The notes under the pieces were generated by a model that searched no databases, was not told the origin of the DNA, and was given only the letters and a program-made list of their open reading frames with translations. A DNA stretch of 64,000 nt, taken from positions 1-64,000 of the forward strand of contig WOUZ01000006.1 in assembly GCA_009773165.1 (NCBI GenBank), read 5' to 3'. Below, piece by piece: positions 1-64,000 of the stretch; positions within the stretch are counted from its first letter, which is position 1; each line of letters begins with the position of its first letter. The translations under genes were made by a program, and so were the position numbers. Origin of the DNA: Bacteroidota bacterium. GTDB taxonomy: Bacteria > Bacteroidota > Bacteroidia > Bacteroidales > F082.

Positions 1-1
1 A

Positions 2-1048
2 GTGAATTATGGAGGTAGTCAGACCTTCAACATAACAGCTAATACAGGTTATGAAATCGCTAATGTTTTGGTTGATGGTGTGAGTGTTGGGGCTGTTGGT
101 AGTTATACCTTCAGTAATGTGACGGCTAATCATACTATTGCCGCAAGCTTTAACCTATTGACTTATACAGTCACTGCTTCTGCCGGAACGGGTGGTAGCA
201 TCAGTCCGCAAGGAACAATTACAGTAAATTATGGAGGTAGCCAGACCTTCAACATAACAGCCAGCACTGGTTATGAAATTGCTAATGTATTGGTTGATGG
301 TGTGAGTGTTGGGGCTGTTGGCAGTTATACCTTCAGTAATGTGACGGCTAATCATACCATTGCAGCTAGCTTTAACCTATTGACTTATACACTCACAGCT
401 TCTGCCGGAACAGGTGGTGGCATCAGACCGCAAGGAACAATTACAGTGAATTATGGAGGTAATCAGACTTTCAACATAACCGCAAATACGGGTTATGAAA
501 TCGCTAATGTTTTGGTTGATGGTGTGAGTGTTGGGGCTGTTGGAAGCTATACTTTCAGTAATGTGACAGCTAATCATACCATTGCAGCAAGCTTTAACCT
601 ATTGACATATACACTCACAGCTTCTGCTGGAACAGGTGGTAGCATCAGTCCGCCAGGAACAATAACAGTGAATTATGGAGGTAATCAGACCTTCAATATT
701 ACAGCAAATACAGGTTTTGAAATTGCAAATGTATTGGTTGATGGTGTGAGTGTTGGGACTGTTGGCAGTTATACCTTCAGTAATGTGACGGCTAATCATA
801 CCATTGCCGCAAGTTTCAGTATACTGACTTATGCTATTACGGCCACAGCTGGTCCCAACGGAACTATTACTCCATCAGGAATTGTACAAATTAATTATGG
901 AGAAAGCCAGACCTTTACTTTTCAGGCATCTGAAGGATATCAGGTTTACGCATTTTGGGTAGATGGTGACAGCATCGGCAATGGCGAAAGCTACACTTTC
1001 TCAAATATAGTTAGTAATCACGACATTCATGTTCAATTCTCACTCATA
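2..1048 (+). repeat. 222-bp tandem coding repeats (74 aa units)
   Basis: Four copies with few differences repeat every 222 bp, and a fifth diverged copy ends near 1048. The near identity at DNA level points to recent expansion or homogenisation. The array continues past the left edge of the window. Confidence 0.9.
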
Positions 1049-1321
1049 ATTGGTATTGACGAAGAAAATTTGATTGGTACAATCAGGGGTTGGCCAAATC
1101 CAACAACAGATTGGTTTTTCTTACAAACAGAAATGAGCGGGCTTGAAACTAGTCGAATAGAGATCGTGTTATGTAACGTACAAGGAAAAACATTGTGGCG
1201 AGATCAGAGAAATGAAACACTTAAAAAAGTTCCATTGCACGGTTTAAAGCCAGGTTTGTATTTCATTCATCTTTTTTACGAAGGAAGTTTGGTAAAAAGT
1301 ATGAAGGTTGTTAAAATGTAA
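2..1321 (+). CDS. Secreted InlB-type repeat protein with T9SS sorting tail (3' part only)
   Basis: This is the C-terminal 439 residues of a larger gene; the frame is open to the left edge, so the true start lies outside the window. Four nearly identical 74-residue units (recognisable by TITVNYGG and GYEIANVLVDG) are followed by one diverged unit (residues about 275-348). These match the divergent InlB B-repeat / Listeria-Bacteroides repeat type found in long surface adhesins. From about residue 355 a type A T9SS C-terminal domain follows (GWPNPTTDW, then GLKPGLYFIHLF and a KSMKVVKM end). This tail directs export across the outer membrane and surface attachment. An adhesive or stalk role is inference. 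The domain assignment is firm; ligand and function are unknown. Confidence 0.85.
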   Translation: MNYGGSQTFNITANTGYEIANVLVDGVSVGAVGSYTFSNVTANHTIAASFNLLTYTVTASAGTGGSISPQGTITVNYGGSQTFNITASTGYEIANVLVDGVSVGAVGSYTFSNVTANHTIAASFNLLTYTLTASAGTGGGIRPQGTITVNYGGNQTFNITANTGYEIANVLVDGVSVGAVGSYTFSNVTANHTIAASFNLLTYTLTASAGTGGSISPPGTITVNYGGNQTFNITANTGFEIANVLVDGVSVGTVGSYTFSNVTANHTIAASFSILTYAITATAGPNGTITPSGIVQINYGESQTFTFQASEGYQVYAFWVDGDSIGNGESYTFSNIVSNHDIHVQFSLIIGIDEENLIGTIRGWPNPTTDWFFLQTEMSGLETSRIEIVLCNVQGKTLWRDQRNETLKKVPLHGLKPGLYFIHLFYEGSLVKSMKVVKM

Positions 1322-2308
1322 TGCTGAAAAATGGATCTAATAATTATAATGAACATAACTGAATAATGATTCTAAGAGTTTTGAAAACTTTTGCTCTTTT
1401 GTAACCCTTGACCCAACAGTATCCTGTGAGACTGATTGAAAGCCATCAACTTTGCTATAAATAATTTCACGAGATAAACAAAGCTGAAGCACCTCGCCAG
1501 AAGATGATGTACCTGGGGAGATACAGGAATGGTCAAAACCCATTAACCATAACGTAATGAGTGATGAGTGATGAGTGATGAGTTGGCTGGCGCAAGCCTA
1601 AACCTTAAACCCTTCTAAAACCACCCATTACCCATCACCCATCACCGATCACGATGGAATCACATTACTAAAAAGACAGATCTCACAATAGTTTGAAGAT
1701 TTCTGAAAAAAATAAACCAAAAGTGTTGGTTAATAAAAAGCTGTTCTGTAATTTTACAGCAAATACCGGATGGGATGAAACTGAGGGGCTATCGATGGTT
1801 GTTTTGCCTCACAGCTGTTTATCCTGAAGGATTGATCAATTCATGCACTTGAATCCCAGCCGTTATAGTGGGTATGAAGTGATTTTTAAGGGCTGCTTGC
1901 ACATTTTACTAAGAGGAAACCGGGAGGCTGAGAACCCGGCAAAAGAAATAAAGGGCTATGATGGATGCTGATAGGGTGTCTGGATGGCTCTTTTGGTGTT
2001 TTGAGGATTTGGTTTTTAATAAAATTGACATGAAGATTTGGTTGATTAAAAGGAATTTGAGTGGTTAAATAGGATTAATTGTGCATATACAAAGGGAAAT
2101 GGAATGTTAAATGCAATAGAGTGGCGTTTATCGGGGAGATGTGCGTCATTTTAAAAAGACAACCGACGCGCATTCAAGCACACTTGGTTTTTGCCAACAC
2201 ACATACCAAAATGAAAAACTAAAAGAGCTTGAATTTTGCCACCGCACAGACAAATGACACAATTAAAGATGTAAATTGCGACTTTTAAAAATAGAAAAGC
2301 TAAATTGG
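1322..2308. other. Intergenic region between T9SS gene and restriction operon
   Basis: About 990 bp without a convincing gene; the short open frames here have no recognisable motif. It contains a low-complexity inverted repeat (1557-1652, listed separately) and presumably the promoter of the restriction operon. Just before that operon, near 2192-2205, lies TTGCCAACACACAT, a word that recurs in similar form after the operon near 12515-12540. Confidence 0.6.
1557..1652. repeat. Low-complexity inverted repeat with GGCTGGCGCAAGCC centre
   Basis: The left arm repeats the 7-mer GAGTGAT; the right arm is its approximate complement (ACCCATCACCC words). Between them lies GGCTGGCGCAAGCCTAAACC, the same centre word seen near 48.1 and 56.4 kb. 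It is a member of the dispersed intergenic repeat family of this window. Confidence 0.7.
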
Positions 2309-5059
2309 ATGACAAATAATACAAATAAAAACCCTGAACAAATTGCAAGAGACCGCATTGACGGGAAATTGCGTCTTGCTGGGTGGGTTATCCAAGATAA
2401 AAAGAAGATAGATTTTAGTGCTGCCATTGGAATAGCTGTTAAAGAATATCTGACCGAAGTTGGACCTGCTGACTATGTGTTATTCGTTGACAGAAAACCA
2501 GTTGGTGTAATTGAAGCTAAAAAAGAAGAAGAAGGAGAAAATATTACGGTAGTTGAAGATCAATCTGGTAATTATGCAGCAAGTAAACTAAAGCACATTA
2601 ATAACGAACCTCTTCCCTATATTTATGAATCGACAGGTGTAATTACAAGATTTACCAATGCCAAAGACCCTAAACCAAGGGCAAAAAATATATTTTCATT
2701 CCATCGGCCAGAAACTATTAAGTTTCAACTAAAGAATGAAAGAACATTACGGAGTAGACTATTTGACTTTCCTGCTTTAAACAAAGGAAACTTGCGGGAA
2801 TGTCAATATTCAGCAATTAAAAACCTTGAAATTTCTTTTGAAGAGAATAGACCAAAAGCATTGATTCAAATGGCTACTGGGGCAGGAAAAACATTTACTG
2901 CAATTTCCTCAATATACCGCCTACTAGAATATGCCGATGCAAAACGGATTCTCTTTCTTGTTGATACAAAAAATCTAGGAGAGCAAGCCGAACAAGAGTT
3001 TATGGCTTTTATTCCACCCAACGAGAATAGAACTTTTACAGAACTCTATACGGTTCAGCGATTAACTTCATCGTTTGTAAACCCCGATGCGCATGTATGT
3101 ATAAGCACTATTCAAAGATTATATTCAATTTTGAAAGGTGAAGAATTGGATGAAAAATCGGAAGAAGAAAACCCCAACGAAAAAGATTGGCAACCTAAAG
3201 AACCACTTCCTGTAATATACAATGAGAAAATACCAATAGAGTTTTTCGATTTTATTGTAATTGACGAATGTCACCGTTCTATTTACAACTTGTGGCGACA
3301 AGTGTTGGAATATTTCGATGCCTTTTTGATTGGCTTAACAGCTACACCTGATAAACGAACTTTTGGTTTTTTTAATGAAAATATTGTGAGTGAGTACACC
3401 CATGAAGAAGCGGTTGCAGATGGTGTAAATGTAACTTATGACACCTACCTTATTGAAACAAAAATTACAAAAGCAGGTGCTGTTATTGAAGCGAAGGAGT
3501 TTGTTGATAAACGCGAGAGGTTAAGCCGTAGAAAACGTTGGGAGCAATTGGACGAAGAAGTCGCTTATGCTCCAAATCAGTTGGACAAGGATATTGTAAA
3601 CCCAAGTCAAATCAGAAATGTTATTAAAGCCTTTAAGCAAAAACTACCTGAGATTTTCCCTGGAAGAGCAGAAGTTCCAAAAACGTTAATCTTTGCTAAA
3701 ACCGATAGCCATGCCGATGACATCATCAATATTGTAAGAGAAGAGTTTGGAGAAGGAAACAGTTTTTGTAAAAAGATTACCTATCAAACTGAGGATAATC
3801 CCAAAACAGTTTTATCTTCTTTTCGTAACGATTACTTCCCTCGTATTGCTGTTACCGTTGACATGATTGCAACTGGTACCGACGTGAAACCTTTGGAGTG
3901 TTTGATTTTTATGCGAAATGTTAAATCCAAAGGTTATTTTGAGCAAATGAAAGGGCGAGGCACTCGTACTATAAAATTAGAAGATTTAAAAAAAGTTACA
4001 CCTTCTGCCATTGCTACAAAAGACCATTTTGTAATTGTAGATGCTATTGGTGTAATGAAAACTACCAAAACAGACAGCCGACCATTGGAGCGAAAAAGAG
4101 GCATTCCATTAAAAGATTTGATGTATGCTGCCATGATGGGTAATGTTGAAGAGGATTTGTTTGTTTCTTTAGCGGGAAGATTAGGGCGAATCGAAAAACA
4201 AATTACTCCAGATGAAAAGAAAAAATTTCAGGAATTAGCCAAGGGCAAAACCATCAATCAAATGGTAAAAGACCTGTTGGACGTTTTTGATCCTGATAAA
4301 GTGCAAGCTTATTCTGTGTCAAAATATGGAAATCCAACACCTGCACAAGTAGATGAAGCACAAATAGAATTAGCAAAACAAGCTACAATTTCCATATCAG
4401 GTGAGTTGATTGAATATGTGGACAATGTGCGGAAATCACTGGAACAGATCATAGACATTATAAATATTGATGAGTTGGAATTTGCAGGCTGGGATACCCA
4501 CGCACAAGAAAAGGCATTGGAATTGGTAGCGAATTTTAAAGAATACATTGAAGTCAACAAAGATGAGATTGTGGCTTTGAGTTGGTTCTATTCCCAACCC
4601 TATCAGCGGAAAGAACTTACCTATAAAATGGTGAAAGAATTACTTGAAAAGCTAAAAGCCGACAAGCCAACCCTTGCTCCATTGCGTATTTGGCAAGCAT
4701 ACGAACATATTGATAACCTGCAAAGCAGCCAGCCACTCAACGAAATGATTGCATTGGTAAGTTTGATACGCCGTGTGATGGGTTTGGATGAAAAACTCAC
4801 ACCGTACAACAAGGCTGTTGATAAACGCTTTCAGGATTGGGTATTTAAAAAGCAAGCAGGGACACTAAAGTATTCCGAAGAGCAAATGACTTGGTTGCGT
4901 ATGATTAAAGACCATATTGCCACCTCGTTCCATTTAGAGAAAGACGATTTAGATTACAGTCCGTTTGATTCCAAAGGTGGTCTGATGAAGATTTGGCAAC
5001 TCTTTGGCGATAATTTGGATGTAATAATTGATGAACTTAATAAAGAATTGGCAGCATAA
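2309..5059 (+). CDS. hsdR: Type I restriction enzyme R subunit (HsdR)
   Basis: The motor and nuclease subunit of a type I restriction-modification complex: it translocates DNA using ATP and cuts unmodified DNA. I chose the ATG at 2309 (916 aa) over an in-frame TTG 33 bp upstream, because the protein then begins like other members. The N-terminal nuclease domain carries the PD-(D/E)XK residues D55 and E69-x-K71 (VGVIEAKK). The helicase core has Walker A ATGAGKT (189-195), the DECH box (320-323) and TAT (345-347). Length is normal for the family. It is the first gene of a six-gene operon; its TAA overlaps the ATG of hsdS by one base. All key residues appear intact, so it is probably functional. 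Confidence 0.95.
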   Translation: MTNNTNKNPEQIARDRIDGKLRLAGWVIQDKKKIDFSAAIGIAVKEYLTEVGPADYVLFVDRKPVGVIEAKKEEEGENITVVEDQSGNYAASKLKHINNEPLPYIYESTGVITRFTNAKDPKPRAKNIFSFHRPETIKFQLKNERTLRSRLFDFPALNKGNLRECQYSAIKNLEISFEENRPKALIQMATGAGKTFTAISSIYRLLEYADAKRILFLVDTKNLGEQAEQEFMAFIPPNENRTFTELYTVQRLTSSFVNPDAHVCISTIQRLYSILKGEELDEKSEEENPNEKDWQPKEPLPVIYNEKIPIEFFDFIVIDECHRSIYNLWRQVLEYFDAFLIGLTATPDKRTFGFFNENIVSEYTHEEAVADGVNVTYDTYLIETKITKAGAVIEAKEFVDKRERLSRRKRWEQLDEEVAYAPNQLDKDIVNPSQIRNVIKAFKQKLPEIFPGRAEVPKTLIFAKTDSHADDIINIVREEFGEGNSFCKKITYQTEDNPKTVLSSFRNDYFPRIAVTVDMIATGTDVKPLECLIFMRNVKSKGYFEQMKGRGTRTIKLEDLKKVTPSAIATKDHFVIVDAIGVMKTTKTDSRPLERKRGIPLKDLMYAAMMGNVEEDLFVSLAGRLGRIEKQITPDEKKKFQELAKGKTINQMVKDLLDVFDPDKVQAYSVSKYGNPTPAQVDEAQIELAKQATISISGELIEYVDNVRKSLEQIIDIINIDELEFAGWDTHAQEKALELVANFKEYIEVNKDEIVALSWFYSQPYQRKELTYKMVKELLEKLKADKPTLAPLRIWQAYEHIDNLQSSQPLNEMIALVSLIRRVMGLDEKLTPYNKAVDKRFQDWVFKKQAGTLKYSEEQMTWLRMIKDHIATSFHLEKDDLDYSPFDSKGGLMKIWQLFGDNLDVIIDELNKELAA

Positions 5060-6735
5060 TGGTAAATGGTTGGATAGAAGTTGAATTTGAACAGTTAGTT
5101 GATTACATTCAACCAACTGAGTTTATTGTTGAAAGCACAGACTATAAGGATAGTTTTAAAATACCTGTTCTTACTGCTGGAAAATCATTTATTAAGGGAT
5201 ACACGAATGAAACTCATGGCATTTTCAATAATTTACCTGCAATTATATTTGATGATTTCACAACAGCATCTAAATATGTAAATTTCCCTTTTAAAGTTAA
5301 GTCTTCTGCTATGAAGATTTTAGTCCCTTCATGTGATTTAATAAATCTAAAATATGTATTCCTTGGAATGCAAATTACTGATGTAAGAAGTGATACTCAT
5401 AAAAGATATTGGATTTCTGATTTTGCCAAAAAGACAATACCTCTGCCACCTCTAAATGAGCAAAATAGAATAATAGATAAAATCGAAGAACTATTCAGCG
5501 ATTTAGATAATGGCATAGACAATCTCAAACTGGCACAGAACCAATTAAAGGTGTACCGACAAGCATTATTAAAATCTGCCTTTGAAGGTAAACTTACCGA
5601 ACAATGGCGAAAAGAGAACAATCCAGAGCCGGCAGAAAAATTGCTTGAACGAATAAAAGTGGAACGAAAAAAACGCTACGAACAGGAATTGAAAGATTGG
5701 AAAGAGGCAGTTAAGGTTTGGGGAAAAGGAACAAAAAAGGAAAGAAAGCCAAGTAAGCCCAGCGCTCCAATTGACTATCCAAGTTTGAAGCAAGTAGACA
5801 TTGAAGAACTCCCTGTTATTCCTGAAAATTGGATTTGGACTAGAAATAATGAGATTTTGTATTATGTAACAAGTGGTTCAAGAGATTGGAAAAAATATTA
5901 TTCTGATAAGGGAGCTTTTTTTATTAGAACGCAAGATATCAAAACAAATAAACTTGATCTTGATGGTGCTGCCTTTGTCGATTTACCAATTAATGTTGAA
6001 GGTAAAAGAAGTTTAGTTCAAAAAGGCGATTTACTAATGACTATAACAGGTGCAAATGTTGGCAAAGTAGCATATATCAAGGATGACATACCAGAATCCT
6101 ATGTTAGCCAATCTGTAGCATTAATGAAGCCTGTAAATGTAAAAATCACTCCGTATCTTCAATTGTATTTTCAATCAGATGTATATGGCGGAAAAATGAT
6201 TAGTGGATTAGTATATGGAGTTGGACGACCTGTTCTTAGTTTGGAAAACATGAGAGAAGCACCAGTCGTTATTTGTTCATTTGAAGAACAAGAACAGATT
6301 ATTGCGGAGATTGAATCTCAGTTTTCAATAATTGAGAATTTAGAGCAAACAATAAACGATGGAATTAGAAAATCAGAATTTCTTCGCCAAAGTATACTCA
6401 AAAAAGCCTTTGAAGGGAAACTTGTTGCACAAGACCCAAATGATGAACCAGCAGCGGAGTTGATGAAACGCATAAAGGCTGAAAAGAAGAAATATTTGGA
6501 AGAACAAAAACAACAAAAGAAAAGGACACCTAAAAAAATAAAGAAGATGAGTAAAGAACTTAGCATTGAAGAAGTACTCAAAGCTTCCGACAAGCCAATG
6601 CTTGCCAAAGACGTTTGGCAGCAAAGCAAGCATAAAGAAAACATTGAAGAGTTTTATGCCGAATTAAAAAAGATTCAGAATAGTATCAAAGAAGTAAAAA
6701 AAGGAACTGAATCACTATTATCACTTGCAAAATGA
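5059..6735 (+). CDS. hsdS: Type I restriction specificity subunit (HsdS)
   Basis: It recognises the target sequence for both methylation and restriction. The 558 residues hold two target-recognition domains (about 1-130 and 245-410), each followed by a conserved helical spacer: PLPPLNEQNRIIDKIEELF with LLKSAFEGKL, then FEEQEQIIAEIESQF with ILKKAFEGKL. After the second spacer comes a lysine-rich linker and a roughly 75-residue C-terminal extension that looks like a small helical or winged-helix module (MSKELSIEEVLKASD onward), which short HsdS proteins lack. It overlaps hsdR by 1 nt and the next gene by 4 nt (ATGA), indicating translational coupling. The recognition site cannot be read from sequence. 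Confidence 0.93.
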   Translation: MVNGWIEVEFEQLVDYIQPTEFIVESTDYKDSFKIPVLTAGKSFIKGYTNETHGIFNNLPAIIFDDFTTASKYVNFPFKVKSSAMKILVPSCDLINLKYVFLGMQITDVRSDTHKRYWISDFAKKTIPLPPLNEQNRIIDKIEELFSDLDNGIDNLKLAQNQLKVYRQALLKSAFEGKLTEQWRKENNPEPAEKLLERIKVERKKRYEQELKDWKEAVKVWGKGTKKERKPSKPSAPIDYPSLKQVDIEELPVIPENWIWTRNNEILYYVTSGSRDWKKYYSDKGAFFIRTQDIKTNKLDLDGAAFVDLPINVEGKRSLVQKGDLLMTITGANVGKVAYIKDDIPESYVSQSVALMKPVNVKITPYLQLYFQSDVYGGKMISGLVYGVGRPVLSLENMREAPVVICSFEEQEQIIAEIESQFSIIENLEQTINDGIRKSEFLRQSILKKAFEGKLVAQDPNDEPAAELMKRIKAEKKKYLEEQKQQKKRTPKKIKKMSKELSIEEVLKASDKPMLAKDVWQQSKHKENIEEFYAELKKIQNSIKEVKKGTESLLSLAK

Positions 6736-8306
6736 GAATAGATAAAGTACATATAAAATCACGTTTCAAAAATCTAGAGGATTTTCATATTGACATAGAT
6801 GAAAATGCTTGGGAAACGGTATTACTTGGGTTAAATGCGACAGGAAAATCAAACTTTTTGGAAGCACTTGTAATCATTTTCAGGGATTTGGATTTAATCT
6901 ATGTTCATAATCGAAAGATTAAGCAGCTTTTTAATTTTTATATTAAGTATGAATGCAGAGGAAACAATATTGAAGTAAACTTTGAAAATTCAAAGTATGA
7001 ATTCAAAGTCAACGATAAGAATATAACTTCTGAGTTTACAAGAAACATCGAGCATTATTTACCAAATCATGTTTTTATCTATTATTCAGGTGTCAGCGAC
7101 CGTTTGGCAAATTTGTATATGCCCCATCTGAAATTATATTACGATGAAATTACTAAACCAGAAGCCAAACGAACCAAATTTGATACGATAAGAAGAATAT
7201 TTCTTGCACAAAATATTCATGCAAATTTTGCTCTGATTGCATTTTACCTGTTCAAAGATCAGGAAGAAGAAACAATCAAATTCTTAAGAGAGGAATTGAA
7301 AATTGTTGACTTTGGCTCTGCTTTATTTATGCTCAAAGAACCTGAATGGTCTCAGGATAAAAATGATTATTTCTGGGGTGCTGATGGTTTAGTTAGAAGA
7401 TTTTTAGACGATTTGCTATTGTTTTCATTTGCCCCAATAAAGTTTAAAGCACGTGTTGATGTTTCATATAAAAAAACTGAAACACAAGACAGAAGCTACT
7501 TGTATATAAAAGATAGAAGAAGTTTTGAAGAATTAATTGATTTTAAGTACAAGAATAAAATTGAGCTTTTTAATGCACTTGAAAGTATTCATGTATCAGA
7601 CATGCTTCATGATGTTAAAATCAAAGTCCAAAAAGAGGGCGTTGATGGCGAATTAGCTATGTCGGAACTCAGCGAAGGCGAAAAGCAATTACTTTCAGTT
7701 TTGGGGTTGCTTAAATTCACTAAAGATGAAGAATCCCTAATTTTATTAGATGAGCCAGACACTCATTTAAATCCAATGTGGAAATGGAAATTTTTGGATT
7801 ACTTAGATAGAGTTGTAAAACGCAAAGAAAATACTCAAATCATATTCTGTTCTCATGACCCTTTGGTGATAGGCAACTTGAAGAAAAATCAAGTTCAAAT
7901 TTTTAAGAAAAACAAAGAAGGTAAAACAGAAGCGTTTAACCCATATATGAGTCCAAGAGAAATGAGTGTTTCGAAAATTCTAACCAGTGAATTATTTGGA
8001 ATACCTTCTTTGATGAGTAAAAAGCTTGAAGACTTGTTAAATCAGAAAAGATTTCTACAAGCTAAAATTGCACAAGGAGAGCTTGGTGAAAATGAAAAAC
8101 ACAAATTTGAAAGACTTAAAAATTACTTCGATAGCATTGGTTTTAATGATGATACTGCCGACAGTCGATATAACCAATATTTGAAATTAACAAGTAATTA
8201 TAGAGAGTTTACCAACAGAAAATATACCAAGGAAGAAGCCGAAGAGCTTGACAGAATAGCAAAAGAAGTCCTTGCCGAAATGTTAAAAGAAGAAAAGGGC
8301 GAATGA
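6732..8306 (+). CDS. ptuA: ABC/SMC-like AAA ATPase, PtuA-type (restriction-linked)
   Basis: A 524-residue ATPase of the RecF/OLD/ABC type without a long coiled coil and without an obvious TOPRIM nuclease domain. Visible motifs are Walker A GLNATGKSN (33-41), signature LSEGEKQ (313-319), Walker B LILLDEPDTHLNP (336-348) and the switch histidine in CSHD (375). Such ATPases paired with an HNH protein form the Septu anti-phage system (PtuA senses and regulates, PtuB cuts). Here the HNH gene follows with a 4-nt overlap, and the pair sits inside a type I restriction operon. It overlaps hsdS by 4 nt. Assignment as an ATPase is firm; the Septu label rests on the pairing and architecture. Confidence 0.75.
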   Translation: MRIDKVHIKSRFKNLEDFHIDIDENAWETVLLGLNATGKSNFLEALVIIFRDLDLIYVHNRKIKQLFNFYIKYECRGNNIEVNFENSKYEFKVNDKNITSEFTRNIEHYLPNHVFIYYSGVSDRLANLYMPHLKLYYDEITKPEAKRTKFDTIRRIFLAQNIHANFALIAFYLFKDQEEETIKFLREELKIVDFGSALFMLKEPEWSQDKNDYFWGADGLVRRFLDDLLLFSFAPIKFKARVDVSYKKTETQDRSYLYIKDRRSFEELIDFKYKNKIELFNALESIHVSDMLHDVKIKVQKEGVDGELAMSELSEGEKQLLSVLGLLKFTKDEESLILLDEPDTHLNPMWKWKFLDYLDRVVKRKENTQIIFCSHDPLVIGNLKKNQVQIFKKNKEGKTEAFNPYMSPREMSVSKILTSELFGIPSLMSKKLEDLLNQKRFLQAKIAQGELGENEKHKFERLKNYFDSIGFNDDTADSRYNQYLKLTSNYREFTNRKYTKEEAEELDRIAKEVLAEMLKEEKGE

Positions 8307-9196
8307 GATATATAGATAAAAATAGATTTCAAGAAGCTGTCGAGGCCTTTGGATGGGATGCTATTAAACAGGCTCAGCATAATGCGATGAAAGGAATGGA
8401 TGTAGAAAGAAAAAAAGAGTATATCCGCACTCATCCAGAATGGAATAAATTACAACCCATTATGCTTGGTCTATCTCACAATAAATGCTGGTATTCTGAA
8501 GCCCCAATAGGTAGTAGTGATTTTGAAGTTGATCACTTCCGCCCAAAATGCAAATCGAAAGTAAAAGTTGATTACACAGAATCAAAAAGCACGAATACAG
8601 TTTTAAAAGAAAATGGATATTGGTGGTTAGCCTATGAATGGAGCAACTATAGATTATCTGGAGGGCTAACAAATAAGTTGAGAAGAGACAGATTAGGTGA
8701 TTGTGAAGATGTGGAAGGAAAAGGTGATTATTTTCCATTGGATTGCAATGATGTTGGTCGTGTTGCTAACGATGAAGAAAATATTAATTGTGAGGTTCCA
8801 ATTTTGTTAGATCCTTTCAATCAGGAAGATGTTAGTTTATTAACTTTTGACTCAAACGGAGAAGTAATAAGTGCAGGATATAGTGATTATGAACACCAAC
8901 GGGTGTTGCAATCTATTTTTTATTACCATTTAGACCTTGAACAGTTGAATAAGGAAAGGTTAATGGCTTGGAAGGATTGTGAAAGAGAAATTCTTGAGAT
9001 AAAAAAGAGTATTGACACAGCCCCAGATGAAAGAGCAAGAAGGCTAATGGTAGCATCATGTCTTAAAAGATTAACCGACTATTTGAAAAATCCAGACAGG
9101 CCATATACGTCAGCAGTAAAAGCTTGCGTGCGAGTTTATTCAAAACTAGATGGATTTATTTGGTTAGATAGGTTTGTAACAGCAGTTTTAATTTAA
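8303..9196 (+). CDS. ptuB: HNH endonuclease, PtuB-type
   Basis: The 297-residue protein has the hallmark of the retron/Septu HNH family: KCWYSE (61-66), then DFEVDHFRPK (73-82), then WWLAYEWSNYR and a following TNKLRRD segment, and later LLDPFN. D77-H78 would be the catalytic HNH pair. Many relatives have a Cys where this protein has Ser65, so the usual CxxC half of the zinc site may be altered; the fold and catalytic pair remain. In Septu the PtuB nuclease cuts DNA under control of the PtuA ATPase. It overlaps ptuA by 4 nt and lies 7 nt before the next gene, so one transcript is expected. Confidence 0.75.
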   Translation: MRYIDKNRFQEAVEAFGWDAIKQAQHNAMKGMDVERKKEYIRTHPEWNKLQPIMLGLSHNKCWYSEAPIGSSDFEVDHFRPKCKSKVKVDYTESKSTNTVLKENGYWWLAYEWSNYRLSGGLTNKLRRDRLGDCEDVEGKGDYFPLDCNDVGRVANDEENINCEVPILLDPFNQEDVSLLTFDSNGEVISAGYSDYEHQRVLQSIFYYHLDLEQLNKERLMAWKDCEREILEIKKSIDTAPDERARRLMVASCLKRLTDYLKNPDRPYTSAVKACVRVYSKLDGFIWLDRFVTAVLI

Positions 9197-9203
9197 AAAG
9201 ACA

Positions 9204-11012
9204 ATGAAGCTAAATAGCATAAATAAGAATCATATAGAAAATGCTGCCAATTTAATTGACGAGCAAGGAGTGCCCAAAGACCATGTTTGGAGTCAATATT
9301 TTGTAGTTGTAAATGGGAAAGAGTATCCTTTTAAATATTTGGTAAGAACTGCTTATCAATTAGTAACCAATGAACAACTTCAATTTCAATCTAATGACTC
9401 CTATCGTAGTTATATAGAAAATTTAGGTTTTGAATTCCGGTATTTTGAGGGAGGCTACAATTTTTTTACAAAAGAAGAATTGGAGTTTTATAGTTCAATA
9501 GTAAATTCAGATTACAGAACAAATAATCCGGAACATCAATATTATGGGCAAAAACTTTATCCCATTATTGCAAAAGCAAAATATTGGGCTGAGCAATTAA
9601 TTATTGAAGGTTTTAAATTAAGACCTGATAATAATTGGGTAGGAGCTAGCTCGAAAATAGTACCGTATTTCTGGCCAAAAATCTATTCGGGTGAGGATAA
9701 AGATGTGTTCTTTAATGTTGAAGTTAATGGAAAGGAACAATTTCTTGGTTATAAGCTTGAAGGATATTATAAAACGCAAAAAGCACTACCCGATTATAAA
9801 ATAAAGATAGTTAAGGAATACAAAGAATTAATCAACTGGGAATGGCCAAAAATATCATTTGATAAATTTCATGAATACAATTGGGAGAGATTAATCAAGG
9901 AGAGCAAAGATTATGTTCTCAAATATTTAGTGCATCATAACCATTTAAAAACCATTCTTTCAAAAGAAACAAAAATTGCTCGTATTACTTGGAATACCTA
10001 CCAATGGGTAAAACCTTCAGGGCCGTCAGGTAAATCAACAAATCCAAGCTTTGAAAAGGATAATGGATTTGGTCACGAAGAATGGTTGTTTGATAGTGAC
10101 AAAGCAATCAATGGAATTAAATATGGGTTTTTAGAACCCATTCATAAATTTCGCTCAAATTACGAGGGTAAAGTTTTTGATATATCACTTTACACACGCG
10201 ATGGCGAATCAAATAAATCATTTTGGGTTACAACTTTGAAAGATGTTCAGGTACTTACTGCTGTAGAATCAAATGAAGTATTACAACATTACAAGAATCA
10301 GGGTTGGTACGATGAAATGAAAGTTGACCTTTACAACCTCAATTTAAACTCTGCTCAACTTGATGAATGGATAAAAGAAGATGGTTCAGGTTTATTCAAT
10401 ATAAGATTTACAGCAACTCAAATAAATGAAATCCCAACCGAACTAATTCCGGTTCTTGACGAAAAGGATATTCCATCAACACGCTATACCTTAATGGATA
10501 TTCCTAAGAATATTCAAGAGAAATATGAAGTATTAACGAAAACAGGGTTTTCTTTTGAAAATTCAGGAAGTGTTGAAGCAGACCTAGGCACGAAAAGTAA
10601 GAGAACTGCGAGTAAGAGAGAAATTGAGCTTGAATTGAAACACAACATTCTTCAAACAAAATTTCTGAAATACTTACAGCATAAGTACGCCAAAGCAATT
10701 GTTAAGCGTGAATGCACGGCTTATGGAGCAGCTAGAATTGACATAACCCGAAAAACAAATACAGGCTTTATATTTTATGAAATTAAAACTTACAACAATT
10801 TAAGGACTTCAATCAGAGAAGGGATAGGTCAATTATTGGAATATAGTCTTTACCCCAATGTTAATGAAGCGGAAAGTATTGTTTTGGTTTCCCATGTGGC
10901 TCCAACAGATGAGATTAAGAATTACCTTAATCACTTAAAGAATTTTATCAAACTTCCTTTTTCCTATATTCATTTTGATATTGAGAAAGAGGAAATAATC
11001 ACTGAAATTTAA
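9204..11012 (+). CDS. Putative modification-dependent nuclease: ScoMcrA-like head plus PD-(D/E)XK
   Basis: 602 residues with no single familiar full-length family. Residues 1-80 resemble the small head domain of ScoMcrA-type type IV restriction enzymes (an AANLIDE helix, SQYFVVVNGKEYPFKYLV, and an ENLGFEF end). Residues 261-297 contain TWNTYQWVKPSGPSGKS and NGFGHEEWLFD, a motif I associate with DNA-modification readers or nuclease-linked proteins. The C-terminal 100 residues form a PD-(D/E)XK-like site: D513 (ARIDI), E526-x-K528 (FYEIKTY) and a conserved-looking GQLLEY (542-547). This suggests a reader-nuclease that cuts modified DNA. The gene lies between ptuB and hsdM with only 7 and 4 nt of spacing. 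Function is inference; the nuclease core is well supported. Confidence 0.6.
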   Translation: MKLNSINKNHIENAANLIDEQGVPKDHVWSQYFVVVNGKEYPFKYLVRTAYQLVTNEQLQFQSNDSYRSYIENLGFEFRYFEGGYNFFTKEELEFYSSIVNSDYRTNNPEHQYYGQKLYPIIAKAKYWAEQLIIEGFKLRPDNNWVGASSKIVPYFWPKIYSGEDKDVFFNVEVNGKEQFLGYKLEGYYKTQKALPDYKIKIVKEYKELINWEWPKISFDKFHEYNWERLIKESKDYVLKYLVHHNHLKTILSKETKIARITWNTYQWVKPSGPSGKSTNPSFEKDNGFGHEEWLFDSDKAINGIKYGFLEPIHKFRSNYEGKVFDISLYTRDGESNKSFWVTTLKDVQVLTAVESNEVLQHYKNQGWYDEMKVDLYNLNLNSAQLDEWIKEDGSGLFNIRFTATQINEIPTELIPVLDEKDIPSTRYTLMDIPKNIQEKYEVLTKTGFSFENSGSVEADLGTKSKRTASKREIELELKHNILQTKFLKYLQHKYAKAIVKRECTAYGAARIDITRKTNTGFIFYEIKTYNNLRTSIREGIGQLLEYSLYPNVNEAESIVLVSHVAPTDEIKNYLNHLKNFIKLPFSYIHFDIEKEEIITEI

Positions 11013-11016
11013 AAAT

Positions 11017-12498
11017 ATGACAACAAATAATTTAGTAGCCAAGATTTGGTCTTTTTGCGATACACTCAGAGATGACGGAGTAAGTTATTCAGACTATTTG
11101 GAGCAACTTACATTTTTGCTATTCCTAAAAATGGCAGACGAATACGAAAAGGGTCCTCAAAAACGCAAATCTGGAATACCGGAAAAATATAATTGGGATA
11201 GTATTTTCTCTAAAAGTGGTGGAAAACTTGAATCTCATTATGTAGAACTTTTAAAAGAATTAGGTAAAGAAGCGGGAATGCTTGGGCAAATTTTCACAAA
11301 AGCACAAAATAAAATTCAAGACCCTGCAAAACTTGATCGTTTGGTTAAGATGATTGGCAAAGAGACATGGGTTAGCATGGAAACCGATGTTAAGGGCGAT
11401 ATGTACGAAGGTCTTTTGGAAAAAAATGCACAAGACACCAAGAGCGGTGCAGGTCAGTATTTTACGCCAAGAGACTTGATTAAGGCTATTGTGGAATGTG
11501 TCCGTCCTGAGCCTAAAAAAACTATTGCGGACCCTGCTTGTGGTACTGGTGGTTTCTTTCTTTCGTCGTACGATTTCCTCACCGATAAAACCAACTATAA
11601 ACTCGACAAGGAAGAAACACGTTTTCTTAAAGAAGAAACATTTCATGGGTGGGAAATTGTTGCATCAACAGCTCGAATGTGCTTAATGAACCTATTTCTT
11701 CATAATATTGGTGACATTACTTCTGAACCACCAGTGAAAAGAGAAGATGCATTACTTACAAAGCCAAGTGAATTATTTGATTATATTCTTGCAAATCCTC
11801 CTTTTGGAAAAAAAAGTAGCATCACAATTACGAATTCTGATGGAAAAGAAGAAAAAGAAGAACTTACTTATAACCGAAATGATTTTTGGGTTACAACTAC
11901 AAACAAGCAACTAAACTTTTTACAGCACATCGTTTCAATGTTAAAAACTACAGGTAAGGCAGCTGTAGTATTACCTGACAATGTTTTGTTTGAAGGTGGT
12001 GTTGGTGAAACTGTACGAAAAAAATTAATGGAAAAGGTTGATTTGCATACTATTCTTCGTTTGCCAACAGGTATTTTTTATGCACAAGGAGTAAAAGCAA
12101 ATGTGTTGTTTTTTGATGCAAAACCAGCCTCAAAAGATGTAATGACCAAAGAAGTTTGGATATTTGATTACCGCACCAACATTAGCCATACATTAAAGAA
12201 AAGTCCTCTGAAATTCTCAGACTTAAAAGAATTTGTAGAGTGCTACAATCCTAAAAATAGAAATGAAAGAAAAGAAACTTGGTCAATACAGAATCCAGAA
12301 GGCAGATGGAAAAAATTCAGCTACGATGATATCATTGCAAGAGACAAAACCAGTTTAGATATTTTCTGGCTTCGAGATGACAACATGCTGGATTTGGAAA
12401 ACCTTCCCGAACCTGAAGTATTAGCTCAGGAAATTATTGAAAATATTGAAGCAGCATTAGACAGCTTTAAAGAAGTTGCATTAAAACTTGAAAACTGA
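11017..12498 (+). CDS. hsdM: Type I modification methyltransferase subunit (HsdM)
   Basis: An N6-adenine DNA methyltransferase that protects the host site and forms the core of the restriction complex with HsdS. The 493 residues begin with the helical HsdM N-terminal domain (FCDTLRDDGVSYSDYLEQ). The SAM-binding motif I is ADPACGTGG (171-179) and the catalytic NPPF motif IV is at 260-263 (ILANPPFGKK). The segment SGAGQYFTPRDLIKAIV (143-159) is typical. Length is standard. It is the last gene of the operon, 4 nt after the 602-residue gene, so methylation and restriction genes lie at opposite ends of one transcript. That order is unusual: hsdM and hsdS are normally adjacent. Confidence 0.95.
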   Translation: MTTNNLVAKIWSFCDTLRDDGVSYSDYLEQLTFLLFLKMADEYEKGPQKRKSGIPEKYNWDSIFSKSGGKLESHYVELLKELGKEAGMLGQIFTKAQNKIQDPAKLDRLVKMIGKETWVSMETDVKGDMYEGLLEKNAQDTKSGAGQYFTPRDLIKAIVECVRPEPKKTIADPACGTGGFFLSSYDFLTDKTNYKLDKEETRFLKEETFHGWEIVASTARMCLMNLFLHNIGDITSEPPVKREDALLTKPSELFDYILANPPFGKKSSITITNSDGKEEKEELTYNRNDFWVTTTNKQLNFLQHIVSMLKTTGKAAVVLPDNVLFEGGVGETVRKKLMEKVDLHTILRLPTGIFYAQGVKANVLFFDAKPASKDVMTKEVWIFDYRTNISHTLKKSPLKFSDLKEFVECYNPKNRNERKETWSIQNPEGRWKKFSYDDIIARDKTSLDIFWLRDDNMLDLENLPEPEVLAQEIIENIEAALDSFKEVALKLEN

Positions 12499-12706
12499 AG
12501 CTAACGCTTTACAGCTACACACATTGCCAAGCCCCACACACCAATGCTCCAGCCTAACACTTACAAAAGAGCTCAGCAATAAGGCTAAAGTAACTACTAT
12601 TGGGCAAGGTTAGAATTTATCTCAAGAAATGGCCAATAACTAAATTTCATAATTTTAGATGCGATGAAAAAGTCCCGAAGAATTTTTAGTTCATTGAAAA
12701 TTAAGG

Positions 12707-12724
12707 AAGCCTCAAGGGGCTTTT
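12707..12724 (+). terminator. Weak hairpin before the kinase gene
   Basis: AAGCC and GGCTT form a 5-bp stem around TCAAGG, followed by a short T run. It lies 8 bp before the kinase start, so it could be a weak terminator or a leader hairpin. The stem is short, and it may be chance. Confidence 0.25.
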
Positions 12725-12731
12725 AAACGCT

Positions 12732-13574
12732 ATGTATAGTCAACTACATATGAAAGTGGAAACCCTGCAAAGTATAACTGAAATTAAATCTGAGGACTGT
12801 TATGAAACAAAAGGCAGCAGGCCGGTAAAGGTCTTTTGTGATGACTTAAATTATTATGTTTGCAAGTATAACACAGGTCAGGGCTTTCCAGCCGTGCTCT
12901 TCAACGAATACCTTGCTGCTTGTTTTTTAAAGATTTGGCAGTTGGATGTGCCTGATTTTGCCTTTGTGAATGTTGCTAAAGAACATGTGAAACGCACCGG
13001 TTATCCCTATCATTATTTTGATGTTCCTTGCTTTGGATCGCGGTTTTACGGAGCGTTCAAAGAAGTTGATAAATTGTTTTTAGAAACACCCGGCTTGAAA
13101 AATGATCCTGTTTCAGGTAAAGAATCTTTCCTGAAAATCGGACTGTTTGATATTTGGATGTCCAACGAAGACAGACATTACGAAAATTTCAACCTTTTGT
13201 ACAACCTCAAAGAAAAACGCTACGTCCCCATCGATCATGCCATGTGTTTCAATTCCGGTAACCTCAACAAAGCTCCTTATTTGATAGGCAATAACGAAAG
13301 TATTTTGTCGTCTCCATTCATCAATCGCTTTTTTTACAAACCTTTGCAACAAAATTTCAACGATACCCGTTTAAGCCTTATAAAGGAATTTAAACATAAC
13401 GCATCAAATTGCCATGAAGACCTTGATATTATTTTGGCAAACACTCCGATAGCCTGGAAATCTGATAATAAATATCTTAGATCCAGGCTCGAATTCCTGT
13501 TTAGTGAAAGTTGGATCAAAGCCTGTGTAGAACATTTTACTACAATTCTCACACTTACCCTAAACCCCAAATAA
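12732..13574 (+). CDS. HipA-like kinase (HipA_2 family)
   Basis: 280 residues that match the small HipA-like Ser/Thr kinase family rather than full-length HipA. Visible are an ATP-binding lysine in YYVCKY (K45), a catalytic loop DIWMSNEDRHYENFN (140-154) with D147 and downstream Asn, and a metal-binding Asp in VPIDHAMCF (D168). An alternative start lies at residue 7 (12750). It is followed two bases later by a DUF3037-like gene, a pairing often seen for this kinase family. By analogy it may phosphorylate a host factor in a toxin-antitoxin or defence setting, but no classic HipB antitoxin is present. Its place just after a restriction operon supports a defence link. Confidence 0.75.
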   Translation: MYSQLHMKVETLQSITEIKSEDCYETKGSRPVKVFCDDLNYYVCKYNTGQGFPAVLFNEYLAACFLKIWQLDVPDFAFVNVAKEHVKRTGYPYHYFDVPCFGSRFYGAFKEVDKLFLETPGLKNDPVSGKESFLKIGLFDIWMSNEDRHYENFNLLYNLKEKRYVPIDHAMCFNSGNLNKAPYLIGNNESILSSPFINRFFYKPLQQNFNDTRLSLIKEFKHNASNCHEDLDIILANTPIAWKSDNKYLRSRLEFLFSESWIKACVEHFTTILTLTLNPK

Positions 13575-13576
13575 AG

Positions 13577-14398
13577 ATGAAAACATTTTACAGTATATTA
13601 TCCGCAGTCATCAATACAGTAACCGGTGAAAAAATATCACTAGGCTTATTGCTTTCCGATGGAAACAAAAGTTTTTTCGGGTATTCCGATTCGCGCCTTT
13701 CCCTGATCGGTACCCTTATTGACAAGGAAAGCAAGAAATTTATAAGGCAATATCTACGGTCGATTGATAATGTCATTCAAAAAATTGATATCAATCAGGA
13801 TCAGCTTACCATACTTGAGCACGATGGAAAAAACGTGATTATCAACGAACCTTATATCGCCTACTTAAGCACCTACAGTCAGAATGTAGTTTCGTTTTCG
13901 AAGCCTGTTTTGATAACGGTCGAGGTAAAAGAACATGTTTTTCAGAATTTGTTTGCAAAATTCATAGACGATGAAACTGTTGTTGAAACGATGAAGAAAA
14001 GCAATTTCCAGGTCGTTAAATCAGCATTCTTTCCGCACGTACAAAACCATTTCACCATTGAGAAAGAGTTTAGTCCTGAATTCAATCCCAAGCTTCTTTT
14101 ACCTGCAAGCATTGACCTGTTTGGAAAAAATGAGCGTTATGTATTAGGTCAATTTCTTGATCTTGAGAAGAACATCTATCATGTCAAGAATGATTATTTT
14201 GACTATCATCAATTGACTGAAGTTTTTTTGAAAAGTCATAAATTCTTGATCTCCTGCGAGCCTAACAAAGAAAAGTACCCTCAGCAGCATTATTTCTGGA
14301 ACGAAATAAGGAAACAACGAAGGCATCAATATGTTGATACCTCCGAGTTGGAAGTCATTGAGCGATATGCCGCTGAACATCAGGTGCAACCTGAATAA
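13577..14398 (+). CDS. DUF3037-like partner of the HipA-like kinase
   Basis: I chose the ATG at 13577, two bases after the kinase stop, giving 273 residues; a longer in-frame extension would run back into the kinase gene. The N-terminus MKTFYSILSAVINTVTGEK followed by ISLGLLL is the DUF3037 pattern (a short beta-alpha motif with GExxxLGLLL). DUF3037 genes commonly sit beside HipA_2 kinases. The protein is about twice the usual DUF3037 length, with an unassigned C-terminal half. Close spacing indicates co-translation. The biochemical role is unknown; a regulator or neutraliser of the kinase is plausible inference. Confidence 0.6.
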   Translation: MKTFYSILSAVINTVTGEKISLGLLLSDGNKSFFGYSDSRLSLIGTLIDKESKKFIRQYLRSIDNVIQKIDINQDQLTILEHDGKNVIINEPYIAYLSTYSQNVVSFSKPVLITVEVKEHVFQNLFAKFIDDETVVETMKKSNFQVVKSAFFPHVQNHFTIEKEFSPEFNPKLLLPASIDLFGKNERYVLGQFLDLEKNIYHVKNDYFDYHQLTEVFLKSHKFLISCEPNKEKYPQQHYFWNEIRKQRRHQYVDTSELEVIERYAAEHQVQPE

Positions 14399-14689
14399 GA
14401 TTCCGGTGATGCCGATAAGTTTCGTGCATGGTATATGGATGGGAAGTCAGGTCATTAATCACGATGCATAGGAGAAGTTTTATACATTAAAACTGAATCA
14501 ACATCAGTTTTTAAAAGTGGAAATAAATAAAATCAACAGACTGATGCATAAGACAAAAGTGAAGGAGGAATTTTTTCATTCTTAGTCAGACTAGTTAGTG
14601 ACCAGAAAACTGTTTCAGTATTTCTGGAATAATCAAAAATGAGTCTGATGTAATTTTTAGCTAATGACTCTAAGATGTAGCAGTTTGGG
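14399..14689. other. Intergenic region, convergent gene ends
   Basis: About 290 bp between the convergent DUF3037-like and BACON genes. No gene, clear terminator or remnant of a sorting tail was recognised. Confidence 0.4.
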
Positions 14690-17600
14690 TTATGGTTTTT
14701 GGTGAAAGTTAAGTGAGGCAGGGGCGCTTTGGCTTACGGTTAATGTACCGGATGCCCCACATCCGGCAGTTAATGATATAAAGCCTATGCGACTTAAACC
14801 TGCATTGGATGATACGGACACATTGATATTGCCGTTGTTCGTGCCGGATGTTGGTGTAATGGTTACCCATGGCAATGACTCTATGATATTCCAGGTTGAA
14901 TTTGAGGTAATATTCACTGTTTGGTTACCTTCTGATGCAGCGAAGTATAAAATACCTGGAGAAGCTGTTAGTAAACAGGAGGCTCCTTGGTTTATTGTGA
15001 TTGGAATTGATATACCACATGCTACAGAAATTGTTATTGTTCCTGTACGGGCAACACCGGGATTTGCTAAGACAGACACATTTATACTGCCATTGTTTGA
15101 TCCAGATGTTGGTGAAACTGTGACCCATGGCAAGGATTCTGAAACTGTCCAGGTTGAATTTGATGAAATACTGATGGGTTGACTACCGACAGCAGAAGAA
15201 AAGTTTAGAACACTTACTGAAGTGTTAAGTGTACAACCAATGGAACTTTGGTTAACAGTGATGGTAACCGATGTGTTACAAGCAGATGTGAGGGTTATCG
15301 TACCAGTGCGTGCACCACCAGTGTTGGATGTCACAGACACGACTATGCTGTTGTTATTTGATCCGGATGGCGGTGTTACCGCGACCCAGGACAAAGATTC
15401 AGAGACAGTCCAGCTTGAATTAGAAGTAATATTTACTGAATGACTACCAGCAGCTGAAGAAAAGTTTAACATGCTTGCAGAGACTGAAAGTGAGCAACCA
15501 GCTGCCTGATTTACAGTAATTGTAACAGAAGTGCCACACGCAGCGGTTAGCGTAATTGTTCCTGTACGGGCAGCGCCTGGATTCATCGCAGCATTCACAT
15601 TGATGGTATTATTGATTGAGCCGGATGGAGGTGTGACAGTGACCCATGATAAGGATTCAGAAACAACCCATGTTGAATTAGAGGTAACATTCACCGTTTG
15701 ATTTCCAGCAGCAGAAGAAAAGTCTAGAATACTTGAAGAGACTGTAAGTGAACAAGCAGCACTTTGGTTTACAGTGATGGTAATCGTTGTGCCACATGCC
15801 GCGGTAACTGTAATTGTTCCAAATCGCGCTGCTCCGGAATTGGCAACCACATACACCTTAAAGCTACCATTATCTGATCCGGACGTTGGAGCAATGACGA
15901 CCCACGGCAATGATTCAGAAACAGACCAGGTTGAATTTGAAGCTATAGATACCGTTTGGAAACCGGTAGCTGCAGAAAAATTCAGCATATTAGCTGAAGT
16001 AGTAAGTAAACAACCACCGGAGTTTTGGTTTACAGTTATGGAAACCGTTGTGCCACAAGCTGCTGTGAGTGTTATTATACCTGTACGGGCAGAACCAGTA
16101 TTGGCAGTCGCATTTACATTTATACTGCTATTATTTGATCCGGATGTAGGGGTCACAGTGACCCATGACAAGGATTCTGAAACCGACCAGGTTGAATTTG
16201 ATGAAATATTCACATTTTGATTTCCTGCAGTAGCAGGAAAATTTAATATGGCAGAAGAGGCAGTAAGTGTACACGGACCACTCTGAGTCACAAAAATTGT
16301 GACCGTAGTGCCACATGCTGCAGTGACTGTTACAGATCCCGAGCGAGCTGCTCCAGAATTCGCTATGACATACACCTTAAAACTGCCGCTGTTTGAGCCG
16401 GATATTGGTGTAATTGCTACCCAAGGCAATGATTCCGATACCGTCCAGTTTGAATTTGAGGTAATTACGACCGTTTGATCTCCACTAGTTGCTGGATAGT
16501 ATAAGTTGTTTGTTGATGCGGAAAGCGAGCAAGTAATGGCATTTTGATTTACAGAAATTGTTATAGTTGTACCACATGCTGCAATGAGTGATATTGTTCC
16601 TGAACGAGCTGCACCCGGATTTGATAAAACAGCGACGCTTATGCTGCTATTGTTTGACGCGGAGGGAGGTGTAACAGTGACCCATGATAATGATTCTGAG
16701 ACTACCCAACTTGAATTGGAGGTAATATTCACTGTTTGATTTCCAGCTGATGCAGAAAAAATTAATGTGTTTGAAGAGGAGGTAAGAGCACAGCCGCTGG
16801 TACCTTGGTTTATGCTGATAGTAACTGATGTGCCACAGGCTGCTGAGAGTGTTATTATACCAGAGCGGGCATTGCCAGGATTTGCAATCACGTTCACGTT
16901 TATCAGGCCATTGTTTGAGCCGGATGGAGGGGTAACAGTGACCCATGACAAAGATTCGGATACCGTCCAGCTAGAATAGGAAGAAATACTCACTGTCTGA
17001 TTACCGGCGGAGGAAGAAAAGTTCAATGTGCTTGCAGAGACGGTAAGCATACAAGGAGCAGCTTGATTAACAGTTATGGTAGCCGTTGCTCCGCAGGCTG
17101 CTGTGATTATAATTGTACCCGAGCGAGCCGGACCAGTATTCGCAATGGCAGAAACGATAATACTGCCATCATTTAAGCCGGATGGTGGCGTAACAGTGAT
17201 CCATGAAAGTGATTCTGATGTTGTCCAGCTGGCATATGAGGAAATATTTACCGTTTGATTTCCGTCAGATGCAGAAAAGTCTAATGAGCTTGTCGAGGGA
17301 GTAAGTAAGCAGGGTGAACCTTGATTAACAGTTATGATAACTGTAGCGCCACATGCTGCTGAGAGCGTTATTGTACCTGAACGCGTAATACCCGGATTCT
17401 CTGTTACAGAAACAGTTACAGTGCCATCGTTTAATCCGGACAGTGGTGTAACTGTGACCCATGGTAAAGATTCTGAAACACTCCATGAGGAATAAGATGA
17501 AATGTTCACCGTTTGATTACCAGCTGATTCAGAAAATTCTAATGAGCTCGTTGAAGAGGTTAGAACACATGGGGCACTTTGGTTAACGGTGATAGTAATA

Positions 17601-19714
17601 ACAGTGCCACACGCTGCTGTCAGGGTAATTGCGCCCGATCGGGCAATGCCGGGATTCTCCAGAACAAAAACGTTTATACTGTTGTTGCTTGTTCCGTTTG
17701 GAGGAGAAACTGTGACCCAAGACAAGGATTCTGTAACAGACCAGGTTGAATTTGAGGAAATATTTACCAATTGATTACCTGCTGAGGCAGAAAAGTCTAA
17801 TGTGCTCGCAGAGGCAGAAAGGACACAAGGTGCAGCTTGATTTACGCTTATGGCAACTATTTCACCGCAAGCAGCGGATAGCGTTATTGTACCCGTTCGG
17901 GCTATTCCCGGATTCACTGAGACAGAAACAGTGATATTGCCGTCGTTTAATCCTGATAATGGTGTTACGGTGACCCATGATAAGGATTCTGAAACAGTCC
18001 AGGAAGAATATGATGAAATGTTTACCAATTGATTTCCGGCTGATGCAGAAAAATTTAAAGTGTTTGTTGAGGGAATAAGTATGCAGGGGGCACCTTGGTT
18101 TAGTGTAATAGTAAGAGCTGTGCCACATGCTGTAGTAAGCGTAATTATTCCTGATCGAGCAATACCAGGATTCGTTGTGGCTGAAACAGTGATACTACCG
18201 TTGTTTGATCCTGATGAAGGTGTAACAGTGACCCATGACAAGGATTCTGAAACAGTCCAGGTAGAATTTGACGAAATGTTAACTGTTTGATTTCCGGCTG
18301 ATGCAGAAAAATTTAATGTGCTTGTTGAGGCGGAAAGGTTACACGGTGCGGCCTGATTTACCGTTATTGTAATCACTGTGCCACATGCTGCTGTGAGCGT
18401 TATTAGACCTGATCGGGCTATACCAGGATTAATTATTGTAGAAACAGTGATACTGCCGTTGTTTGATCCTGATGATGGTGTAACAGTAAGCCAAGTCATG
18501 GATTCTGAAACAGTCCAGGTAGAATTGGAGGAAATATTAACCGTTTGATTTCCGGCTGATGCAGAGAAATTTAATGTGCTTGTTGAGGCGGAAAGGTTAC
18601 ACGGTGCGGCCTGATTTACCGTTATCGTAATTACTGTGCCACATGCTGCTGTGAGCGTTATGATACCTGATCGGGCTATACCGGGATTCGCTGTAGCTGA
18701 AACAGTAATACTGCCGTTGTTAGATCCGGTTAAAGGTGTAACGGTGACCCATGTTAAGGATTCTGAAACAGTCCAGGTAGAATTGGAGGAAATATTAACC
18801 GTTTGATTACCGGCTGATGCAGAAAAATTTAATATGCTTGTTGAGGCTGAAAGGTTACAAAGTGCAGCTTGATTTACCGTTATTGTAATTACTGTGCCAC
18901 ATGCTGCTGTGAGTGTTATGATACCTGATCGGGCTATACCGGGATTCACTGTGGCTGAAACAGTGATACTGCCGTTGTTTGATCCGGATAAAGGTGTAAC
19001 AGTAAGCCAAGTCATGGATTCTGAAACAGTCCAGGTAGAATTGGAGGAAATACTAACCGTTTGATTACCAGCTGATGCAGAGAAATTTAATGTGCTTGTT
19101 GAGGCTGAAAGATTACAAAGTGCAGCTTGATTTACTGTTATTGTTACTATTGTACCACATGCTGCTGTGAGCGTTATTATTACAGTGACCCAGGTTAATG
19201 ATTCTGAAACAGTCCACGTTGAGTTTGATGTAATATTCACCGTTTGATTTTCAGCCAGAGCTGAAAAGTTTAAGATGCTTGTGGAGGCTGAAAGGTTACA
19301 GAGTGCAGCCTGGTTTACGGTGATTGTAATGGTAGACCCGCACGCTGCGGTGAGTGTTATTGAGCCGTTGCGGGCAATGCCGTTGTTAGCAATAACAGAA
19401 ACGGATATACTGCCGTTGTTTGAGCCGGATGTGGGTGTAACAGTGACCCAGGATAAGGATTCTGAAACAGTCCAGGAAGTATTTGAAGTAATGTTCGCTG
19501 TTTGATTTCCTGCCGAGGCTGAAAAATCTAATGTACTTGCTGAGGCGGAAAGGTTACAAAGTGCAGCTTGATTTACCGTTATCGTAATTACTGTGCCACA
19601 TGCTGCTGTGAGTGTTATTATACCTGATCGGGCAGTTCCGGGATTCACTGTGGCTGAAACAGTGATGCTGCCGTTGTTTGATCCTGATGATGGTGTAACA
19701 GTAAGCCAAGTCAT
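14690..19714 (-). CDS. Giant BACON-repeat protein, C-terminal part (frameshifted from upstream part)
   Basis: 1674 residues made almost wholly of about 20 BACON-type beta-sandwich repeats of 86 residues (each with a SWTVSESLSW-like strand, TPxSGSNNGSI, ITLTAACG and ITVNQAA). The frame is open a further ~160 bp upstream of the listed Met, back to about 19880, where it meets the other frame of the gene at 19812-21185. The two were therefore probably one gene of about 6.5 kb. Nearly every repeat has two Cys, one at its start and one in AACG. No T9SS tail is visible at the C-terminus (it ends NFHQKP), which is odd for a secreted Bacteroidota protein. BACON domains are thought to bind glycans or mucin; a surface stalk is inference. 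Confidence 0.8.
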   Translation of the reverse strand: MTWLTVTPSSGSNNGSITVSATVNPGTARSGIITLTAACGTVITITVNQAALCNLSASASTLDFSASAGNQTANITSNTSWTVSESLSWVTVTPTSGSNNGSISVSVIANNGIARNGSITLTAACGSTITITVNQAALCNLSASTSILNFSALAENQTVNITSNSTWTVSESLTWVTVIITLTAACGTIVTITVNQAALCNLSASTSTLNFSASAGNQTVSISSNSTWTVSESMTWLTVTPLSGSNNGSITVSATVNPGIARSGIITLTAACGTVITITVNQAALCNLSASTSILNFSASAGNQTVNISSNSTWTVSESLTWVTVTPLTGSNNGSITVSATANPGIARSGIITLTAACGTVITITVNQAAPCNLSASTSTLNFSASAGNQTVNISSNSTWTVSESMTWLTVTPSSGSNNGSITVSTIINPGIARSGLITLTAACGTVITITVNQAAPCNLSASTSTLNFSASAGNQTVNISSNSTWTVSESLSWVTVTPSSGSNNGSITVSATTNPGIARSGIITLTTACGTALTITLNQGAPCILIPSTNTLNFSASAGNQLVNISSYSSWTVSESLSWVTVTPLSGLNDGNITVSVSVNPGIARTGTITLSAACGEIVAISVNQAAPCVLSASASTLDFSASAGNQLVNISSNSTWSVTESLSWVTVSPPNGTSNNSINVFVLENPGIARSGAITLTAACGTVITITVNQSAPCVLTSSTSSLEFSESAGNQTVNISSYSSWSVSESLPWVTVTPLSGLNDGTVTVSVTENPGITRSGTITLSAACGATVIITVNQGSPCLLTPSTSSLDFSASDGNQTVNISSYASWTTSESLSWITVTPPSGLNDGSIIVSAIANTGPARSGTIIITAACGATATITVNQAAPCMLTVSASTLNFSSSAGNQTVSISSYSSWTVSESLSWVTVTPPSGSNNGLINVNVIANPGNARSGIITLSAACGTSVTISINQGTSGCALTSSSNTLIFSASAGNQTVNITSNSSWVVSESLSWVTVTPPSASNNSSISVAVLSNPGAARSGTISLIAACGTTITISVNQNAITCSLSASTNNLYYPATSGDQTVVITSNSNWTVSESLPWVAITPISGSNSGSFKVYVIANSGAARSGSVTVTAACGTTVTIFVTQSGPCTLTASSAILNFPATAGNQNVNISSNSTWSVSESLSWVTVTPTSGSNNSSINVNATANTGSARTGIITLTAACGTTVSITVNQNSGGCLLTTSANMLNFSAATGFQTVSIASNSTWSVSESLPWVVIAPTSGSDNGSFKVYVVANSGAARFGTITVTAACGTTITITVNQSAACSLTVSSSILDFSSAAGNQTVNVTSNSTWVVSESLSWVTVTPPSGSINNTINVNAAMNPGAARTGTITLTAACGTSVTITVNQAAGCSLSVSASMLNFSSAAGSHSVNITSNSSWTVSESLSWVAVTPPSGSNNNSIVVSVTSNTGGARTGTITLTSACNTSVTITVNQSSIGCTLNTSVSVLNFSSAVGSQPISISSNSTWTVSESLPWVTVSPTSGSNNGSINVSVLANPGVARTGTITISVACGISIPITINQGASCLLTASPGILYFAASEGNQTVNITSNSTWNIIESLPWVTITPTSGTNNGNINVSVSSNAGLSRIGFISLTAGCGASGTLTVSQSAPASLNFHQKP

Positions 19715-20740
19715 GGATTCTGAAACAGTCCAGGTAGAATTGGAAGAAATATTAACTGTTTGATTTTCGGCTGCAGCAGAAAAATTTAATGTGCTTGTTG
19801 AGGCTGAAAGATTACAAAGTGCAGCTTGATTTACTGTTATTGTTACTATTGTACCACATGCTGCTGTGAGCGTTATTATTTCCTGATGATGGTATAACAG
19901 TAAGCCAAGTCATGGATTCTGAAATAGTCCAGGTAGAATTGGAGGAAATATTAACTGTTTGATTTTCGGCTGATGCAGAGAAATTTAATGTGCTTGTTGA
20001 GGCGGAAAGGTTGCAGGGGGCAGCCTGGTTTACAGTGATTGTAATGACTGTACCACATGCTGCTGTGAGTGTTATTGTGCCGTTGCGTGCACTACCGGTA
20101 TTGGCTGTGACAGAAACGGATATACTGCCGTTGTTTGAGCCGGATGTGGGTGTAACAGTGACCCAGGATAAGGATTCTGAAACAGTCCAGGAAGTAGTTG
20201 AAGTAATGTTCGCTGTTTGATTTCCTGCCGAGGCTGAAAAATCTAATGTACTTGCTGAGGCTGAAAGGTTACAAAGTGCAGCTTGATTTACGGTTATCGT
20301 AATTACTGTACCGCATGCAGCTGTGAGTGTTATTGTGCCGTTGCGGGCACTGCCGTTATTGGCTGTGACAGAAACGGATATACTGCCGTTATTTGATCCG
20401 GATGTTGGTGTAACAGTGACCCATGATAAGGATTCTGAAACAGTCCATGAAGCATTTGAAGTAATGTTCACTGTTTGATTTCCAACTGATGCAGAAAAAT
20501 CTAATGTACTTGCTGAGGCTGAAAGGTTGCAGGGGGCAGCCTGGTTAACAGTGATTGTAATTGCTGTTCCGCATGCTGCTGTGAGTGTTATTGTGCCGTT
20601 GCGCGCAATACCATTGTTGGCAGTGACAGAAACAGATATACTGCCGTTGTTTGATCCGGATGTTGGTGTAACAGTGACCCAGGTTAATGATTCTGAAACA
20701 GTCCAGGTAGCATTTGAAGTTATTGAGACTTCTTGACTAG
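14760..20740 (-). repeat. 258-bp tandem repeats encoding BACON domains
   Basis: About 24 units of 258 bp (86 aa). Units near the N-terminal side (18.3-20.7 kb) are nearly identical; those towards the C-terminal end are more diverged. Two units, at about 19182 and 19881, are shortened at the same point, and the sequence before the junction (19101-19180 and 19800-19879) is nearly identical, 699 bp apart. Confidence 0.85.
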
Positions 20741-21185
20741 AAGCTATCGCCTGAAATACCAAATTACTGTTGTTCGCAGTTATTTGACAAGACTGGGTAG
20801 TAATATTAAAAACAATCGGAGCAAGTGCATTCCCTTGAATCATGTCAGGCGTAAATGTAATTTGACCAATGTTATCAAATATCTGATTACTAATTGGATC
20901 ATAATACTTTATTGTCATTATCTCTGAAGTAAGATTGCTATAGCACATTACCTGAAAAACATAGTGATTTGAAGGGGGGAAATAAGAAGCTGATGCAACA
21001 CCGCGACATTCGTTTCCGACAAATGCGGCAAGTATTCCTTGTGTAACAGCGGTTCCGTCTTTTATCACTTTTCCAACAAGTTGTCCATTATAGTCAAAAT
21101 TTGCAGGGTTGACAACCCATCCAGGATTTTGGCCAAAAATCTGAATAGATATAAATATCAAAATCAATGGGATAATATTTTTCAT
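19812..21185 (-). CDS. Giant BACON-repeat protein, N-terminal part
   Basis: 457 residues starting with a signal peptide (MKNIIPLILIFISIQIFGQ). Next is a roughly 110-residue domain with ILAAFVGNECRG and YYDP, also found twice in the neighbouring lipase-like protein. Three intact BACON repeats and a truncated fourth follow. After LTVIPSSGNN the frame is wrong: the last 18 residues (AHSSMWYN and onward) are the next repeat's DNA read out of frame. A deletion joining the middle of one repeat to the end of another, near 19881, explains this. The same junction occurs in frame near 19182. Either the gene is a pseudogene or phase-variable, or the repeat was misassembled. Confidence 0.8.
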   Translation of the reverse strand: MKNIIPLILIFISIQIFGQNPGWVVNPANFDYNGQLVGKVIKDGTAVTQGILAAFVGNECRGVASASYFPPSNHYVFQVMCYSNLTSEIMTIKYYDPISNQIFDNIGQITFTPDMIQGNALAPIVFNITTQSCQITANNSNLVFQAIASSQEVSITSNATWTVSESLTWVTVTPTSGSNNGSISVSVTANNGIARNGTITLTAACGTAITITVNQAAPCNLSASASTLDFSASVGNQTVNITSNASWTVSESLSWVTVTPTSGSNNGSISVSVTANNGSARNGTITLTAACGTVITITVNQAALCNLSASASTLDFSASAGNQTANITSTTSWTVSESLSWVTVTPTSGSNNGSISVSVTANTGSARNGTITLTAACGTVITITVNQAAPCNLSASTSTLNFSASAENQTVNISSNSTWTISESMTWLTVIPSSGNNNAHSSMWYNSNNNSKSSCTL

Positions 21186-21238
21186 GTTTTTCTTTGCTAA
21201 GGTAATTTCAAACTTAAAATTGTATTTCGATATGTTAT

Positions 21239-24200
21239 TTATTTAAAAATCACGGCCTTTTTTATCAGCATTTCATTTTTGCCCGTAACCATTTTTACAA
21301 AATATGTACCAGCTGAAACATTATCTCTCTGCCATTCAATAGCATATTGACCCGGGTTGTATGTTTGATCAGTTAAAACAGCAACCAGTCTACCAAACAC
21401 ATCGGTAACTTCGATGCGAACATCAACCTGACCGGCAACAAAAAATGAAACTGTTGTCATGTCTTTAAATGGATTTGGTTGCAGATGAAGACTATGCTTT
21501 GATTTTATTATTTCTTCATTTGCGGTAAGCGTTTTTAGATGAAGTTTCAAAGGAACGAAAGCGTCAGCAATTAACATATCTGCTGAAAATTCGATCGTTT
21601 CGATACATTCTGAAAGAACACTACTTAGTTCGTCGTAGAATTTGAATTCAAGTATTTCTCCTTCAAACACATTGCTATACACCATTAACTGATAGGTGTA
21701 TGTACCTGTGGGATTAAACATTAGCGGAAAAGCAGCTCCTCTGCATTCGTCGCCAACAAATGCCAGAAGAACTCCATCTTGAGTATTAATCAATGTCTCC
21801 CCATTATAAACTGTGGCATTTAATGCACCGCTAAATGAATAAAAATAAGGATTTGTGAAGAAGCCTGATTTATTTTCAAAAGCAGCAATTTTTTGAGGCT
21901 CAGCTGTTGAATTTTGATGTTTTCCGACTGGATAAGTAAAGGACTGCGCATTTGCAATTTTTAATTTGTAGCCTTCTAAAGGTTCTAATGTTGTTAGATT
22001 ACCATACCAACCTGTGCCACCAGAATAGAACGTAGCAAAACTATAGTTGTTCTTTATATTATCGCCATTGGTGCAATTCAAACCGGCAAATGCCTCGTTT
22101 ATTGGCATGGCAGTCTGAGGAAAATAAGCAATCCAGTTCCATCCCGCATTGAGTTGGAGAGGTGAAGTGGCCACATTAACAGGTGTGCCAGTAAATGTAA
22201 GCTGATCAGCACTTGCGAGCTTGATGTGGTACATTGAAGCAGGATTGATATTTGTTAAATTAGCACTCCACCAGCTGCCTATTGAGGAATAGTAAGTTGC
22301 AGCACTTGTTTGATTTTTAATATTATCAAGATCTACAGGCGTTAATGAGCTTAACACATTATTAATACTCATATCTGTATTGGTAATATTTAAAGAAAAA
22401 TAAGTATTACCCTGAAACAGCGGTTTATTTACCGTAACTTCCGGCGGGCTGCATAAAAATATTTCTGGGTTGTTAACATTGCCATATACATGATTTGAAA
22501 CGAAATTGAAGGTATTCACGAAACTGCATACATCGCATGATGAAGGGTTGAAATATTTGAAGGTTAGTATTTCACCCGAAACGCTGTTACTGTAGGACTT
22601 TAATGGGAAAATATGTCCAACTCCGGGGACAGCAGTAGCATTTATCAGACCTCGGCAAACGTCATTAACAAAAACAGCAAGTGTTCCGGAAGTAACAAAA
22701 TTACCGTTCAGGTCTTTTACTCTTGCATTAATTTGGCAGATGTATTGAAAAGCAGTAGGGTTAATTGTCCATGATGAAGGAAATGTCTCAACTACAGTTG
22801 ATATTGTATTTGATGTATATAAAAAACCACATCCATAATCAACAGTAACTGAATAGTTTCCCGCTGTCGAAACATCGATAGAACGTGTTGTTGCACCCGT
22901 GTTCCAAAGATAAAAGTCAGCAGGAGTAGAAGTAAGTGTAATAAAATTGCCTTCACAAAATGAAGGTGATCCGTTGGCTGTTATTACCGGATTCGACATT
23001 GGAGCAATGTCGAACGTATCCGTAAGTACCGAACTCCACGCACCCCTTGTGTCTTTAAATTGAAAATGAATCGTATGTTCGCCTTGGGGTAATAAGCAGG
23101 TATTAACATTGTTTATCAAATGATAAGGATTAGCAGGAGCGGGTAAAGTTGTGAAAATCACATTGCTGTAGTCAAGGTCGAACCAGTAGCGATAATCAGT
23201 TATCAGGTTTGGCTGAGACCCGATAGGTTTCAGCTTATAAAACACTTCTGAAACGATAGCACTCCATTGGCCCGCATCGTCTTTAAACCGTGTTTGAAAA
23301 CTATGAAGGCCGTCTGGTACAGATGTACCATCGATGATTCCATTAAGCATTAACGTTTGCTGAGGAACGACATCGGTGACAATCCTTGAAGCGTAATCGT
23401 TATCGAACCAATATTCATATTCGGTTATTTTACGGGTTCCCGATGGCATTATTGGCAACTTATAGAATACTTCAGAAACGACAGCACTCCACTGACCGGC
23501 ATCGTCTTTAAAGCGTGTATGAAAACTGTGAAGGCCGTCTGATACGGATGTACCATCGATGATGCCATTAAGCATAATTGATTGCTGGGGAACGACATCG
23601 GTGACAATCTTAGTAGTATAATCATTATCGAACCAATATTCGTATTCGGTTATTTTTCGGGTTCCCGATGGCATTATTGGCAACTTATAGAACACTTCAG
23701 AAACGACAGCACTCCACTGACCCGCATCATCTTTAAACCGTGTATGAAAACTATGAAGGCCGGTTGAGATTGATGTACCATCAATGATGCCATTAAGTGT
23801 AATTGTTTGCTGGGGAAGGACATCGGTGACAATCTTAGTCGTATAATCATTATCGAACCAATATTCATATGCTGTAATCTTACGGGTTCCCGATGGCGTT
23901 ATTGGCAACTTATAGAATACTTCGCTTACAACAGCACTCCAAAAGCCACGGCTATCTTTTGACCTGAAGTTTAGCCGATGCAATCCGTCAATTAAACCTT
24001 CCGTTGGAATACTTGAATTAAGCAGCGATACTTGCTGAGGGTTGACAGGGGTATAAACTTTTGAAGAATAATTGTTGTCGAACCAGTATTCGTAAGCGAC
24101 TATAGTGTTATAGTCACCATTGTAAATACTATTTTCCCCATTCCCGTACAAGGTAATTATATGTTCCGGAGAGGCATTGTCTGAATTATTGGTAATTATA

Positions 24201-26347
24201 AAATCTGTCGTTTTTACACCAATTGAGGTTGGTGAGAATTTAATTGTTAATTGTTTTTCAATTCCCGTTTCAATCTCAAATGGAATTTCCGGCTGACTGA
24301 TGAATGAATAATTATCAGCATTCGTACCATTCAGTGAAAGACCCGTAACAGAAATCGGGTCTGATCCGGTATTTTTAAGTTTGAAAATTTTAGTCTTGTT
24401 CTGGGTTGTGTTCACATTGCCATAATTGTAAGTAACATCAGGAAGGGTAATTAACCTTCGTGTTTCAGAAGCAACGCCTATTCCATGCAAAGAAATAGTA
24501 ATGATAGGTGCATCAGTTGAACTGTTGTTAATTATCAGATTTGCAGTATTTTCACCTATAACCGTCGGGCTGCACCTGACAGTGACAACGCTGCTGCCTG
24601 AAGGGGGAACATCAAAACTTGTCGGGCTGGTTATGTTGAATTGATCTGGATTCAGGCCTGCAAGTTCCAAATTAGTAACAGAAATATTTACCAGACTGTT
24701 ATTTGTGAGTGTGATTGTTTTATCGCGGTAATCATTGACAACAACATCATAAAATTCAAGGTTCTCTTCTGGTGCTGATACAAGGCTGTTTGGAGGAATG
24801 ATCGTTGCATCAGTAGTTAAAGTATAAGGATAATTATATGAATTGTCGGTAGCTACACCACTCACACGAATATAATATGTTCCTTCTTCTAATATTTGAA
24901 GCATAGGTATGTTGGTAATATTGGTGCTGCTCTGAATATATGACAAGTCTTCGTTTAACAATGCCACATGATCTATTCCAGTGGAGCTACTGGCCAATAA
25001 TTTGGTAGACAATTCGCTTCGGGTTGAAATTTGAATTTTAAATAAATCAATATCGTAGGAGTTCTTGTCTTTTTGATACGTTATGAATCCTTTTGTAGTG
25101 CTACTATTCTTTACTTTATATGCGAATTCTTTTTCATGTGGCTCATCCAATCCTCGGATTAACGCAAATATATCTTTTGTTTCGCTCGGCGTGCCAAGCA
25201 CAGATAAGTGAGCAGTATGTGTCATAATTGTATCTTGAGGAGAAATATACTGACTAGAAATACTAACTACACCATCATCCTCCCCTGGAATTAAAAATGA
25301 AGATACTCCACAATCTTTCGTTGAAACAATCCATGTACGGCTGATATCAGCAAGGTGAGAGTAATTTTGGTTCAACCCTTGAATATAATCATTATCATCC
25401 CCATCACAATTAATATCTGAACTATAATAATGACCGGGTATCAAGTTTTCACGTCCGCCAAAAAGAAACACACCGTCATAGACAGCATCCCCAGCTCGTA
25501 AATCTCTCATTGCACTTGAAGATGCGTCTAATTTTATAATAGGTGCAAGGAAACCATATATATTGAGGCCTGTACCATAGTGAGGTGAACCGATTGTTAT
25601 AATTTTGGCAACATCATTATTATAATAAGACCTGATATATTCCCTGCATGCTAATCCTCCCATTGAGTGGCCTACAAGTATTACTGTATCTGATCCAGTT
25701 TGCAACTTAATTTTATCTATTGCAAGTTTCAAACCATATCCTTGTTTTGCAATGTCGGCCTGATTGCCTTGGTTTGAATGATTATAAACTAAAGAACCAC
25801 CTCCCAAGTGAAAAGCAGGTAAAGTACCAAGAATTCCTCTTTCAACTGTAATATTAAAACCGTTGATTTGCTCTACTCGCATAAATTCATTTCCAATATT
25901 TAAAATATCGTTTATATTATAAAGATATGGATCGCTGACATTTATAACATTACTTAAGGGTGTTATGGTAAATGAAATAGGGCCACCAATACAAGTTACA
26001 ACATCATTGCCTGAACGATGAATGTTAAAATTAATGATATATAAATCTGTAGCTATAGCATTGGGCAAAGGGAAACAGAAAACATCTTCTATAAGAGTAT
26101 TAGTCAGCGAAGTAGGGCTGTTATCTAATGAAACTCTAACTTTTTGTTTGGTTAATGCTAAACCATCCTCAGCGAAAAAATCTATCAAATCATAGTATTC
26201 TGGGTCATCCCAAGTTGAATATGATCCGCCGAGGCCATGCACAAAAATAATTGGATACGGGGTGCGCAATTGCGATTGCGCACGAGCTTTTAAAAAGGGC
26301 ATTGCTATCAGAAGCAAACAGATGGTATATATTGTATATTTTTTCAT
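21239..26347 (-). CDS. Secreted multidomain lipase-like alpha/beta hydrolase with T9SS tail
   Basis: 1702 residues from the ATG at 26347, chosen because it opens a clean signal peptide (MKKYTIYTICLLLIAMPF). Residues 30-300 are a PGAP1/lipase-type alpha/beta hydrolase with YPIIFVHGLGG (31-41) and nucleophile motif GHSMGG (226-231, Ser228). Next come two choice-of-anchor D / ASPM-like Ig domains (about 540-760), then about six units of a 70-residue repeat with YEYWFDNDY and FKDDAGQWSA. Two copies of the AFVGDECRG domain and a type A T9SS sorting domain (LQPNPFKD, ending LIKKAVIFK) close the protein. A cell-surface esterase is likely; the substrate is unknown. It lies 53 bp before the BACON gene on the same strand. 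Confidence 0.85.
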   Translation of the reverse strand: MKKYTIYTICLLLIAMPFLKARAQSQLRTPYPIIFVHGLGGSYSTWDDPEYYDLIDFFAEDGLALTKQKVRVSLDNSPTSLTNTLIEDVFCFPLPNAIATDLYIINFNIHRSGNDVVTCIGGPISFTITPLSNVINVSDPYLYNINDILNIGNEFMRVEQINGFNITVERGILGTLPAFHLGGGSLVYNHSNQGNQADIAKQGYGLKLAIDKIKLQTGSDTVILVGHSMGGLACREYIRSYYNNDVAKIITIGSPHYGTGLNIYGFLAPIIKLDASSSAMRDLRAGDAVYDGVFLFGGRENLIPGHYYSSDINCDGDDNDYIQGLNQNYSHLADISRTWIVSTKDCGVSSFLIPGEDDGVVSISSQYISPQDTIMTHTAHLSVLGTPSETKDIFALIRGLDEPHEKEFAYKVKNSSTTKGFITYQKDKNSYDIDLFKIQISTRSELSTKLLASSSTGIDHVALLNEDLSYIQSSTNITNIPMLQILEEGTYYIRVSGVATDNSYNYPYTLTTDATIIPPNSLVSAPEENLEFYDVVVNDYRDKTITLTNNSLVNISVTNLELAGLNPDQFNITSPTSFDVPPSGSSVVTVRCSPTVIGENTANLIINNSSTDAPIITISLHGIGVASETRRLITLPDVTYNYGNVNTTQNKTKIFKLKNTGSDPISVTGLSLNGTNADNYSFISQPEIPFEIETGIEKQLTIKFSPTSIGVKTTDFIITNNSDNASPEHIITLYGNGENSIYNGDYNTIVAYEYWFDNNYSSKVYTPVNPQQVSLLNSSIPTEGLIDGLHRLNFRSKDSRGFWSAVVSEVFYKLPITPSGTRKITAYEYWFDNDYTTKIVTDVLPQQTITLNGIIDGTSISTGLHSFHTRFKDDAGQWSAVVSEVFYKLPIMPSGTRKITEYEYWFDNDYTTKIVTDVVPQQSIMLNGIIDGTSVSDGLHSFHTRFKDDAGQWSAVVSEVFYKLPIMPSGTRKITEYEYWFDNDYASRIVTDVVPQQTLMLNGIIDGTSVPDGLHSFQTRFKDDAGQWSAIVSEVFYKLKPIGSQPNLITDYRYWFDLDYSNVIFTTLPAPANPYHLINNVNTCLLPQGEHTIHFQFKDTRGAWSSVLTDTFDIAPMSNPVITANGSPSFCEGNFITLTSTPADFYLWNTGATTRSIDVSTAGNYSVTVDYGCGFLYTSNTISTVVETFPSSWTINPTAFQYICQINARVKDLNGNFVTSGTLAVFVNDVCRGLINATAVPGVGHIFPLKSYSNSVSGEILTFKYFNPSSCDVCSFVNTFNFVSNHVYGNVNNPEIFLCSPPEVTVNKPLFQGNTYFSLNITNTDMSINNVLSSLTPVDLDNIKNQTSAATYYSSIGSWWSANLTNINPASMYHIKLASADQLTFTGTPVNVATSPLQLNAGWNWIAYFPQTAMPINEAFAGLNCTNGDNIKNNYSFATFYSGGTGWYGNLTTLEPLEGYKLKIANAQSFTYPVGKHQNSTAEPQKIAAFENKSGFFTNPYFYSFSGALNATVYNGETLINTQDGVLLAFVGDECRGAAFPLMFNPTGTYTYQLMVYSNVFEGEILEFKFYDELSSVLSECIETIEFSADMLIADAFVPLKLHLKTLTANEEIIKSKHSLHLQPNPFKDMTTVSFFVAGQVDVRIEVTDVFGRLVAVLTDQTYNPGQYAIEWQRDNVSAGTYFVKMVTGKNEMLIKKAVIFK

Positions 26348-26390
26348 TGCCGTACCATTAAAATAATTACAAAAAATTGTTGTACAAAAA

Positions 26391-27443
26391 TTACCGATCT
26401 TGAGCTGCAACTTTGATATTTACATTCAGATTGCCTGTGGAATCAGTTGTTGGAGCAATTTGTACGGTTTGAAAATGAGGGTTAAGTGGAATGGAACCAT
26501 CTTTCCATGGGAATGCGCCTCCGTAAATACCTATATCGGTGCCGTCGCGGCCTGCATTTATGTATGGTGAATTAGCACGTAAATGAAAATCATTATTGAA
26601 GGACCATCCTGGAGAAGTATATGAAACAAAGATTGAATCGAGCGGAGGGTCGGATATTGTATAATTATTAATACCCTGATTATTTTGGCCATCTATTCCG
26701 TTAGAGAAGCCTCCCAAGTTATTATTAGCTAAACAATTTGATGCAGAACCACGTGAACCACAAAAAATATTATTATCAAATTCGGAATTATTTACACTAT
26801 TTAAAATTGAACACCATTGAGTAGTATATAAAAATATGTTGTTTTTATACAAATTTCCTGCATTAAAATCACTTATTGATGCAAGAATGAGATTGTTAGC
26901 TACTAGATGGTTGGAACCTTTTAACTGTATTGAGTAAGATCCGCCATATAAGCAACCTTGTCCATAACTACCAATAATGTTATTAATTATTAAAAAGTTA
27001 GATGCCTCAGCATCAAACATAATTCCTGAATGGAAATAACAGCGGGTAATTAAATATTGAATTATGGTTCCATTAACATAAAAGCATGGTCCACACCCAC
27101 TATAACAATATACATTTATATAACAACCTGTGATCGATCCATAATCAGCACCAGTTTCCAAATAAATTGGTCCCCCAATTATTGTTCGGTTTGTGGCACT
27201 AGTAGAATCCGGATGGGATCCAACTCCCACTAAATGTAGCTCTTTATTAATGGGAATACTCAATGAAAAACTACCGCCTGGCAAATAAATTGTGTCACCG
27301 GGCAAAGCGTTAGTTATTGCTGCATTAATATCAATATAAAAATTTGGATTTCCACCATTCTGAACCGCAATCAGATTCTGTGAAACACTCACTTGAGTTA
27401 AATATGTAAAAAAGAAGGTGGTAATAAAAATGAACTTTTTCAT
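26391..27443 (-). CDS. Secreted parallel beta-helix protein, paralogue 4
   Basis: 350 residues with a signal peptide (MKKFIFITTFFFTYLTQVSVSQ), a first strand block (GDTIYLPGG, ELHLVGVG) and Asn-rich ladder repeats (NNIIGS, NNLILAS) typical of right-handed beta-helix, pectin-lyase-like folds. The last 50 residues (GTDIGIYGGAFPWKDGS to IKVAAQDR) are nearly the same in all four neighbours. It is the last of four tandem paralogues and lies 43 bp before the lipase gene. No catalytic residues are evident and no classical T9SS tail is seen. A surface binding or structural role is inference. Confidence 0.8.
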   Translation of the reverse strand: MKKFIFITTFFFTYLTQVSVSQNLIAVQNGGNPNFYIDINAAITNALPGDTIYLPGGSFSLSIPINKELHLVGVGSHPDSTSATNRTIIGGPIYLETGADYGSITGCYINVYCYSGCGPCFYVNGTIIQYLITRCYFHSGIMFDAEASNFLIINNIIGSYGQGCLYGGSYSIQLKGSNHLVANNLILASISDFNAGNLYKNNIFLYTTQWCSILNSVNNSEFDNNIFCGSRGSASNCLANNNLGGFSNGIDGQNNQGINNYTISDPPLDSIFVSYTSPGWSFNNDFHLRANSPYINAGRDGTDIGIYGGAFPWKDGSIPLNPHFQTVQIAPTTDSTGNLNVNIKVAAQDR

Positions 27444-27466
27444 GATAAATTGTTTATTGGTTGAAA

Positions 27467-28438
27467 TTAGCGATCCTGGGCTGCCACTTTGATATTCACA
27501 TTTAAATTGCCTATGGAATCGGTTGTTGGAGCAATTTGTACGGTTTGAAAATGAGGGTTAAATGGAATAGATCCTTCTTTCCAGGGGAATGCACCTCCGT
27601 AAATACCTATATCGGTGCCATCAGTACCGGCATTTTTGCCTAAAGATGTTGCCTTTAAATGATAATCTTCCGTACCTGAATTAACAAAAGTATTTTCTGG
27701 CGATTCAATGATATTTCCACTTCCATAACTACCAACGTTTATTCCATTTACTACGTTGATATTATGCAAATAAGTACAATTTGTACCGCCCAAGCCAACC
27801 AATTGCAAAAAAATATTATTTTTAAATGTGCAACTAATACCACTAAAATTATTACCACTAAAAAATATATTATTTTGAATAACTGAATTTGTCAAACCAT
27901 ATAAATGTCCAGCAATTTTACAATTGTTAATCAGAATCATGGTAGGTTGTCCAATAATAGGTGTTCCAATGATATTACATTCAATTATTGAAATGTTAGA
28001 TGAATTGCTAAGTCCATTACTGCTATTAAAAACGATGTTAGTAATATTGCAACGCTTAACTAAATACCCATTTACACTTTCTGTAGTACCCGATCCAAAA
28101 TTAAAACCTCCATAAATGTATATTCCTTCTATTGAGCCTCCATCAGCACCAGTATATAGAGTTATTTGGTTTATAATTGTAATTCCAACAGCATAGGTGC
28201 TATCCGCGTTGGAGCCAGCACCAACCAAATGTAATTTTTTTGTAATAGGAGAAGAAATGGTGTGACCTCCTCCCGGTATGTAGATAGTATCTCCAGCTCC
28301 AGCATTAGAAATAGCTAAATCAAGTGTGGTGTAAAAAGTGGAGGATGAGCCATTCTGCACAGTGATAAGTTTCTGTGAAAAACTCACTTGTGTTATAAAC
28401 GTAAAAAAGATGGTGGTGATAAAAATGAACTTTTTCAT
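27467..28438 (-). CDS. Secreted parallel beta-helix protein, paralogue 3
   Basis: 323 residues. Signal peptide and N-terminal block (VQNGSSSTFYTTLDLAISNA, GDTIYIPGGG) are shared with paralogue 2, and the C-terminal 50 residues are shared with all. The middle (about 110-270) is a distinct beta-helix with little similarity to the neighbours. It is separated by 23 bp from the genes on both sides. Confidence 0.8.
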   Translation of the reverse strand: MKKFIFITTIFFTFITQVSFSQKLITVQNGSSSTFYTTLDLAISNAGAGDTIYIPGGGHTISSPITKKLHLVGAGSNADSTYAVGITIINQITLYTGADGGSIEGIYIYGGFNFGSGTTESVNGYLVKRCNITNIVFNSSNGLSNSSNISIIECNIIGTPIIGQPTMILINNCKIAGHLYGLTNSVIQNNIFFSGNNFSGISCTFKNNIFLQLVGLGGTNCTYLHNINVVNGINVGSYGSGNIIESPENTFVNSGTEDYHLKATSLGKNAGTDGTDIGIYGGAFPWKEGSIPFNPHFQTVQIAPTTDSIGNLNVNIKVAAQDR

Positions 28439-28461
28439 GATAAAATGTTTATTGGTTGAAA

Positions 28462-29463
28462 TTAGCGATCCTGGGCTGCAACTTTGATATTTACATTCAG
28501 ATTACCTGTTGAATCAGTTGTTGGAGCAATTTGTACAGTTTGAAAATGAGGGTTAAATGGAATGGAGCCTTCTTTCCAAGGGAAGGCACCTCCATAGAGG
28601 CCTACCTGAGTTGCATCTGTACCGGTATATTGAGTTGGGTTTTGCAGATGATAATTTTCAGTAAATGAATAACCACCACCAGAATAGTTTAGAAACAATG
28701 GTTTTATATCAGTAACCTGGTAATTATTTTCACCAAAGTTTGATGCCCCGTTACCAAACAAACCATTCGGTACATTTATATTGTTTTTTGCAATATTGTT
28801 ATTCCAACCTTCATTATAAGATTGTTTGAAAATATTATTTGAAATGAAACTTCCTGTAATGTTAAATAATGCTCCGGGAATATAAAAAGACGGAATATAA
28901 TAACTAAAAAAATTGTTTTTAAAGTTGTTGTTTATGCCAAAATTACTTACCTGACCGTAAATAAAAGTACTAATAAACATATTGTTTTGTGAATTACTAC
29001 CATTAATATTGCCAACAACACAGTTTTTAACTGTAATATTTGTGCATTCCACCGATAAAGTCAATGCTGGAAATAAACACCTATCAATTATATAATTATT
29101 TACCTGGTTAAAGGTTAAAGAAGATGTAAAGTAAATTCCTGTAAGTGAACCAAATTCCGCGCCATTTTCAAAACTAAAAATACTATAAACAGAACTAAAT
29201 ATTGTCTTCACCGTTGCAGATGTTGAGTCAGGGTTAATTCCTACACCAATAAAGTGCAAGCGCTTAGCAATAGTGTTAGTAAAAGAAAATGAACCGCCCG
29301 GTAAATTAATTGTATCACCATCTAAAGCATTAGAAATAGCTAAATCAAGTGTAGTGTAAAAAGAGGAGGATGAACCATTCTGCACTGAGATAAGATTTTG
29401 AGAAAAACTCACTTGTGTCATGAACGTAAAAAAGATGGTGGTGAGAAAAATGAACTTTTTCAT
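28462..29463 (-). CDS. Secreted parallel beta-helix protein, paralogue 2
   Basis: 333 residues. The N-terminus is nearly identical to paralogue 3 (VQNGSSSSFYTTLDLAISNA). The central ladder is Asn- and Phe-rich (NNFKNNFFSYY, FISNNIFKQS), and the shared C-terminal block reads VGLYGGAFPWKEGSIPFNPH. Spacing of exactly 23 bp to the next gene, with a conserved intergenic sequence, suggests duplication as a gene-plus-spacer unit. Confidence 0.8.
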   Translation of the reverse strand: MKKFIFLTTIFFTFMTQVSFSQNLISVQNGSSSSFYTTLDLAISNALDGDTINLPGGSFSFTNTIAKRLHFIGVGINPDSTSATVKTIFSSVYSIFSFENGAEFGSLTGIYFTSSLTFNQVNNYIIDRCLFPALTLSVECTNITVKNCVVGNINGSNSQNNMFISTFIYGQVSNFGINNNFKNNFFSYYIPSFYIPGALFNITGSFISNNIFKQSYNEGWNNNIAKNNINVPNGLFGNGASNFGENNYQVTDIKPLFLNYSGGGYSFTENYHLQNPTQYTGTDATQVGLYGGAFPWKEGSIPFNPHFQTVQIAPTTDSTGNLNVNIKVAAQDR

Positions 29464-29486
29464 GATAAATTGTTTATTGGTTGAAA

Positions 29487-30476
29487 TTAGCGATCCTGGG
29501 CTGCAACTTTGATATTTATGTGAAGGTTTCCTATAGAATCGGTAGTGTGGGTATTTTGAAGGAATAGAAAATGTGGATTAAATGGCACGGAGCCATCTTT
29601 CCATGGGAAGGCACCACCGTAGATGCCAATATCAGTGCCATCAATTCCGGCGCCTTTCCCCACACAAGATGGCTGTAAATGATAATTGTGGGAATAATTG
29701 AAATCATAACCCATTTGATTAACAAAAATTGAAGAATGGGGTATATTCATAAAATTATTATGAAAAATGTTTTCTCCAAATGATGGATCAATATTTTGGA
29801 CGAATAGATTATTGCTTACAATGTTGAAGTAAAAATTTGGATTGTTTGCCGGACTCAGAAATATATTGTTCTCGATAGTGCTATAGACAGTATTAATACT
29901 ATTGGTTTCTTCCATGAAAATATTATTTCGAATGGTATTATTTCTGCCTATATAAACATAACCGACAAAGATGTTATTTGAGATAAAATTATTTTTTGTA
30001 TAATATGTTAAATATTGATTTCTTACAATGTTCTCAATAAAAAAACAATTTTGAACCATATAAGTGTTAAGGGAAGAATATTGTTCGAAGTATTCGATAT
30101 TACATCTCCTAACAGAATAATTTGAAATAGTATCGAACAAAATGATTTTGTTGCATTTTACCCCTGTTAATGTGCCACCGCTCGCACCTTGATACAATAG
30201 AAGATCACCGGTAATTACTGAGATGCCTGTCGCAGCAGCGGAATCAGGATTGTGACCAATTCCAATAATATGTAAACGTTTGGATATATCCGCAGCTAAA
30301 AAAGGGCCGCTGGGAATATAAACAGTATCGCCTGGGTTAGCACTATCAAAAGCCAGATTAAGCGAAGTGTAAAAAGAGGTAGATGAGCCATTCTGCACTG
30401 CTATAAGATTTTGAGAAAAACACACTTGTGTCATGATCGCAAAAAAGAAGGTGGTAAAATAAATGAATATTTTCAT
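29487..30476 (-). CDS. Secreted parallel beta-helix protein, paralogue 1 (operon head)
   Basis: 329 residues with signal peptide MKIFIYFTTFFFAIMTQVCFSQ. It is the first gene of the minus-strand surface cluster and the most diverged paralogue: near its end it has HFLFLQNTHTTDSIGN where the others have HFQTVQIAPTTDS. Beta-helix rungs are visible (NNIFVGYVYIGRNN, NNIFMEET). Any promoter for the cluster should lie in the AT-rich 720 bp upstream. Confidence 0.78.
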   Translation of the reverse strand: MKIFIYFTTFFFAIMTQVCFSQNLIAVQNGSSTSFYTSLNLAFDSANPGDTVYIPSGPFLAADISKRLHIIGIGHNPDSAAATGISVITGDLLLYQGASGGTLTGVKCNKIILFDTISNYSVRRCNIEYFEQYSSLNTYMVQNCFFIENIVRNQYLTYYTKNNFISNNIFVGYVYIGRNNTIRNNIFMEETNSINTVYSTIENNIFLSPANNPNFYFNIVSNNLFVQNIDPSFGENIFHNNFMNIPHSSIFVNQMGYDFNYSHNYHLQPSCVGKGAGIDGTDIGIYGGAFPWKDGSVPFNPHFLFLQNTHTTDSIGNLHINIKVAAQDR

Positions 30477-31199
30477 GATGGAATTTTGATTAGTTGTTAT
30501 AATTGTTCCGCGGTATTCATTGATGGTTGCATATAGATATTCACTTGAATTGATTTAGAAGCATATAAATCTGGTTATAAGTTGAGGTTGCATTTTTGAA
30601 TGATAAGACTTTGATATTTTGATTTAAAGCTGGCTTAGGTTAAAATAAAGAAGAAAAGCTGTTTTTGATGTTGAAATGGACTTTTTGAAACCTAAAGAGA
30701 TATCTAAATTGTTTTTTATTCTGTTTTTGTTTAAATCATCTAACAAATGATTGTAACTTCCATTGTAATTATTTTCTGATTTGTGCATAATTGTTTTATT
30801 AGAAGTTCCGACATTTTTTTACAGACATTTCGGGAGCGCACAACCAATAGTTGGTTAAAGTCACTTCAAACCTACAATTAATAGATTCAAAATCAATGAA
30901 TTTTATTGATTTTTTTTTGTGAAGTTTTAGGAATTTTAAAGCTGTTTAAAAATGAATGTCTTTAACTTGTTTCAATTAATATTTAAATTATTGGAATACA
31001 ATGTATTGAATATCCATTCTCCTAAATTGCCAAAGACCTTAGGGTTCTATTTCGGTTAGCTATTGAAATAGATTAAAATGACAATTGCGGGAAAGAAAAC
31101 GGTATTAGTGAAAGTTCATTTTATATATTATGAAGGCATTTGTGATAGAGGTATTTAAGTGAATTGAAACAGGGAATAGGTTAAGAGGTTTGGAGGCAG
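30477..31199. other. AT-rich intergenic region
   Basis: About 720 bp with no open frame worth calling. It separates the surface cluster from the replication module, both on the minus strand, so it should hold the surface-cluster promoter and the end of the replication transcript. I saw no clear terminator or repeat. Confidence 0.5.
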
Positions 31200-31388
31200 T
31201 TAGAGGTTCCAAAGTTTTTTGAGGCAGAGGTTGAGGGTGATTTGCTGCTTGCTGAAGTGGATGGCGTTTTGCAGGTAGGCAATGGTTTGATTGTCGTTGG
31301 CGGGGTTGCTCAGGGCACGGGTGCTGTGGCGGATGATGTGCATATTGGTGGCGATGCTTTGGTTGATGAGTATCAATCGTTTATCCAT
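31200..31388 (-). CDS. Small protein coupled to dnaB
   Basis: A 62-residue frame starting MDKRLILINQSIATNMH. Its ATG overlaps the dnaB stop by 8 bases (ATGGATAA), which favours translational coupling. It is helical with no recognised domain. A longer upstream start is possible but would lie deeper inside dnaB. It could be chance, but phage-type modules often carry such small genes. Confidence 0.4.
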   Translation of the reverse strand: MDKRLILINQSIATNMHIIRHSTRALSNPANDNQTIAYLQNAIHFSKQQITLNLCLKKLWNL

Positions 31389-32730
31389 TGTCGGAGAATT
31401 TTGTGAGGGTGTCGTTGTGTTCAATCTCTATATCAAGGCGGTCGCCGTTTCTGTACTTTTTGGTCAGGATATACAGCTTGTTCCGTGTGGTTTTGCTGTT
31501 GTAGGTTTCCATGTCGTAATAGGCCGGACGAAAAAGCATTAATACCACATCAGCATCCTGCTCGATGTTTCCACTCTCACGCAGGTCGGCCAAAGTGGGT
31601 TCTTTTGATGCTCTGGCCTCGAGTGACCTGTTGAGCTGGGAATTCAAAATAATTGGAATTTCAAGCTCCTTGCTGAGTTGTTTTAGTTTTCGGGTTACAT
31701 TGCCAATGGCCTGGTCACGCGTCTGTACTGGGCGTTCTTTCATGTCGATGAGCTGGAGATAGTCGATGATGATCAGCTCGATGTCGTGTTTTCGCCTGGC
31801 TACCCTGCTTGCAGAAACGAGATAATCGATGTCGATACCACTTTGCTCGTCGAAATAGACAGGTAGTTTGCTGAGGTAAGCAGCCGAGTTGATGATGTTG
31901 TCGCGCTCGAGGTGGTTGACGTTTGCCTGATGGTATTTTCGAGATTCAATACCCGATTCTCCGATAATGAGACGGTCGGTGAGTTTGTAGTCGGCCATCT
32001 CGAGGCTGAAAAAAAGCACAGGATGCCGATATCTTGCTGCATGTTCGGCGAAATGAAGCGTCAAAGCTGTTTTACCCATTCCCGGTCGGGAGGCGATGAT
32101 ATAGAGCTCGCCTGCCTGCCAGCCTGAAAGCATGGTGTTGAGTTTATGTAATCCGGTGTTTATGCCAGGAAGCTTTCCTGAAGCACGGGTTTCGATGCGC
32201 TCCATGAGTTTACCGATGCTTTTTTGAATGACTTCGCTCATGGGATTGGCAGTTTTCCGTCCTGTGATGATCTCGCTCATCTGCTGATAGGCTTTTTCGA
32301 GTACATAATAGGCTTCGTATTCGGCTGCCAGGGGATCGAAGAGGTGTTTCTGCAGTTCATAGAAAGCTTGTATGCTCCTACGCTTGACGTACTTCTGCTG
32401 CAGGAGGTTGATATAGTCGGCATTGGTATGCGCGCTTACTGCTGCAGTGGTGTTTTCGGTGATGAGGTTCAAGACATAGTCGTGCAAGGTTTCGTCTGCC
32501 TTTGCAGCTTCTTCGCCTATGGTAAAGATATCGATTGTTTTGTTTGACCTATGGAGTTTCATTATGATTTCGCAGAGGGTACGGTTTTCAGGTTTGTAGA
32601 AGAGATCGGATGTGCGGAGTGCGCCTGCAAGGCTGTCGATTGCTCCGGTACCTATGGTGATCAGGTTTCGGAGTAATGCCTTTTCGATCTCCGGGCTTGA
32701 AGAGGATAAAAGGTCTGTGCTATTTTTCAT
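31381..32730 (-). CDS. dnaB: Replicative DNA helicase DnaB (phage/element type)
   Basis: 449 residues, somewhat short for a chromosomal DnaB. The N-terminal helical domain begins SSPEIEKALLRNLI. The RecA-like C-terminal domain has Walker A ASRPGMGKTAL, then FFSLEM, LIIIDYLQLI (Walker B) and NSQLNRSLEAR (arginine-finger region). It would unwind DNA at the fork of a phage or integrative element. It overlaps the upstream replication gene by 4 nt. Its location in a compact early-type module, rather than beside chromosomal genes, argues that it serves an element. Confidence 0.9.
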   Translation of the reverse strand: MKNSTDLLSSSSPEIEKALLRNLITIGTGAIDSLAGALRTSDLFYKPENRTLCEIIMKLHRSNKTIDIFTIGEEAAKADETLHDYVLNLITENTTAAVSAHTNADYINLLQQKYVKRRSIQAFYELQKHLFDPLAAEYEAYYVLEKAYQQMSEIITGRKTANPMSEVIQKSIGKLMERIETRASGKLPGINTGLHKLNTMLSGWQAGELYIIASRPGMGKTALTLHFAEHAARYRHPVLFFSLEMADYKLTDRLIIGESGIESRKYHQANVNHLERDNIINSAAYLSKLPVYFDEQSGIDIDYLVSASRVARRKHDIELIIIDYLQLIDMKERPVQTRDQAIGNVTRKLKQLSKELEIPIILNSQLNRSLEARASKEPTLADLRESGNIEQDADVVLMLFRPAYYDMETYNSKTTRNKLYILTKKYRNGDRLDIEIEHNDTLTKFSDNG

Positions 32731-33389
32731 ATAAGTTTGTTTTTGGAGAGTCGCTGTGTGGATATTGTTTGTTTGCTGTCGGAAATTTGTGATCTTTTCA
32801 TCCAGGTTTTTAAACGAAGGCTTGTTTCCCAGGTTTTTTGTAATTCAAAACGCATTTGTGTCTGGGATTTGTTTAACTCGGTCCAGTAGTCAAAAAACTC
32901 GGTAATGATTTCTTTGGGGCAGGTGTCGGCGAAAGTACTCAGATGTTCGAAAAAAGTATGTTTTCGAGCTGCAATAGCAGCTATATTACTATTCTTTTCT
33001 TTCTTATCATTCTTATATTCTTTAGTTGTTGTCGCTCGCTTGTCGCTTGCTTGTCGCTCGCTTGTCGGAATGCTTGTCGCTGATTGATATTTATTGTAGT
33101 TGGATATAGTAATGACGCGGTATCCAGGATGATTTTTGCTTGTCACTTCGTTTGTCGAAAAAAGCTTAGTTAATGAGGTTCTAATTTGACGTACTGAAAG
33201 GCCTGTTTCGAGGGATAATTTTTGAAGGCTTGTGACGATTTCGCCAGGATAAATGGTCTTTCCGTGCCACTTTTTTTCTTCGAAGTTTACTGTGAGCAGA
33301 AGATAAGTAAAGAGACGGAATGTATTGTGGTCGTCCCACCATTCCCATTTGAGTATTGATCTGTGAAGTTTTATCCAACCGGTTTCCAT
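32727..33389 (-). CDS. Phage-type replication / helicase-loader-like protein
   Basis: 220 residues starting METGWIKLHRSILKWEWW, the classic opening of phage replisome-organiser proteins with a DnaD/DnaT-like winged helix. The HTH part is about residues 50-100 (LSLETGLSVRQIRTSL). A charged linker and a C-terminal helical region follow (FFEHLSTFADTCPKE, FFDYWTELNKSQTQMRF), comparable to loader domains. It is translationally coupled to dnaB through a 4-nt overlap. The likely role is origin recognition or helicase loading. No sequence-specific binding site can be named from the protein alone. Confidence 0.75.
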   Translation of the reverse strand: METGWIKLHRSILKWEWWDDHNTFRLFTYLLLTVNFEEKKWHGKTIYPGEIVTSLQKLSLETGLSVRQIRTSLTKLFSTNEVTSKNHPGYRVITISNYNKYQSATSIPTSERQASDKRATTTKEYKNDKKEKNSNIAAIAARKHTFFEHLSTFADTCPKEIITEFFDYWTELNKSQTQMRFELQKTWETSLRLKTWMKRSQISDSKQTISTQRLSKNKLI

Positions 33390-33440
33390 TTGGGTTTAGT
33401 CTTTGGTCTTTAGCTTTTGGTCTTTGGCATCAGTTTCTCG
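33390..33440. repeat. Period-8/9 TTTGGTCT-type low-complexity tract
   Basis: TTTAGTCTTTGGTCTTTAGC and similar words lie directly upstream of the replication gene. It belongs to the same class as the tract at 36086-36150. Confidence 0.55.
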
Positions 33441-33550
33441 CAGTTTTTCGGAGATTGAGGGACGCAGATTTATGCAGAATTTAACTGAAAATTGGGCATG
33501 GTTTGCAAAATCGCGCCAGCGGTGGGCTGCGGCAATTATTCCGATGGTTT

Positions 33551-33697
33551 TCAGGCATTTTGGATGGGTTTTTGGCAGTTAAGGCAGTAGGTATGGGCAT
33601 GGGTGGAGCGTGGATAGGGTCGGAGGCAGCGACAGTATTTGGCCTGGCGTTCTTTGTCGTAGAGACGCTGGCGGGCGGTCATGGGACGGAGTTTCAT
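33551..33697 (-). CDS. 48-aa putative zinc-ribbon protein
   Basis: A small frame from the ATG at 33697: MKLRPMTARQRLYDKERQAK, then a YCRC motif and, 14 residues later, a YCLNCQ motif, ending PIQNA. Two Cys pairs (CxC and CxxC) in a basic 48-residue protein suggest a zinc ribbon, possibly nucleic-acid binding. It is in the same orientation as its neighbours, between the YqaJ and loader genes. Small zinc proteins are common in phage early regions. It is supported only by composition, context and the Cys pattern. Confidence 0.5.
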   Translation of the reverse strand: MKLRPMTARQRLYDKERQAKYCRCLRPYPRSTHAHTYCLNCQKPIQNA

Positions 33698-33702
33698 GGG
33701 GG

Positions 33703-33795
33703 AGGTGGTTTAGGGGTTTAGATGGGTTTAGAGGTTTAGGGGTTGATTTGTTGATTCGTTGATTTGTTTATGGCGGACGCGAGATTGAGTATTTG
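33703..33795. repeat. Octamer repeat tract (TTTAGAGG / TTGATTTG words)
   Basis: GGTTTAGGGGTTTAGATGGG followed by GTTGATTTGTTGATTCGTTG, the usual order of this window's repeat family, directly upstream of the zinc-ribbon gene. Confidence 0.6.
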
Positions 33796-33799
33796 ATGG

Positions 33800-34396
33800 T
33801 TAGAAGCATATTTGGCGGAGGTATTTGAGCCATTTTTCGCGGAATTTGAGGATTTCGGGAAGATGGGTGGGTAGTTGCATCTCTTCACGTGTGATGGTGA
33901 GGATGTGGAGTGCCTTGATGGAGAAGCGTGGGTCGTAGGAGACGAAATCGAGGCTCTGGAGCTGGGGAATGGCTATGAAGTATGTCAGGGCCTGGTATTG
34001 GTATTCCTTTGGGAGCTGTTTGGTTGCAAGATAGGCGACATGGTTCTTGGTGTCAGGACATTTGATTTCGATGGCATGGGTGAGGTCGGAGGTTGCTCCA
34101 TCGGGGGATACACCTATATATGGCAGCTCGTCGGAGGTGATGAAGCCGAAATCGTGTATCTCACGGCCTGTGGTGTAACAGTAGGCTTCGCGTGCCAGTG
34201 GCTCGAGGTCGATGCCGCGCTGCATGGCAGCGGAGACGAAGGTCTCGTCCCAGGATTGTGAAATCTCTTCTGCGATGAGCTCATAGATGAGGGGCAGGTT
34301 ATTGGATGAAAAGATGGTCTTCATCCGGGAGCCGGTGACTTTGCCAAGGCGTATCTGGTGCCAGGCGGAGGTGCGTTGAGTGAGGTTGTGGATCAT
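33800..34396 (-). CDS. YqaJ-type phage recombination exonuclease
   Basis: 198 residues matching the YqaJ / lambda-exonuclease-like family: QRTSAWHQIRLGKVTGSRM at the start, a middle AMQRGIDLEPLAREAY, then the catalytic core GVSPDGATSD and AIEIKCPDTKNH (E-x-K) and a later YQYQALTYF. These PD-(D/E)XK enzymes resect DNA ends and work with a single-strand annealing protein in phage recombination. No RecT or Erf gene is evident next to it, although the uncharacterised 210-residue gene upstream could fill such a role. Key residues look intact. Confidence 0.85.
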   Translation of the reverse strand: MIHNLTQRTSAWHQIRLGKVTGSRMKTIFSSNNLPLIYELIAEEISQSWDETFVSAAMQRGIDLEPLAREAYCYTTGREIHDFGFITSDELPYIGVSPDGATSDLTHAIEIKCPDTKNHVAYLATKQLPKEYQYQALTYFIAIPQLQSLDFVSYDPRFSIKALHILTITREEMQLPTHLPEILKFREKWLKYLRQICF

Positions 34397-34905
34397 GGGG
34401 TTTAGAGTTGATTTGTTGATGCGTTGATTTGTTGAGAAGTGGTTTAGGAGTTGAGAGGTTTAGAGGTTTAGAGAGTCGTTGATTTGTTGACTTGTTGATG
34501 CGTTGATTTGTTGAGAAGTGGTTTAGGGGTTGAGAGGTTTAGAGGTTTAGGCTGACGTGTTTGGGTGGAATCGTGGAACTGTGGAATCGTGGAATCGTTG
34601 AGGGCTGACGCATGTGGGGTGGAATCGTGGAACGGTGGAATCGTGGAATTGTGGAACTGTGGAATCGTGGAACTGTGGAATCGTTGAGGGCTGACGCATG
34701 TGGGGTGGAATCGTGGAATCGCTGAGGGCTGGCGCGTTTGGGTGGAATCGTGGAACTGTGGAATCGTGGAATTGTGGAACTGTGGAATCGTGGAATCGTT
34801 GAGGGCTGACGCATGTGAGGTGGAATCGTGGAATCGTGGAATCGTAGAGGGCTGACGCGTTTGGGTGGAATCGTGGAATTGTTGTGGGCTGACGCATGTG
34901 GATTA
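34397..34905. repeat. Octamer satellite: TGGAATCG arrays and TTGATTTG/TTTAGAGG tracts
   Basis: From 34397 to 34555 two roughly 90-bp copies hold TTGATTTGTTG and GGTTTAGAGG words. From 34556 to 34905 blocks of 2-8 tandem octamers TGGAATCG, TGGAACTG and TGGAATTG alternate with a 20-bp spacer of the type GAGGGCTGACGCATGTGGGG. Two long overlapping frames run through it on the minus strand only because the unit lacks stops; I do not call them genes. Confidence 0.85.
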
Positions 34906-34909
34906 TTCA

Positions 34910-35542
34910 TTAGTCTTTGGGTTTGGGAGGCTGGCGCTTTTGGGGTTTAGGGTTGAGGTGTATGGTTTTGGATTTTACGGGTTTAGTGGGCATGGATTGC
35001 CTATCTGGGCCAGCTGATGGGATTGATGTGGGGGTTGGATCTTCGTCAGGGTTGGATAGGGCTTCCTTGCGGAGGTTCTTTGCTAGTATGACTTCGTCGT
35101 TGTCGCGGAGGTCTTTGGGAAGGGCGAAATAGAGTTTTAAAAGCTCGGTGAGGGTGTTGCACTGGTTGATACCGGTGATGATGGGTTCGGTATCAAGGTC
35201 CTGTGGCTTGGGATGGAAATCACGGATACGCAGGGCATCGGTGGTGGTGTTGAAAGCTTTGACGTCGCGTGCCACATAGAGCTGTACACGGGTGCCTGGC
35301 CAGTCTTCGATAAAGGGCGTGGCGGCAAGCTTTTCGATGGTACGTGCATTGGTGCGGTTGAGGATCATGGGCTTGTCGAATTCGTGAAAGAACACGACAA
35401 GGCATTCTTCGACTTTACCGTTGGCAGAGTTGACTTGCTGGTTTTCGGTGCGGGCGACGGTGACGACGAGGTCTTTTTCTTCCGGAAGGCTATAGGTTCC
35501 GAGGAAGTTGTAGTTGAACTGTTTTTTCCAGTGGGTTTTCAT
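34910..35542 (-). CDS. Conserved phage-type protein of unknown function
   Basis: 210 residues. The N-terminal 150 look like a conserved phage family (MKTHWKKQFNYNFLGTYSLP, ECLVVFFHEFDKPMILNRTN, TIEKLAATPFIEDWPGTRVQ) often found near recombination and replication genes; I know no assigned function. The C-terminal 55 residues are a Pro/Lys-rich tail (HLNPKPQKRQPPKPKD) encoded by the repeat words GGCTGGCGC and GGGTTTAGGG at 34913-34960. A role with the YqaJ exonuclease, such as ssDNA binding or annealing, is speculation from context. Confidence 0.7.
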   Translation of the reverse strand: MKTHWKKQFNYNFLGTYSLPEEKDLVVTVARTENQQVNSANGKVEECLVVFFHEFDKPMILNRTNARTIEKLAATPFIEDWPGTRVQLYVARDVKAFNTTTDALRIRDFHPKPQDLDTEPIITGINQCNTLTELLKLYFALPKDLRDNDEVILAKNLRKEALSNPDEDPTPTSIPSAGPDRQSMPTKPVKSKTIHLNPKPQKRQPPKPKD

Positions 35543-35725
35543 GGGCTGAGGGGTTTAGATGGGTTTAGAGGTTTAGAGGTTTAGATGTTTAGGGTTGATT
35601 CGTTGATTTGTTGATTCGTTTATTTGTTTAGGGCTGAGGGGTTTAGAGGTTTAGATGTTTAGATGTTTAGGGTTGATTCGTTGATTTGTTGATTTGTTGA
35701 TTCGTTGAGGGCTGGGGCGTGATTG
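35543..35725. repeat. Octamer repeat tract entering a gene's 3' end
   Basis: Two rounds of GGTTTAGAGGTTTAGATG followed by GTTGATTCGTTGATTTG words, ending in GAGGGCTGGGGCG. The right part overlaps the last codons of the 90-residue gene that ends at 35667. Confidence 0.7.
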
Positions 35726-35939
35726 AGGTTGTTTCGTTGGTTTGTTGGGTGTCTGAAAGGATGGTGCTTTGGATGTGGATGTCTTCCTTGAGTTTGTTCA
35801 GGAAGTCGCGGAGGGCGCGGTGTTCGGTGATGGTAAGGGGCTTGGAGAGGTCGTAAGGAAGTATAATGTCGTTACGAACCCAGACTTTGGTGTTGTTGAC
35901 CTGGATGAGGTCGGGCTGAAGGGTGGTGATGTGGATCAT
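35667..35939 (-). CDS. Small element protein with repeat-encoded tail
   Basis: 90 residues. The first 55 look like a real small protein (MIHITTLQPDLIQVNN, ILPYDLSKPLTITEHRAL, FLNKLKEDIHIQ) with no recognised domain. The last ~18 (PSTNQQINKSTNQP) are simply the TTGATTTG repeat translated, so the reading frame has been extended or truncated by the repeat. Same strand as its neighbours. Confidence 0.55.
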   Translation of the reverse strand: MIHITTLQPDLIQVNNTKVWVRNDIILPYDLSKPLTITEHRALRDFLNKLKEDIHIQSTILSDTQQTNETTSITPQPSTNQQINKSTNQP

Positions 35940-35940
35940 T

Positions 35941-36150
35941 TTTTTAGGTGTTGATTTGTTGATTTGTTGATGCGTTTATTTGTTGAAAGGTGGTTTAGGG
36001 GTTGAGGAGTTTAGATGTTTAGATGTTTAGGGTTGATTTGTTGATTCGTTGATTTGTTGATTTGTTGAGGGCTGACGCATGATGGTTAAGTCTTTTGGAC
36101 TTTGGTCTTTTGGACTTTAGTCTTTGGTTTTTGGTCTGCAGTCTTTAGTG
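35941..36150. repeat. Octamer and TTTGGTCT repeat tract
   Basis: GTTGATTTGTTGATTTGTTG, then GGTTTAGGGGTTGAGG and TTTAGATG words, then a second GTTGATTTG run with GAGGGCTGACGCATGATGG, then TTTTGGACTTTGGTC words. The last part encodes the Lys/Thr-rich tail of the HTH gene. Confidence 0.7.
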
Positions 36151-36448
36151 GCTGAGGCGTTTGCTTTAAGTTTTTGGGGCTTGTGGGATGGGTTGTATAG
36201 TTCGATTCGAGGAGTTTTTCGATGTCGGTCATAATGTAGTAGATCTTGGCTCCGATCTGGGAATAGGCAATGACTTTTTCGTCGCGCCAGTTTTGAGCTG
36301 TGCGCTTGGATATCTTCATGATCTGAGCGAACTCGCTGTTGTCGATGAATTTTGTCGGTGGTTTGAGCTTCTCTACTATTGCGCTGATTTGCTCGATACG
36401 TGACATCAATTGCTGAAATTGATCTTTTGGGATGATGATTGCTTCCAT
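36086..36448 (-). CDS. Helix-turn-helix DNA-binding protein (excisionase/MerR-like)
   Basis: 120 residues from the ATG at 36448 (MEAIIIPKDQFQQLMSRIEQ), preferred over a start 63 bp upstream that would add an unlikely hydrophobic leader overlapping the promoter. An N-terminal coiled segment precedes a winged HTH of the HTH_17 type (FAQIMKISKRTAQNWRDEKV, AYSQIGAKIYYI), as in small regulators and excisionases of Bacteroides mobile elements. The C-terminal 30 residues (KTADQKPKTKVQKTKVQKT) are encoded by low-complexity repeats. It heads the minus-strand module, and palindromic sites lie just upstream, so autoregulation is plausible. Confidence 0.75.
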   Translation of the reverse strand: MEAIIIPKDQFQQLMSRIEQISAIVEKLKPPTKFIDNSEFAQIMKISKRTAQNWRDEKVIAYSQIGAKIYYIMTDIEKLLESNYTTHPTSPKNLKQTPQPLKTADQKPKTKVQKTKVQKT

Positions 36449-36476
36449 TTTCTTTTGTGTTAAAAAGTTAATGGTG

Positions 36477-36514
36477 CAAAAGAATATATAAAAAATTAGC
36501 CACATTGTCACAAA
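36477..36514 (-). promoter_or_regulatory. Candidate Bacteroidota promoter of the HTH gene
   Basis: Read on the minus strand, TTTG (36511-36514) is followed after 22 bp by TATATTCTTTTG (36477-36488), close to the TTTG / TAnnTTTG promoter pattern of Bacteroidota. The -33-like element is part of the arm of the 28-bp palindrome, so a bound protein would block it. Confidence 0.4.
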
Positions 36515-36595
36515 GCAGCCACATGTGGCTGCTTTGTTCGTATCATTCTGATTAATAAGATGTTACAAAAGGCTCAAATTGGAGTCGATGTGGCT
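36498..36595. promoter_or_regulatory. Operator/iteron block A with 28-bp perfect palindrome
   Basis: Contains AGCCACA (36498), the palindrome centred on AGCCACATGTGGCT (perfect from 36510 to 36537) and TGTGGCT (36589). Spacing between site starts is 19 and 72 bp. It lies 50 bp upstream of the HTH start codon. It may be the operator of that protein or part of an element origin. Confidence 0.6.
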
Positions 36596-36721
36596 TTTGA
36601 TTTTTTACGTTTTATGGAACGTTTTTTCAAAAATAGACATGTTTTAATTTTAACCTTAGACACTGATTTACAATACAATAAGCAAATATTTGAAGGAGGT
36701 AAAAATGCTTAAAAAAGTGTC

Positions 36722-36818
36722 AGCCACGTAAATTATTTGCAGCCACATGTGGCTTTTATGCATGTATCATGTTGATATATAGCATGTTAAAAAATGATCA
36801 AAATGAGTTTATGTGGCT
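36722..36818. promoter_or_regulatory. Operator/iteron block B (copy of block A)
   Basis: AGCCACG (36722), the palindrome AGCCACATGTGGCT (36741-36754) and TGTGGCT (36812), spaced 19 and 71 bp, 224 bp from block A. The DNA between sites is similar but diverged, so selection seems to hold the sites and their spacing. Confidence 0.6.
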
Positions 36819-37186
36819 TTTGAGACTTTTTTGCAGTTTTTTTGACATTCGAAGCATGTATTTTCTGGGTTAAGGTATTAAGTGCTGGCATACAATAGTT
36901 TATGTGCACAACATAATTAGGGATTTGTAGTGAATTTTGTAGAATATTGGATGGACGATGAAGCAAAAAGTGATGGAATCAACAAAAACATCTATTCAAT
37001 AACCCAAAGAAGGTGAAGGATAATCTACAAAACTTTCAGGAATGGAAATGTTTTATACGATTACCAAAAAAATAAGATGTAATAAAATGAGTATAGAAAT
37101 AAGACACAATAGATTTGTGACTTAATCTTAGATTTTTAATTGAAAAGAGCAAGATCGGTTTGCAAGACAATTATGTAAAATATTGA
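36819..37186. other. AT-rich intergenic region
   Basis: About 370 bp between block B and the 290-residue gene. No gene, hairpin or repeat could be supported. Confidence 0.4.
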
Positions 37187-38059
37187 CTAATCGATATCGA
37201 ACTCTCTTTCAATTTTCGGCCTGCTCTCCGGTTTTGATGAACTTAGGTAGGTGCGTACTGTGGAAGAATTCAGTGCTGATCCATCAGCTTCGCAAAAGGA
37301 GTTGCATATATGATCGGTTGCCTGGGCGATCGTCCATGGAAACATCCGCTTGCCGTTTCTGGATTTTTTGTTTATCATTTTAAAATAAATATCGCAGAGT
37401 ATCTTGAGGTCGGCCTGGACAGGGAGTTTTTTTCCAGTAACGAGCGCGTTCTTTTTTTCTTTAATTTTCTGGTTGTGTATCTCTTGTTTTTCAATGCGTT
37501 CAATCTCTATCTGGCATTGAAGGTCGAAGGGTTGCTCTTTGGTAGAAAGAAAGTCAGGTGGGCTTTGCTTGTAATCATAGATTTGGTTCTGGAGGAAGGA
37601 TATTTTTTCATCAGAGGTTTCATAGGCTACGAGCAACTCTTTCACTGTTGCGAAACTGTATTCCTTTTCAGCATTGTATCCATTGAGTTTTTTCTCATAT
37701 CTAAGTGGTTTTGATGCTTTCTCCATTAATTCGTGTCTTTTAATGGATATCTCTGATACGAATTTTACCTGACGGTGATGAAGAGGCCTTGTGTCGAAAT
37801 GGTTTAGATTCTCCTTGATGAGTTTTTCAAGTGAGTTGATCCATAAGATAGGCTGTTTGACAAGGGAACACTGGTAGTCGAGGAAAGCAGATGATTCAGA
37901 CAGACCAATATGTATGATTTTTTTAAATAAAGCTTCACAATATTTCTCCATTGTGAAGGGTAAATCAATAACAAAATCAAGCTCTATTTCGGATTTGTTG
38001 ATCTTATAAATGTACTCGTTAAATACTGTACTGACTAATTTTTGGTTAAGGTTTTTCAT
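37187..38059 (-). CDS. Uncharacterised protein next to the putative attachment site
   Basis: 290 residues, soluble, helix-rich and charged, without a motif I can name. The last 80 residues (FPWTIAQATDHICNSF, LNSSTVRTYLSSSKPESRP) recall the C-terminal end of small Bacteroidota mobile-element proteins, with an HTH-like look. It is not a recognisable tyrosine or serine recombinase: no R-H-R-Y set and no resolvase motif is seen. Same strand as the replication module; 380 bp separate its start from the tRNA-like fragment. Confidence 0.55.
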   Translation of the reverse strand: MKNLNQKLVSTVFNEYIYKINKSEIELDFVIDLPFTMEKYCEALFKKIIHIGLSESSAFLDYQCSLVKQPILWINSLEKLIKENLNHFDTRPLHHRQVKFVSEISIKRHELMEKASKPLRYEKKLNGYNAEKEYSFATVKELLVAYETSDEKISFLQNQIYDYKQSPPDFLSTKEQPFDLQCQIEIERIEKQEIHNQKIKEKKNALVTGKKLPVQADLKILCDIYFKMINKKSRNGKRMFPWTIAQATDHICNSFCEADGSALNSSTVRTYLSSSKPESRPKIEREFDID

Positions 38060-38440
38060 TTAATCACAATTTTATTGCTGACAATCATGCAAGGGTTACT
38101 GGTCTGCAAAAGTCTAGTTCCCGCCACTAATAAGGATCGTTACAGCATGCAGACAAAAATTTTGTGATGTAAAAACCGACGAAAAAGACAATGTAAAAAT
38201 ACAGTTAAGTTTTTGGGATAATATGCGCTGAAAACTAAAATATTTCAACAATTAGCATTATTCTTAAATTAAATGCATCGTTTTTACGAGATATAAAAGT
38301 AAAAGTATTATCTTAGCGTTTGAAACGATGTCATTTGCATTGAAATGCATAACCTGTTGATTCTGACAGAGTTTTCGGTGGATTAAAGATTTTTTGCTTT
38401 TATAAAATAATGAATTTGAGAGATATGAGAGGGATAGATT

Positions 38441-38459
38441 GAGTCCCGTCCGGTCCGCT
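38441..38459 (+). other. tRNA-Asp-like 3' end fragment, candidate att site
   Basis: GAGTCCCGTCCGGTCCGCT reads like the T-arm 3' strand, the acceptor 3' strand (CCGGTCC) and a G discriminator as in tRNA-Asp. No 5' half (no GGACCGG, D-arm or anticodon arm) is found upstream. Integrases often leave such a 3' copy at one edge of an element. Confidence 0.4.
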
Positions 38460-38483
38460 GGGTAAGATAACAGATCTTACAAA

Positions 38484-38516
38484 AACGCTAATTTTTAAAA
38501 AATTAGCGTTTTTTTT
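38484..38516 (+). terminator. Strong hairpin terminator after the tRNA-like fragment
   Basis: AACGCTAATTTTT pairs perfectly with AAAAATTAGCGTT (13-bp stem, 1-nt loop) and is followed by a T run. Its place directly after the tRNA-like 3' end fits the natural terminator of a tRNA gene. Confidence 0.7.
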
Positions 38517-38798
38517 GTTTATACCCATTCCCCATCAGATTTCTCCCTACTAAAATATTCATCTTTCTAAGACTCAAGGCTGCAAAGTTCTGAATGGAAA
38601 CACTTTAACGATGCAAAGACATTTTGTATTGAACTTTTCTTTTTTCATTAATTTTAACCCAGCCACAGATTCTTTTCCTCTTAACGACATACTTTTATTG
38701 ATATCCTACAGGATAGAATTAAAGAAAATTAAAGAAAAAATAGTGCTCAATTTGATGTTTCTCATTGTACCTTTACAAGGTAAAAATTCGATGAAATT

Positions 38799-39887
38799 AT
38801 GAGAAACAAGGCAGCATTTCCAGGACAATACATTCAGGGACAAGGAGTTTTAAGTGACTTACCGGTTCTTATTGAAAATTTTGGCAAAAAAGCACTCCTG
38901 CTTGTGTCGGCAAGTGGCAGAAACATCCTTCAATCCCAGCGGGGAACTCGGATAGAATCGGACAACATCATTATTGAGCTTTTCAATGGCGAATGTTGTG
39001 AAGACGAGCTTGGCAGGTTGCTCGATTTTGTAAAAGCAACCGCATGTGATGTAATGGTTGGCATGGGTGGCGGAAAATGTATCGACACAGCTAAAATTGT
39101 TGCCGATCGCGCCCATATTCCTGTCATAGTGGTACCAACCATTGCATCAACCGACGCCCCTTGCAGCGGCTGTGCTGTTGTTTACAGCAATGAGGGTGAA
39201 TTTGAGAGTGTAAAATATCAGAAACAAAATCCTGCTGTCGTTCTCGTTGATCTGCAACTGATAGCCACCTCTCCAACCCGGCTTTTTGTTGCCGGAATGG
39301 GCGATGCCCTTTCAACCTGGTTCGAAGCAAGGTCGTGCGACAGAACTCAGTCGAAGAATGAATGCGGAGGTACCAGCACCATGACAGGCCTGCATCTTGC
39401 GAAACTGTGCTACGATACCTTACTGGATTATGGTTTGCTTGCTAAAATAGCATGCGACAACAGACTTGTGACACCAGCCTTATCAAAAATAACCGAAGCC
39501 AACATTTTATTGAGCGGCATTGGTTTCGAAAGTAGTGGTTTAGCAACAGCACATGCCGTTCACAACGGGCTGACAGCTCTCGCAGAGACACACGCTTTTT
39601 ATCATGGTGAAAAAGTTGCCTTTGGCGTGCTGACAGGCTTTCACCTCAACGGTTCGGATCCCGATGAGATTGAGACGGTGTATTCTTTTTGCGAACAGGT
39701 TGGACTTCCTACTACCCTGGCTGAAATTGGTCTCGACAGAAATAACAGAGAGTATCTTATGATTGCTGCAGCTAAAGCATGCGAGCCTGAACAATCAATT
39801 CATCATGAGGCCGGTGAAATCCACCCCAAAAATGTATTGGAAGCAATGCTCATGGCTGATGCAATCGGAAATTTGAGAAAAAGTTAA
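38799..39887 (+). CDS. gldA: Glycerol dehydrogenase
   Basis: 362 residues of the iron-containing alcohol dehydrogenase superfamily, closest to NAD-dependent glycerol dehydrogenase, which converts glycerol to dihydroxyacetone. The NAD-binding loop is GMGGGKCIDTAK (88-99). Metal ligands are D169 (GMGDALSTWFEA), H252 (ATAHAVHNG) and H269 (FYHGEKVAFG). PTIASTDAPCSGCAVVY is the usual signature. Length is normal. It is a single gene with no glycerol operon beside it and the first ordinary chromosomal gene right of the putative attachment site. Confidence 0.9.
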   Translation: MRNKAAFPGQYIQGQGVLSDLPVLIENFGKKALLLVSASGRNILQSQRGTRIESDNIIIELFNGECCEDELGRLLDFVKATACDVMVGMGGGKCIDTAKIVADRAHIPVIVVPTIASTDAPCSGCAVVYSNEGEFESVKYQKQNPAVVLVDLQLIATSPTRLFVAGMGDALSTWFEARSCDRTQSKNECGGTSTMTGLHLAKLCYDTLLDYGLLAKIACDNRLVTPALSKITEANILLSGIGFESSGLATAHAVHNGLTALAETHAFYHGEKVAFGVLTGFHLNGSDPDEIETVYSFCEQVGLPTTLAEIGLDRNNREYLMIAAAKACEPEQSIHHEAGEIHPKNVLEAMLMADAIGNLRKS

Positions 39888-40005
39888 TTATTTATTGATT
39901 TAGGCTTTTTAAGGTCGTATCTTTAACGCTTGAAGTTAAGACTTTACCCATCAGAATTAAGTGATCGACGATTGAAACAGCTACCTTCATTTAAAAAACA
40001 ACCAA

Positions 40006-40399
40006 ATGATCAAACCATTAAATGACGCTTCAGGCACGATAATCTTCGTAAAACAACACGGAGTTGTGACGCTTGAAAATATGCGGCTAGGGATTTCTTT
40101 CCTCAGAGACAATAAGGATTTGCCAAAAAAAATTGCGAATCCTCGAAGATTCGACAGATGTAAAAGTAACTTTTTCGATTAAAGAAATCGACTTTTTAGT
40201 AGAAGCATTAAACGAGACAACCCAAAACTTTACTACTGTTAAACATGCAGTAATACTCAATTCACCGGTAAACACCGTATTTGCAATGATTCTTACTTCA
40301 AAGAAATTGGTGAAGAATTATGAGTTAAGTGTCTTTTCGTCTGTCTCAGCTGCCTTAGCATGGTTGGGATCGGATTTAAAATCTGTTCCAACAGAATAA
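40006..40399 (+). pseudogene. STAS/SpoIIAA-like protein, frameshifted in an A8 run
   Basis: Translation from the ATG at 40006 gives MIKPLNDASGTIIFVKQHG and onward to DNKDLPKK, where a run of eight A (about 40123-40130) shifts the frame. With seven A the protein continues LRILEDSTDVKVTFSIKE and ends with VFSSVSAALAWLGSD, a complete protein of about 130 residues of the SpoIIAA-like STAS type common in Bacteroidota. As written, the frame stops early and the second half lacks a start. It is either a sequencing error in a homopolymer, a real pseudogene, or slippage-dependent expression. Confidence 0.6.
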
Positions 40400-40410
40400 A
40401 ATTGCAGTCT

Positions 40411-41187
40411 TTAGTACTTATTAAAACGTTTGCCGAAGGCATAACTAATATAGAAATTAAGCAGGAATGGATTGTCACGGCTGTCATCCATGATATTAAC
40501 TCCCTGAGGAAAAAAGTCAAGAGAGACGCCTATTTCAGCGGCTTTGGTGGAGGTACGCACGGTCCCAAACTCCACATTTAACCCAAGTTTAGCATAGATT
40601 CCGGGAACCAGACTGATTTCGTTTAAGCCTTTTGTAAAAGGGGCTCTTCCGTAGATATCATCCCATGAGTAATTCGCTGCCGAAAATTTACTTGTAACAA
40701 TTTCATAATCAAGCGCACCCGATGGGAGTTGCAATATGTTGACCACAAAAAGATAATAAGGCTTCTCCAAAGCCAGACTCAGTCCTGTTTCGTAGAGCCA
40801 GCGCAACTCAACACCACCCCAATAAGGTTTCCTGTTCAGGAGATATTTGTTCGAGTAAGCCGCCCGAATTACAAGCACATCATTGAGCTTTCCATAAACA
40901 TAGCGTTTGGAATTATCCCAGTAAGGATTGATTGTTTTGATCTCCTTACCTGAGCGCATGTTTACAATTTCAAAAGCATAGATTCGTGTGCGGAGCGCAT
41001 TTACGTTCTTTCCTGTGCGATAACCCACACCAAGGCCATGAGAATGAGCCAAAATAACTCCTGATCTCTCATTGCTAAAAATGATCTGATTGTCGAGGGT
41101 ATCAAGCTGCGGGTCGATTTGAGCAACAGCAGTGAGTGAATGAATCAACCCTGACACTGTCATCATCAAAATGGGTAAGATGCGCAT
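40411..41187 (-). CDS. Outer-membrane beta-barrel-like protein
   Basis: 258 residues with signal peptide MRILPILMMTVSGLIHSLTAVAQ. The rest alternates polar and hydrophobic residues with aromatic belts (GVGYRTGKN, YKLGLNVEFG-like strands, FYISYAFGKRF end), as in small outer-membrane barrels. The C-terminus ends near an aromatic strand. I recognise a Bacteroidota family but no function. It is followed upstream, on the same strand, by a small lipoprotein gene. Confidence 0.65.
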   Translation of the reverse strand: MRILPILMMTVSGLIHSLTAVAQIDPQLDTLDNQIIFSNERSGVILAHSHGLGVGYRTGKNVNALRTRIYAFEIVNMRSGKEIKTINPYWDNSKRYVYGKLNDVLVIRAAYSNKYLLNRKPYWGGVELRWLYETGLSLALEKPYYLFVVNILQLPSGALDYEIVTSKFSAANYSWDDIYGRAPFTKGLNEISLVPGIYAKLGLNVEFGTVRTSTKAAEIGVSLDFFPQGVNIMDDSRDNPFLLNFYISYAFGKRFNKY

Positions 41188-41243
41188 AGTTCTGTTAAGG
41201 GTTGAAACGGTTTTTGATCAGCGTGCTGATAAAAACCAATAAA

Positions 41244-41372
41244 TCAATATCTTACTTCTTTCTGAAACTTCTGTGTTTCACCATAAGCAGCACATTTTGA
41301 TGTAGATTTACATGAAGTAAACATGGCTGTGCCAACCAAAATTACAATAGCAACGGCAAGGATCTTTTTCAT
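41244..41372 (-). CDS. Small lipoprotein (42 aa)
   Basis: MKKILAVAIVILVGTAMFTS is followed by the lipobox Cys21 and KSTSKCAAYG, ending QKEVRY. The signal peptide with a lipobox (MFTSC) and the short Cys-containing tail match the tiny lipoproteins common upstream of envelope genes in Bacteroidota. It lies 56 bp before the barrel protein on the same strand, so co-transcription is likely. Confidence 0.65.
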   Translation of the reverse strand: MKKILAVAIVILVGTAMFTSCKSTSKCAAYGETQKFQKEVRY

Positions 41373-41528
41373 ATTTTTACACATTCTTTTTATCTTTTAC
41401 AACAGCGTACAAAGTAAATGGTTTTTCGCGAAACAGCGAGCCTTCTGGTTTATTAAATTCAACAAAAGAATGAAAGGTGTTTTGCGCTAACCTGTTTATT
41501 GCTTTAACGAGAAACAGATTCATTTAGT

Positions 41529-42215
41529 ATGTTAATAACAAAAGCTGTTCAACCAGTCATCGAAGAAAGCTGGCTGGAGGTGCTTCGATCAGAGTTCGAA
41601 GCCCCTTATTTTCTTAGCCTGAAATCGTTTTTGGTGGAGGAAAAACAAAAATACACCATCTTTCCTCCGGGTAATCTTATCTTTAACGCATTCAACACCA
41701 CTCCTTTGCATCGTGTCAAAGTAGTCATACTTGGGCAAGATCCTTATCATGGTCCGGGACAGGCTCATGGCCTTTGTTTTTCTGTTCCAGCGGGCATTGA
41801 TATTCCACCTAGTCTGCGTAACATTTTTAAGGAACTCCACTCCGACCTGTCATTTCAAATTCCTAACCATGGAAATCTTGAGAAATGGGCCCGTGAAGGC
41901 GTTCTGCTTATCAATGCAACACTTACAGTACGCATGAGTCAGGCAGGCTCACATCAGGGTCATGGCTGGGAGATTTTCACTGATGCTGCTATACGTGCTA
42001 TATCAACTCATTCATCCTCAGTAGTTTTTTTGCTTTGGGGTAACTATGCTATTGCAAAAGAATCACTGATAGATCACGAGAAGCATTTAGTGCTTAAAGC
42101 GCCGCACCCCTCCCCTTTGTCGGCTTCAAGAGGTTTTCTCGGGTGCAGGCATTTCTCTAAAACGAATGAATATCTCAAAAAAAATGGCCGTGAACCAATC
42201 GATTGGCAAATCTGA
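41529..42215 (+). CDS. ung: Uracil-DNA glycosylase
   Basis: 228 residues. It removes uracil from DNA as the first step of base-excision repair. Family 1 signatures are clear: GQDPYHGPGQAHGLCFSV (69-86) with catalytic Asp71, FLLWGNYA, and the Leu-loop motif HPSPLSASRGFLGC with the catalytic His. Length is standard. The next gene, rdgB, also guards DNA against damaged bases and follows after 70 bp. Confidence 0.95.
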   Translation: MLITKAVQPVIEESWLEVLRSEFEAPYFLSLKSFLVEEKQKYTIFPPGNLIFNAFNTTPLHRVKVVILGQDPYHGPGQAHGLCFSVPAGIDIPPSLRNIFKELHSDLSFQIPNHGNLEKWAREGVLLINATLTVRMSQAGSHQGHGWEIFTDAAIRAISTHSSSVVFLLWGNYAIAKESLIDHEKHLVLKAPHPSPLSASRGFLGCRHFSKTNEYLKKNGREPIDWQI

Positions 42216-42285
42216 AAAAAAATAAAACTACTTGATAACCGATAAGCTATCAGGTTCAAAATAAATAAATTACTTATCAAAAAGA

Positions 42286-42882
42286 ATGAAAGATCTCATC
42301 TTCGCTACCAACAATGCTCATAAACTGGAGGAAATCACTTCCATCACCAAGGCTCATTTTCGCATACTTACCCTAAACGACATAGGTTTTTCAGGAGAAA
42401 TACCTGAGACATCACTCTCCATTGAAGGCAACGCCCTCCAAAAAGCAGAGTTTATTTATAAGCGATTCAGCACCAACTGTTTTGCTGATGACACAGGGTT
42501 AGAAGTTGATGCTCTCGATGGTGCACCGGGAGTATATTCAGCCAGGTATGCAGGTGAAAATGCCAGTTATACCGACAATGTGGTGAAACTTTTGGAGGCA
42601 TTAAAAGGAATTGAAAATCGTAATGCGCGTTTTAAAACCGTCATAGCTCTGATCATTGACGGTCAGCCTTACTTTTTTGAAGGTATCATTTCAGGAAAAA
42701 TCTCCGATAGTCCAAAAGGCACAAGTGGATTTGGATACGACCCGATTTTTATTCCGGAAGGATATCAGGAAAGTTTTGCCGAGATGCCATCAGAATTAAA
42801 AAACATCATCAGCCACAGGGGTTTAGCAACAAAAAAACTAACGGATTTTCTGCTTAATAAGGTTAAAGAACATTCTCTATAG
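42286..42882 (+). CDS. rdgB: Non-canonical purine NTP pyrophosphatase (RdgB/HAM1)
   Basis: 198 residues. It hydrolyses dITP, ITP and XTP to monophosphates, cleaning the nucleotide pool. Typical signatures are FATNNAHKLEEI (6-17), FADDTGLEVDALDGAPGVYSA (65-85), GFGYDPIF and a late SHRG. Its 3' end overlaps the convergent ddl gene by 20 bp. Confidence 0.95.
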   Translation: MKDLIFATNNAHKLEEITSITKAHFRILTLNDIGFSGEIPETSLSIEGNALQKAEFIYKRFSTNCFADDTGLEVDALDGAPGVYSARYAGENASYTDNVVKLLEALKGIENRNARFKTVIALIIDGQPYFFEGIISGKISDSPKGTSGFGYDPIFIPEGYQESFAEMPSELKNIISHRGLATKKLTDFLLNKVKEHSL

Positions 42883-43852
42883 CCATATCAAACAAGGTTT
42901 CAAGCGTGATACCCATCACCTGCGCCTGTTGTGGAATGATGCTCGCCTCACTCATTCCGGGCACTGTATTTACTTCAAGAAAATAAATTTCATTATCGGT
43001 CAAGATAAAATCAAAACGGACAATACCTTTGCATCCAAGATGGCTATATAACTCTGAAGCTATGGCCTTTATATCTATTTCAACAGCTTCATCTACCTCA
43101 GCCGGAGTCACTTCATCCGACATTCCGGGAGTGTACTTTGCCTCATAATCGAAAAACTCTTTCTTGCTTATAATTTCAGTCAAAGGGAAAACAAGCTTCC
43201 TGCCTTTAAATTCAAAAACGCCACAACCAATCTCCCTGCCTTTAATATAGCTTTCGATCAGCGCCTCATGGTCTTCCTTTAAGGCATTGTCAACTGCGGC
43301 CTCAAGTTCTTCAACTTTTGTGACCTTACTCACTCCAACACTCGAACCATTGCTGTTTGGTTTTACAAAAACAGGCAAGCCCAGTTGCTGAATGATTTGT
43401 TCTGAATTCAGCTTGTTGCCTTTTCTTACAAGAACCGAGTCGGCCAATGCAACACCCTTTGAACGAACCAATTGCTTACAGAAATCTTTGTTGAAAGTAG
43501 CACCTGAAACCACATGGCTGCTGCTCGTATAAGGGATCCCAAGCATATCAAAATAGCCGAGTATTTTTCCATCCTCACCGGGAGTGCCATGAATTACATT
43601 AAAAACAGCATCAAAGTGTATTTTTTGATTTTCTGCCAAAACAGAAAAATCGTCTTTATCCACCTTGACAGAACTTCCATCGGTGAATGATGCCATCCAA
43701 TTGGCACCCTTGACAATGATTAGCCAGGGATTGTATTTTTCTTTATTCAGATGTGCATAAACGACCTTCCCACTTTTGATGGATATTTCATATTCTCCTG
43801 AATCTCCACCACATACAACAGCAATATTCTTTTTTTTGGTTGTCATAGACAA
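42863..43852 (-). CDS. ddl: D-alanine--D-alanine ligase
   Basis: 329 residues. It joins two D-Ala for peptidoglycan precursors, using ATP. The ATP-grasp fold is plain: GGDSGEYEISI near the start, FVKPNSNGSSVGV, EVTPAEVDE and FLEVNTVPGMSE with the metal-binding Glu/Asn. A Met two residues in (43846) is an equally good start. It is divergent from the PASTA-rluD operon; this grouping of cell-wall genes with rluD is common in the phylum. Confidence 0.93.
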   Translation of the reverse strand: MSMTTKKKNIAVVCGGDSGEYEISIKSGKVVYAHLNKEKYNPWLIIVKGANWMASFTDGSSVKVDKDDFSVLAENQKIHFDAVFNVIHGTPGEDGKILGYFDMLGIPYTSSSHVVSGATFNKDFCKQLVRSKGVALADSVLVRKGNKLNSEQIIQQLGLPVFVKPNSNGSSVGVSKVTKVEELEAAVDNALKEDHEALIESYIKGREIGCGVFEFKGRKLVFPLTEIISKKEFFDYEAKYTPGMSDEVTPAEVDEAVEIDIKAIASELYSHLGCKGIVRFDFILTDNEIYFLEVNTVPGMSEASIIPQQAQVMGITLETLFDMAIENVL

Positions 43853-43917
43853 TGATTTTGTTGATTAAGACAGTTCAAACAGTAATTATTGCCATAGCAT
43901 CGCGTTCAAATTATCTG

Positions 43918-43925
43918 TAATTTTG
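43918..43925 (+). promoter_or_regulatory. Candidate -7 element (TAATTTTG)
   Basis: Matches TAnnTTTG of Bacteroidota promoters, 92 bp before the PASTA start codon. A matching -33 TTTG at ideal spacing is not clear. Confidence 0.3.
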
Positions 43926-44016
43926 CGCCAACAGGCAATAAATCAAGCAATCCAAAGTTTTGTCAGAGTGCCTGATTCAGGATGCTAAATTAAAAATAAA
44001 CAGTCTTTTTTGTCGG

Positions 44017-44838
44017 ATGTTTAAAAAGAAATTCTTCTTACACCTGCTTGCAGCTTTAGTTCTCACTGTTGCAATTGCGTGGATCGTATTGTCCATGCTG
44101 GCAAGTTATACCCGTCATGGTGAAGTATTTATCGTACCTGATTTTTCGGGAAAGGATTATGAGCTTGTAATCAATCAGTACGGAGAGCAATTTAGTTTTA
44201 TTGTCTCCGACAGCCTGTTTAAGCAAGGAGCCACTCAGGGGTCAGTATTGCAACAGGAACCCCCTCCAGGATCAAAAGTTAAACGTGGTCGCAACATTTA
44301 CCTTATCACTGTTTCGCGTCAGCCTGAAAAAGTCCGTATGCCAAATCTTGTCAATTTATCCCTTCGCGAAGCATTGGTAACATTGGAATCGGCTGGTTTG
44401 GAAGTGAATGAGATCAGGCTTACTGAACATTTTGCACGTAATGCCATCGTTGCGCAAACCTATCATGGTAAAGAGCTTGAGCCTGAAACAATGATTTACA
44501 GAGGAGTGGCTGTTGATTTGCTGATTGGTGACGGAGGCAGTGTGATAAACAACCCATTTCCAATGATTTACGGAAAAAAGCCAAATGAAGTCAAGCATTT
44601 ACTTCATTCAAACGCTTTAAATATTGGAAAAGAAACGTACCTCGATGTTGCTGACTCTACAGCTTCACGAGCTTATAAAATTGAACCCTATTTCAAACCC
44701 GGTGAAGCTGTCAGGCCCGGGACATATGTAAATATTTTCTATAAATCAGCTGAACGGATTAATTTCAATGAGTTTCTCCGCGACAGTCTGTACCTGGAAT
44801 CTGCTGACAGCACCACAATCTACGAAGAAGAAATATGA
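44017..44838 (+). CDS. PASTA-domain membrane protein
   Basis: 273 residues from the ATG at 44017, chosen because a transmembrane anchor follows directly (FFLHLLAALVLTVAIAWIVL); the open frame runs 57 bp further upstream. Three PASTA domains follow (VPDFSGKDYELV, MPNLVNLSLREAL, NPFPMIYGKKPNEV). They bind peptidoglycan or beta-lactam-like ligands and usually sit in the periplasm. No kinase or transpeptidase domain is attached. It overlaps the next gene by 4 nt. Confidence 0.88.
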   Translation: MFKKKFFLHLLAALVLTVAIAWIVLSMLASYTRHGEVFIVPDFSGKDYELVINQYGEQFSFIVSDSLFKQGATQGSVLQQEPPPGSKVKRGRNIYLITVSRQPEKVRMPNLVNLSLREALVTLESAGLEVNEIRLTEHFARNAIVAQTYHGKELEPETMIYRGVAVDLLIGDGGSVINNPFPMIYGKKPNEVKHLLHSNALNIGKETYLDVADSTASRAYKIEPYFKPGEAVRPGTYVNIFYKSAERINFNEFLRDSLYLESADSTTIYEEEI

Positions 44839-46958
44839 TTTCATTGCGTAAACAACTTATATTTTTAGCAATCCTACTTGGTGGGATGAGTGCTATGGTA
44901 AATGCACAGGAGAAACTATCCGGTCTGCATTACAATCCATTACTCAGGTCGAATGCGGGCAGCAGTAACCCGCAGCAAAAGTCAGGCACTACTGCCCTGA
45001 CCCTCCCGTTTTTTGAGGATTTTTCCGTCAACACACTCACTCCCAATGCCTCTAAGTGGCAGAATCAGGATGTCTTTGTAAACAAAGATTTTCCTTTCAA
45101 CCCAACAAATACAGGAGCAGCTACGTTTGATGTTCTCGATGAAACCGGCCAGGTTTATTCAACAGCCTCATCGGTTCCGTTTATTGCTGACTATCTGACG
45201 TCCCATCGCATAAGGTTAGATTCGCTTTTTGGCACAGATGAAAGGGAGCTGACACCTGCCGACTCGCTATATCTCAGTTTTTGGTATCAGCCACAAGGCC
45301 GGGGCGACAAACCTGAGACCAATGATTCTCTTGTCCTCCAATTTGGTTATCTCACTGGTAATCTGGTGTTTGAATCGATGGATTCGATCATCGTACCGGC
45401 TGATCAATACCTCTTTGACCAGGGAATTGATCAAATTGATGCTGGAGACACCATCTTCTCACCTGAGGGATGCGAGCCCGGGCTTTTTATTATCAGCAAC
45501 CGGATTTATACCTGGGGTGATGACATCACAGTTCCCTGCGATTCCATTTTTGTGCCAGAAATGAGGTGGCAAAATGTGTGGTCTGCAGCAGGAACTTCTC
45601 TAGAAGAATTTCGTCAGCAGTTTGGAAGTGATTTCAATCAGGTTATTATACCTCTGTTGAATGAAAATTATTTTTCACCCGGCTTTCAATTTCGCTTTTT
45701 CAACTATGGCAGTATAGCAACCACAGGACTTGAAGCCGCCGGTAATGTCGATCAATGGAACGTTGATTTCATCTATTTGAATAATAACCGGTCATTGGGC
45801 GACACTACCTATAATAAGATCGGTTTCAGCGGCAGAGCACCCTCTTTTCTAAAGCGTTATGAATCAATGCCCTACCGGCAATACAGGTCAGCACCTACAA
45901 ATGCTATACGACCTGAAATTCACGTCAATATAACGAATCTGAGCGACGACACCAAGAACACCCGTTATCGCTACACCGTAGAACAGCAGAACGGCGACCA
46001 ATACTTTGAATGGGATGGTGGTAATTGCAACCTAAATCCTTTCAGTACCAATGGGTTTCAAACCTGTGAAACAGGTTGCGGCGCAAAGCACTCATGTCCG
46101 CCTGTAGCCTCTCTTTTTGCTCTTGACTTTGAGCAGGATACAGCTTCATTCCTCATTCGTCACTATATCAGCGACTCATCCGTGGCCAACATCCTTGTTG
46201 ATTCGCTGGTTTATCGTCAGGGATTTTACAATTATTTTGCCTATGACGACGGGACTCCAGAGGCCGGCTACTCCCTCGAACCTACCGGAGCATATCTTGC
46301 GATGCAATTCAACATGGCAACGATCGATACCCTCTACAGCATCCAAATCATGTTTAACCGCACAACAGATGAGAATGTTGACAAGTATTTTGATTTGATA
46401 GTTTGGGATGATAACAACGGTATTCCCGGCAATATTATCTACAAAAAAAAACGACAGAAGCCTCATTATGAAGAAACAAGATATGCTTTTACCACTTACG
46501 AACTGGATGAACCACTTATCATTAACGGCAATTTCTATGTTGGAATGATGCGTGAAAGTGTTGTATTAAGCATCGGGTTCGACAGAGTGAATGATGCCAA
46601 AGATTACCTCTTCTATAATATTGACGGCAGCTGGGTTAACAGCTCTATCGATGGTTCGCTCATGATGCGGGCGGTGACCGGAACGGCTAAAACGATTGGG
46701 TTGCCTAATGAAATGACTGTTGCAAATGCTATCAGGATTTACCCCAATCCGGCAAAAGATCAGTTGAATTTCGAACAGGCTTCAAGCGATTTTGACCCTT
46801 CCTTAATTCAGATATTTGACTATACAGGACGCAAAATAGTGGAAACTACTTTTGTTAATCGTATAGATATCAGTACAATTCAGACTGGATTGTATATCGT
46901 TGTGGTGCAAAGTGAACGCAACACAAAACAGACTTCAAAACTTCTTATTACACGATGA
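44835..46958 (+). CDS. Secreted T9SS-tailed protein
   Basis: 707 residues with a signal peptide (LRKQLIFLAILLGGMSAMV) and a type A T9SS sorting domain at the end (IRIYPNPAKDQLNF to TGLYIVVVQ, ending SKLLITR). The middle has beta-rich segments and a Cys-rich patch (FQTCETGCGAKHSCPP) but no domain I can name. It is coupled by ATGA overlaps both to the PASTA gene and to rluD, an unusual site for an exported protein and suggestive of a conserved envelope role. Confidence 0.85.
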   Translation: MISLRKQLIFLAILLGGMSAMVNAQEKLSGLHYNPLLRSNAGSSNPQQKSGTTALTLPFFEDFSVNTLTPNASKWQNQDVFVNKDFPFNPTNTGAATFDVLDETGQVYSTASSVPFIADYLTSHRIRLDSLFGTDERELTPADSLYLSFWYQPQGRGDKPETNDSLVLQFGYLTGNLVFESMDSIIVPADQYLFDQGIDQIDAGDTIFSPEGCEPGLFIISNRIYTWGDDITVPCDSIFVPEMRWQNVWSAAGTSLEEFRQQFGSDFNQVIIPLLNENYFSPGFQFRFFNYGSIATTGLEAAGNVDQWNVDFIYLNNNRSLGDTTYNKIGFSGRAPSFLKRYESMPYRQYRSAPTNAIRPEIHVNITNLSDDTKNTRYRYTVEQQNGDQYFEWDGGNCNLNPFSTNGFQTCETGCGAKHSCPPVASLFALDFEQDTASFLIRHYISDSSVANILVDSLVYRQGFYNYFAYDDGTPEAGYSLEPTGAYLAMQFNMATIDTLYSIQIMFNRTTDENVDKYFDLIVWDDNNGIPGNIIYKKKRQKPHYEETRYAFTTYELDEPLIINGNFYVGMMRESVVLSIGFDRVNDAKDYLFYNIDGSWVNSSIDGSLMMRAVTGTAKTIGLPNEMTVANAIRIYPNPAKDQLNFEQASSDFDPSLIQIFDYTGRKIVETTFVNRIDISTIQTGLYIVVVQSERNTKQTSKLLITR

Positions 46959-48022
46959 CAGATTTTAAACTACATACGGATGCCGACGCTCCCGAAGAAA
47001 ACAGCGAGCTGTTTGAACACTTCCGGATTGTAGCCGACAAAGGACAAAGCATGCTGAGGGTGGACAAATTCCTCCAAAACAGAATCGAAAATGTTTCACG
47101 GAGCAGGATTCAGCAAAGCGCCAAGGCAGGCAATATTTTTGTGAATGATGTCATGGTGAAAGCCAATTACAAAGTCAAGCCAAACGACATCGTTACAGTT
47201 GTATTCAGTTTTCCGCCCCGCGAAATTGAAATCACTCCTGAAGATATCCCATTGGAAATAGTTTATGAAGATGCAGATTTGCTGGTCTTGAATAAACAAC
47301 ACAGCCTCGTGGTTCATCCGGGTCACGGAAATTATTCAGGGACATTACTCAATGCACTGGCAAATCATTTTGCAAAAAGCGGGAAGAAAGAAGTTGAAAA
47401 CGACTTTGGATACCTTGTTCACAGAATTGACAAAGACACCACCGGTTTAATGATTGTTGCAAAGAACGAGCTGGCTCAGACGGTCTTAGCACGTCAGTTT
47501 TTTGAGCATACGATCGAGCGCAGGTATCAGGCGCTTGCCTGGGGTGATCCGCCAACCGACGAGGGCAGAATAGAAGGACATATTGGGCGTAGCTTAAAAG
47601 ACAGGAAAGTCATGGGGGTGTTTCCCGATGGCTCTCATGGTAAAGAAGCAGTGACACATTACAAGGTATTGCGTAGATATGGCTATGTTACCCTGGTCGA
47701 GTGTAAACTTGAGACAGGACGCACCCATCAGATCAGGGCGCATTTCCGTCATATCGGACATCCACTGTTTAACGATGCCTGGTATGGTGGTGATTCAATC
47801 ATCAAAGGGACAACCTTTACCAAATACAAACAGTTTATCGAAAATTGTTTTGCAATCATGCCCCGCCATGCGCTTCATGCCAAGTCGCTGGGGTTTGTTC
47901 ATCCCATCACCGGAGTCATGATGCATTTTGACTCAACGTTACCTCAGGATATGCTGCAGCTTCTGGAAAAGTGGGAAAAATACACCCATTCGCGTGTTGA
48001 AATAGCCTCTGAGGAAGTTTAG
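46955..48022 (+). CDS. rluD: 23S rRNA pseudouridine synthase (RluD family)
   Basis: 355 residues. An N-terminal S4 RNA-binding domain (VDKFLQNRIENVSRSRIQQ) precedes the RluA-type catalytic domain with HRIDKDTTGLMIVAKN (156-171; catalytic Asp159) and a TGRTHQIRAHF motif. It isomerises uridines in helix 69 of 23S rRNA if it is true RluD; the exact target among RluA-family members is inferred from length and S4 domain. It is coupled to the preceding gene by a 4-nt overlap. Confidence 0.9.
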   Translation: MTDFKLHTDADAPEENSELFEHFRIVADKGQSMLRVDKFLQNRIENVSRSRIQQSAKAGNIFVNDVMVKANYKVKPNDIVTVVFSFPPREIEITPEDIPLEIVYEDADLLVLNKQHSLVVHPGHGNYSGTLLNALANHFAKSGKKEVENDFGYLVHRIDKDTTGLMIVAKNELAQTVLARQFFEHTIERRYQALAWGDPPTDEGRIEGHIGRSLKDRKVMGVFPDGSHGKEAVTHYKVLRRYGYVTLVECKLETGRTHQIRAHFRHIGHPLFNDAWYGGDSIIKGTTFTKYKQFIENCFAIMPRHALHAKSLGFVHPITGVMMHFDSTLPQDMLQLLEKWEKYTHSRVEIASEEV

Positions 48023-48210
48023 GAGTTCTGGGTTGATTTGTTGATTTATTTAGAGCTGGTTTAGAAAGTTGAGAGGTTGAGAAGTTTAGGGCTGGCGCAA
48101 GCCTAGACCTCACAACGTCAATGGCTAACGGCCAAAAGCTAACAGCTAAAGCTTTCATTATGAACGTGAAAGCCTAAACCCTAAACTTCTAAACTCTAAA
48201 CAATTCTTCG
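48023..48210. repeat. Dispersed intergenic repeat between convergent genes
   Basis: GTTGATTTGTTGATTTATTT, GTTGAGAGGTTGAGAAGTTT, then GGGCTGGCGCAAGCCTAGAC. A second arm follows with complementary words (CCTAAACCCTAAACTTCTAA). The words AAAGCTTTCATTATGAACG inside it recur inverted near 53.55 kb. Confidence 0.7.
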
Positions 48211-48227
48211 GTCTTATTTTCGCTTTT

Positions 48228-50093
48228 TCAGCGTACGATCTGCAGCTTAAGTGTCTTTTCGACAAATTTGTCGTTGATGCGGAGTATGTACAAGCCTCTG
48301 TTGGGCTCTTGAAGTGAGATACTCACACGCGAATTGTTGACTGTGGCATAAAAGGCAACCTCCCTGCCAAAGGCATCCATGATGCTAATCTCAACATCTT
48401 CCGACACATCAACACCAAAAGCCAGCTCGAAGTTTCCGGGACCTGGATTTGGAAAAAGGAATGGCTTCACACTTATATAGTTCTCCCTCAGCAAGGTATC
48501 GGATGTTGTTTCGTTGTAGACAACAAGTTGAACATCAAAATCACCATAGTATTCATATAAAACGGGATTAGGAACTTTGTCGGTACTGCTGGCAGGTTTT
48601 CCTCCTTCGAAGTGCCATTCGTAACTTGAGATTTTTCCGGAAGAGAGGTCTTCAAACTCAATAAACTGATTGATGGACAACTCCGTACGTTTTGTTTCGA
48701 AGTCGGCGCTCACATAAAGTGTATCTGAACCCAGATCGCCCAGAAACTCAATCCCTGTATCATCAGGATCGAGCCATGGAGCAAGCTGATTGAAGGCCTC
48801 TGTTCCATTTGAGTCCCATGAATAGCTGAACTTGCCGTAGTAGTCAGGGCTGTTAAGGTCGTTGCAGCTGGAGCTTCCTCCTGTAAGCATGCCGATGATA
48901 CGGCCACTAGCGTCAAACAATGGGGAGCCCGAAGAACCTCCCTCAGTAACACCATGTCCATTTTCGGTTGCCGACCAGCGCATACGCCAATATTTTCCGT
49001 TGGGATTGGTGCCACTCATCCCGTAATCGCTTGAAACGGTGGGATTGGTATAGGTGGAAATTTTTTTAACATCACCATCCGGATGATGTATGCCAACACC
49101 CGAAGAAGAGCTGATGCTTTGCCTCGACCATCCGTTAAAATAAGGGTTATAGGTTTGAGGCACATCCTGAAGAAGGCGGAGCAACTTAAAATCTGATCCA
49201 TTCTCGGTACCATCCACAGCCTTCGAGACAAGGGTTGCACCCGTAATAGTCTGACTTACAGGTTCAATAATAGGTCGTACACATTCAGGTGTTTCGTAGT
49301 TGAAGGCAAAGATCCATTGTGCATAATCGTTGGTTGATGCATATTCGCCACAATGGTTAGCGGTTATGAAATAAGGTGCAGCATCTTTTTTTGCATTATT
49401 GATAAGCGATCCGCTGCAATAATACAATGCAGAGCCTTGTTTAACAACGATCCGTGCTACACCACGTTTCTGCCGCTGCCAATCAATACCTTCGGCGCAG
49501 TTTACATTTACCTCGCAGTTTCCTGAGGTACCATAACCCATTTCTGACTTTGCCGATTTCAGCAATCCGATCTCATCCAGTTGAATTTGATAGTCAGAGG
49601 CATCAATGGATGTTTCAAACTGCAGGATAAGTTTGCCTCCCGGGAGCGGCCCTATACTAAAAGGTAAGCCTTTGGTTCGGCTTGCCTCCGTATAAGCTCC
49701 TTTAATATTGGAATTGTCAGCGGAAAGAATAAACATCCTTCCGTTTGCGCCAGGCTCAAAAGTTTTAAAATAAAGGGTGGATTCCTTCACATCGTTTATC
49801 TGGATATTCATTACCCATATTTTAACGCCAGAAAGTTGATCCAACACCCAATATCCATTATCAACAGTATTAATATCAACCTGTTGCGTGATACCTACCA
49901 AAGGAAGATCGGTACTTCTTTTATCAAGTGACTGATATTTTTGATTATCCCATCCCACCACTACTGCATCATCAGAAAAGGTTCTTTCCAGCTGAATGGG
50001 TGTTCCTTCTACAGTAATCTGAGCATATAAGCCTGTTGTAAGAAGCTGAGTCATCAGCAGGATGCAAATCCAGAATAGCGATTTTTGATGCAT
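48228..50093 (-). CDS. Lysyl-endopeptidase-like serine protease, PKD domain, T9SS tail
   Basis: 621 residues from the ATG at 50093, chosen for its clean signal peptide (LFWICILLMTQLLTTGLYAQ). The trypsin-fold domain has H247 (FITANHCG), D301 (GSDFKLLRLL) and S388 (GGSSGSPLF), as in the Achromobacter lysyl endopeptidase group. A PKD-type domain (YEWHFEGGKPASS, about 490-560) and a type A T9SS tail (PNPGPGNFELAFG to LKLQIVR) follow. A surface or released protease that degrades proteins for nutrition is likely; Lys specificity is by family only. Confidence 0.88.
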   Translation of the reverse strand: MHQKSLFWICILLMTQLLTTGLYAQITVEGTPIQLERTFSDDAVVVGWDNQKYQSLDKRSTDLPLVGITQQVDINTVDNGYWVLDQLSGVKIWVMNIQINDVKESTLYFKTFEPGANGRMFILSADNSNIKGAYTEASRTKGLPFSIGPLPGGKLILQFETSIDASDYQIQLDEIGLLKSAKSEMGYGTSGNCEVNVNCAEGIDWQRQKRGVARIVVKQGSALYYCSGSLINNAKKDAAPYFITANHCGEYASTNDYAQWIFAFNYETPECVRPIIEPVSQTITGATLVSKAVDGTENGSDFKLLRLLQDVPQTYNPYFNGWSRQSISSSSGVGIHHPDGDVKKISTYTNPTVSSDYGMSGTNPNGKYWRMRWSATENGHGVTEGGSSGSPLFDASGRIIGMLTGGSSSCNDLNSPDYYGKFSYSWDSNGTEAFNQLAPWLDPDDTGIEFLGDLGSDTLYVSADFETKRTELSINQFIEFEDLSSGKISSYEWHFEGGKPASSTDKVPNPVLYEYYGDFDVQLVVYNETTSDTLLRENYISVKPFLFPNPGPGNFELAFGVDVSEDVEISIMDAFGREVAFYATVNNSRVSISLQEPNRGLYILRINDKFVEKTLKLQIVR

Positions 50094-50533
50094 AACGATC
50101 GTATGATTTAAGGCATAAAAGTACAATTTGTTTTAGGTTGGGTAACAAAGTGAAAGACGAATATCAACAAATAATAATCTTTTGTCTTTAAGCTTGAGGT
50201 GTTTCTGTAATAGAAAGCCAGCAAATTGATGTATGGGTTAAGCGCTAAGACCTTTTCGGTTTAAAAGTAAACTGATCATTAAAATTGTCTGAGTCATTTG
50301 TAGAATTCAAACTCTTGATTTTTTAAAGTCTCTATTGAGAGCAGATTCAAGCCTTGATCTATTGAAAAATGAAACAATCCAAATTGATTAATAACATTTC
50401 CTAATAAATAAAACTTCATCCAAAAAATGTAATTTAGTATGAGTTGGTTTTAATTAACACAATTCACGAAAATCCACCTACTTATGAGTTTGGTAATTAT
50501 TTCAATTAAAGCTTTTAGAATTGGCCAAACACT
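50094..50533. other. Intergenic region
   Basis: About 440 bp, AT-rich, between two minus-strand genes. It should hold the protease promoter. Nothing else was recognised. Confidence 0.4.
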
Positions 50534-52792
50534 CTAATTGGATTGCTTCTCAGCCCTGCGTTTAGCAGCCACCGCCATCTGTCCTAAAGCGATGCCGCCG
50601 TCGTTGGAGGGAACTTTCTCGTGGGCATACACCTCGAAGCCCTGCTCCTGAAACATGTGCAAGGCGTTTTCGAGCAGATAGCGGTTTTGGAAACTGCCAC
50701 CTGAAAGGACTACGCTGTTAATTCCTGTCTCCGCTTTTAGCTTTCTGCTCACAGTAAGCATCACAGCCAGCATGGTATTGTGAAATTTGGCTGAAATAAC
50801 ATCCTGAGTAATCCCATTTCTCATGTCTTTAAGGATGAGATAGAAAAGCTTCATGAAAGTAATTCTTTTGTCTTCGATATCAAACAGGTATTTCGACTTG
50901 CAGTCTTTCACTATAGCAGCTTCGAGCCGCATGGGAGCTTCGGCATGAAAGCTGCTGTGGGTGCAGATACCCGTGAGGGCTGCCACCGCATCAAAAAGCC
51001 GGCCTGCCCCTGAGCTCAGCGGACAGTTGAGTCCCTTGTCGATGGCCTGCAACAACAGCTGTATCTTTTCTTTGGGAATGTCATACAGAAAAGCCAGCTC
51101 CTGATCGAACACAGTTGGGCCCAGGTACTTATAAAGATAAGAAACGGCAGTACGCCAAGGCTCTTCCGTCACCCTGTCGCCTCCCGGCAGGGGCACAGGA
51201 TCGAAATAGTATTTTCGTTCATAGGCAGAAAGGTCGCACACAAAAAACTCTCCACCCCAGATGGTACCATCATCGCCCAGGCCAGTGCCGTCGAAGGCAA
51301 TGCCAATCACTTTTCTGTCGAGCTTGTGTTCGGCCATGCACGCTGCTATATGGGCATGATGGTGTTGTACATATTCAAGCGGGATATTCATTTTTTCGGC
51401 AAAGGCGGACGACATATAATCGGGATGCAGGTCGCAGGCCACAAGTGAAGGTGTGAAGCGAAACAAGGATGAAAAACGACCTATCGACTCCTGATAGAAT
51501 TCAAAAGTGGGTGCATTTTTCAAATCGCCGATATGCTGACTAAGGATGGCTGTTGAGCCTTTGCCAATGGCAAAAGTATTGACGAGCTCAGCGCCGGCAG
51601 CAAAAATGCCCTCTGTCGGAATTTGAATAGCAATCGAGGCCGGTACGTAAGCGCGCGAGCGACGTATCATCCGCTCTTTTTCGGCTACAACCATCACAAC
51701 TGAATCGTCTGCACGGTTGTGAATAGCGCGGTTATAGCTGACAAAATGATCAGCAATTGAACCTAAATCACTTTTTGCCAATGCATTGTCGATCACCACA
51801 GGCTCGTCAGAAAAATTGCCGCTGGTAAGGACAATGGCAGGAGTTTTCAAATTTTCGAACAGTTGATAATGAAAAGGCATATAAGGCAACACAATACCTG
51901 TGGTATTCATGCCATTGCTGACACTCTGTGCCAGTGAATGTTTGTTTCGTAATAAAACAATCGGACGTCTCCACGAAGTCAAAGTGCTTCGCTCCTCCCC
52001 ACTCATAAAAAAATACTGCTCAGCAGCTTCTGTTGAAAGCATCATCACAGCCATGGGTTTTCCTTCCCTGTTTTTTCGCTGCCTTAAGGTGGTTACAGCA
52101 ACGTTATTCGTGGCATCGCACAGCAGGTGAAAACCACCGAGGCCTTTCAAAGCAATAATCTTTCCCTCATCCAGCCAGATACTTACAACCTTTGCTATGT
52201 CCGATGAAGTCACATCGTGCCCATGAATCTGATAGGTTGGTCCACAGTGGTTGCACGCAACTGGTTGCGCATGAAAACGTCTGTCGGTCACCGCCTCATA
52301 TTCCGAACGGCAGGTATCACACATCTCAAAAACATCCATCGTGGTTTGGTGGCGATCGTAAGGCAGCGCCCTGATAATTGTGAAACGAGGTCCGCAATTG
52401 GTGCAATTGATGAAAGGATAGGCGATACGGTGAGACTGGGCTCGCATGTCGCGGAGGCAGTCTTCACAAACAGCTATATCCGGACTTACCTCTGTCACCT
52501 CATCAGAGTGGTTATTGCTTTGAAGAATGTTGAATGATTCAAAGTTCTGAATTTCAACGCGTTCTTCCTGAATTTCGGCAATATATGCGGCTGCTGGAAG
52601 TTCGTTTACCAAAGCTGATTTGAATTGCGCGACAGCATCCGCATTCCCTTCGGCAACGATGCTGACACCAAGATTGTCGTTGTTCACCCAGCCTTTGATG
52701 CCTGCTACCAATGCAATGCGGTAAACAAAAGGCCGGAAACCAACACCTTGCACAAGACCTTTGACCCTGAGATTCACAGCAACCTTACTCAT
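50534..52792 (-). CDS. hypF: Carbamoyltransferase HypF ([NiFe] hydrogenase maturation)
   Basis: 752 residues with the full HypF layout: acylphosphatase domain (VKGLVQGVGFRPFVYRIA, 10-27), paired zinc motifs (CEDC, CTNC, CDTC, CNHC; about 105-195), a YrdC domain (LKGLGGFHLLCDA) and a Kae1-like C-terminal domain (HHHAHIAACMAEH, AFDGTGLGDDGTIWGGE, VVLSGGSFQNRYLL). It makes the carbamoyl group that becomes the cyanide ligand of [NiFe] hydrogenase, together with HypE. No other hyp or hydrogenase gene is in the window. A methyltransferase gene precedes it by one base. Confidence 0.95.
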   Translation of the reverse strand: MSKVAVNLRVKGLVQGVGFRPFVYRIALVAGIKGWVNNDNLGVSIVAEGNADAVAQFKSALVNELPAAAYIAEIQEERVEIQNFESFNILQSNNHSDEVTEVSPDIAVCEDCLRDMRAQSHRIAYPFINCTNCGPRFTIIRALPYDRHQTTMDVFEMCDTCRSEYEAVTDRRFHAQPVACNHCGPTYQIHGHDVTSSDIAKVVSIWLDEGKIIALKGLGGFHLLCDATNNVAVTTLRQRKNREGKPMAVMMLSTEAAEQYFFMSGEERSTLTSWRRPIVLLRNKHSLAQSVSNGMNTTGIVLPYMPFHYQLFENLKTPAIVLTSGNFSDEPVVIDNALAKSDLGSIADHFVSYNRAIHNRADDSVVMVVAEKERMIRRSRAYVPASIAIQIPTEGIFAAGAELVNTFAIGKGSTAILSQHIGDLKNAPTFEFYQESIGRFSSLFRFTPSLVACDLHPDYMSSAFAEKMNIPLEYVQHHHAHIAACMAEHKLDRKVIGIAFDGTGLGDDGTIWGGEFFVCDLSAYERKYYFDPVPLPGGDRVTEEPWRTAVSYLYKYLGPTVFDQELAFLYDIPKEKIQLLLQAIDKGLNCPLSSGAGRLFDAVAALTGICTHSSFHAEAPMRLEAAIVKDCKSKYLFDIEDKRITFMKLFYLILKDMRNGITQDVISAKFHNTMLAVMLTVSRKLKAETGINSVVLSGGSFQNRYLLENALHMFQEQGFEVYAHEKVPSNDGGIALGQMAVAAKRRAEKQSN

Positions 52793-52793
52793 A

Positions 52794-53357
52794 CTAATGC
52801 ATGTCTTTTATAAATAGATAGGCGTCCCTATGGCCGATATCATCCGTAAATCGCTTGTATTCAACCAGTCTCAGCTGCTGAAAATAATCAACGAACTCGT
52901 TGGGATGCAGTGCTTTTTCTATGGGAAAGGCGTTGATAGTTACCTGAACGTCGTTGAAGCTTGTCCAAAGGAAGGTCCCTCCTGTTTTCAACAATTCCGG
53001 AATAAGTTGAAGCAAGGCTTTCCCGGGTTTGAAATTGATGCATATAATGGTATCGAAGGGTGCTGAAGACATCAATACCTCAGGTTCATCAAGGTCGAGC
53101 AGCAATGTTTTGATATGGAGATTTTGCTCTTGTGCGGCAGCTTCGAGATGTTGCAGCCCTACCTCAGCAATGTCAACAGCAAGTGTTTCGAAGCGTTGAG
53201 AAGCCAACAGGAAAGCGTTACGTCCACGGCCACAGGCAAGGTCGAGCGCCTTTCCGGGAGTAAGTTTTTCCAGTTGCTGCTTTAGGTAGGCATCAGGTTC
53301 ATGAAAACCATATTTTGCCCCATGACGTTCGTTCCATTTTAAGCTATCGCTGATCAT
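52794..53357 (-). CDS. Class I SAM-dependent methyltransferase (TehB-like)
   Basis: 187 residues from the ATG at 53357 (MISDSLKWNERHGAKYGFHE), which matches the usual start of this family better than an ATG 24 bp upstream. Motif I is ALDLACGRGRNAFLLA; the acidic motif II is LAVDIAEVGL and motif III contains LDLDEP. It resembles TehB-like small-molecule methyltransferases; the substrate is unknown. The stop lies one base before the hypF start, so both genes are probably co-translated. Confidence 0.85.
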   Translation of the reverse strand: MISDSLKWNERHGAKYGFHEPDAYLKQQLEKLTPGKALDLACGRGRNAFLLASQRFETLAVDIAEVGLQHLEAAAQEQNLHIKTLLLDLDEPEVLMSSAPFDTIICINFKPGKALLQLIPELLKTGGTFLWTSFNDVQVTINAFPIEKALHPNEFVDYFQQLRLVEYKRFTDDIGHRDAYLFIKDMH

Positions 53358-53381
53358 GCCGCGAAGATAGGGAATAAGCAA

Positions 53382-53670
53382 ATTCGAAAATTTGAAGATT
53401 TGAGGATTCGATCCGAAAACTTTCGGGTTTGAGGATTCATAGATTCAAGGATTTGAATATTAGACTTTAAACATTGAACCCTTAAATAATCAACCGCTTA
53501 AAAAAAGTTGATTTGTTTTTTGTTTATTTGTTGATGCTGACGCGTTCATAATGAAAGCTTTATCTGTTGACTTTGGGTGTAGCTAATTTCATTGATCCTT
53601 GGCTTGCGTTCGCCCTCAACAAATCAACAATTCAACAGATCAACGAATCAACTACCTAATTCATTAATTT
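53382..53670. repeat. Dispersed intergenic repeat, divergent promoter region
   Basis: Holds GAAAATTTGAAGATTTGAGG words, then a roughly 45-bp segment (53500-53544: AAAAAAGTTGATTTGTTTTT followed by TTATTTGTTGATGCTGACGCG) that recurs inverted with about two mismatches at 56624-56668. On the right, complementary words follow (CAACAAATCAACAATTCAAC). Confidence 0.75.
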
Positions 53671-53688
53671 CGCTGAAAAATAAATCAA

Positions 53689-54810
53689 ATGAAGTACTTC
53701 AGAAGTTTACTTACAGGCATTTCGCTGATTACTTTTATTTTTCAGAATGAGGTCTATGGCCAAACTATGCAACCTGAAGGCGCTGCTGTTCAACAACTGC
53801 TTCAGGCACAGCTTGATGAAGATATTCCCGGAATCTTGATGGGGATCGAACATTATGGCTCTCCGGGCACACAATGGTCGGCAGGCTATAATGATGTACA
53901 GACAAAAACCTTGCTGAATTCTGATCAAACCTTCCGTATTGCCAGTGTTACCAAGACGTTTGTAGCGGTTGCCATCCTCCGGCTTTGGGAAGAAGCCAAA
54001 CTTGGCCTGGATGACCCCATCACGAACTACCTTTGCGAGGATCATCTAAACCTGCTCCGAAAAGGTGGTTATGATCCTGAAAGTATCACCATCAGGCATT
54101 TGCTACAGCATAACTCAGGCATGGCCGACCATTCCCATACCGCTGCTTATGATGTTGCCGTACTGAGATCAGGCTATAAATGGACACGACAAGGGCAGAT
54201 CGAAGCGCTTGTCGAATACAGCAAGCCAGTGGGCAAACCGGGCGAGCGTTTCAGTTATTCCGACACAGGATATGTGCTGCTGGGCGAGATTCTTGAAAAA
54301 ATAACCGGATTATCAATGGGTGAAGCGATCGTACAACTGATTGATTTCGAAAAACTTGCTTTAAATTCAACTGCAATGGAAGCTCCTGACGGTGACTTCA
54401 GCGGCAAGCGCATCCATCAGTACTATCAAGGTGAAGACACCTATCTTTTTCATCCTTCACTCGACTATTTCGGCGGTGGAGGACTGCTTTCGAACACTGC
54501 CGATTTAAGCCATTTCATGCTGGCACTTTTCAACAACGAAATTTTCAAAAGCCGCAGTACACTTGAACAGATGATTGAGCCGGTTTCATATACCGAAACG
54601 CCTTCAATGGATTACCGCATGGGCATCTGGAAAACGCAGATTGGCGGCTTGGACGCCTGGACACATACAGGATTTTGGGGTACGCAAACGACTTACTTTC
54701 CTGACCTGAATCTTTCAATCACTGTAAACTACAGCAGCAGGTGGAAGGTGAAAGGCAATGCTCCGATATTTGAAGAGACGGTTAAACTATATAATACCAG
54801 GAAGGATTGA
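53689..54810 (+). CDS. Serine hydrolase of the beta-lactamase (class C / PBP4*) family
   Basis: 373 residues with signal peptide MKYFRSLLTGISLITFIF. The active-site SxxK is SVTK (86-89), the second element is Tyr190 in FSYSDTGYVLLGE (YSD rather than YSN), and a late HTGFWG replaces KTG. Such proteins are esterases, D-aminopeptidases or DD-carboxypeptidases more often than resistance enzymes. It is exported to the periplasm or surface. The substrate cannot be told from sequence, and a true class C beta-lactamase is less likely. Confidence 0.85.
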   Translation: MKYFRSLLTGISLITFIFQNEVYGQTMQPEGAAVQQLLQAQLDEDIPGILMGIEHYGSPGTQWSAGYNDVQTKTLLNSDQTFRIASVTKTFVAVAILRLWEEAKLGLDDPITNYLCEDHLNLLRKGGYDPESITIRHLLQHNSGMADHSHTAAYDVAVLRSGYKWTRQGQIEALVEYSKPVGKPGERFSYSDTGYVLLGEILEKITGLSMGEAIVQLIDFEKLALNSTAMEAPDGDFSGKRIHQYYQGEDTYLFHPSLDYFGGGGLLSNTADLSHFMLALFNNEIFKSRSTLEQMIEPVSYTETPSMDYRMGIWKTQIGGLDAWTHTGFWGTQTTYFPDLNLSITVNYSSRWKVKGNAPIFEETVKLYNTRKD

Positions 54811-54910
54811 GCTGAGCTTTGGCTACTTTTTCAATTTTTTGAATGAAAATCATTTGTGCAGGATAAGGCACATGTTTAGCTTCAAAACGATCCAAAGATT
54901 CTTTTAAAAA

Positions 54911-55684
54911 CTATTTTATGATAATCATAAATCCTAATCCAAAGCTGAGTTCATTTATTACATCAGAATAGTTATATTTCTGATATTGAACCTCATGTGT
55001 ATATAAATTGGTAGTGGTTTCGGTGTAATCAAAGTCAATAGTGTAAATCCAGTAATTCAGATCAAAGTCGATTACAACCCTGTCGAATATTCTGTATCCA
55101 ATTGTAAATGAAGGGTTGAAGGTGAAATTATCTTTCGGGACTTTACCTGTAGACCAGCTAAGGTGTAATCTTTCGTTCGTACCTTTTCTTTTCAAATCAG
55201 TTTGTGCATGTTCCGTATAAAATGATGTTACGCCTATCAAAGCGCGAGCTATAAATATCAGTTTTTTTAGCTCTATTTTATAAACCGGGCCAAGGCTTCC
55301 TTTTTCGATCGAACCTCCCTTATAATTAAACGTGTCATCCATAGCTCCTGAACTCGTTGAAGCATAATAGTCGCCGGAATATTTTTCCTCAATAACTTTT
55401 GAAAACCTGGCATGTCTGTCATTCAGACTGGCATTATGATTTGCCTGGAACGAAAACTCAATCCCCCAATCATTAAAAAAGTAGGAAGAAGAAATAAATT
55501 GCCAATAGTAGGCAGGACTATCGTAACCCACGAGATTGTCAGTGATATATCCTTTGCTGAGCTTTGAAACCGGAACAGTATAGCCAAAAGAAGGCCGGAC
55601 AACCCACTTGATGGGTTTCATGTTTTGCCCAATCACGTTACAAGTGAACAAAAGCATTAGAAGAACAAATATGGCTGTTCGCAT
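54911..55684 (-). CDS. Outer-membrane beta-barrel-like protein
   Basis: 257 residues with signal peptide MRTAIFVLLMLLFTCNVIGQ. Amphipathic strands with aromatic residues (VVRPSFGYTVPVSKL, YYWQFISSSYFFNDWGIEFS, NELSFGLGFMIIIK at the end) indicate a small barrel. No family name can be given. It lies 2 bp after the lipoprotein gene, so the two likely act together. Confidence 0.7.
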   Translation of the reverse strand: MRTAIFVLLMLLFTCNVIGQNMKPIKWVVRPSFGYTVPVSKLSKGYITDNLVGYDSPAYYWQFISSSYFFNDWGIEFSFQANHNASLNDRHARFSKVIEEKYSGDYYASTSSGAMDDTFNYKGGSIEKGSLGPVYKIELKKLIFIARALIGVTSFYTEHAQTDLKRKGTNERLHLSWSTGKVPKDNFTFNPSFTIGYRIFDRVVIDFDLNYWIYTIDFDYTETTTNLYTHEVQYQKYNYSDVINELSFGLGFMIIIK

Positions 55685-55686
55685 AT

Positions 55687-56268
55687 TTATTCGAGTATTA
55701 TAGGACTACTAACAGCACTAAGTGTTGAACCGTCAGAAATAGCGATTTCAACTTTAAACTGGTGTTCACCGCTAAACTCCGGTGCGTACATCAGATACAT
55801 AATGATGCTGTCCTGAGCAACAGGATCGTAATAAACTTTTGCAGGATTTTCAAGGTAATCGCTGATCGAAGCGTAGTTAACCGAAAAGAAATCACTTATG
55901 TCACTGTCACTTAAATGTGCAGCATCAAAGTCGTTTAGGGTGAAAATCCTTATTCCAGCAAGGGAGTCTTGAGCAATGTATTGCATCTCAGGAGGGCAAT
56001 CACAACGCATCGCATTAGCCGAAGAAAAACCTGATAATCTACTACCAGCAGCAATCTGACTTAATGACAATCTTATAAGTAAACCATAGGCCTCTTTTGA
56101 AATCGTACCATCATTTACAAATATCGGCTTCTCACCGGCATTGTTGATGTGAACCGTTTCGATGGAATTGAAAGTGTATCTAAAAATTGATGACTCAAGG
56201 CATTCACAACATGAAGTCAGAACTTTTAGCAGCAAAATCATTGCTAAAACAAATACAGTTTTGTTCAT
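55687..56268 (-). CDS. Putative lipoprotein
   Basis: 193 residues beginning MNKTVFVLAMILLLKVLTSC, a lipoprotein signal whose Cys20 would be lipidated. The body has scattered Cys (CCECLES, MRCDCPPEM) and a beta-rich C-terminus (EFSGEHQFKVEIAIS). No domain recognised. It is co-oriented and nearly abutting the barrel protein gene downstream. Confidence 0.65.
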   Translation of the reverse strand: MNKTVFVLAMILLLKVLTSCCECLESSIFRYTFNSIETVHINNAGEKPIFVNDGTISKEAYGLLIRLSLSQIAAGSRLSGFSSANAMRCDCPPEMQYIAQDSLAGIRIFTLNDFDAAHLSDSDISDFFSVNYASISDYLENPAKVYYDPVAQDSIIMYLMYAPEFSGEHQFKVEIAISDGSTLSAVSSPIILE

Positions 56269-56325
56269 ACTTATGGTTTGGTTTCATAGATGAATAAACT
56301 GCATGCAAGGTTGCTTGATGCTTAA

Positions 56326-56668
56326 GAGGTTGATTCATTGATTTGTTGATTTGTTGATTTGTTGATTTGTTGAGAGACGGTTTAGAAGTTTAGAGGGGTT
56401 TAGCGGTTTAGGGTTTAGGGCTGGCGCAAGACTTTGGAATAATGTCTTTTAATCTGTTAAGGCTCGCGCAATATAACATCCAAAGCTTTCTTTGTTTCAA
56501 AAAGCCTCTATATGTCAATAGTCAAAAGTTAACGGCTAAAAACCAAAAGTTAATGTTGATTTTTTTAGAGTTCGAAGTTTAACGTTCAAAGGGTGTAAGC
56601 ACTAAAAATTGAACTGGCTTATAACGCGCCAGCATCAACAAATCAACAAAAAACAAATCAACTTTTTT
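56326..56668. repeat. Dispersed intergenic repeat with inverted arms
   Basis: The left arm is TTGATTTG octamers, then GGTTTAGAAGTTTAGAGG and GGGTTTAGGGCTGGCGCAAG. The right arm ends GCGCCAGCATCAACAAATCA and is the inverted copy of the segment at 53500-53544. Between are words such as AAAGTTAACGGCTAAAAACC, similar to 48.12 kb. Confidence 0.75.
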
Positions 56669-56683
56669 AAAAGTGGAATTCGG

Positions 56684-57907
56684 TTATTGCTTCACCAAAA
56701 TCTTTTCAGATGCTGCTTTACCTCCGGATAGCAGATTCACCATATATGCTCCGGGAGCAAGTGATGAGAGGTTGAGTTCAATCTTATTTCCAGCTGTAAA
56801 GTCCTGAACAATAACTTGTTTTCCATCGGTGGAGATGATCTGAACCGTAACTTTTTCAATAGCTGCATAATCAATTGTTAAAGTTTCAGAAACAGGGTTG
56901 GGATACAGATTGAAAGTAAAGGCTGGCTCTTGTCTTACTCCTGTAAGGATATAATTGTTTTTTACAAATACGGTATTGTCGCAAACTATTTCAGATACAT
57001 TTCCGGGAACAAAGCCCGCAACATAGGTATTGTCATACGTATTGAAAGCAATCATTTTAGCCATATTCGCAGTGTCGATCCCGACAAGCAAAAAAGTTCC
57101 TGTATTTTGATCAAAAGAAGATGAACCTCCTACGAAATAAGGAAACTCAACCAATTCACCCCTGTTTAAAACATCTCCGGTTGTTTTATCAATTTCAACA
57201 ACATAACTGCCAATATATGTGTATGTTGTGTCAAAAGTTGCGTTACGGGCATATATTTTTTCATTCACATTGTCGAAGTTGACACTTGTGATGTTGTTGT
57301 AAGGCTCAGTGGTATTAAGAATCGTTTTCGTGAATGAGAACTGATTTTCTCTCACAGGTATTGCATACAAACATAAGGCAGGATCATTCGTAAAACCCAC
57401 GTAATACAAAATGCCATTATTTGCATCAAAACCGATGGCATCCACTATAATTCCATTCACGCCCGGCTCATAAATAATACCTAAAAGGCTGTCCTGATTG
57501 GTGTTGATATCGTATGCATAGACGCTTATGTAATCGTCAGTCTCCAGTTTGAGGTTGTACATTTTTCCGGTACTCATATCAAACTCAGATATATTTGAAT
57601 ACAATGAAGCGCTTCCCAGATTCTCTACATTTGTAAGCGTATTAAACGAATACAACCCAGTATTATCTTCGGAAATTCCGGTAATGTAATAGTTGCTATT
57701 GTAAGAATCGAAGGCTGATGTAGCAAAATAATAGCCTTCAAGCATGGTAGGGAAAGTGGTTACCGACTGAGGGTCAAGCGCTTGCCATTTAACGATATCA
57801 AGATTACCATTTGGATAATTGTTGCCCATACCTACCAGGTTAATCTGTGCTTTTAGGCCCATGCCGAAGAGCATGATGATAAAGGTGTAAAGTAGAGTTC
57901 TTTTCAT
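56684..57907 (-). CDS. Secreted beta-propeller-like T9SS protein
   Basis: 407 residues with signal peptide MKRTLLYTFIIMLFGMGLKAQ. The body has regular blocks (YYITGISEDNTGLYSFNT, ILYYVGFTNDPALCLYAI, GTFLLVGIDTANMAKMIAF) that suggest a beta-propeller. A type A sorting domain ends it (FNLYPNPVSETLTIDY to SGGKAASEKILVKQ). No enzymatic motif is seen. Confidence 0.85.
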   Translation of the reverse strand: MKRTLLYTFIIMLFGMGLKAQINLVGMGNNYPNGNLDIVKWQALDPQSVTTFPTMLEGYYFATSAFDSYNSNYYITGISEDNTGLYSFNTLTNVENLGSASLYSNISEFDMSTGKMYNLKLETDDYISVYAYDINTNQDSLLGIIYEPGVNGIIVDAIGFDANNGILYYVGFTNDPALCLYAIPVRENQFSFTKTILNTTEPYNNITSVNFDNVNEKIYARNATFDTTYTYIGSYVVEIDKTTGDVLNRGELVEFPYFVGGSSSFDQNTGTFLLVGIDTANMAKMIAFNTYDNTYVAGFVPGNVSEIVCDNTVFVKNNYILTGVRQEPAFTFNLYPNPVSETLTIDYAAIEKVTVQIISTDGKQVIVQDFTAGNKIELNLSSLAPGAYMVNLLSGGKAASEKILVKQ

Positions 57908-58063
57908 GATTTCAGAGTTTTTATTTTAGTAAGTTAGTTTATAACAAAGATATATTTCTTTTTGTTCAGGAAATGTATTCAACAACCTAAATGAATGACT
58001 AAAACTACATTATTGTAATTTTCTGTTGCTTAAACCTACTGACATAGAATGAGAATGTCTCAT

Positions 58064-58663
58064 TTATTCATAACTTAAAGCATTCATTTCTATTATTTTA
58101 ACCCCCTCTTTTTTCATTTTTTCTATGGCTTTTTCTTTACTTTTTTCTGATTTCCCAAGTATAGCCTCCTTAATCACAAACATTTCATAGCCCAGCTTCT
58201 TACCACCAATGAGTGATTTGTAAACACATTGTTCAGCCAACAAACCTACAATGATAATATCTTTAGCATTATTTTTTTTAAGAAAGTCGTTGATTTCAAA
58301 TAAATTAAAGGTATTGGGATCATACTTTGAAAAGATATTATCATTAATGATATGCAGCCTTTTATCGAATCGCATTGAAGATGTATCATGAGTAACATAT
58401 ACAAAAGGAGAGGAAAATGATAGATTCAATACCTTATGAATGCTTTTAACATATAACACATTAGGTGATCGCATTTTGTTGATTACAAAATTTATGGAAT
58501 CAATAAAATTTTGCGCTTCTTTTTCTGACATCTTTCTGTTTGTATAATACTCCTGAACATCAAGAACGATCAAAAATCTTTCTTCACGAATGGTTTGTCC
58601 AAACGAAAAAGAGGAAAGCAAACCTAAAAACCAAAGTATTATTAAATAAGATATTCTACTCAT
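58064..58663 (-). CDS. Exported isochorismatase-like cysteine hydrolase
   Basis: 199 residues. After a signal peptide (ISYLIILWFLGLLSSFSFGQ) comes the isochorismatase fold with the catalytic triad Asp35 (FLIVLDVQ), Lys113 (FSKYDPNTF) and Cys146 (GLLAEQCVYKS). Members hydrolyse amides such as nicotinamide or carbamoyl compounds. Export is unusual, since most members are cytoplasmic; the substrate is unknown. Confidence 0.8.
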   Translation of the reverse strand: MSRISYLIILWFLGLLSSFSFGQTIREERFLIVLDVQEYYTNRKMSEKEAQNFIDSINFVINKMRSPNVLYVKSIHKVLNLSFSSPFVYVTHDTSSMRFDKRLHIINDNIFSKYDPNTFNLFEINDFLKKNNAKDIIIVGLLAEQCVYKSLIGGKKLGYEMFVIKEAILGKSEKSKEKAIEKMKKEGVKIIEMNALSYE

Positions 58664-58972
58664 AAACGTTTCAAAATGTTAGCTTACTGTTATTACAAAT
58701 ATGAAAACGCATCACGCAATTCTGTTGATAAATGTTGGTCCAGTTGCATGCTATCACCCTGATTTTCAACAGAAAAATATCTCAATATTTAAAAATTGTA
58801 TTTCCATCTGACAACCATGAAAATTCGTTTTCATGCAGTAAAGGTATAGATTATGTATACGTTATGCATATCATTTATAATCTATTTCTTCATGAAAGAA
58901 TAGTCCCCAAAATAGTGCAAATCATCGTTTGAGGAATTAATGATGATCCTCTTTCGTATTTACCCACTTTCG
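58664..58972. other. Intergenic region
   Basis: About 310 bp with no supported gene. It separates the hydrolase from the orphan sorting-tail frame. Confidence 0.4.
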
Positions 58973-59218
58973 CTAGTGCTTAATTATCTTCCTTATTTCT
59001 GATAAACTATCTTCGCATGTGATTTTCAGGAAATAAATTCCTCTATGCAAATCAGTCATATCAATTCTCAGTGAACCAACCAGATCATAATTGTTTATGA
59101 TTTTGCCTGCTAAGTCGGACAATACCAAGGTGTATTTTTTATTCGATGTGCTTTCAATTTCAATCCAGTCTGATGCAGGGTTAGGATAAGTCTGCTCTTC
59201 ATATTGTTGACTTGTCAT
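58973..59218 (-). pseudogene. Orphan T9SS sorting domain (gene remnant)
   Basis: 81 residues that consist only of a type A C-terminal sorting domain: YPNPASDWIEIES, LVLSDLAGKII, LHRGIYFLKIT, ending IRKIIKH. There is no signal peptide or passenger domain, and the 150 bp upstream carries no continuation. It is probably the 3' remnant of a deleted secreted-protein gene, or a spare tail. Confidence 0.6.
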
Positions 59219-59369
59219 TTCCTAACTTTGTAAACCATATTTCTATAAGGTATAAAGCATAGCAACTCTTTCATATAACGAAATCCTGTCAAACTATGAT
59301 CGAAACTTAATCAAATAGTGTTGCCTTTCAAAAATTCGCACTAAATTAGAAATAGCTCAGGTTTTTCAT

Positions 59370-60605
59370 CTAATCCTTTATCATCCTGGAAAAATAATTC
59401 TTTCCACTTGTCTCGACTATTACACAATAAATACCTTTTTTTAAGCAACTTACGTCCATTTCATGTTTTTGTGAATGCACATTTTCACTCATTACCAGCT
59501 TGCCATGGTTATCAAACATTTTCAAAACTCCCTTATCCGTGCTTATTGGCAAGATGATTGTTAAATAGCTATTTGATGGATTCGGTGAAATCAACATTTG
59601 GTTTTCATCACTTAGCTCCTCGCCTATACCAACACCTCCATTTACTGTTTTCAAGATAGTTCCAGATTCACCTGCAATATAACCAGTTTCACTGGTGGGG
59701 AAATGAACGGAAAACAAATCATTTGATGTGCCTGTGACCTGCCTATCCCATTGTTCGCCTGAGTTTGATGTTTGGAAAACAATTCCATCTGACCCCACTG
59801 CATATGCAATTGACGTATCAGCATAAGTTACACTGTTAAGCCAGCCTGAGTTAATCTTTAACCAGGTATGCCAATTGGAACCTCCATCCTGAGTGTAATA
59901 AACCACAGAGTATGAATACCCTTGCGCCCAGCTTCCCCCAACAACGATGCCGTTGGCCGGACCGTTAAAACAAACATCATTAAGTGCTCCATAAGAACTG
60001 TTCCACAAAACTGTGTCCCAGTTTTGAGCACCATCGTTTGTTTTGAAAACGCTCAAGCCTTCTCCAACCAGGTAAACAGTATTTGTATCAACTGTAGATA
60101 ATCGCCCATTTCCAGGAGCAGCAAATAAAGACCAGTTTATACCTGCATTGGTTGTTTTTGCTATTACTGCATTTATTCCTGAGACATAACCCGTATTATT
60201 ATCGGCGAACCGAATAGATCTCAAATGGCTATTAGTTCCTGAATTTTGCGATTCCCAGGTAGTGCCACCGTCAGAAGTTTTCAGAATAACCCCGTTATCT
60301 CCGGCAATATAACCTGTATCGGTATCGACAAAAAATACCGAGTTTAACGAACTGGTCGTTCCTGCATCCAACATTGTCCAGATGGCTCCTCCATCAATCG
60401 TTTTTAGAATCGTGCCATGATCACCTGTAATAATACCATTCTGATCATCCGTAAAGAATACCGATTTCAATGTGTTTAGAGTACCGGAATTCTGCACTAT
60501 CCATTGAGATTTGCTTTCAGTTGCCAAAATAAAAATCAGTAGGAAAAGTGTTAAAATTTTCAAGCAATTAAAACTTGTTTTCGATGGCTCAATGTGCATG
60601 ATCAT
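59370..60605 (-). CDS. YCF48/BNR-repeat T9SS protein
   Basis: 411 residues. A signal peptide (LKILTLFLLIFILATESKS) leads into six or more repeats of the YCF48/PSII-BNR type (FFTDDQNGIITGDHGTILKT, FVDTDTGYIAGDNGVILKT) forming a beta-propeller. A T9SS tail follows (LISPNPSNSYLTI to KNYFSRMIKD). Such proteins are common surface or secreted products in Bacteroidota; the ligand is unknown. An alternative start lies two codons in. Confidence 0.88.
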   Translation of the reverse strand: MIMHIEPSKTSFNCLKILTLFLLIFILATESKSQWIVQNSGTLNTLKSVFFTDDQNGIITGDHGTILKTIDGGAIWTMLDAGTTSSLNSVFFVDTDTGYIAGDNGVILKTSDGGTTWESQNSGTNSHLRSIRFADNNTGYVSGINAVIAKTTNAGINWSLFAAPGNGRLSTVDTNTVYLVGEGLSVFKTNDGAQNWDTVLWNSSYGALNDVCFNGPANGIVVGGSWAQGYSYSVVYYTQDGGSNWHTWLKINSGWLNSVTYADTSIAYAVGSDGIVFQTSNSGEQWDRQVTGTSNDLFSVHFPTSETGYIAGESGTILKTVNGGVGIGEELSDENQMLISPNPSNSYLTIILPISTDKGVLKMFDNHGKLVMSENVHSQKHEMDVSCLKKGIYCVIVETSGKNYFSRMIKD

Positions 60606-60996
60606 GAATTTTTAAAGTACAATTCAGTCAATTATTCAGAACTCCTGAAAGTTGAAAAGTATGAAATACTGAAGTTCAGTAGGGAGCGGATGCCCAGCAG
60701 CCGCAATAGTTTCACACGAGGTTTTAATTTCTAACCTGGGGTTAGCATCCATACCAATTGCAACGTATTCATTCCTTTCAGATATTAACAAAAGTAACAA
60801 TTTATACTGCTTCACTAACATAATGAATGGAAAATGCCAGATATTAATTTTTTTTACAAGGAGGATTTGTGAGATAGTGATATGAAGGGTATAATACTTA
60901 TGCTTACAAAACAGGTTAGTAACTTTTAAATAACTAATCTTTTAAATGGGGATAACATGATCAAAGTCACAAATAGAATTAATTACAGACTTATTA
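60606..60996. other. Intergenic region
   Basis: About 390 bp. A 61-residue frame on the minus strand (60636-60821) has no signal, domain or coupling, and I leave it uncalled. No terminator or repeat was recognised. Confidence 0.4.
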
Positions 60997-62766
60997 CTAC
61001 TTTTTAATGAGCTTCATCGTATAGACTTTTACTGCATCGGTTTTATTTAAATATTCATCAATACTTTGAGTAACATAATGATCAGGTAAAATACCGGTTT
61101 CATCAGGTAATGATAAAGCAAGCGACTCATGTGTATTGTTTGCCACATAATACATCAACTTTGTGTTTGACAACCGGCGTGTTGTCATTCCGGCAGAACA
61201 GAATTGATTTGAGCCAAGTTCTTCTCCTACAATAGTTCCAACGTTTAAATATTTGACGATCGACATAAAATGACCTGTTGTCGAATTGCCTATTCCATCC
61301 ATCATAAAATAGCTTTTCCCTTTAAAACGGTTTTCGAAAGGATAAACAACTTCTTCGCCTTCAATTTTTTCGTTTTTCCCAGCAAACTGCGCATTCGAAA
61401 AATAGGTGAAAGGCTCGTCAACCAAATATTGAAGCAAATGAATACTAGCCGATTGCGAGCCTCCCCTGTTAAGTCTGACATCAATAACAAGGTTTTTCAC
61501 TCCCTTTTTATTGATCTCATTAAAGCTGCTGTCGATGAAACTTTTGAAGACCTCGAAATCGTTCCATCTGTAGTAATTGAATGAAGCTACAGTGAGTAAA
61601 GCTGTTTCATCATTATCCAGAAATTCGAGCGACAAATTCTTGCCCGAAATATCGAGCGACATATCAAAAAAAGGCTCTTCAATTGTTGCAGCTTTATGCA
61701 GTAAAACGGGATGATCTACTCCTTTTATGATTATTTGGTAGCTTTCCGGAAAACCAAGTGCATACGGAATCATGGCAGCGTTCCACGTGTTAAAGAAGTG
61801 GTTTTTAGTGGTTTGGATATAACCCTGCGAAGGGATATGTTTGTAACTGTTAAGAATAATGTCAGACACAGCTAAACCATTAATACTCAGAATCTCATCT
61901 TTTACCTTCACCTTATCGTCATTATTAAAGGGATTAATCACAAACAACTTGTCGCTGACCCATCGGGTTTGCAGAGGGAATCGTGCTGAAAGTGGCAACA
62001 TAGCAGCTTCATAATCAAAGCTTCCCATATTGGTATGTGAACAATGTACGTTGGCAATTATTTCGCTGCAATGCCAGGCGAACTCTGCGTAAGTAGTGCT
62101 TTCGGTAATCAAGGCTTTCTTTGTTTCAATAGATTGCCAGAAATCCTCCTTTGAAATGAATTTGAGCGCATTCGGATGTACTTTTAACAAGGTGTTTCCC
62201 AACTGATCCAGGTCGGCCCGGTATTCGTTTACATTATACGTTCTAAAAAACTTTTCAACTGGTTTTTCTGCTACTTTTTCAGGAAATTTCATGCGATCAA
62301 TCTGGTCTTCTGCATTAAAATTCCCAGGATCAAGAGCCAGTGATTTTTCGTAGTTGATCAACGAAAGGTCTTTGTCATTATTTTGCAGGTATGCCTCAGC
62401 CAGACTGTCGTAGGCATTGGATGAGTTTGGAAATTCTGCTACAATCAATTTAAATACCTCGATGGCTTCCAGCACTTTATTCTCCCAAAGATAAGAGTAG
62501 CCATACATTGTAAGTTCATCTTCGTTCCCAAAACTATAAACATCAGCGCTGTCTTTTTTTAAGTTGTAATAAAGGTCGATCTGCTTTTCAATTGGCAGAC
62601 GAGGGTTTTGTTTAAGCTTTTGTACAATGGAAATTCTATTTACATTTTCAGAAGGTATTTTGGATTCTTCCACCTTGGATAGCGGCTGATTACTGATGCC
62701 GCAACCGCTAAGCCAACTGAAACTCAAAACGATCAAACAAAATATATTTGCACCAATCCTGACCAT
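60997..62766 (-). CDS. TPR-containing S41-family peptidase lipoprotein
   Basis: 589 residues starting with a lipoprotein signal (IFCLIVLSFSWLSGCG). TPR-like helices are at about 60-155 (AIEVFKLIVAEFPNSSNAYD, SLAEAYLQNN). The C-terminal half is an S41 tail-specific protease fold with LVIDVRLNRGGSQ, then SYFMMDGIGNSTTGHFMS carrying the likely nucleophile Ser, and GTIVGEELGS. Family members are periplasmic or surface proteases. A PDZ segment may lie near LSINGLAVSDIIL. Confidence 0.82.
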   Translation of the reverse strand: MVRIGANIFCLIVLSFSWLSGCGISNQPLSKVEESKIPSENVNRISIVQKLKQNPRLPIEKQIDLYYNLKKDSADVYSFGNEDELTMYGYSYLWENKVLEAIEVFKLIVAEFPNSSNAYDSLAEAYLQNNDKDLSLINYEKSLALDPGNFNAEDQIDRMKFPEKVAEKPVEKFFRTYNVNEYRADLDQLGNTLLKVHPNALKFISKEDFWQSIETKKALITESTTYAEFAWHCSEIIANVHCSHTNMGSFDYEAAMLPLSARFPLQTRWVSDKLFVINPFNNDDKVKVKDEILSINGLAVSDIILNSYKHIPSQGYIQTTKNHFFNTWNAAMIPYALGFPESYQIIIKGVDHPVLLHKAATIEEPFFDMSLDISGKNLSLEFLDNDETALLTVASFNYYRWNDFEVFKSFIDSSFNEINKKGVKNLVIDVRLNRGGSQSASIHLLQYLVDEPFTYFSNAQFAGKNEKIEGEEVVYPFENRFKGKSYFMMDGIGNSTTGHFMSIVKYLNVGTIVGEELGSNQFCSAGMTTRRLSNTKLMYYVANNTHESLALSLPDETGILPDHYVTQSIDEYLNKTDAVKVYTMKLIKK

Positions 62767-62957
62767 ATCATTTTTTGGTCAAAGATAAACGGATGTGGTT
62801 TGGTTGCATGTTAACAAAATCAAAATTTATCGGATACATGTTATGCTTAATTCCTATCCTTTCGGTTTTGAAAAGTTATCGGATGTTCGGGCTGGTTTTG
62901 CCAATCAGCTTTCTTGTACTTAATGTAAAAACCTGTGGTAGAATGGTATTTCCGTAA

Positions 62958-63536
62958 TTACCTGAATTGTTTAGGTTTCTGTTTATGTTCGGCAAGCTCA
63001 GTTATTTCAGCAATTCGTTTTTGTCTGGTCTCAGGACGTTTGGCAAGGACAAGCCACTGTAAAATGTTCCGTTTGTCGGACCTGCTTAGTTCTGAGAAAT
63101 AGTTTTTAGCGTTTGGTTTTTTCCGAAACTCATCCTCCAGATCTTGGGGAATGAGGAGTGCTTCTGCTTCGTCCAAGATTGTCCATGACCCATTTTGCTT
63201 CGCCTTTTCTATTGTTTCAAAGCCAGCTTTTGTCATCAGGCCTTCGTTAATTAGTCGTTCAACCTTCTCCTTGTTGATTCTCGACCAAACACTTTTGACT
63301 TTTCGCTTGCTGAAAAACTGCATGAATTTTTCTTCGTCCAAAGGTTTAGCTTTGCTGTCGATCCAGCCAAAGCAAAGAGCTTCTTCTACTGCATCGTTAT
63401 AGAGCACAGTCGGTATGTTGGATTTCTTTTTGTAATAAATAATCCAGACTGATTGTTTCTTATCATGGTTTTCATGAAGCCAATCGCGCCATTCCTGACG
63501 GTTTTTAGGATAAACTAATTCTATCTCCTTTTCCAT
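62958..63536 (-). CDS. YdeI/OmpD-associated family protein
   Basis: 192 residues that match the YdeI family: WLHENHDKKQSVWIIYYKKK, DAVEEALCFGWIDSKAKPLD, FSKRKVKSVWSRINKEKVERL, and a C-terminal helical region with WLVLAKRPETRQKRIAEI. The family was linked to protection against bacteriocins or cationic peptides in enterobacteria; its biochemical activity is unknown. It is a cytoplasmic single gene. Confidence 0.9.
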   Translation of the reverse strand: MEKEIELVYPKNRQEWRDWLHENHDKKQSVWIIYYKKKSNIPTVLYNDAVEEALCFGWIDSKAKPLDEEKFMQFFSKRKVKSVWSRINKEKVERLINEGLMTKAGFETIEKAKQNGSWTILDEAEALLIPQDLEDEFRKKPNAKNYFSELSRSDKRNILQWLVLAKRPETRQKRIAEITELAEHKQKPKQFR

Positions 63537-63668
63537 TTTTTACTTTTTGCTTTTTCGATCCTGCAAAATTCGCGGGTTAAGTTGCAATCCAAGGCATTGG
63601 CAAAAATCGTATAAAAACCTATCCGAAGCAATTGTTATGGCAAATCAAGTCAGCATGCTGGGGGACTT

Positions 63669-64000
63669 TTACTTGTCCAAATAATTGCTTTGCGAGATCA
63701 CAAAAATGTAATCATGTGATTCTACCGGGTTAGCCTTAAACTGAGTGGGCAAATCAAACTCCCGGATTACATAAAGCCAGTTTGAATTCTCGTCAAACAT
63801 GTTCTCAGCATATCCTGTCACTGTATCCGCAGAAAACCTTAGTTCAATTTCATTTCCATTGGTAGTGTTGATTTGAATTCCCATAAAAACTTTCTCAACC
63901 AGGCTATTTGGCTGAACTTTCAAATCATGTGCGATATACAACTCTTCCTCATTGCCAGGTGCAATCTCAAAAATTGTATTTCGATAACCACCACCAATAT
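63669..64000 (-). CDS. Hypothetical protein, C-terminal part (cut by the window edge)
   Basis: The frame is open to the right edge (upstream codons read IGGGYRNTIFEIAPGNEEEL), so the gene begins beyond 64000. The visible 110 residues are beta-rich (FMGIQINTTNGNEIELRFSA, NWLYVIREFDLP) and end SQSNYLDK. No domain is recognised. Confidence 0.55.
   Translation of the reverse strand, partial: IGGGYRNTIFEIAPGNEEELYIAHDLKVQPNSLVEKVFMGIQINTTNGNEIELRFSADTVTGYAENMFDENSNWLYVIREFDLPTQFKANPVESHDYIFVISQSNYLDK

Follow-up and report, generated by a model that had tools for sequence, protein, structure and literature searches.

The analysed stretch of DNA (the window) is 64,000 nt long and carries a six-gene operon, hsdR-hsdS-ptuA-ptuB-gene5-hsdM, on its forward strand at 2309 to 12498, with every open reading frame intact. 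The features are:

hsdR, 2309 to 5059, forward strand: type I restriction subunit (916 aa, ATG start), an optional component
hsdS, 5059 to 6735, forward strand: specificity subunit (558 aa)
HsdS C-terminal HTH-like tail, 6523 to 6732, forward strand: proposed PtuA docking domain
ptuA, 6732 to 8306, forward strand: Septu ABC/SMC-type ATPase (524 aa)
ptuB, 8303 to 9196, forward strand: Septu HNH nuclease (297 aa)
gene5, 9204 to 11012, forward strand: putative nuclease (602 aa) with an N-terminal head, a middle domain (residues ~255-432) and a C-terminal PD-(D/E)XK domain, optional
hsdM, 11017 to 12498, forward strand: N6-adenine methylase (493 aa)

Neighbouring genes overlap by 1 nt (hsdR/hsdS) or 4 nt (hsdS/ptuA, ptuA/ptuB) or are separated by 7 nt (ptuB/gene5) or 4 nt (gene5/hsdM). 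With intact forward-strand frames and no gap above 7 nt, this confirms the view taken in a preliminary description of this DNA that the six tightly packed genes form one operon. A mechanical call starts the hsdR frame at a TTG (2276), and we prefer the ATG at 2309 because the R genes of two related loci (L024 and L033) also encode 916 aa. The gene order is not a product of chance, since S-ptuA-ptuB-gene5-M is found again in 7 of 11 Bacteroidota loci and the 4-nt hsdS/ptuA overlap is kept in all nine loci where both genes are complete. For HsdM, PtuA, PtuB and gene5, dN/dS is 0.02-0.16 (least diverged pairs with finite dS), i.e., these genes are under purifying selection.

HsdR of the window matches the Pfam families ResIII (1.8e-38), EcoEI_R_C (1.5e-41) and HSDR_N (9e-6), and helicase and nuclease motifs can be read in its sequence. 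HsdM matches N6_Mtase (2.3e-70) and HsdM_N (1.1e-12) in Pfam and MTase_I in PADLOC (656 bits); the NPPF motif is present in all 22 HsdM sequences checked, only six of which fit a narrow motif I pattern. HsdS matches Methylase_S (Pfam, 2.8e-15) and Specificity_I (PADLOC, 4.8e-78). NPPF in HsdM, Methylase_S domains in HsdS and an R gene in the operon place the window's hsd genes in type I.

PtuA and PtuB are a Septu pair. They match the PADLOC profiles PDLC00293 (533 bits, 1.7e-160) and PDLC00343 (219 bits, 2.4e-65), respectively, and a PtuB profile matches solved PtuB chains (1.6e-6). The Walker A and B motifs and signature of the ATPase are intact, with the Walker A residues, LSEGE signature, DEPDTHLNP and H375 invariant across 15 sequences. 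The adjacent HNH nuclease has H78 and N115, which belong to a set (C62, W63, Y64, E66, D77, H78, P81, K82, N115, R117, N124) that is invariant across 14 PtuB sequences.

HsdS has an additional C-terminal tail of about 70 residues, modelled by AlphaFold2 as three helices (pLDDT 77.6), a fold for which a PDB search gave no match. A profile of the tail detects held-out HsdS proteins from E. coli and elsewhere; among 42 loci with a window-like ptuA, detection is weak in L094-L099 (2e-11 to 1e-4) and fails in five (L040, L041, L044, L049, L093). When 395 genomes of the window's phylum were searched, nine matched, and only two HsdS proteins were strong matches, both encoded ahead of ptuA. This is not an independent finding because both genomes had supplied rows to the profile, and the sample held no further HsdS with the tail. 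The seven weaker matches (E 2.3e-4 to 7.3e-4) were frames of 71-100 aa from one genus, which we set aside as not HsdS.

The product of gene5 has no Pfam match above the curated cut-off, no match to a GmrSD family and no counterpart in PADLOC, NCBIfam or the sequences of the PDB, the last also when searched with a gene5 family profile, and viral contigs held no relative. It does contain a conserved D513-x12-E526-I-K528 motif of the PD-(D/E)XK type, the nuclease core that a type IV (modification-dependent) restriction enzyme would have. The predicted helix-strand order of residues 471-563 fits this fold, in a poor AlphaFold2 model built from eight orthologues (pLDDT 48.7), and Foldseek gives a hint only in the same direction (YaeQ, XisH, Can2, Avs4 and others; best E 0.017, none at E≤0.001). 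Together with the Septu profiles, this motif bears out the earlier claim that the hsd operon contains a full Septu pair and, in addition, a third nuclease. Seven gene5 orthologues (67-76% identity) occupy the same slot. Of the closest loci, ten extend far enough for a judgement, and three of these (L025, L029, L030) lack the gene; across all 42 loci, gene5 occurs in eight, Mrr in one and McrBC in two. By its distribution, gene5 is an optional add-on. Its middle domain is fused to HNH_2 in L035, and its N-terminal head weakly matches (E 1e-5, 33%) an EVE-AAA_5 protein in L057. A Pfam search of gene5 found no reader domain for modified bases; dependence on DNA modification is plausible by domain company only.

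The 42 loci come from Bacteroidota, Proteobacteria and uncultured contigs, and in every one of them hsdS lies directly in front of ptuA. The preliminary description had asked whether the synteny is conserved or the inner genes are a one-off insertion: this recurrence, with the gene5-containing order seen in Bacteroidota, answers for conservation and rules out the one-off. The set excludes seven more distant ptuA loci (L042, L043, L045-L048, L050; E between 1e-20 and 1e-40). In six of these seven, hsdS is also in front, and L043 begins at a contig end. Judged by gene content, the constant core is HsdM, HsdS, PtuA and PtuB, while the presence of HsdR and of a third nuclease differs between loci. 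PtuA had no match at E≤1e-20 in 50,697 phage records, and our literature search found no description of this HsdMS-Septu arrangement.

Type I restriction is taught as a system of R, M and S. Here, R is in the cluster of only 11 of the 42 loci (window included), and 28 have no hsdR in the flanking sequence that was fetched. It is absent by annotation and tblastn from all ten E. coli loci, and four whole plasmid records (L058-L061) have no HSDR_N match. Beside the window's own genome, 11 genomes were searched for relatives of the window's R: close ones (76-88%) occur only with L024, L033 and L025, and the genomes of eight R-less loci (L023, L026-L032) contain none. Three of those eight have a distant helicase match (29-36%) and seven have some HSDR_N match elsewhere, in one case only below the cut-off; in draft genomes a distant hsdR could stay hidden. 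On trees of 30 loci (the 27 used below plus L025, L041 and L093), R presence requires four changes on the M tree, a number as low in only 1 to 3 of 500 shuffles, and seven on the PtuA tree versus a shuffled mean of 7.1. R presence thus tracks the M tree and not the PtuA tree.

This distribution does not support the earlier suggestion, in the form given, that PtuAB is a passenger fired once HsdR has been blocked or evaded by a phage. Because 28 of 42 loci keep hsdM, hsdS, ptuA and ptuB without hsdR in their fetched flanks, HsdR cannot serve as the trigger in general, and it is HsdMS that PtuAB has as its constant partner.

Mantel tests, which treat the relatedness of loci only approximately, were run on 27 of the 42 loci. 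Those left out are cut by contig ends (L025, L033), are of more distant kinds (L041, L044, L049, L093), are near-copies (L075, L077-L081), have broken genes (L091, L092) or are a duplicate (L096). The HsdS body (the protein without its tail) co-varies with HsdM and the tail co-varies with PtuA: given PtuA, body and M correlate at 0.72 (0/4999 permutations), and given M, tail and PtuA correlate at r=0.66 (0/4999). The crossed comparisons are low, at 0.07 for body and PtuA given M (1324/4999) and a weak 0.22 for tail and M given PtuA (134/4999). The 70 residues preceding the tail follow M (0.82) and hardly PtuA (0.17, 93/1999). Within single gene orders the body/tail border is blurrier, with the pre-tail block at 0.37 (90/1999) and 0.38 (71/1999) against PtuA and the tail at 0.74 and 0.70.

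Since the tail always adjoins ptuA, gene linkage may explain part of its correlation with PtuA. Once the near half of PtuA is accounted for, the tail still tracks the far half (0.42, 0/1999), which may just be the more informative one. In S-A-B-M loci, where M is far from S, the S body follows M (0.68) and the neighbouring PtuB hardly (0.20); with the S body accounted for, PtuB does follow M in M-S-A-B loci (0.42, 8/1999). E. coli MB06233 and OW1E2 share 88% identity in M, 24% in the tail, 46% in PtuA and 35% in PtuB, and for MB06233 and L094 the corresponding values are 46%, 70%, 77% and 75%. MB06233 thus combines an E. coli-type HsdM with a tail, a PtuA and a PtuB that belong to a different lineage.

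That PtuA moves between M backgrounds could also be expected of a self-sufficient Septu that shares only expression with the hsd genes, as TgvAB does in a Vibrio cholerae type I cluster, and operon coupling alone could hold such genes together. In the available text of PMC11411939, tgvAB without the hsd genes protected from phage, independently of HsdR restriction activity, with protection by tgvAB alone 10- to 100-fold lower against several phages. However, a self-sufficient pair should also occur without M and S, and no window-like ptuAB of that kind was seen among the 42 loci. The unbroken hsdS-ptuA adjacency, the retention of HsdMS where HsdR is missing and a tail that tracks PtuA where the S body tracks M all count against it, and we consider it improbable.

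The tail-PtuA co-variation fits equally well with a guard like PrrC. Here, PtuAB would stay docked and latent on HsdMS until that complex is inhibited or destroyed by a phage; once released, PtuAB would shut down the cell (e.g., by tRNA cutting) without itself reading methylation. The available text of PMC11555353 lists the Klebsiella PrrC locus (PrrC170) as HsdR, HsdS, PrrC, HsdM, i.e., with PrrC in the same slot, which makes the parallel with PrrC drawn in the preliminary description an apt one. As far as the accessible portions of PMC13096335 and PMC11555353 go, other PtuAB pairs deplete or cut tRNA-Tyr, and the PtuAB of retron-Eco7 is a toxin neutralised by RT and msDNA, so PtuAB is known as an effector governed by an added partner. 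On the other hand, a guard leaves the methylase of hsdR-less loci with no other defence job, and nicked phage DNA is the reported target of another Septu (citation in the available part of PMC11555353). We rate the guard as unlikely, albeit the most serious rival.

Integrase-linked chromosomal islands and plasmids bear M, S, ptuA and ptuB without R, and NPPF is retained in their M. This would suit an addiction module in which HsdMS methylation shields host DNA from PtuAB, with no docking or signalling, and loss of the island kills the cell. The PtuB HNH nuclease is not known to have a site specificity that methylation could block, and shielding leaves unexplained why the tail follows PtuA, so this reading seems very improbable.

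Our preferred reading, to which we give about an even chance, is a type I methylase with alternative effectors, HsdR and PtuAB, plus the accessory gene5, in which PtuAB is docked via the HsdS tail and fired by the methylase. The tail would dock the PtuA ATPase onto HsdMS, and HsdMS meeting foreign DNA without the self mark would switch PtuA on. Active PtuA would then license the PtuB nuclease, and the DNA would be restricted or the cell stopped. In R-less relatives, the methylase would have no effector encoded next to it other than PtuAB (in some, gene5 too), and in the window PtuAB would act alongside HsdR. Gene5 may cover phages whose modified DNA escapes a methylase-based check, as Mrr or McrBC would where they fill this slot in other loci.

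How this compares with known systems depends on the component considered. Relative to type I restriction-modification (EcoEI-like R; HsdMS), the window has M, S and R by Pfam, but 28 of 42 relatives are without R in their fetched flanks and HsdS has the extra tail. MADS, an eight-gene methylation-associated system, likewise has M and S together with an AAA ATPase, and in a comparison by profiles only, matches to mad2, mad3 and mad5 are weaker. MAD2, MAD3 and MAD5 score far below their NCBIfam cut-offs (113.8 of 720, 39.7 of 420 and 29.1 of 400 bits) and far below the Septu and type I profiles, so we rejected MADS membership.

In the available text of PMC8565338, Septu (PADLOC Septu type I) is described as consisting of two genes, and a retron variant of it is known. 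Here, the PtuA and PtuB profiles match near full length and the ATPase and HNH residues are kept, but ptuAB comes after hsdS, the operon also contains hsdM, and HsdS has a tail that co-varies with PtuA. Retron I-A (Septu type II, RT-msDNA plus PtuAB) likewise has an added partner governing the PtuAB effector. The partner in our case is a type I methylase, and no RT domain was found by Pfam among the six operon proteins, which excludes a retron. PrrC and RloC anticodon nucleases are also ATPase-nuclease effectors within hsd operons. Unlike them, this system has two separate proteins and a dispensable hsdR: PtuA matches ATPase families and the HNH nuclease is encoded by a gene of its own, so the system is not a PrrC/RloC member. 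TgvAB of Vibrio cholerae VPI-2, encoded by type IV genes within a type I cluster, is, in the available text of PMC11411939, a modification-dependent nuclease inside a type I operon, as proposed for gene5, but is GmrSD-like rather than Septu, and hsdR is present in its cluster.

HsdMS-guided Septu may be a further class of restriction, with the methylase complex as sensor and an exchangeable HsdS tail firing PtuAB in place of HsdR, a proposal we hold slightly less firmly than the mechanism itself. If true, Septu pairs would be generic effectors placed on different sensors (RT-msDNA in retrons, HsdMS here), and HsdS would be an adaptor between the two, with a body that tracks the methylase and a tail that tracks the effector. 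This bears on what triggers Septu and proposes a second function for HsdS. Across chromosomes and plasmids of Bacteroidota and Proteobacteria, R is optional in this lineage and the Septu pair is the constant partner, a link that defence-finding tools would probably miss by calling Septu plus an orphan methylase. The pairing in many relatives without the classical cutting subunit suggests a defence where Septu can take over cutting. In E. coli, the four core genes are adjacent in chromosomal islands (10 loci, six of them near-identical) and can therefore be tested with standard coliphages; the E. coli pair scores 715 bits (PtuA) and 331 bits (PtuB) against the Septu profiles.

The operon under study occupies most of the first fifth of the window:

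2309-12498, + strand: six-gene operon hsdR, hsdS, ptuA, ptuB, gene5, hsdM (gene5 encodes a putative nuclease of 602 aa)

Its junctions, in gene order, are overlaps of 1, 4 and 4 nt followed by gaps of 7 and 4 nt. Pfam matches are ResIII, EcoEI_R_C and HSDR_N in HsdR (R), Methylase_S in HsdS (S), and N6_Mtase and HsdM_N in HsdM (M), and PADLOC identifies PtuA (A) as PDLC00293 (533 bits) and PtuB (B) as PDLC00343 (219 bits). The preliminary description of a tightly packed operon with a Septu-like pair and a third nuclease inside hsd genes is borne out. PtuA also matches the NCBIfam model "restriction system-associated AAA family ATPase" (133 bits, below the cut-off of 300), so annotation has already noticed the link of such ATPases to restriction loci. 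There is no close solved structure, the best PDB matches being retron or Septu PtuA and PtuB (E about 1e-6).

We tallied all examined loci with a window-like ptuA (n=42 including the window). A ptuA counted as window-like at E<=1e-30 in phmmer, profile or BLAST searches, or at 1e-40 when genomes were searched; E. coli loci were included if their DNA resembled such a ptuA or its operon. hsdS lies immediately 5' of ptuA in 42/42 (the contig of L025 holds only the end of S), and ptuB follows ptuA wherever visible, L044 excepted. The nearest ptuA relatives in genome_contigs are 11 Bacteroidota loci (77-83%): seven have the order S-ptuA-ptuB-gene5-M (L023, L024, L026, L027, L028, L031, L032), three lack gene5 (L025, L029, L030) and one, L033, is broken off by a contig end. 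The window and L024 show all six genes in the complete order. Three uncultured contigs (L094-L096, of which L095 and L096 are apparently identical) have R-S-ptuA-ptuB-M, arranged as in the window; their R is at 52%. The system is rare, with a match at E<=1e-20 in 12/395 genomes of the window's phylum, which its relatives suggest is Bacteroidota.

hsdR is the variable part. It is within the cluster in 11/42 loci (window, L024, L033, L041, L044, L062, L093, L094, L095, L096, L099), adjoining S in L024 and L033, and is missing from the fetched flanks in 28/42 (27 plus L098, which has only a remnant). Its state could not be decided for L025 and L097, and the second set of the window's genome (L049), whose M begins with an HSDR_N-like stretch, was counted apart. 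L025 begins at a contig edge within S, and a different contig edge of that genome carries an R. The fetched flanks of L023 and L026-L032 contain no hsdR (the view of L030 reaches only 2.3 kb upstream of S), and a search with the window R finds no close relative in these eight genomes; three have distant helicase matches to it (29-36%), and all except the L029 genome have HSDR_N matches elsewhere. Four plasmids (L058-L061) extend this to whole records: Pantoea and Roseomonas have S-A-B-M (the Roseomonas ptuB being an ORF without annotation), Pseudoalteromonas donghaensis and Vibrio vulnificus have M-S-A-B, none has R beside the core, and HSDR_N occurs on 0/4 records. R is present in Pseudoalteromonas KG3 (L062). 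Some copies are decaying: L098 keeps its hsdR remnant upstream of hsdM, and L092 has a stop in ptuA and a short hsdM. The hsdM of L091 is also short.

In E. coli, hsdM-hsdS-ptuA-ptuB was found in 10/5,426 genomes by DNA similarity, which may miss diverged copies. R is found in 0/10 (fetched flanks, annotation and tblastn), core genes are visible on one side in 10/10, and an integrase is on the other side in 8/10. Two chromosomal sites are used (seven loci adjoin ygbA/flhA, three dinD/yicG), and six of the ten are >=99% alike across ptuAB. A Fic gene comes after the four genes in 7/10.

Copies without R are maintained, given dN/dS of 0.02-0.16 for M, PtuA, PtuB and gene5 (least diverged pairs with finite dS, some near saturation). 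Modules of the operon are shuffled among loci, e.g., PtuA is 94% identical and M 61% between L023 (without R) and L024 (with R), and PtuB is 94% and M 61% between L024 and L027 (without R). On quick trees of 30 loci (R state known for 28; some long branches), R presence needs 4 changes on the M tree, equally low in 1 to 3 of 500 shuffles, and 7 on the PtuA tree (shuffled mean 7.1). Gene order likewise needs 1 change on the M tree vs 5 on the PtuA tree. We read this to mean that HsdR probably goes with the methylase, whereas PtuAB combines with methylases that have HsdR and with others that lack it. A methylase-coupled Septu in which HsdR is optional describes the arrangement better than the type I operon with passengers that had been proposed. 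Judged from sequence, this arrangement is real, conserved and under selection.

In most of these loci HsdS has about 70 extra C-terminal residues (the tail; window 6523-6732), for which an HTH-like unit of three helices is predicted (pLDDT 77.6). A profile built from 17 tails and searched against the 395 genomes of the phylum, 283 of which have HsdS domains, strongly matched only two HsdS, those of the window and L039, both 5' of ptuA and both profile contributors; therefore no further HsdS among these genomes bears the tail. Seven weak matches were located in small unrelated ORFs and rejected. The profile finds held-out S of L090-L092 (5e-30 to 5e-23) and E. coli (2.8e-20 to 3.4e-19; L072 5.5e-5), matches S of L094-L099 weakly (2e-11 to 1e-4) and does not detect those of L040, L041, L044, L049 and L093.

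Mantel tests on pairwise distances (27 loci; permutation counts after each correlation) separate the tail from the remainder of HsdS (the body). When M is controlled for, tail distances correlate with those of PtuA (r=0.66, 0/4999); when PtuA is controlled for, they correlate weakly with those of M (0.22, 134/4999). Body distances correlate with M when PtuA is controlled for (0.72, 0/4999) and are unrelated to PtuA given M (0.07, 1324/4999). Since even the 70 residues preceding the tail go with M (0.82) and scarcely with PtuA (0.17, 93/1999), the border is sharp over all loci. Mere gene linkage is a real alternative, as the tail-coding end of hsdS always adjoins ptuA; within single gene orders the pre-tail block is partly tied to PtuA (0.37, 90/1999; 0.38, 71/1999), and PtuB of M-S-A-B loci correlates with M when S body is controlled for (0.42, 8/1999). 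However, in S-A-B-M loci M adjoins PtuB (or gene5), distant from S, and still follows S body (0.68, 0/1999) rather than PtuB (0.20, 142/1999). The tail, moreover, correlates with the half of PtuA farther from it even after the nearer half is accounted for (0.42, 0/1999). Both results speak against linkage alone. E. coli strain MB06233 may be read as a natural experiment on HsdS as adaptor: its HsdM is E. coli-type (88% to strain OW1E2), and its tail, PtuA and PtuB are 70, 77 and 75% identical to L094 vs 24, 46 and 35% to OW1E2.

These comparisons show a constant HsdMS-PtuAB core, an optional R and third nuclease, and a tail that co-varies with PtuA. PtuA would dock on the HsdS tail and HsdMS would serve as sensor, with PtuAB as effector; our best guess is that unmarked foreign DNA turns PtuAB on, the alternative being a guard arrangement in which attack on the methylase does so. 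Retron-Eco7, whose RT and msDNA neutralise PtuAB toxicity (PMC11555353), is a precedent for PtuAB governed by a partner. The PtuAB pairs of retron-Eco7 and Septu EcB88 act on tRNA-Tyr (PMC11555353, PMC13096335), another pair is cited as directed at nicked phage DNA (PMC11555353), Septu is described in PADLOC work, including a retron variant (PMC8565338), and passages of PMC11980606, PMC7641849 and PMC12839542 describe no such system. Full-text searches of open-licence papers turned up no account of PtuAB together with HsdMS, though one may exist in a subscription journal, PtuA and HsdM being mentioned together in one paper only, within a PrrC construct. A methylase-coupled Septu can be tested directly in E. 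coli.

gene5 matches no family above threshold (Pfam, PADLOC, NCBIfam). Seven orthologues (67-76% identity) occupy the same slot, and its C-terminal D513-x12-E526-I-K528 is kept in an alignment of 14 relatives with two exceptions: L057, which has only the head in common, and L035, where an HNH_2 nuclease replaces the D513/E526/K528 part (PD-(D/E)XK in others), so the middle domain (about 255-432) is found with two nuclease types. In its N-terminal head, gene5 shows weak similarity to the beginning of an EVE-AAA_5 protein of L057 (E 1e-5, 33%). Modification-dependent enzymes are known to have such a build, but in gene5 no reader domain is recognised and the structure model is poor. Besides gene5 (window and seven loci), the slot directly 3' of ptuB takes an Mrr_cat protein in Pseudoalteromonas KG3 (L062:10443-11486) and McrB-like plus McrC in L041 (10363-14137) and L093 (11775-14769). 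Because one slot takes different nuclease families, two being known type IV kinds, gene5 may likewise be of type IV kind, and this shared slot is the best argument for it. A similar layout is that of TgvAB, two type IV genes lying within a type I cluster (PMC11411939). Relatives of the gene5 core, mostly 330-415 aa, occur away from hsd genes in other bacteria, including stand-alone copies on Vibrio plasmids (L034:10001-11120, L036:2350-3372, L035:7998-9026), of which those in L034 and L036 sit in runs of short same-strand genes resembling integron cassettes.

Other hsd-linked sets were also seen. The second set in the window's own genome (L049:7299-13052, minus strand) is a more distant M-S-PtuA-PtuB type with an M of 759 aa; L045 and L047 have a similar layout, and the L045 M is an HSDR_N_2 + N6_Mtase fusion (Pfam). 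L042, L044 and L048 have R-M-S (M not resolved in L048) and then a larger PtuA-like ATPase (620-640 aa) after which ptuB was not found, a further hsd-linked ATPase type. Near the operon itself, a gene for a HipA_2-like kinase and a 295-aa gene overlapping it (window 12732-14398) lie 233 nt downstream of hsdM and may form a toxin or defence pair of their own, given weak PADLOC candidate matches. Both flanks of the region (window 2-1321 and 14690-19714) encode highly repetitive surface-type proteins.
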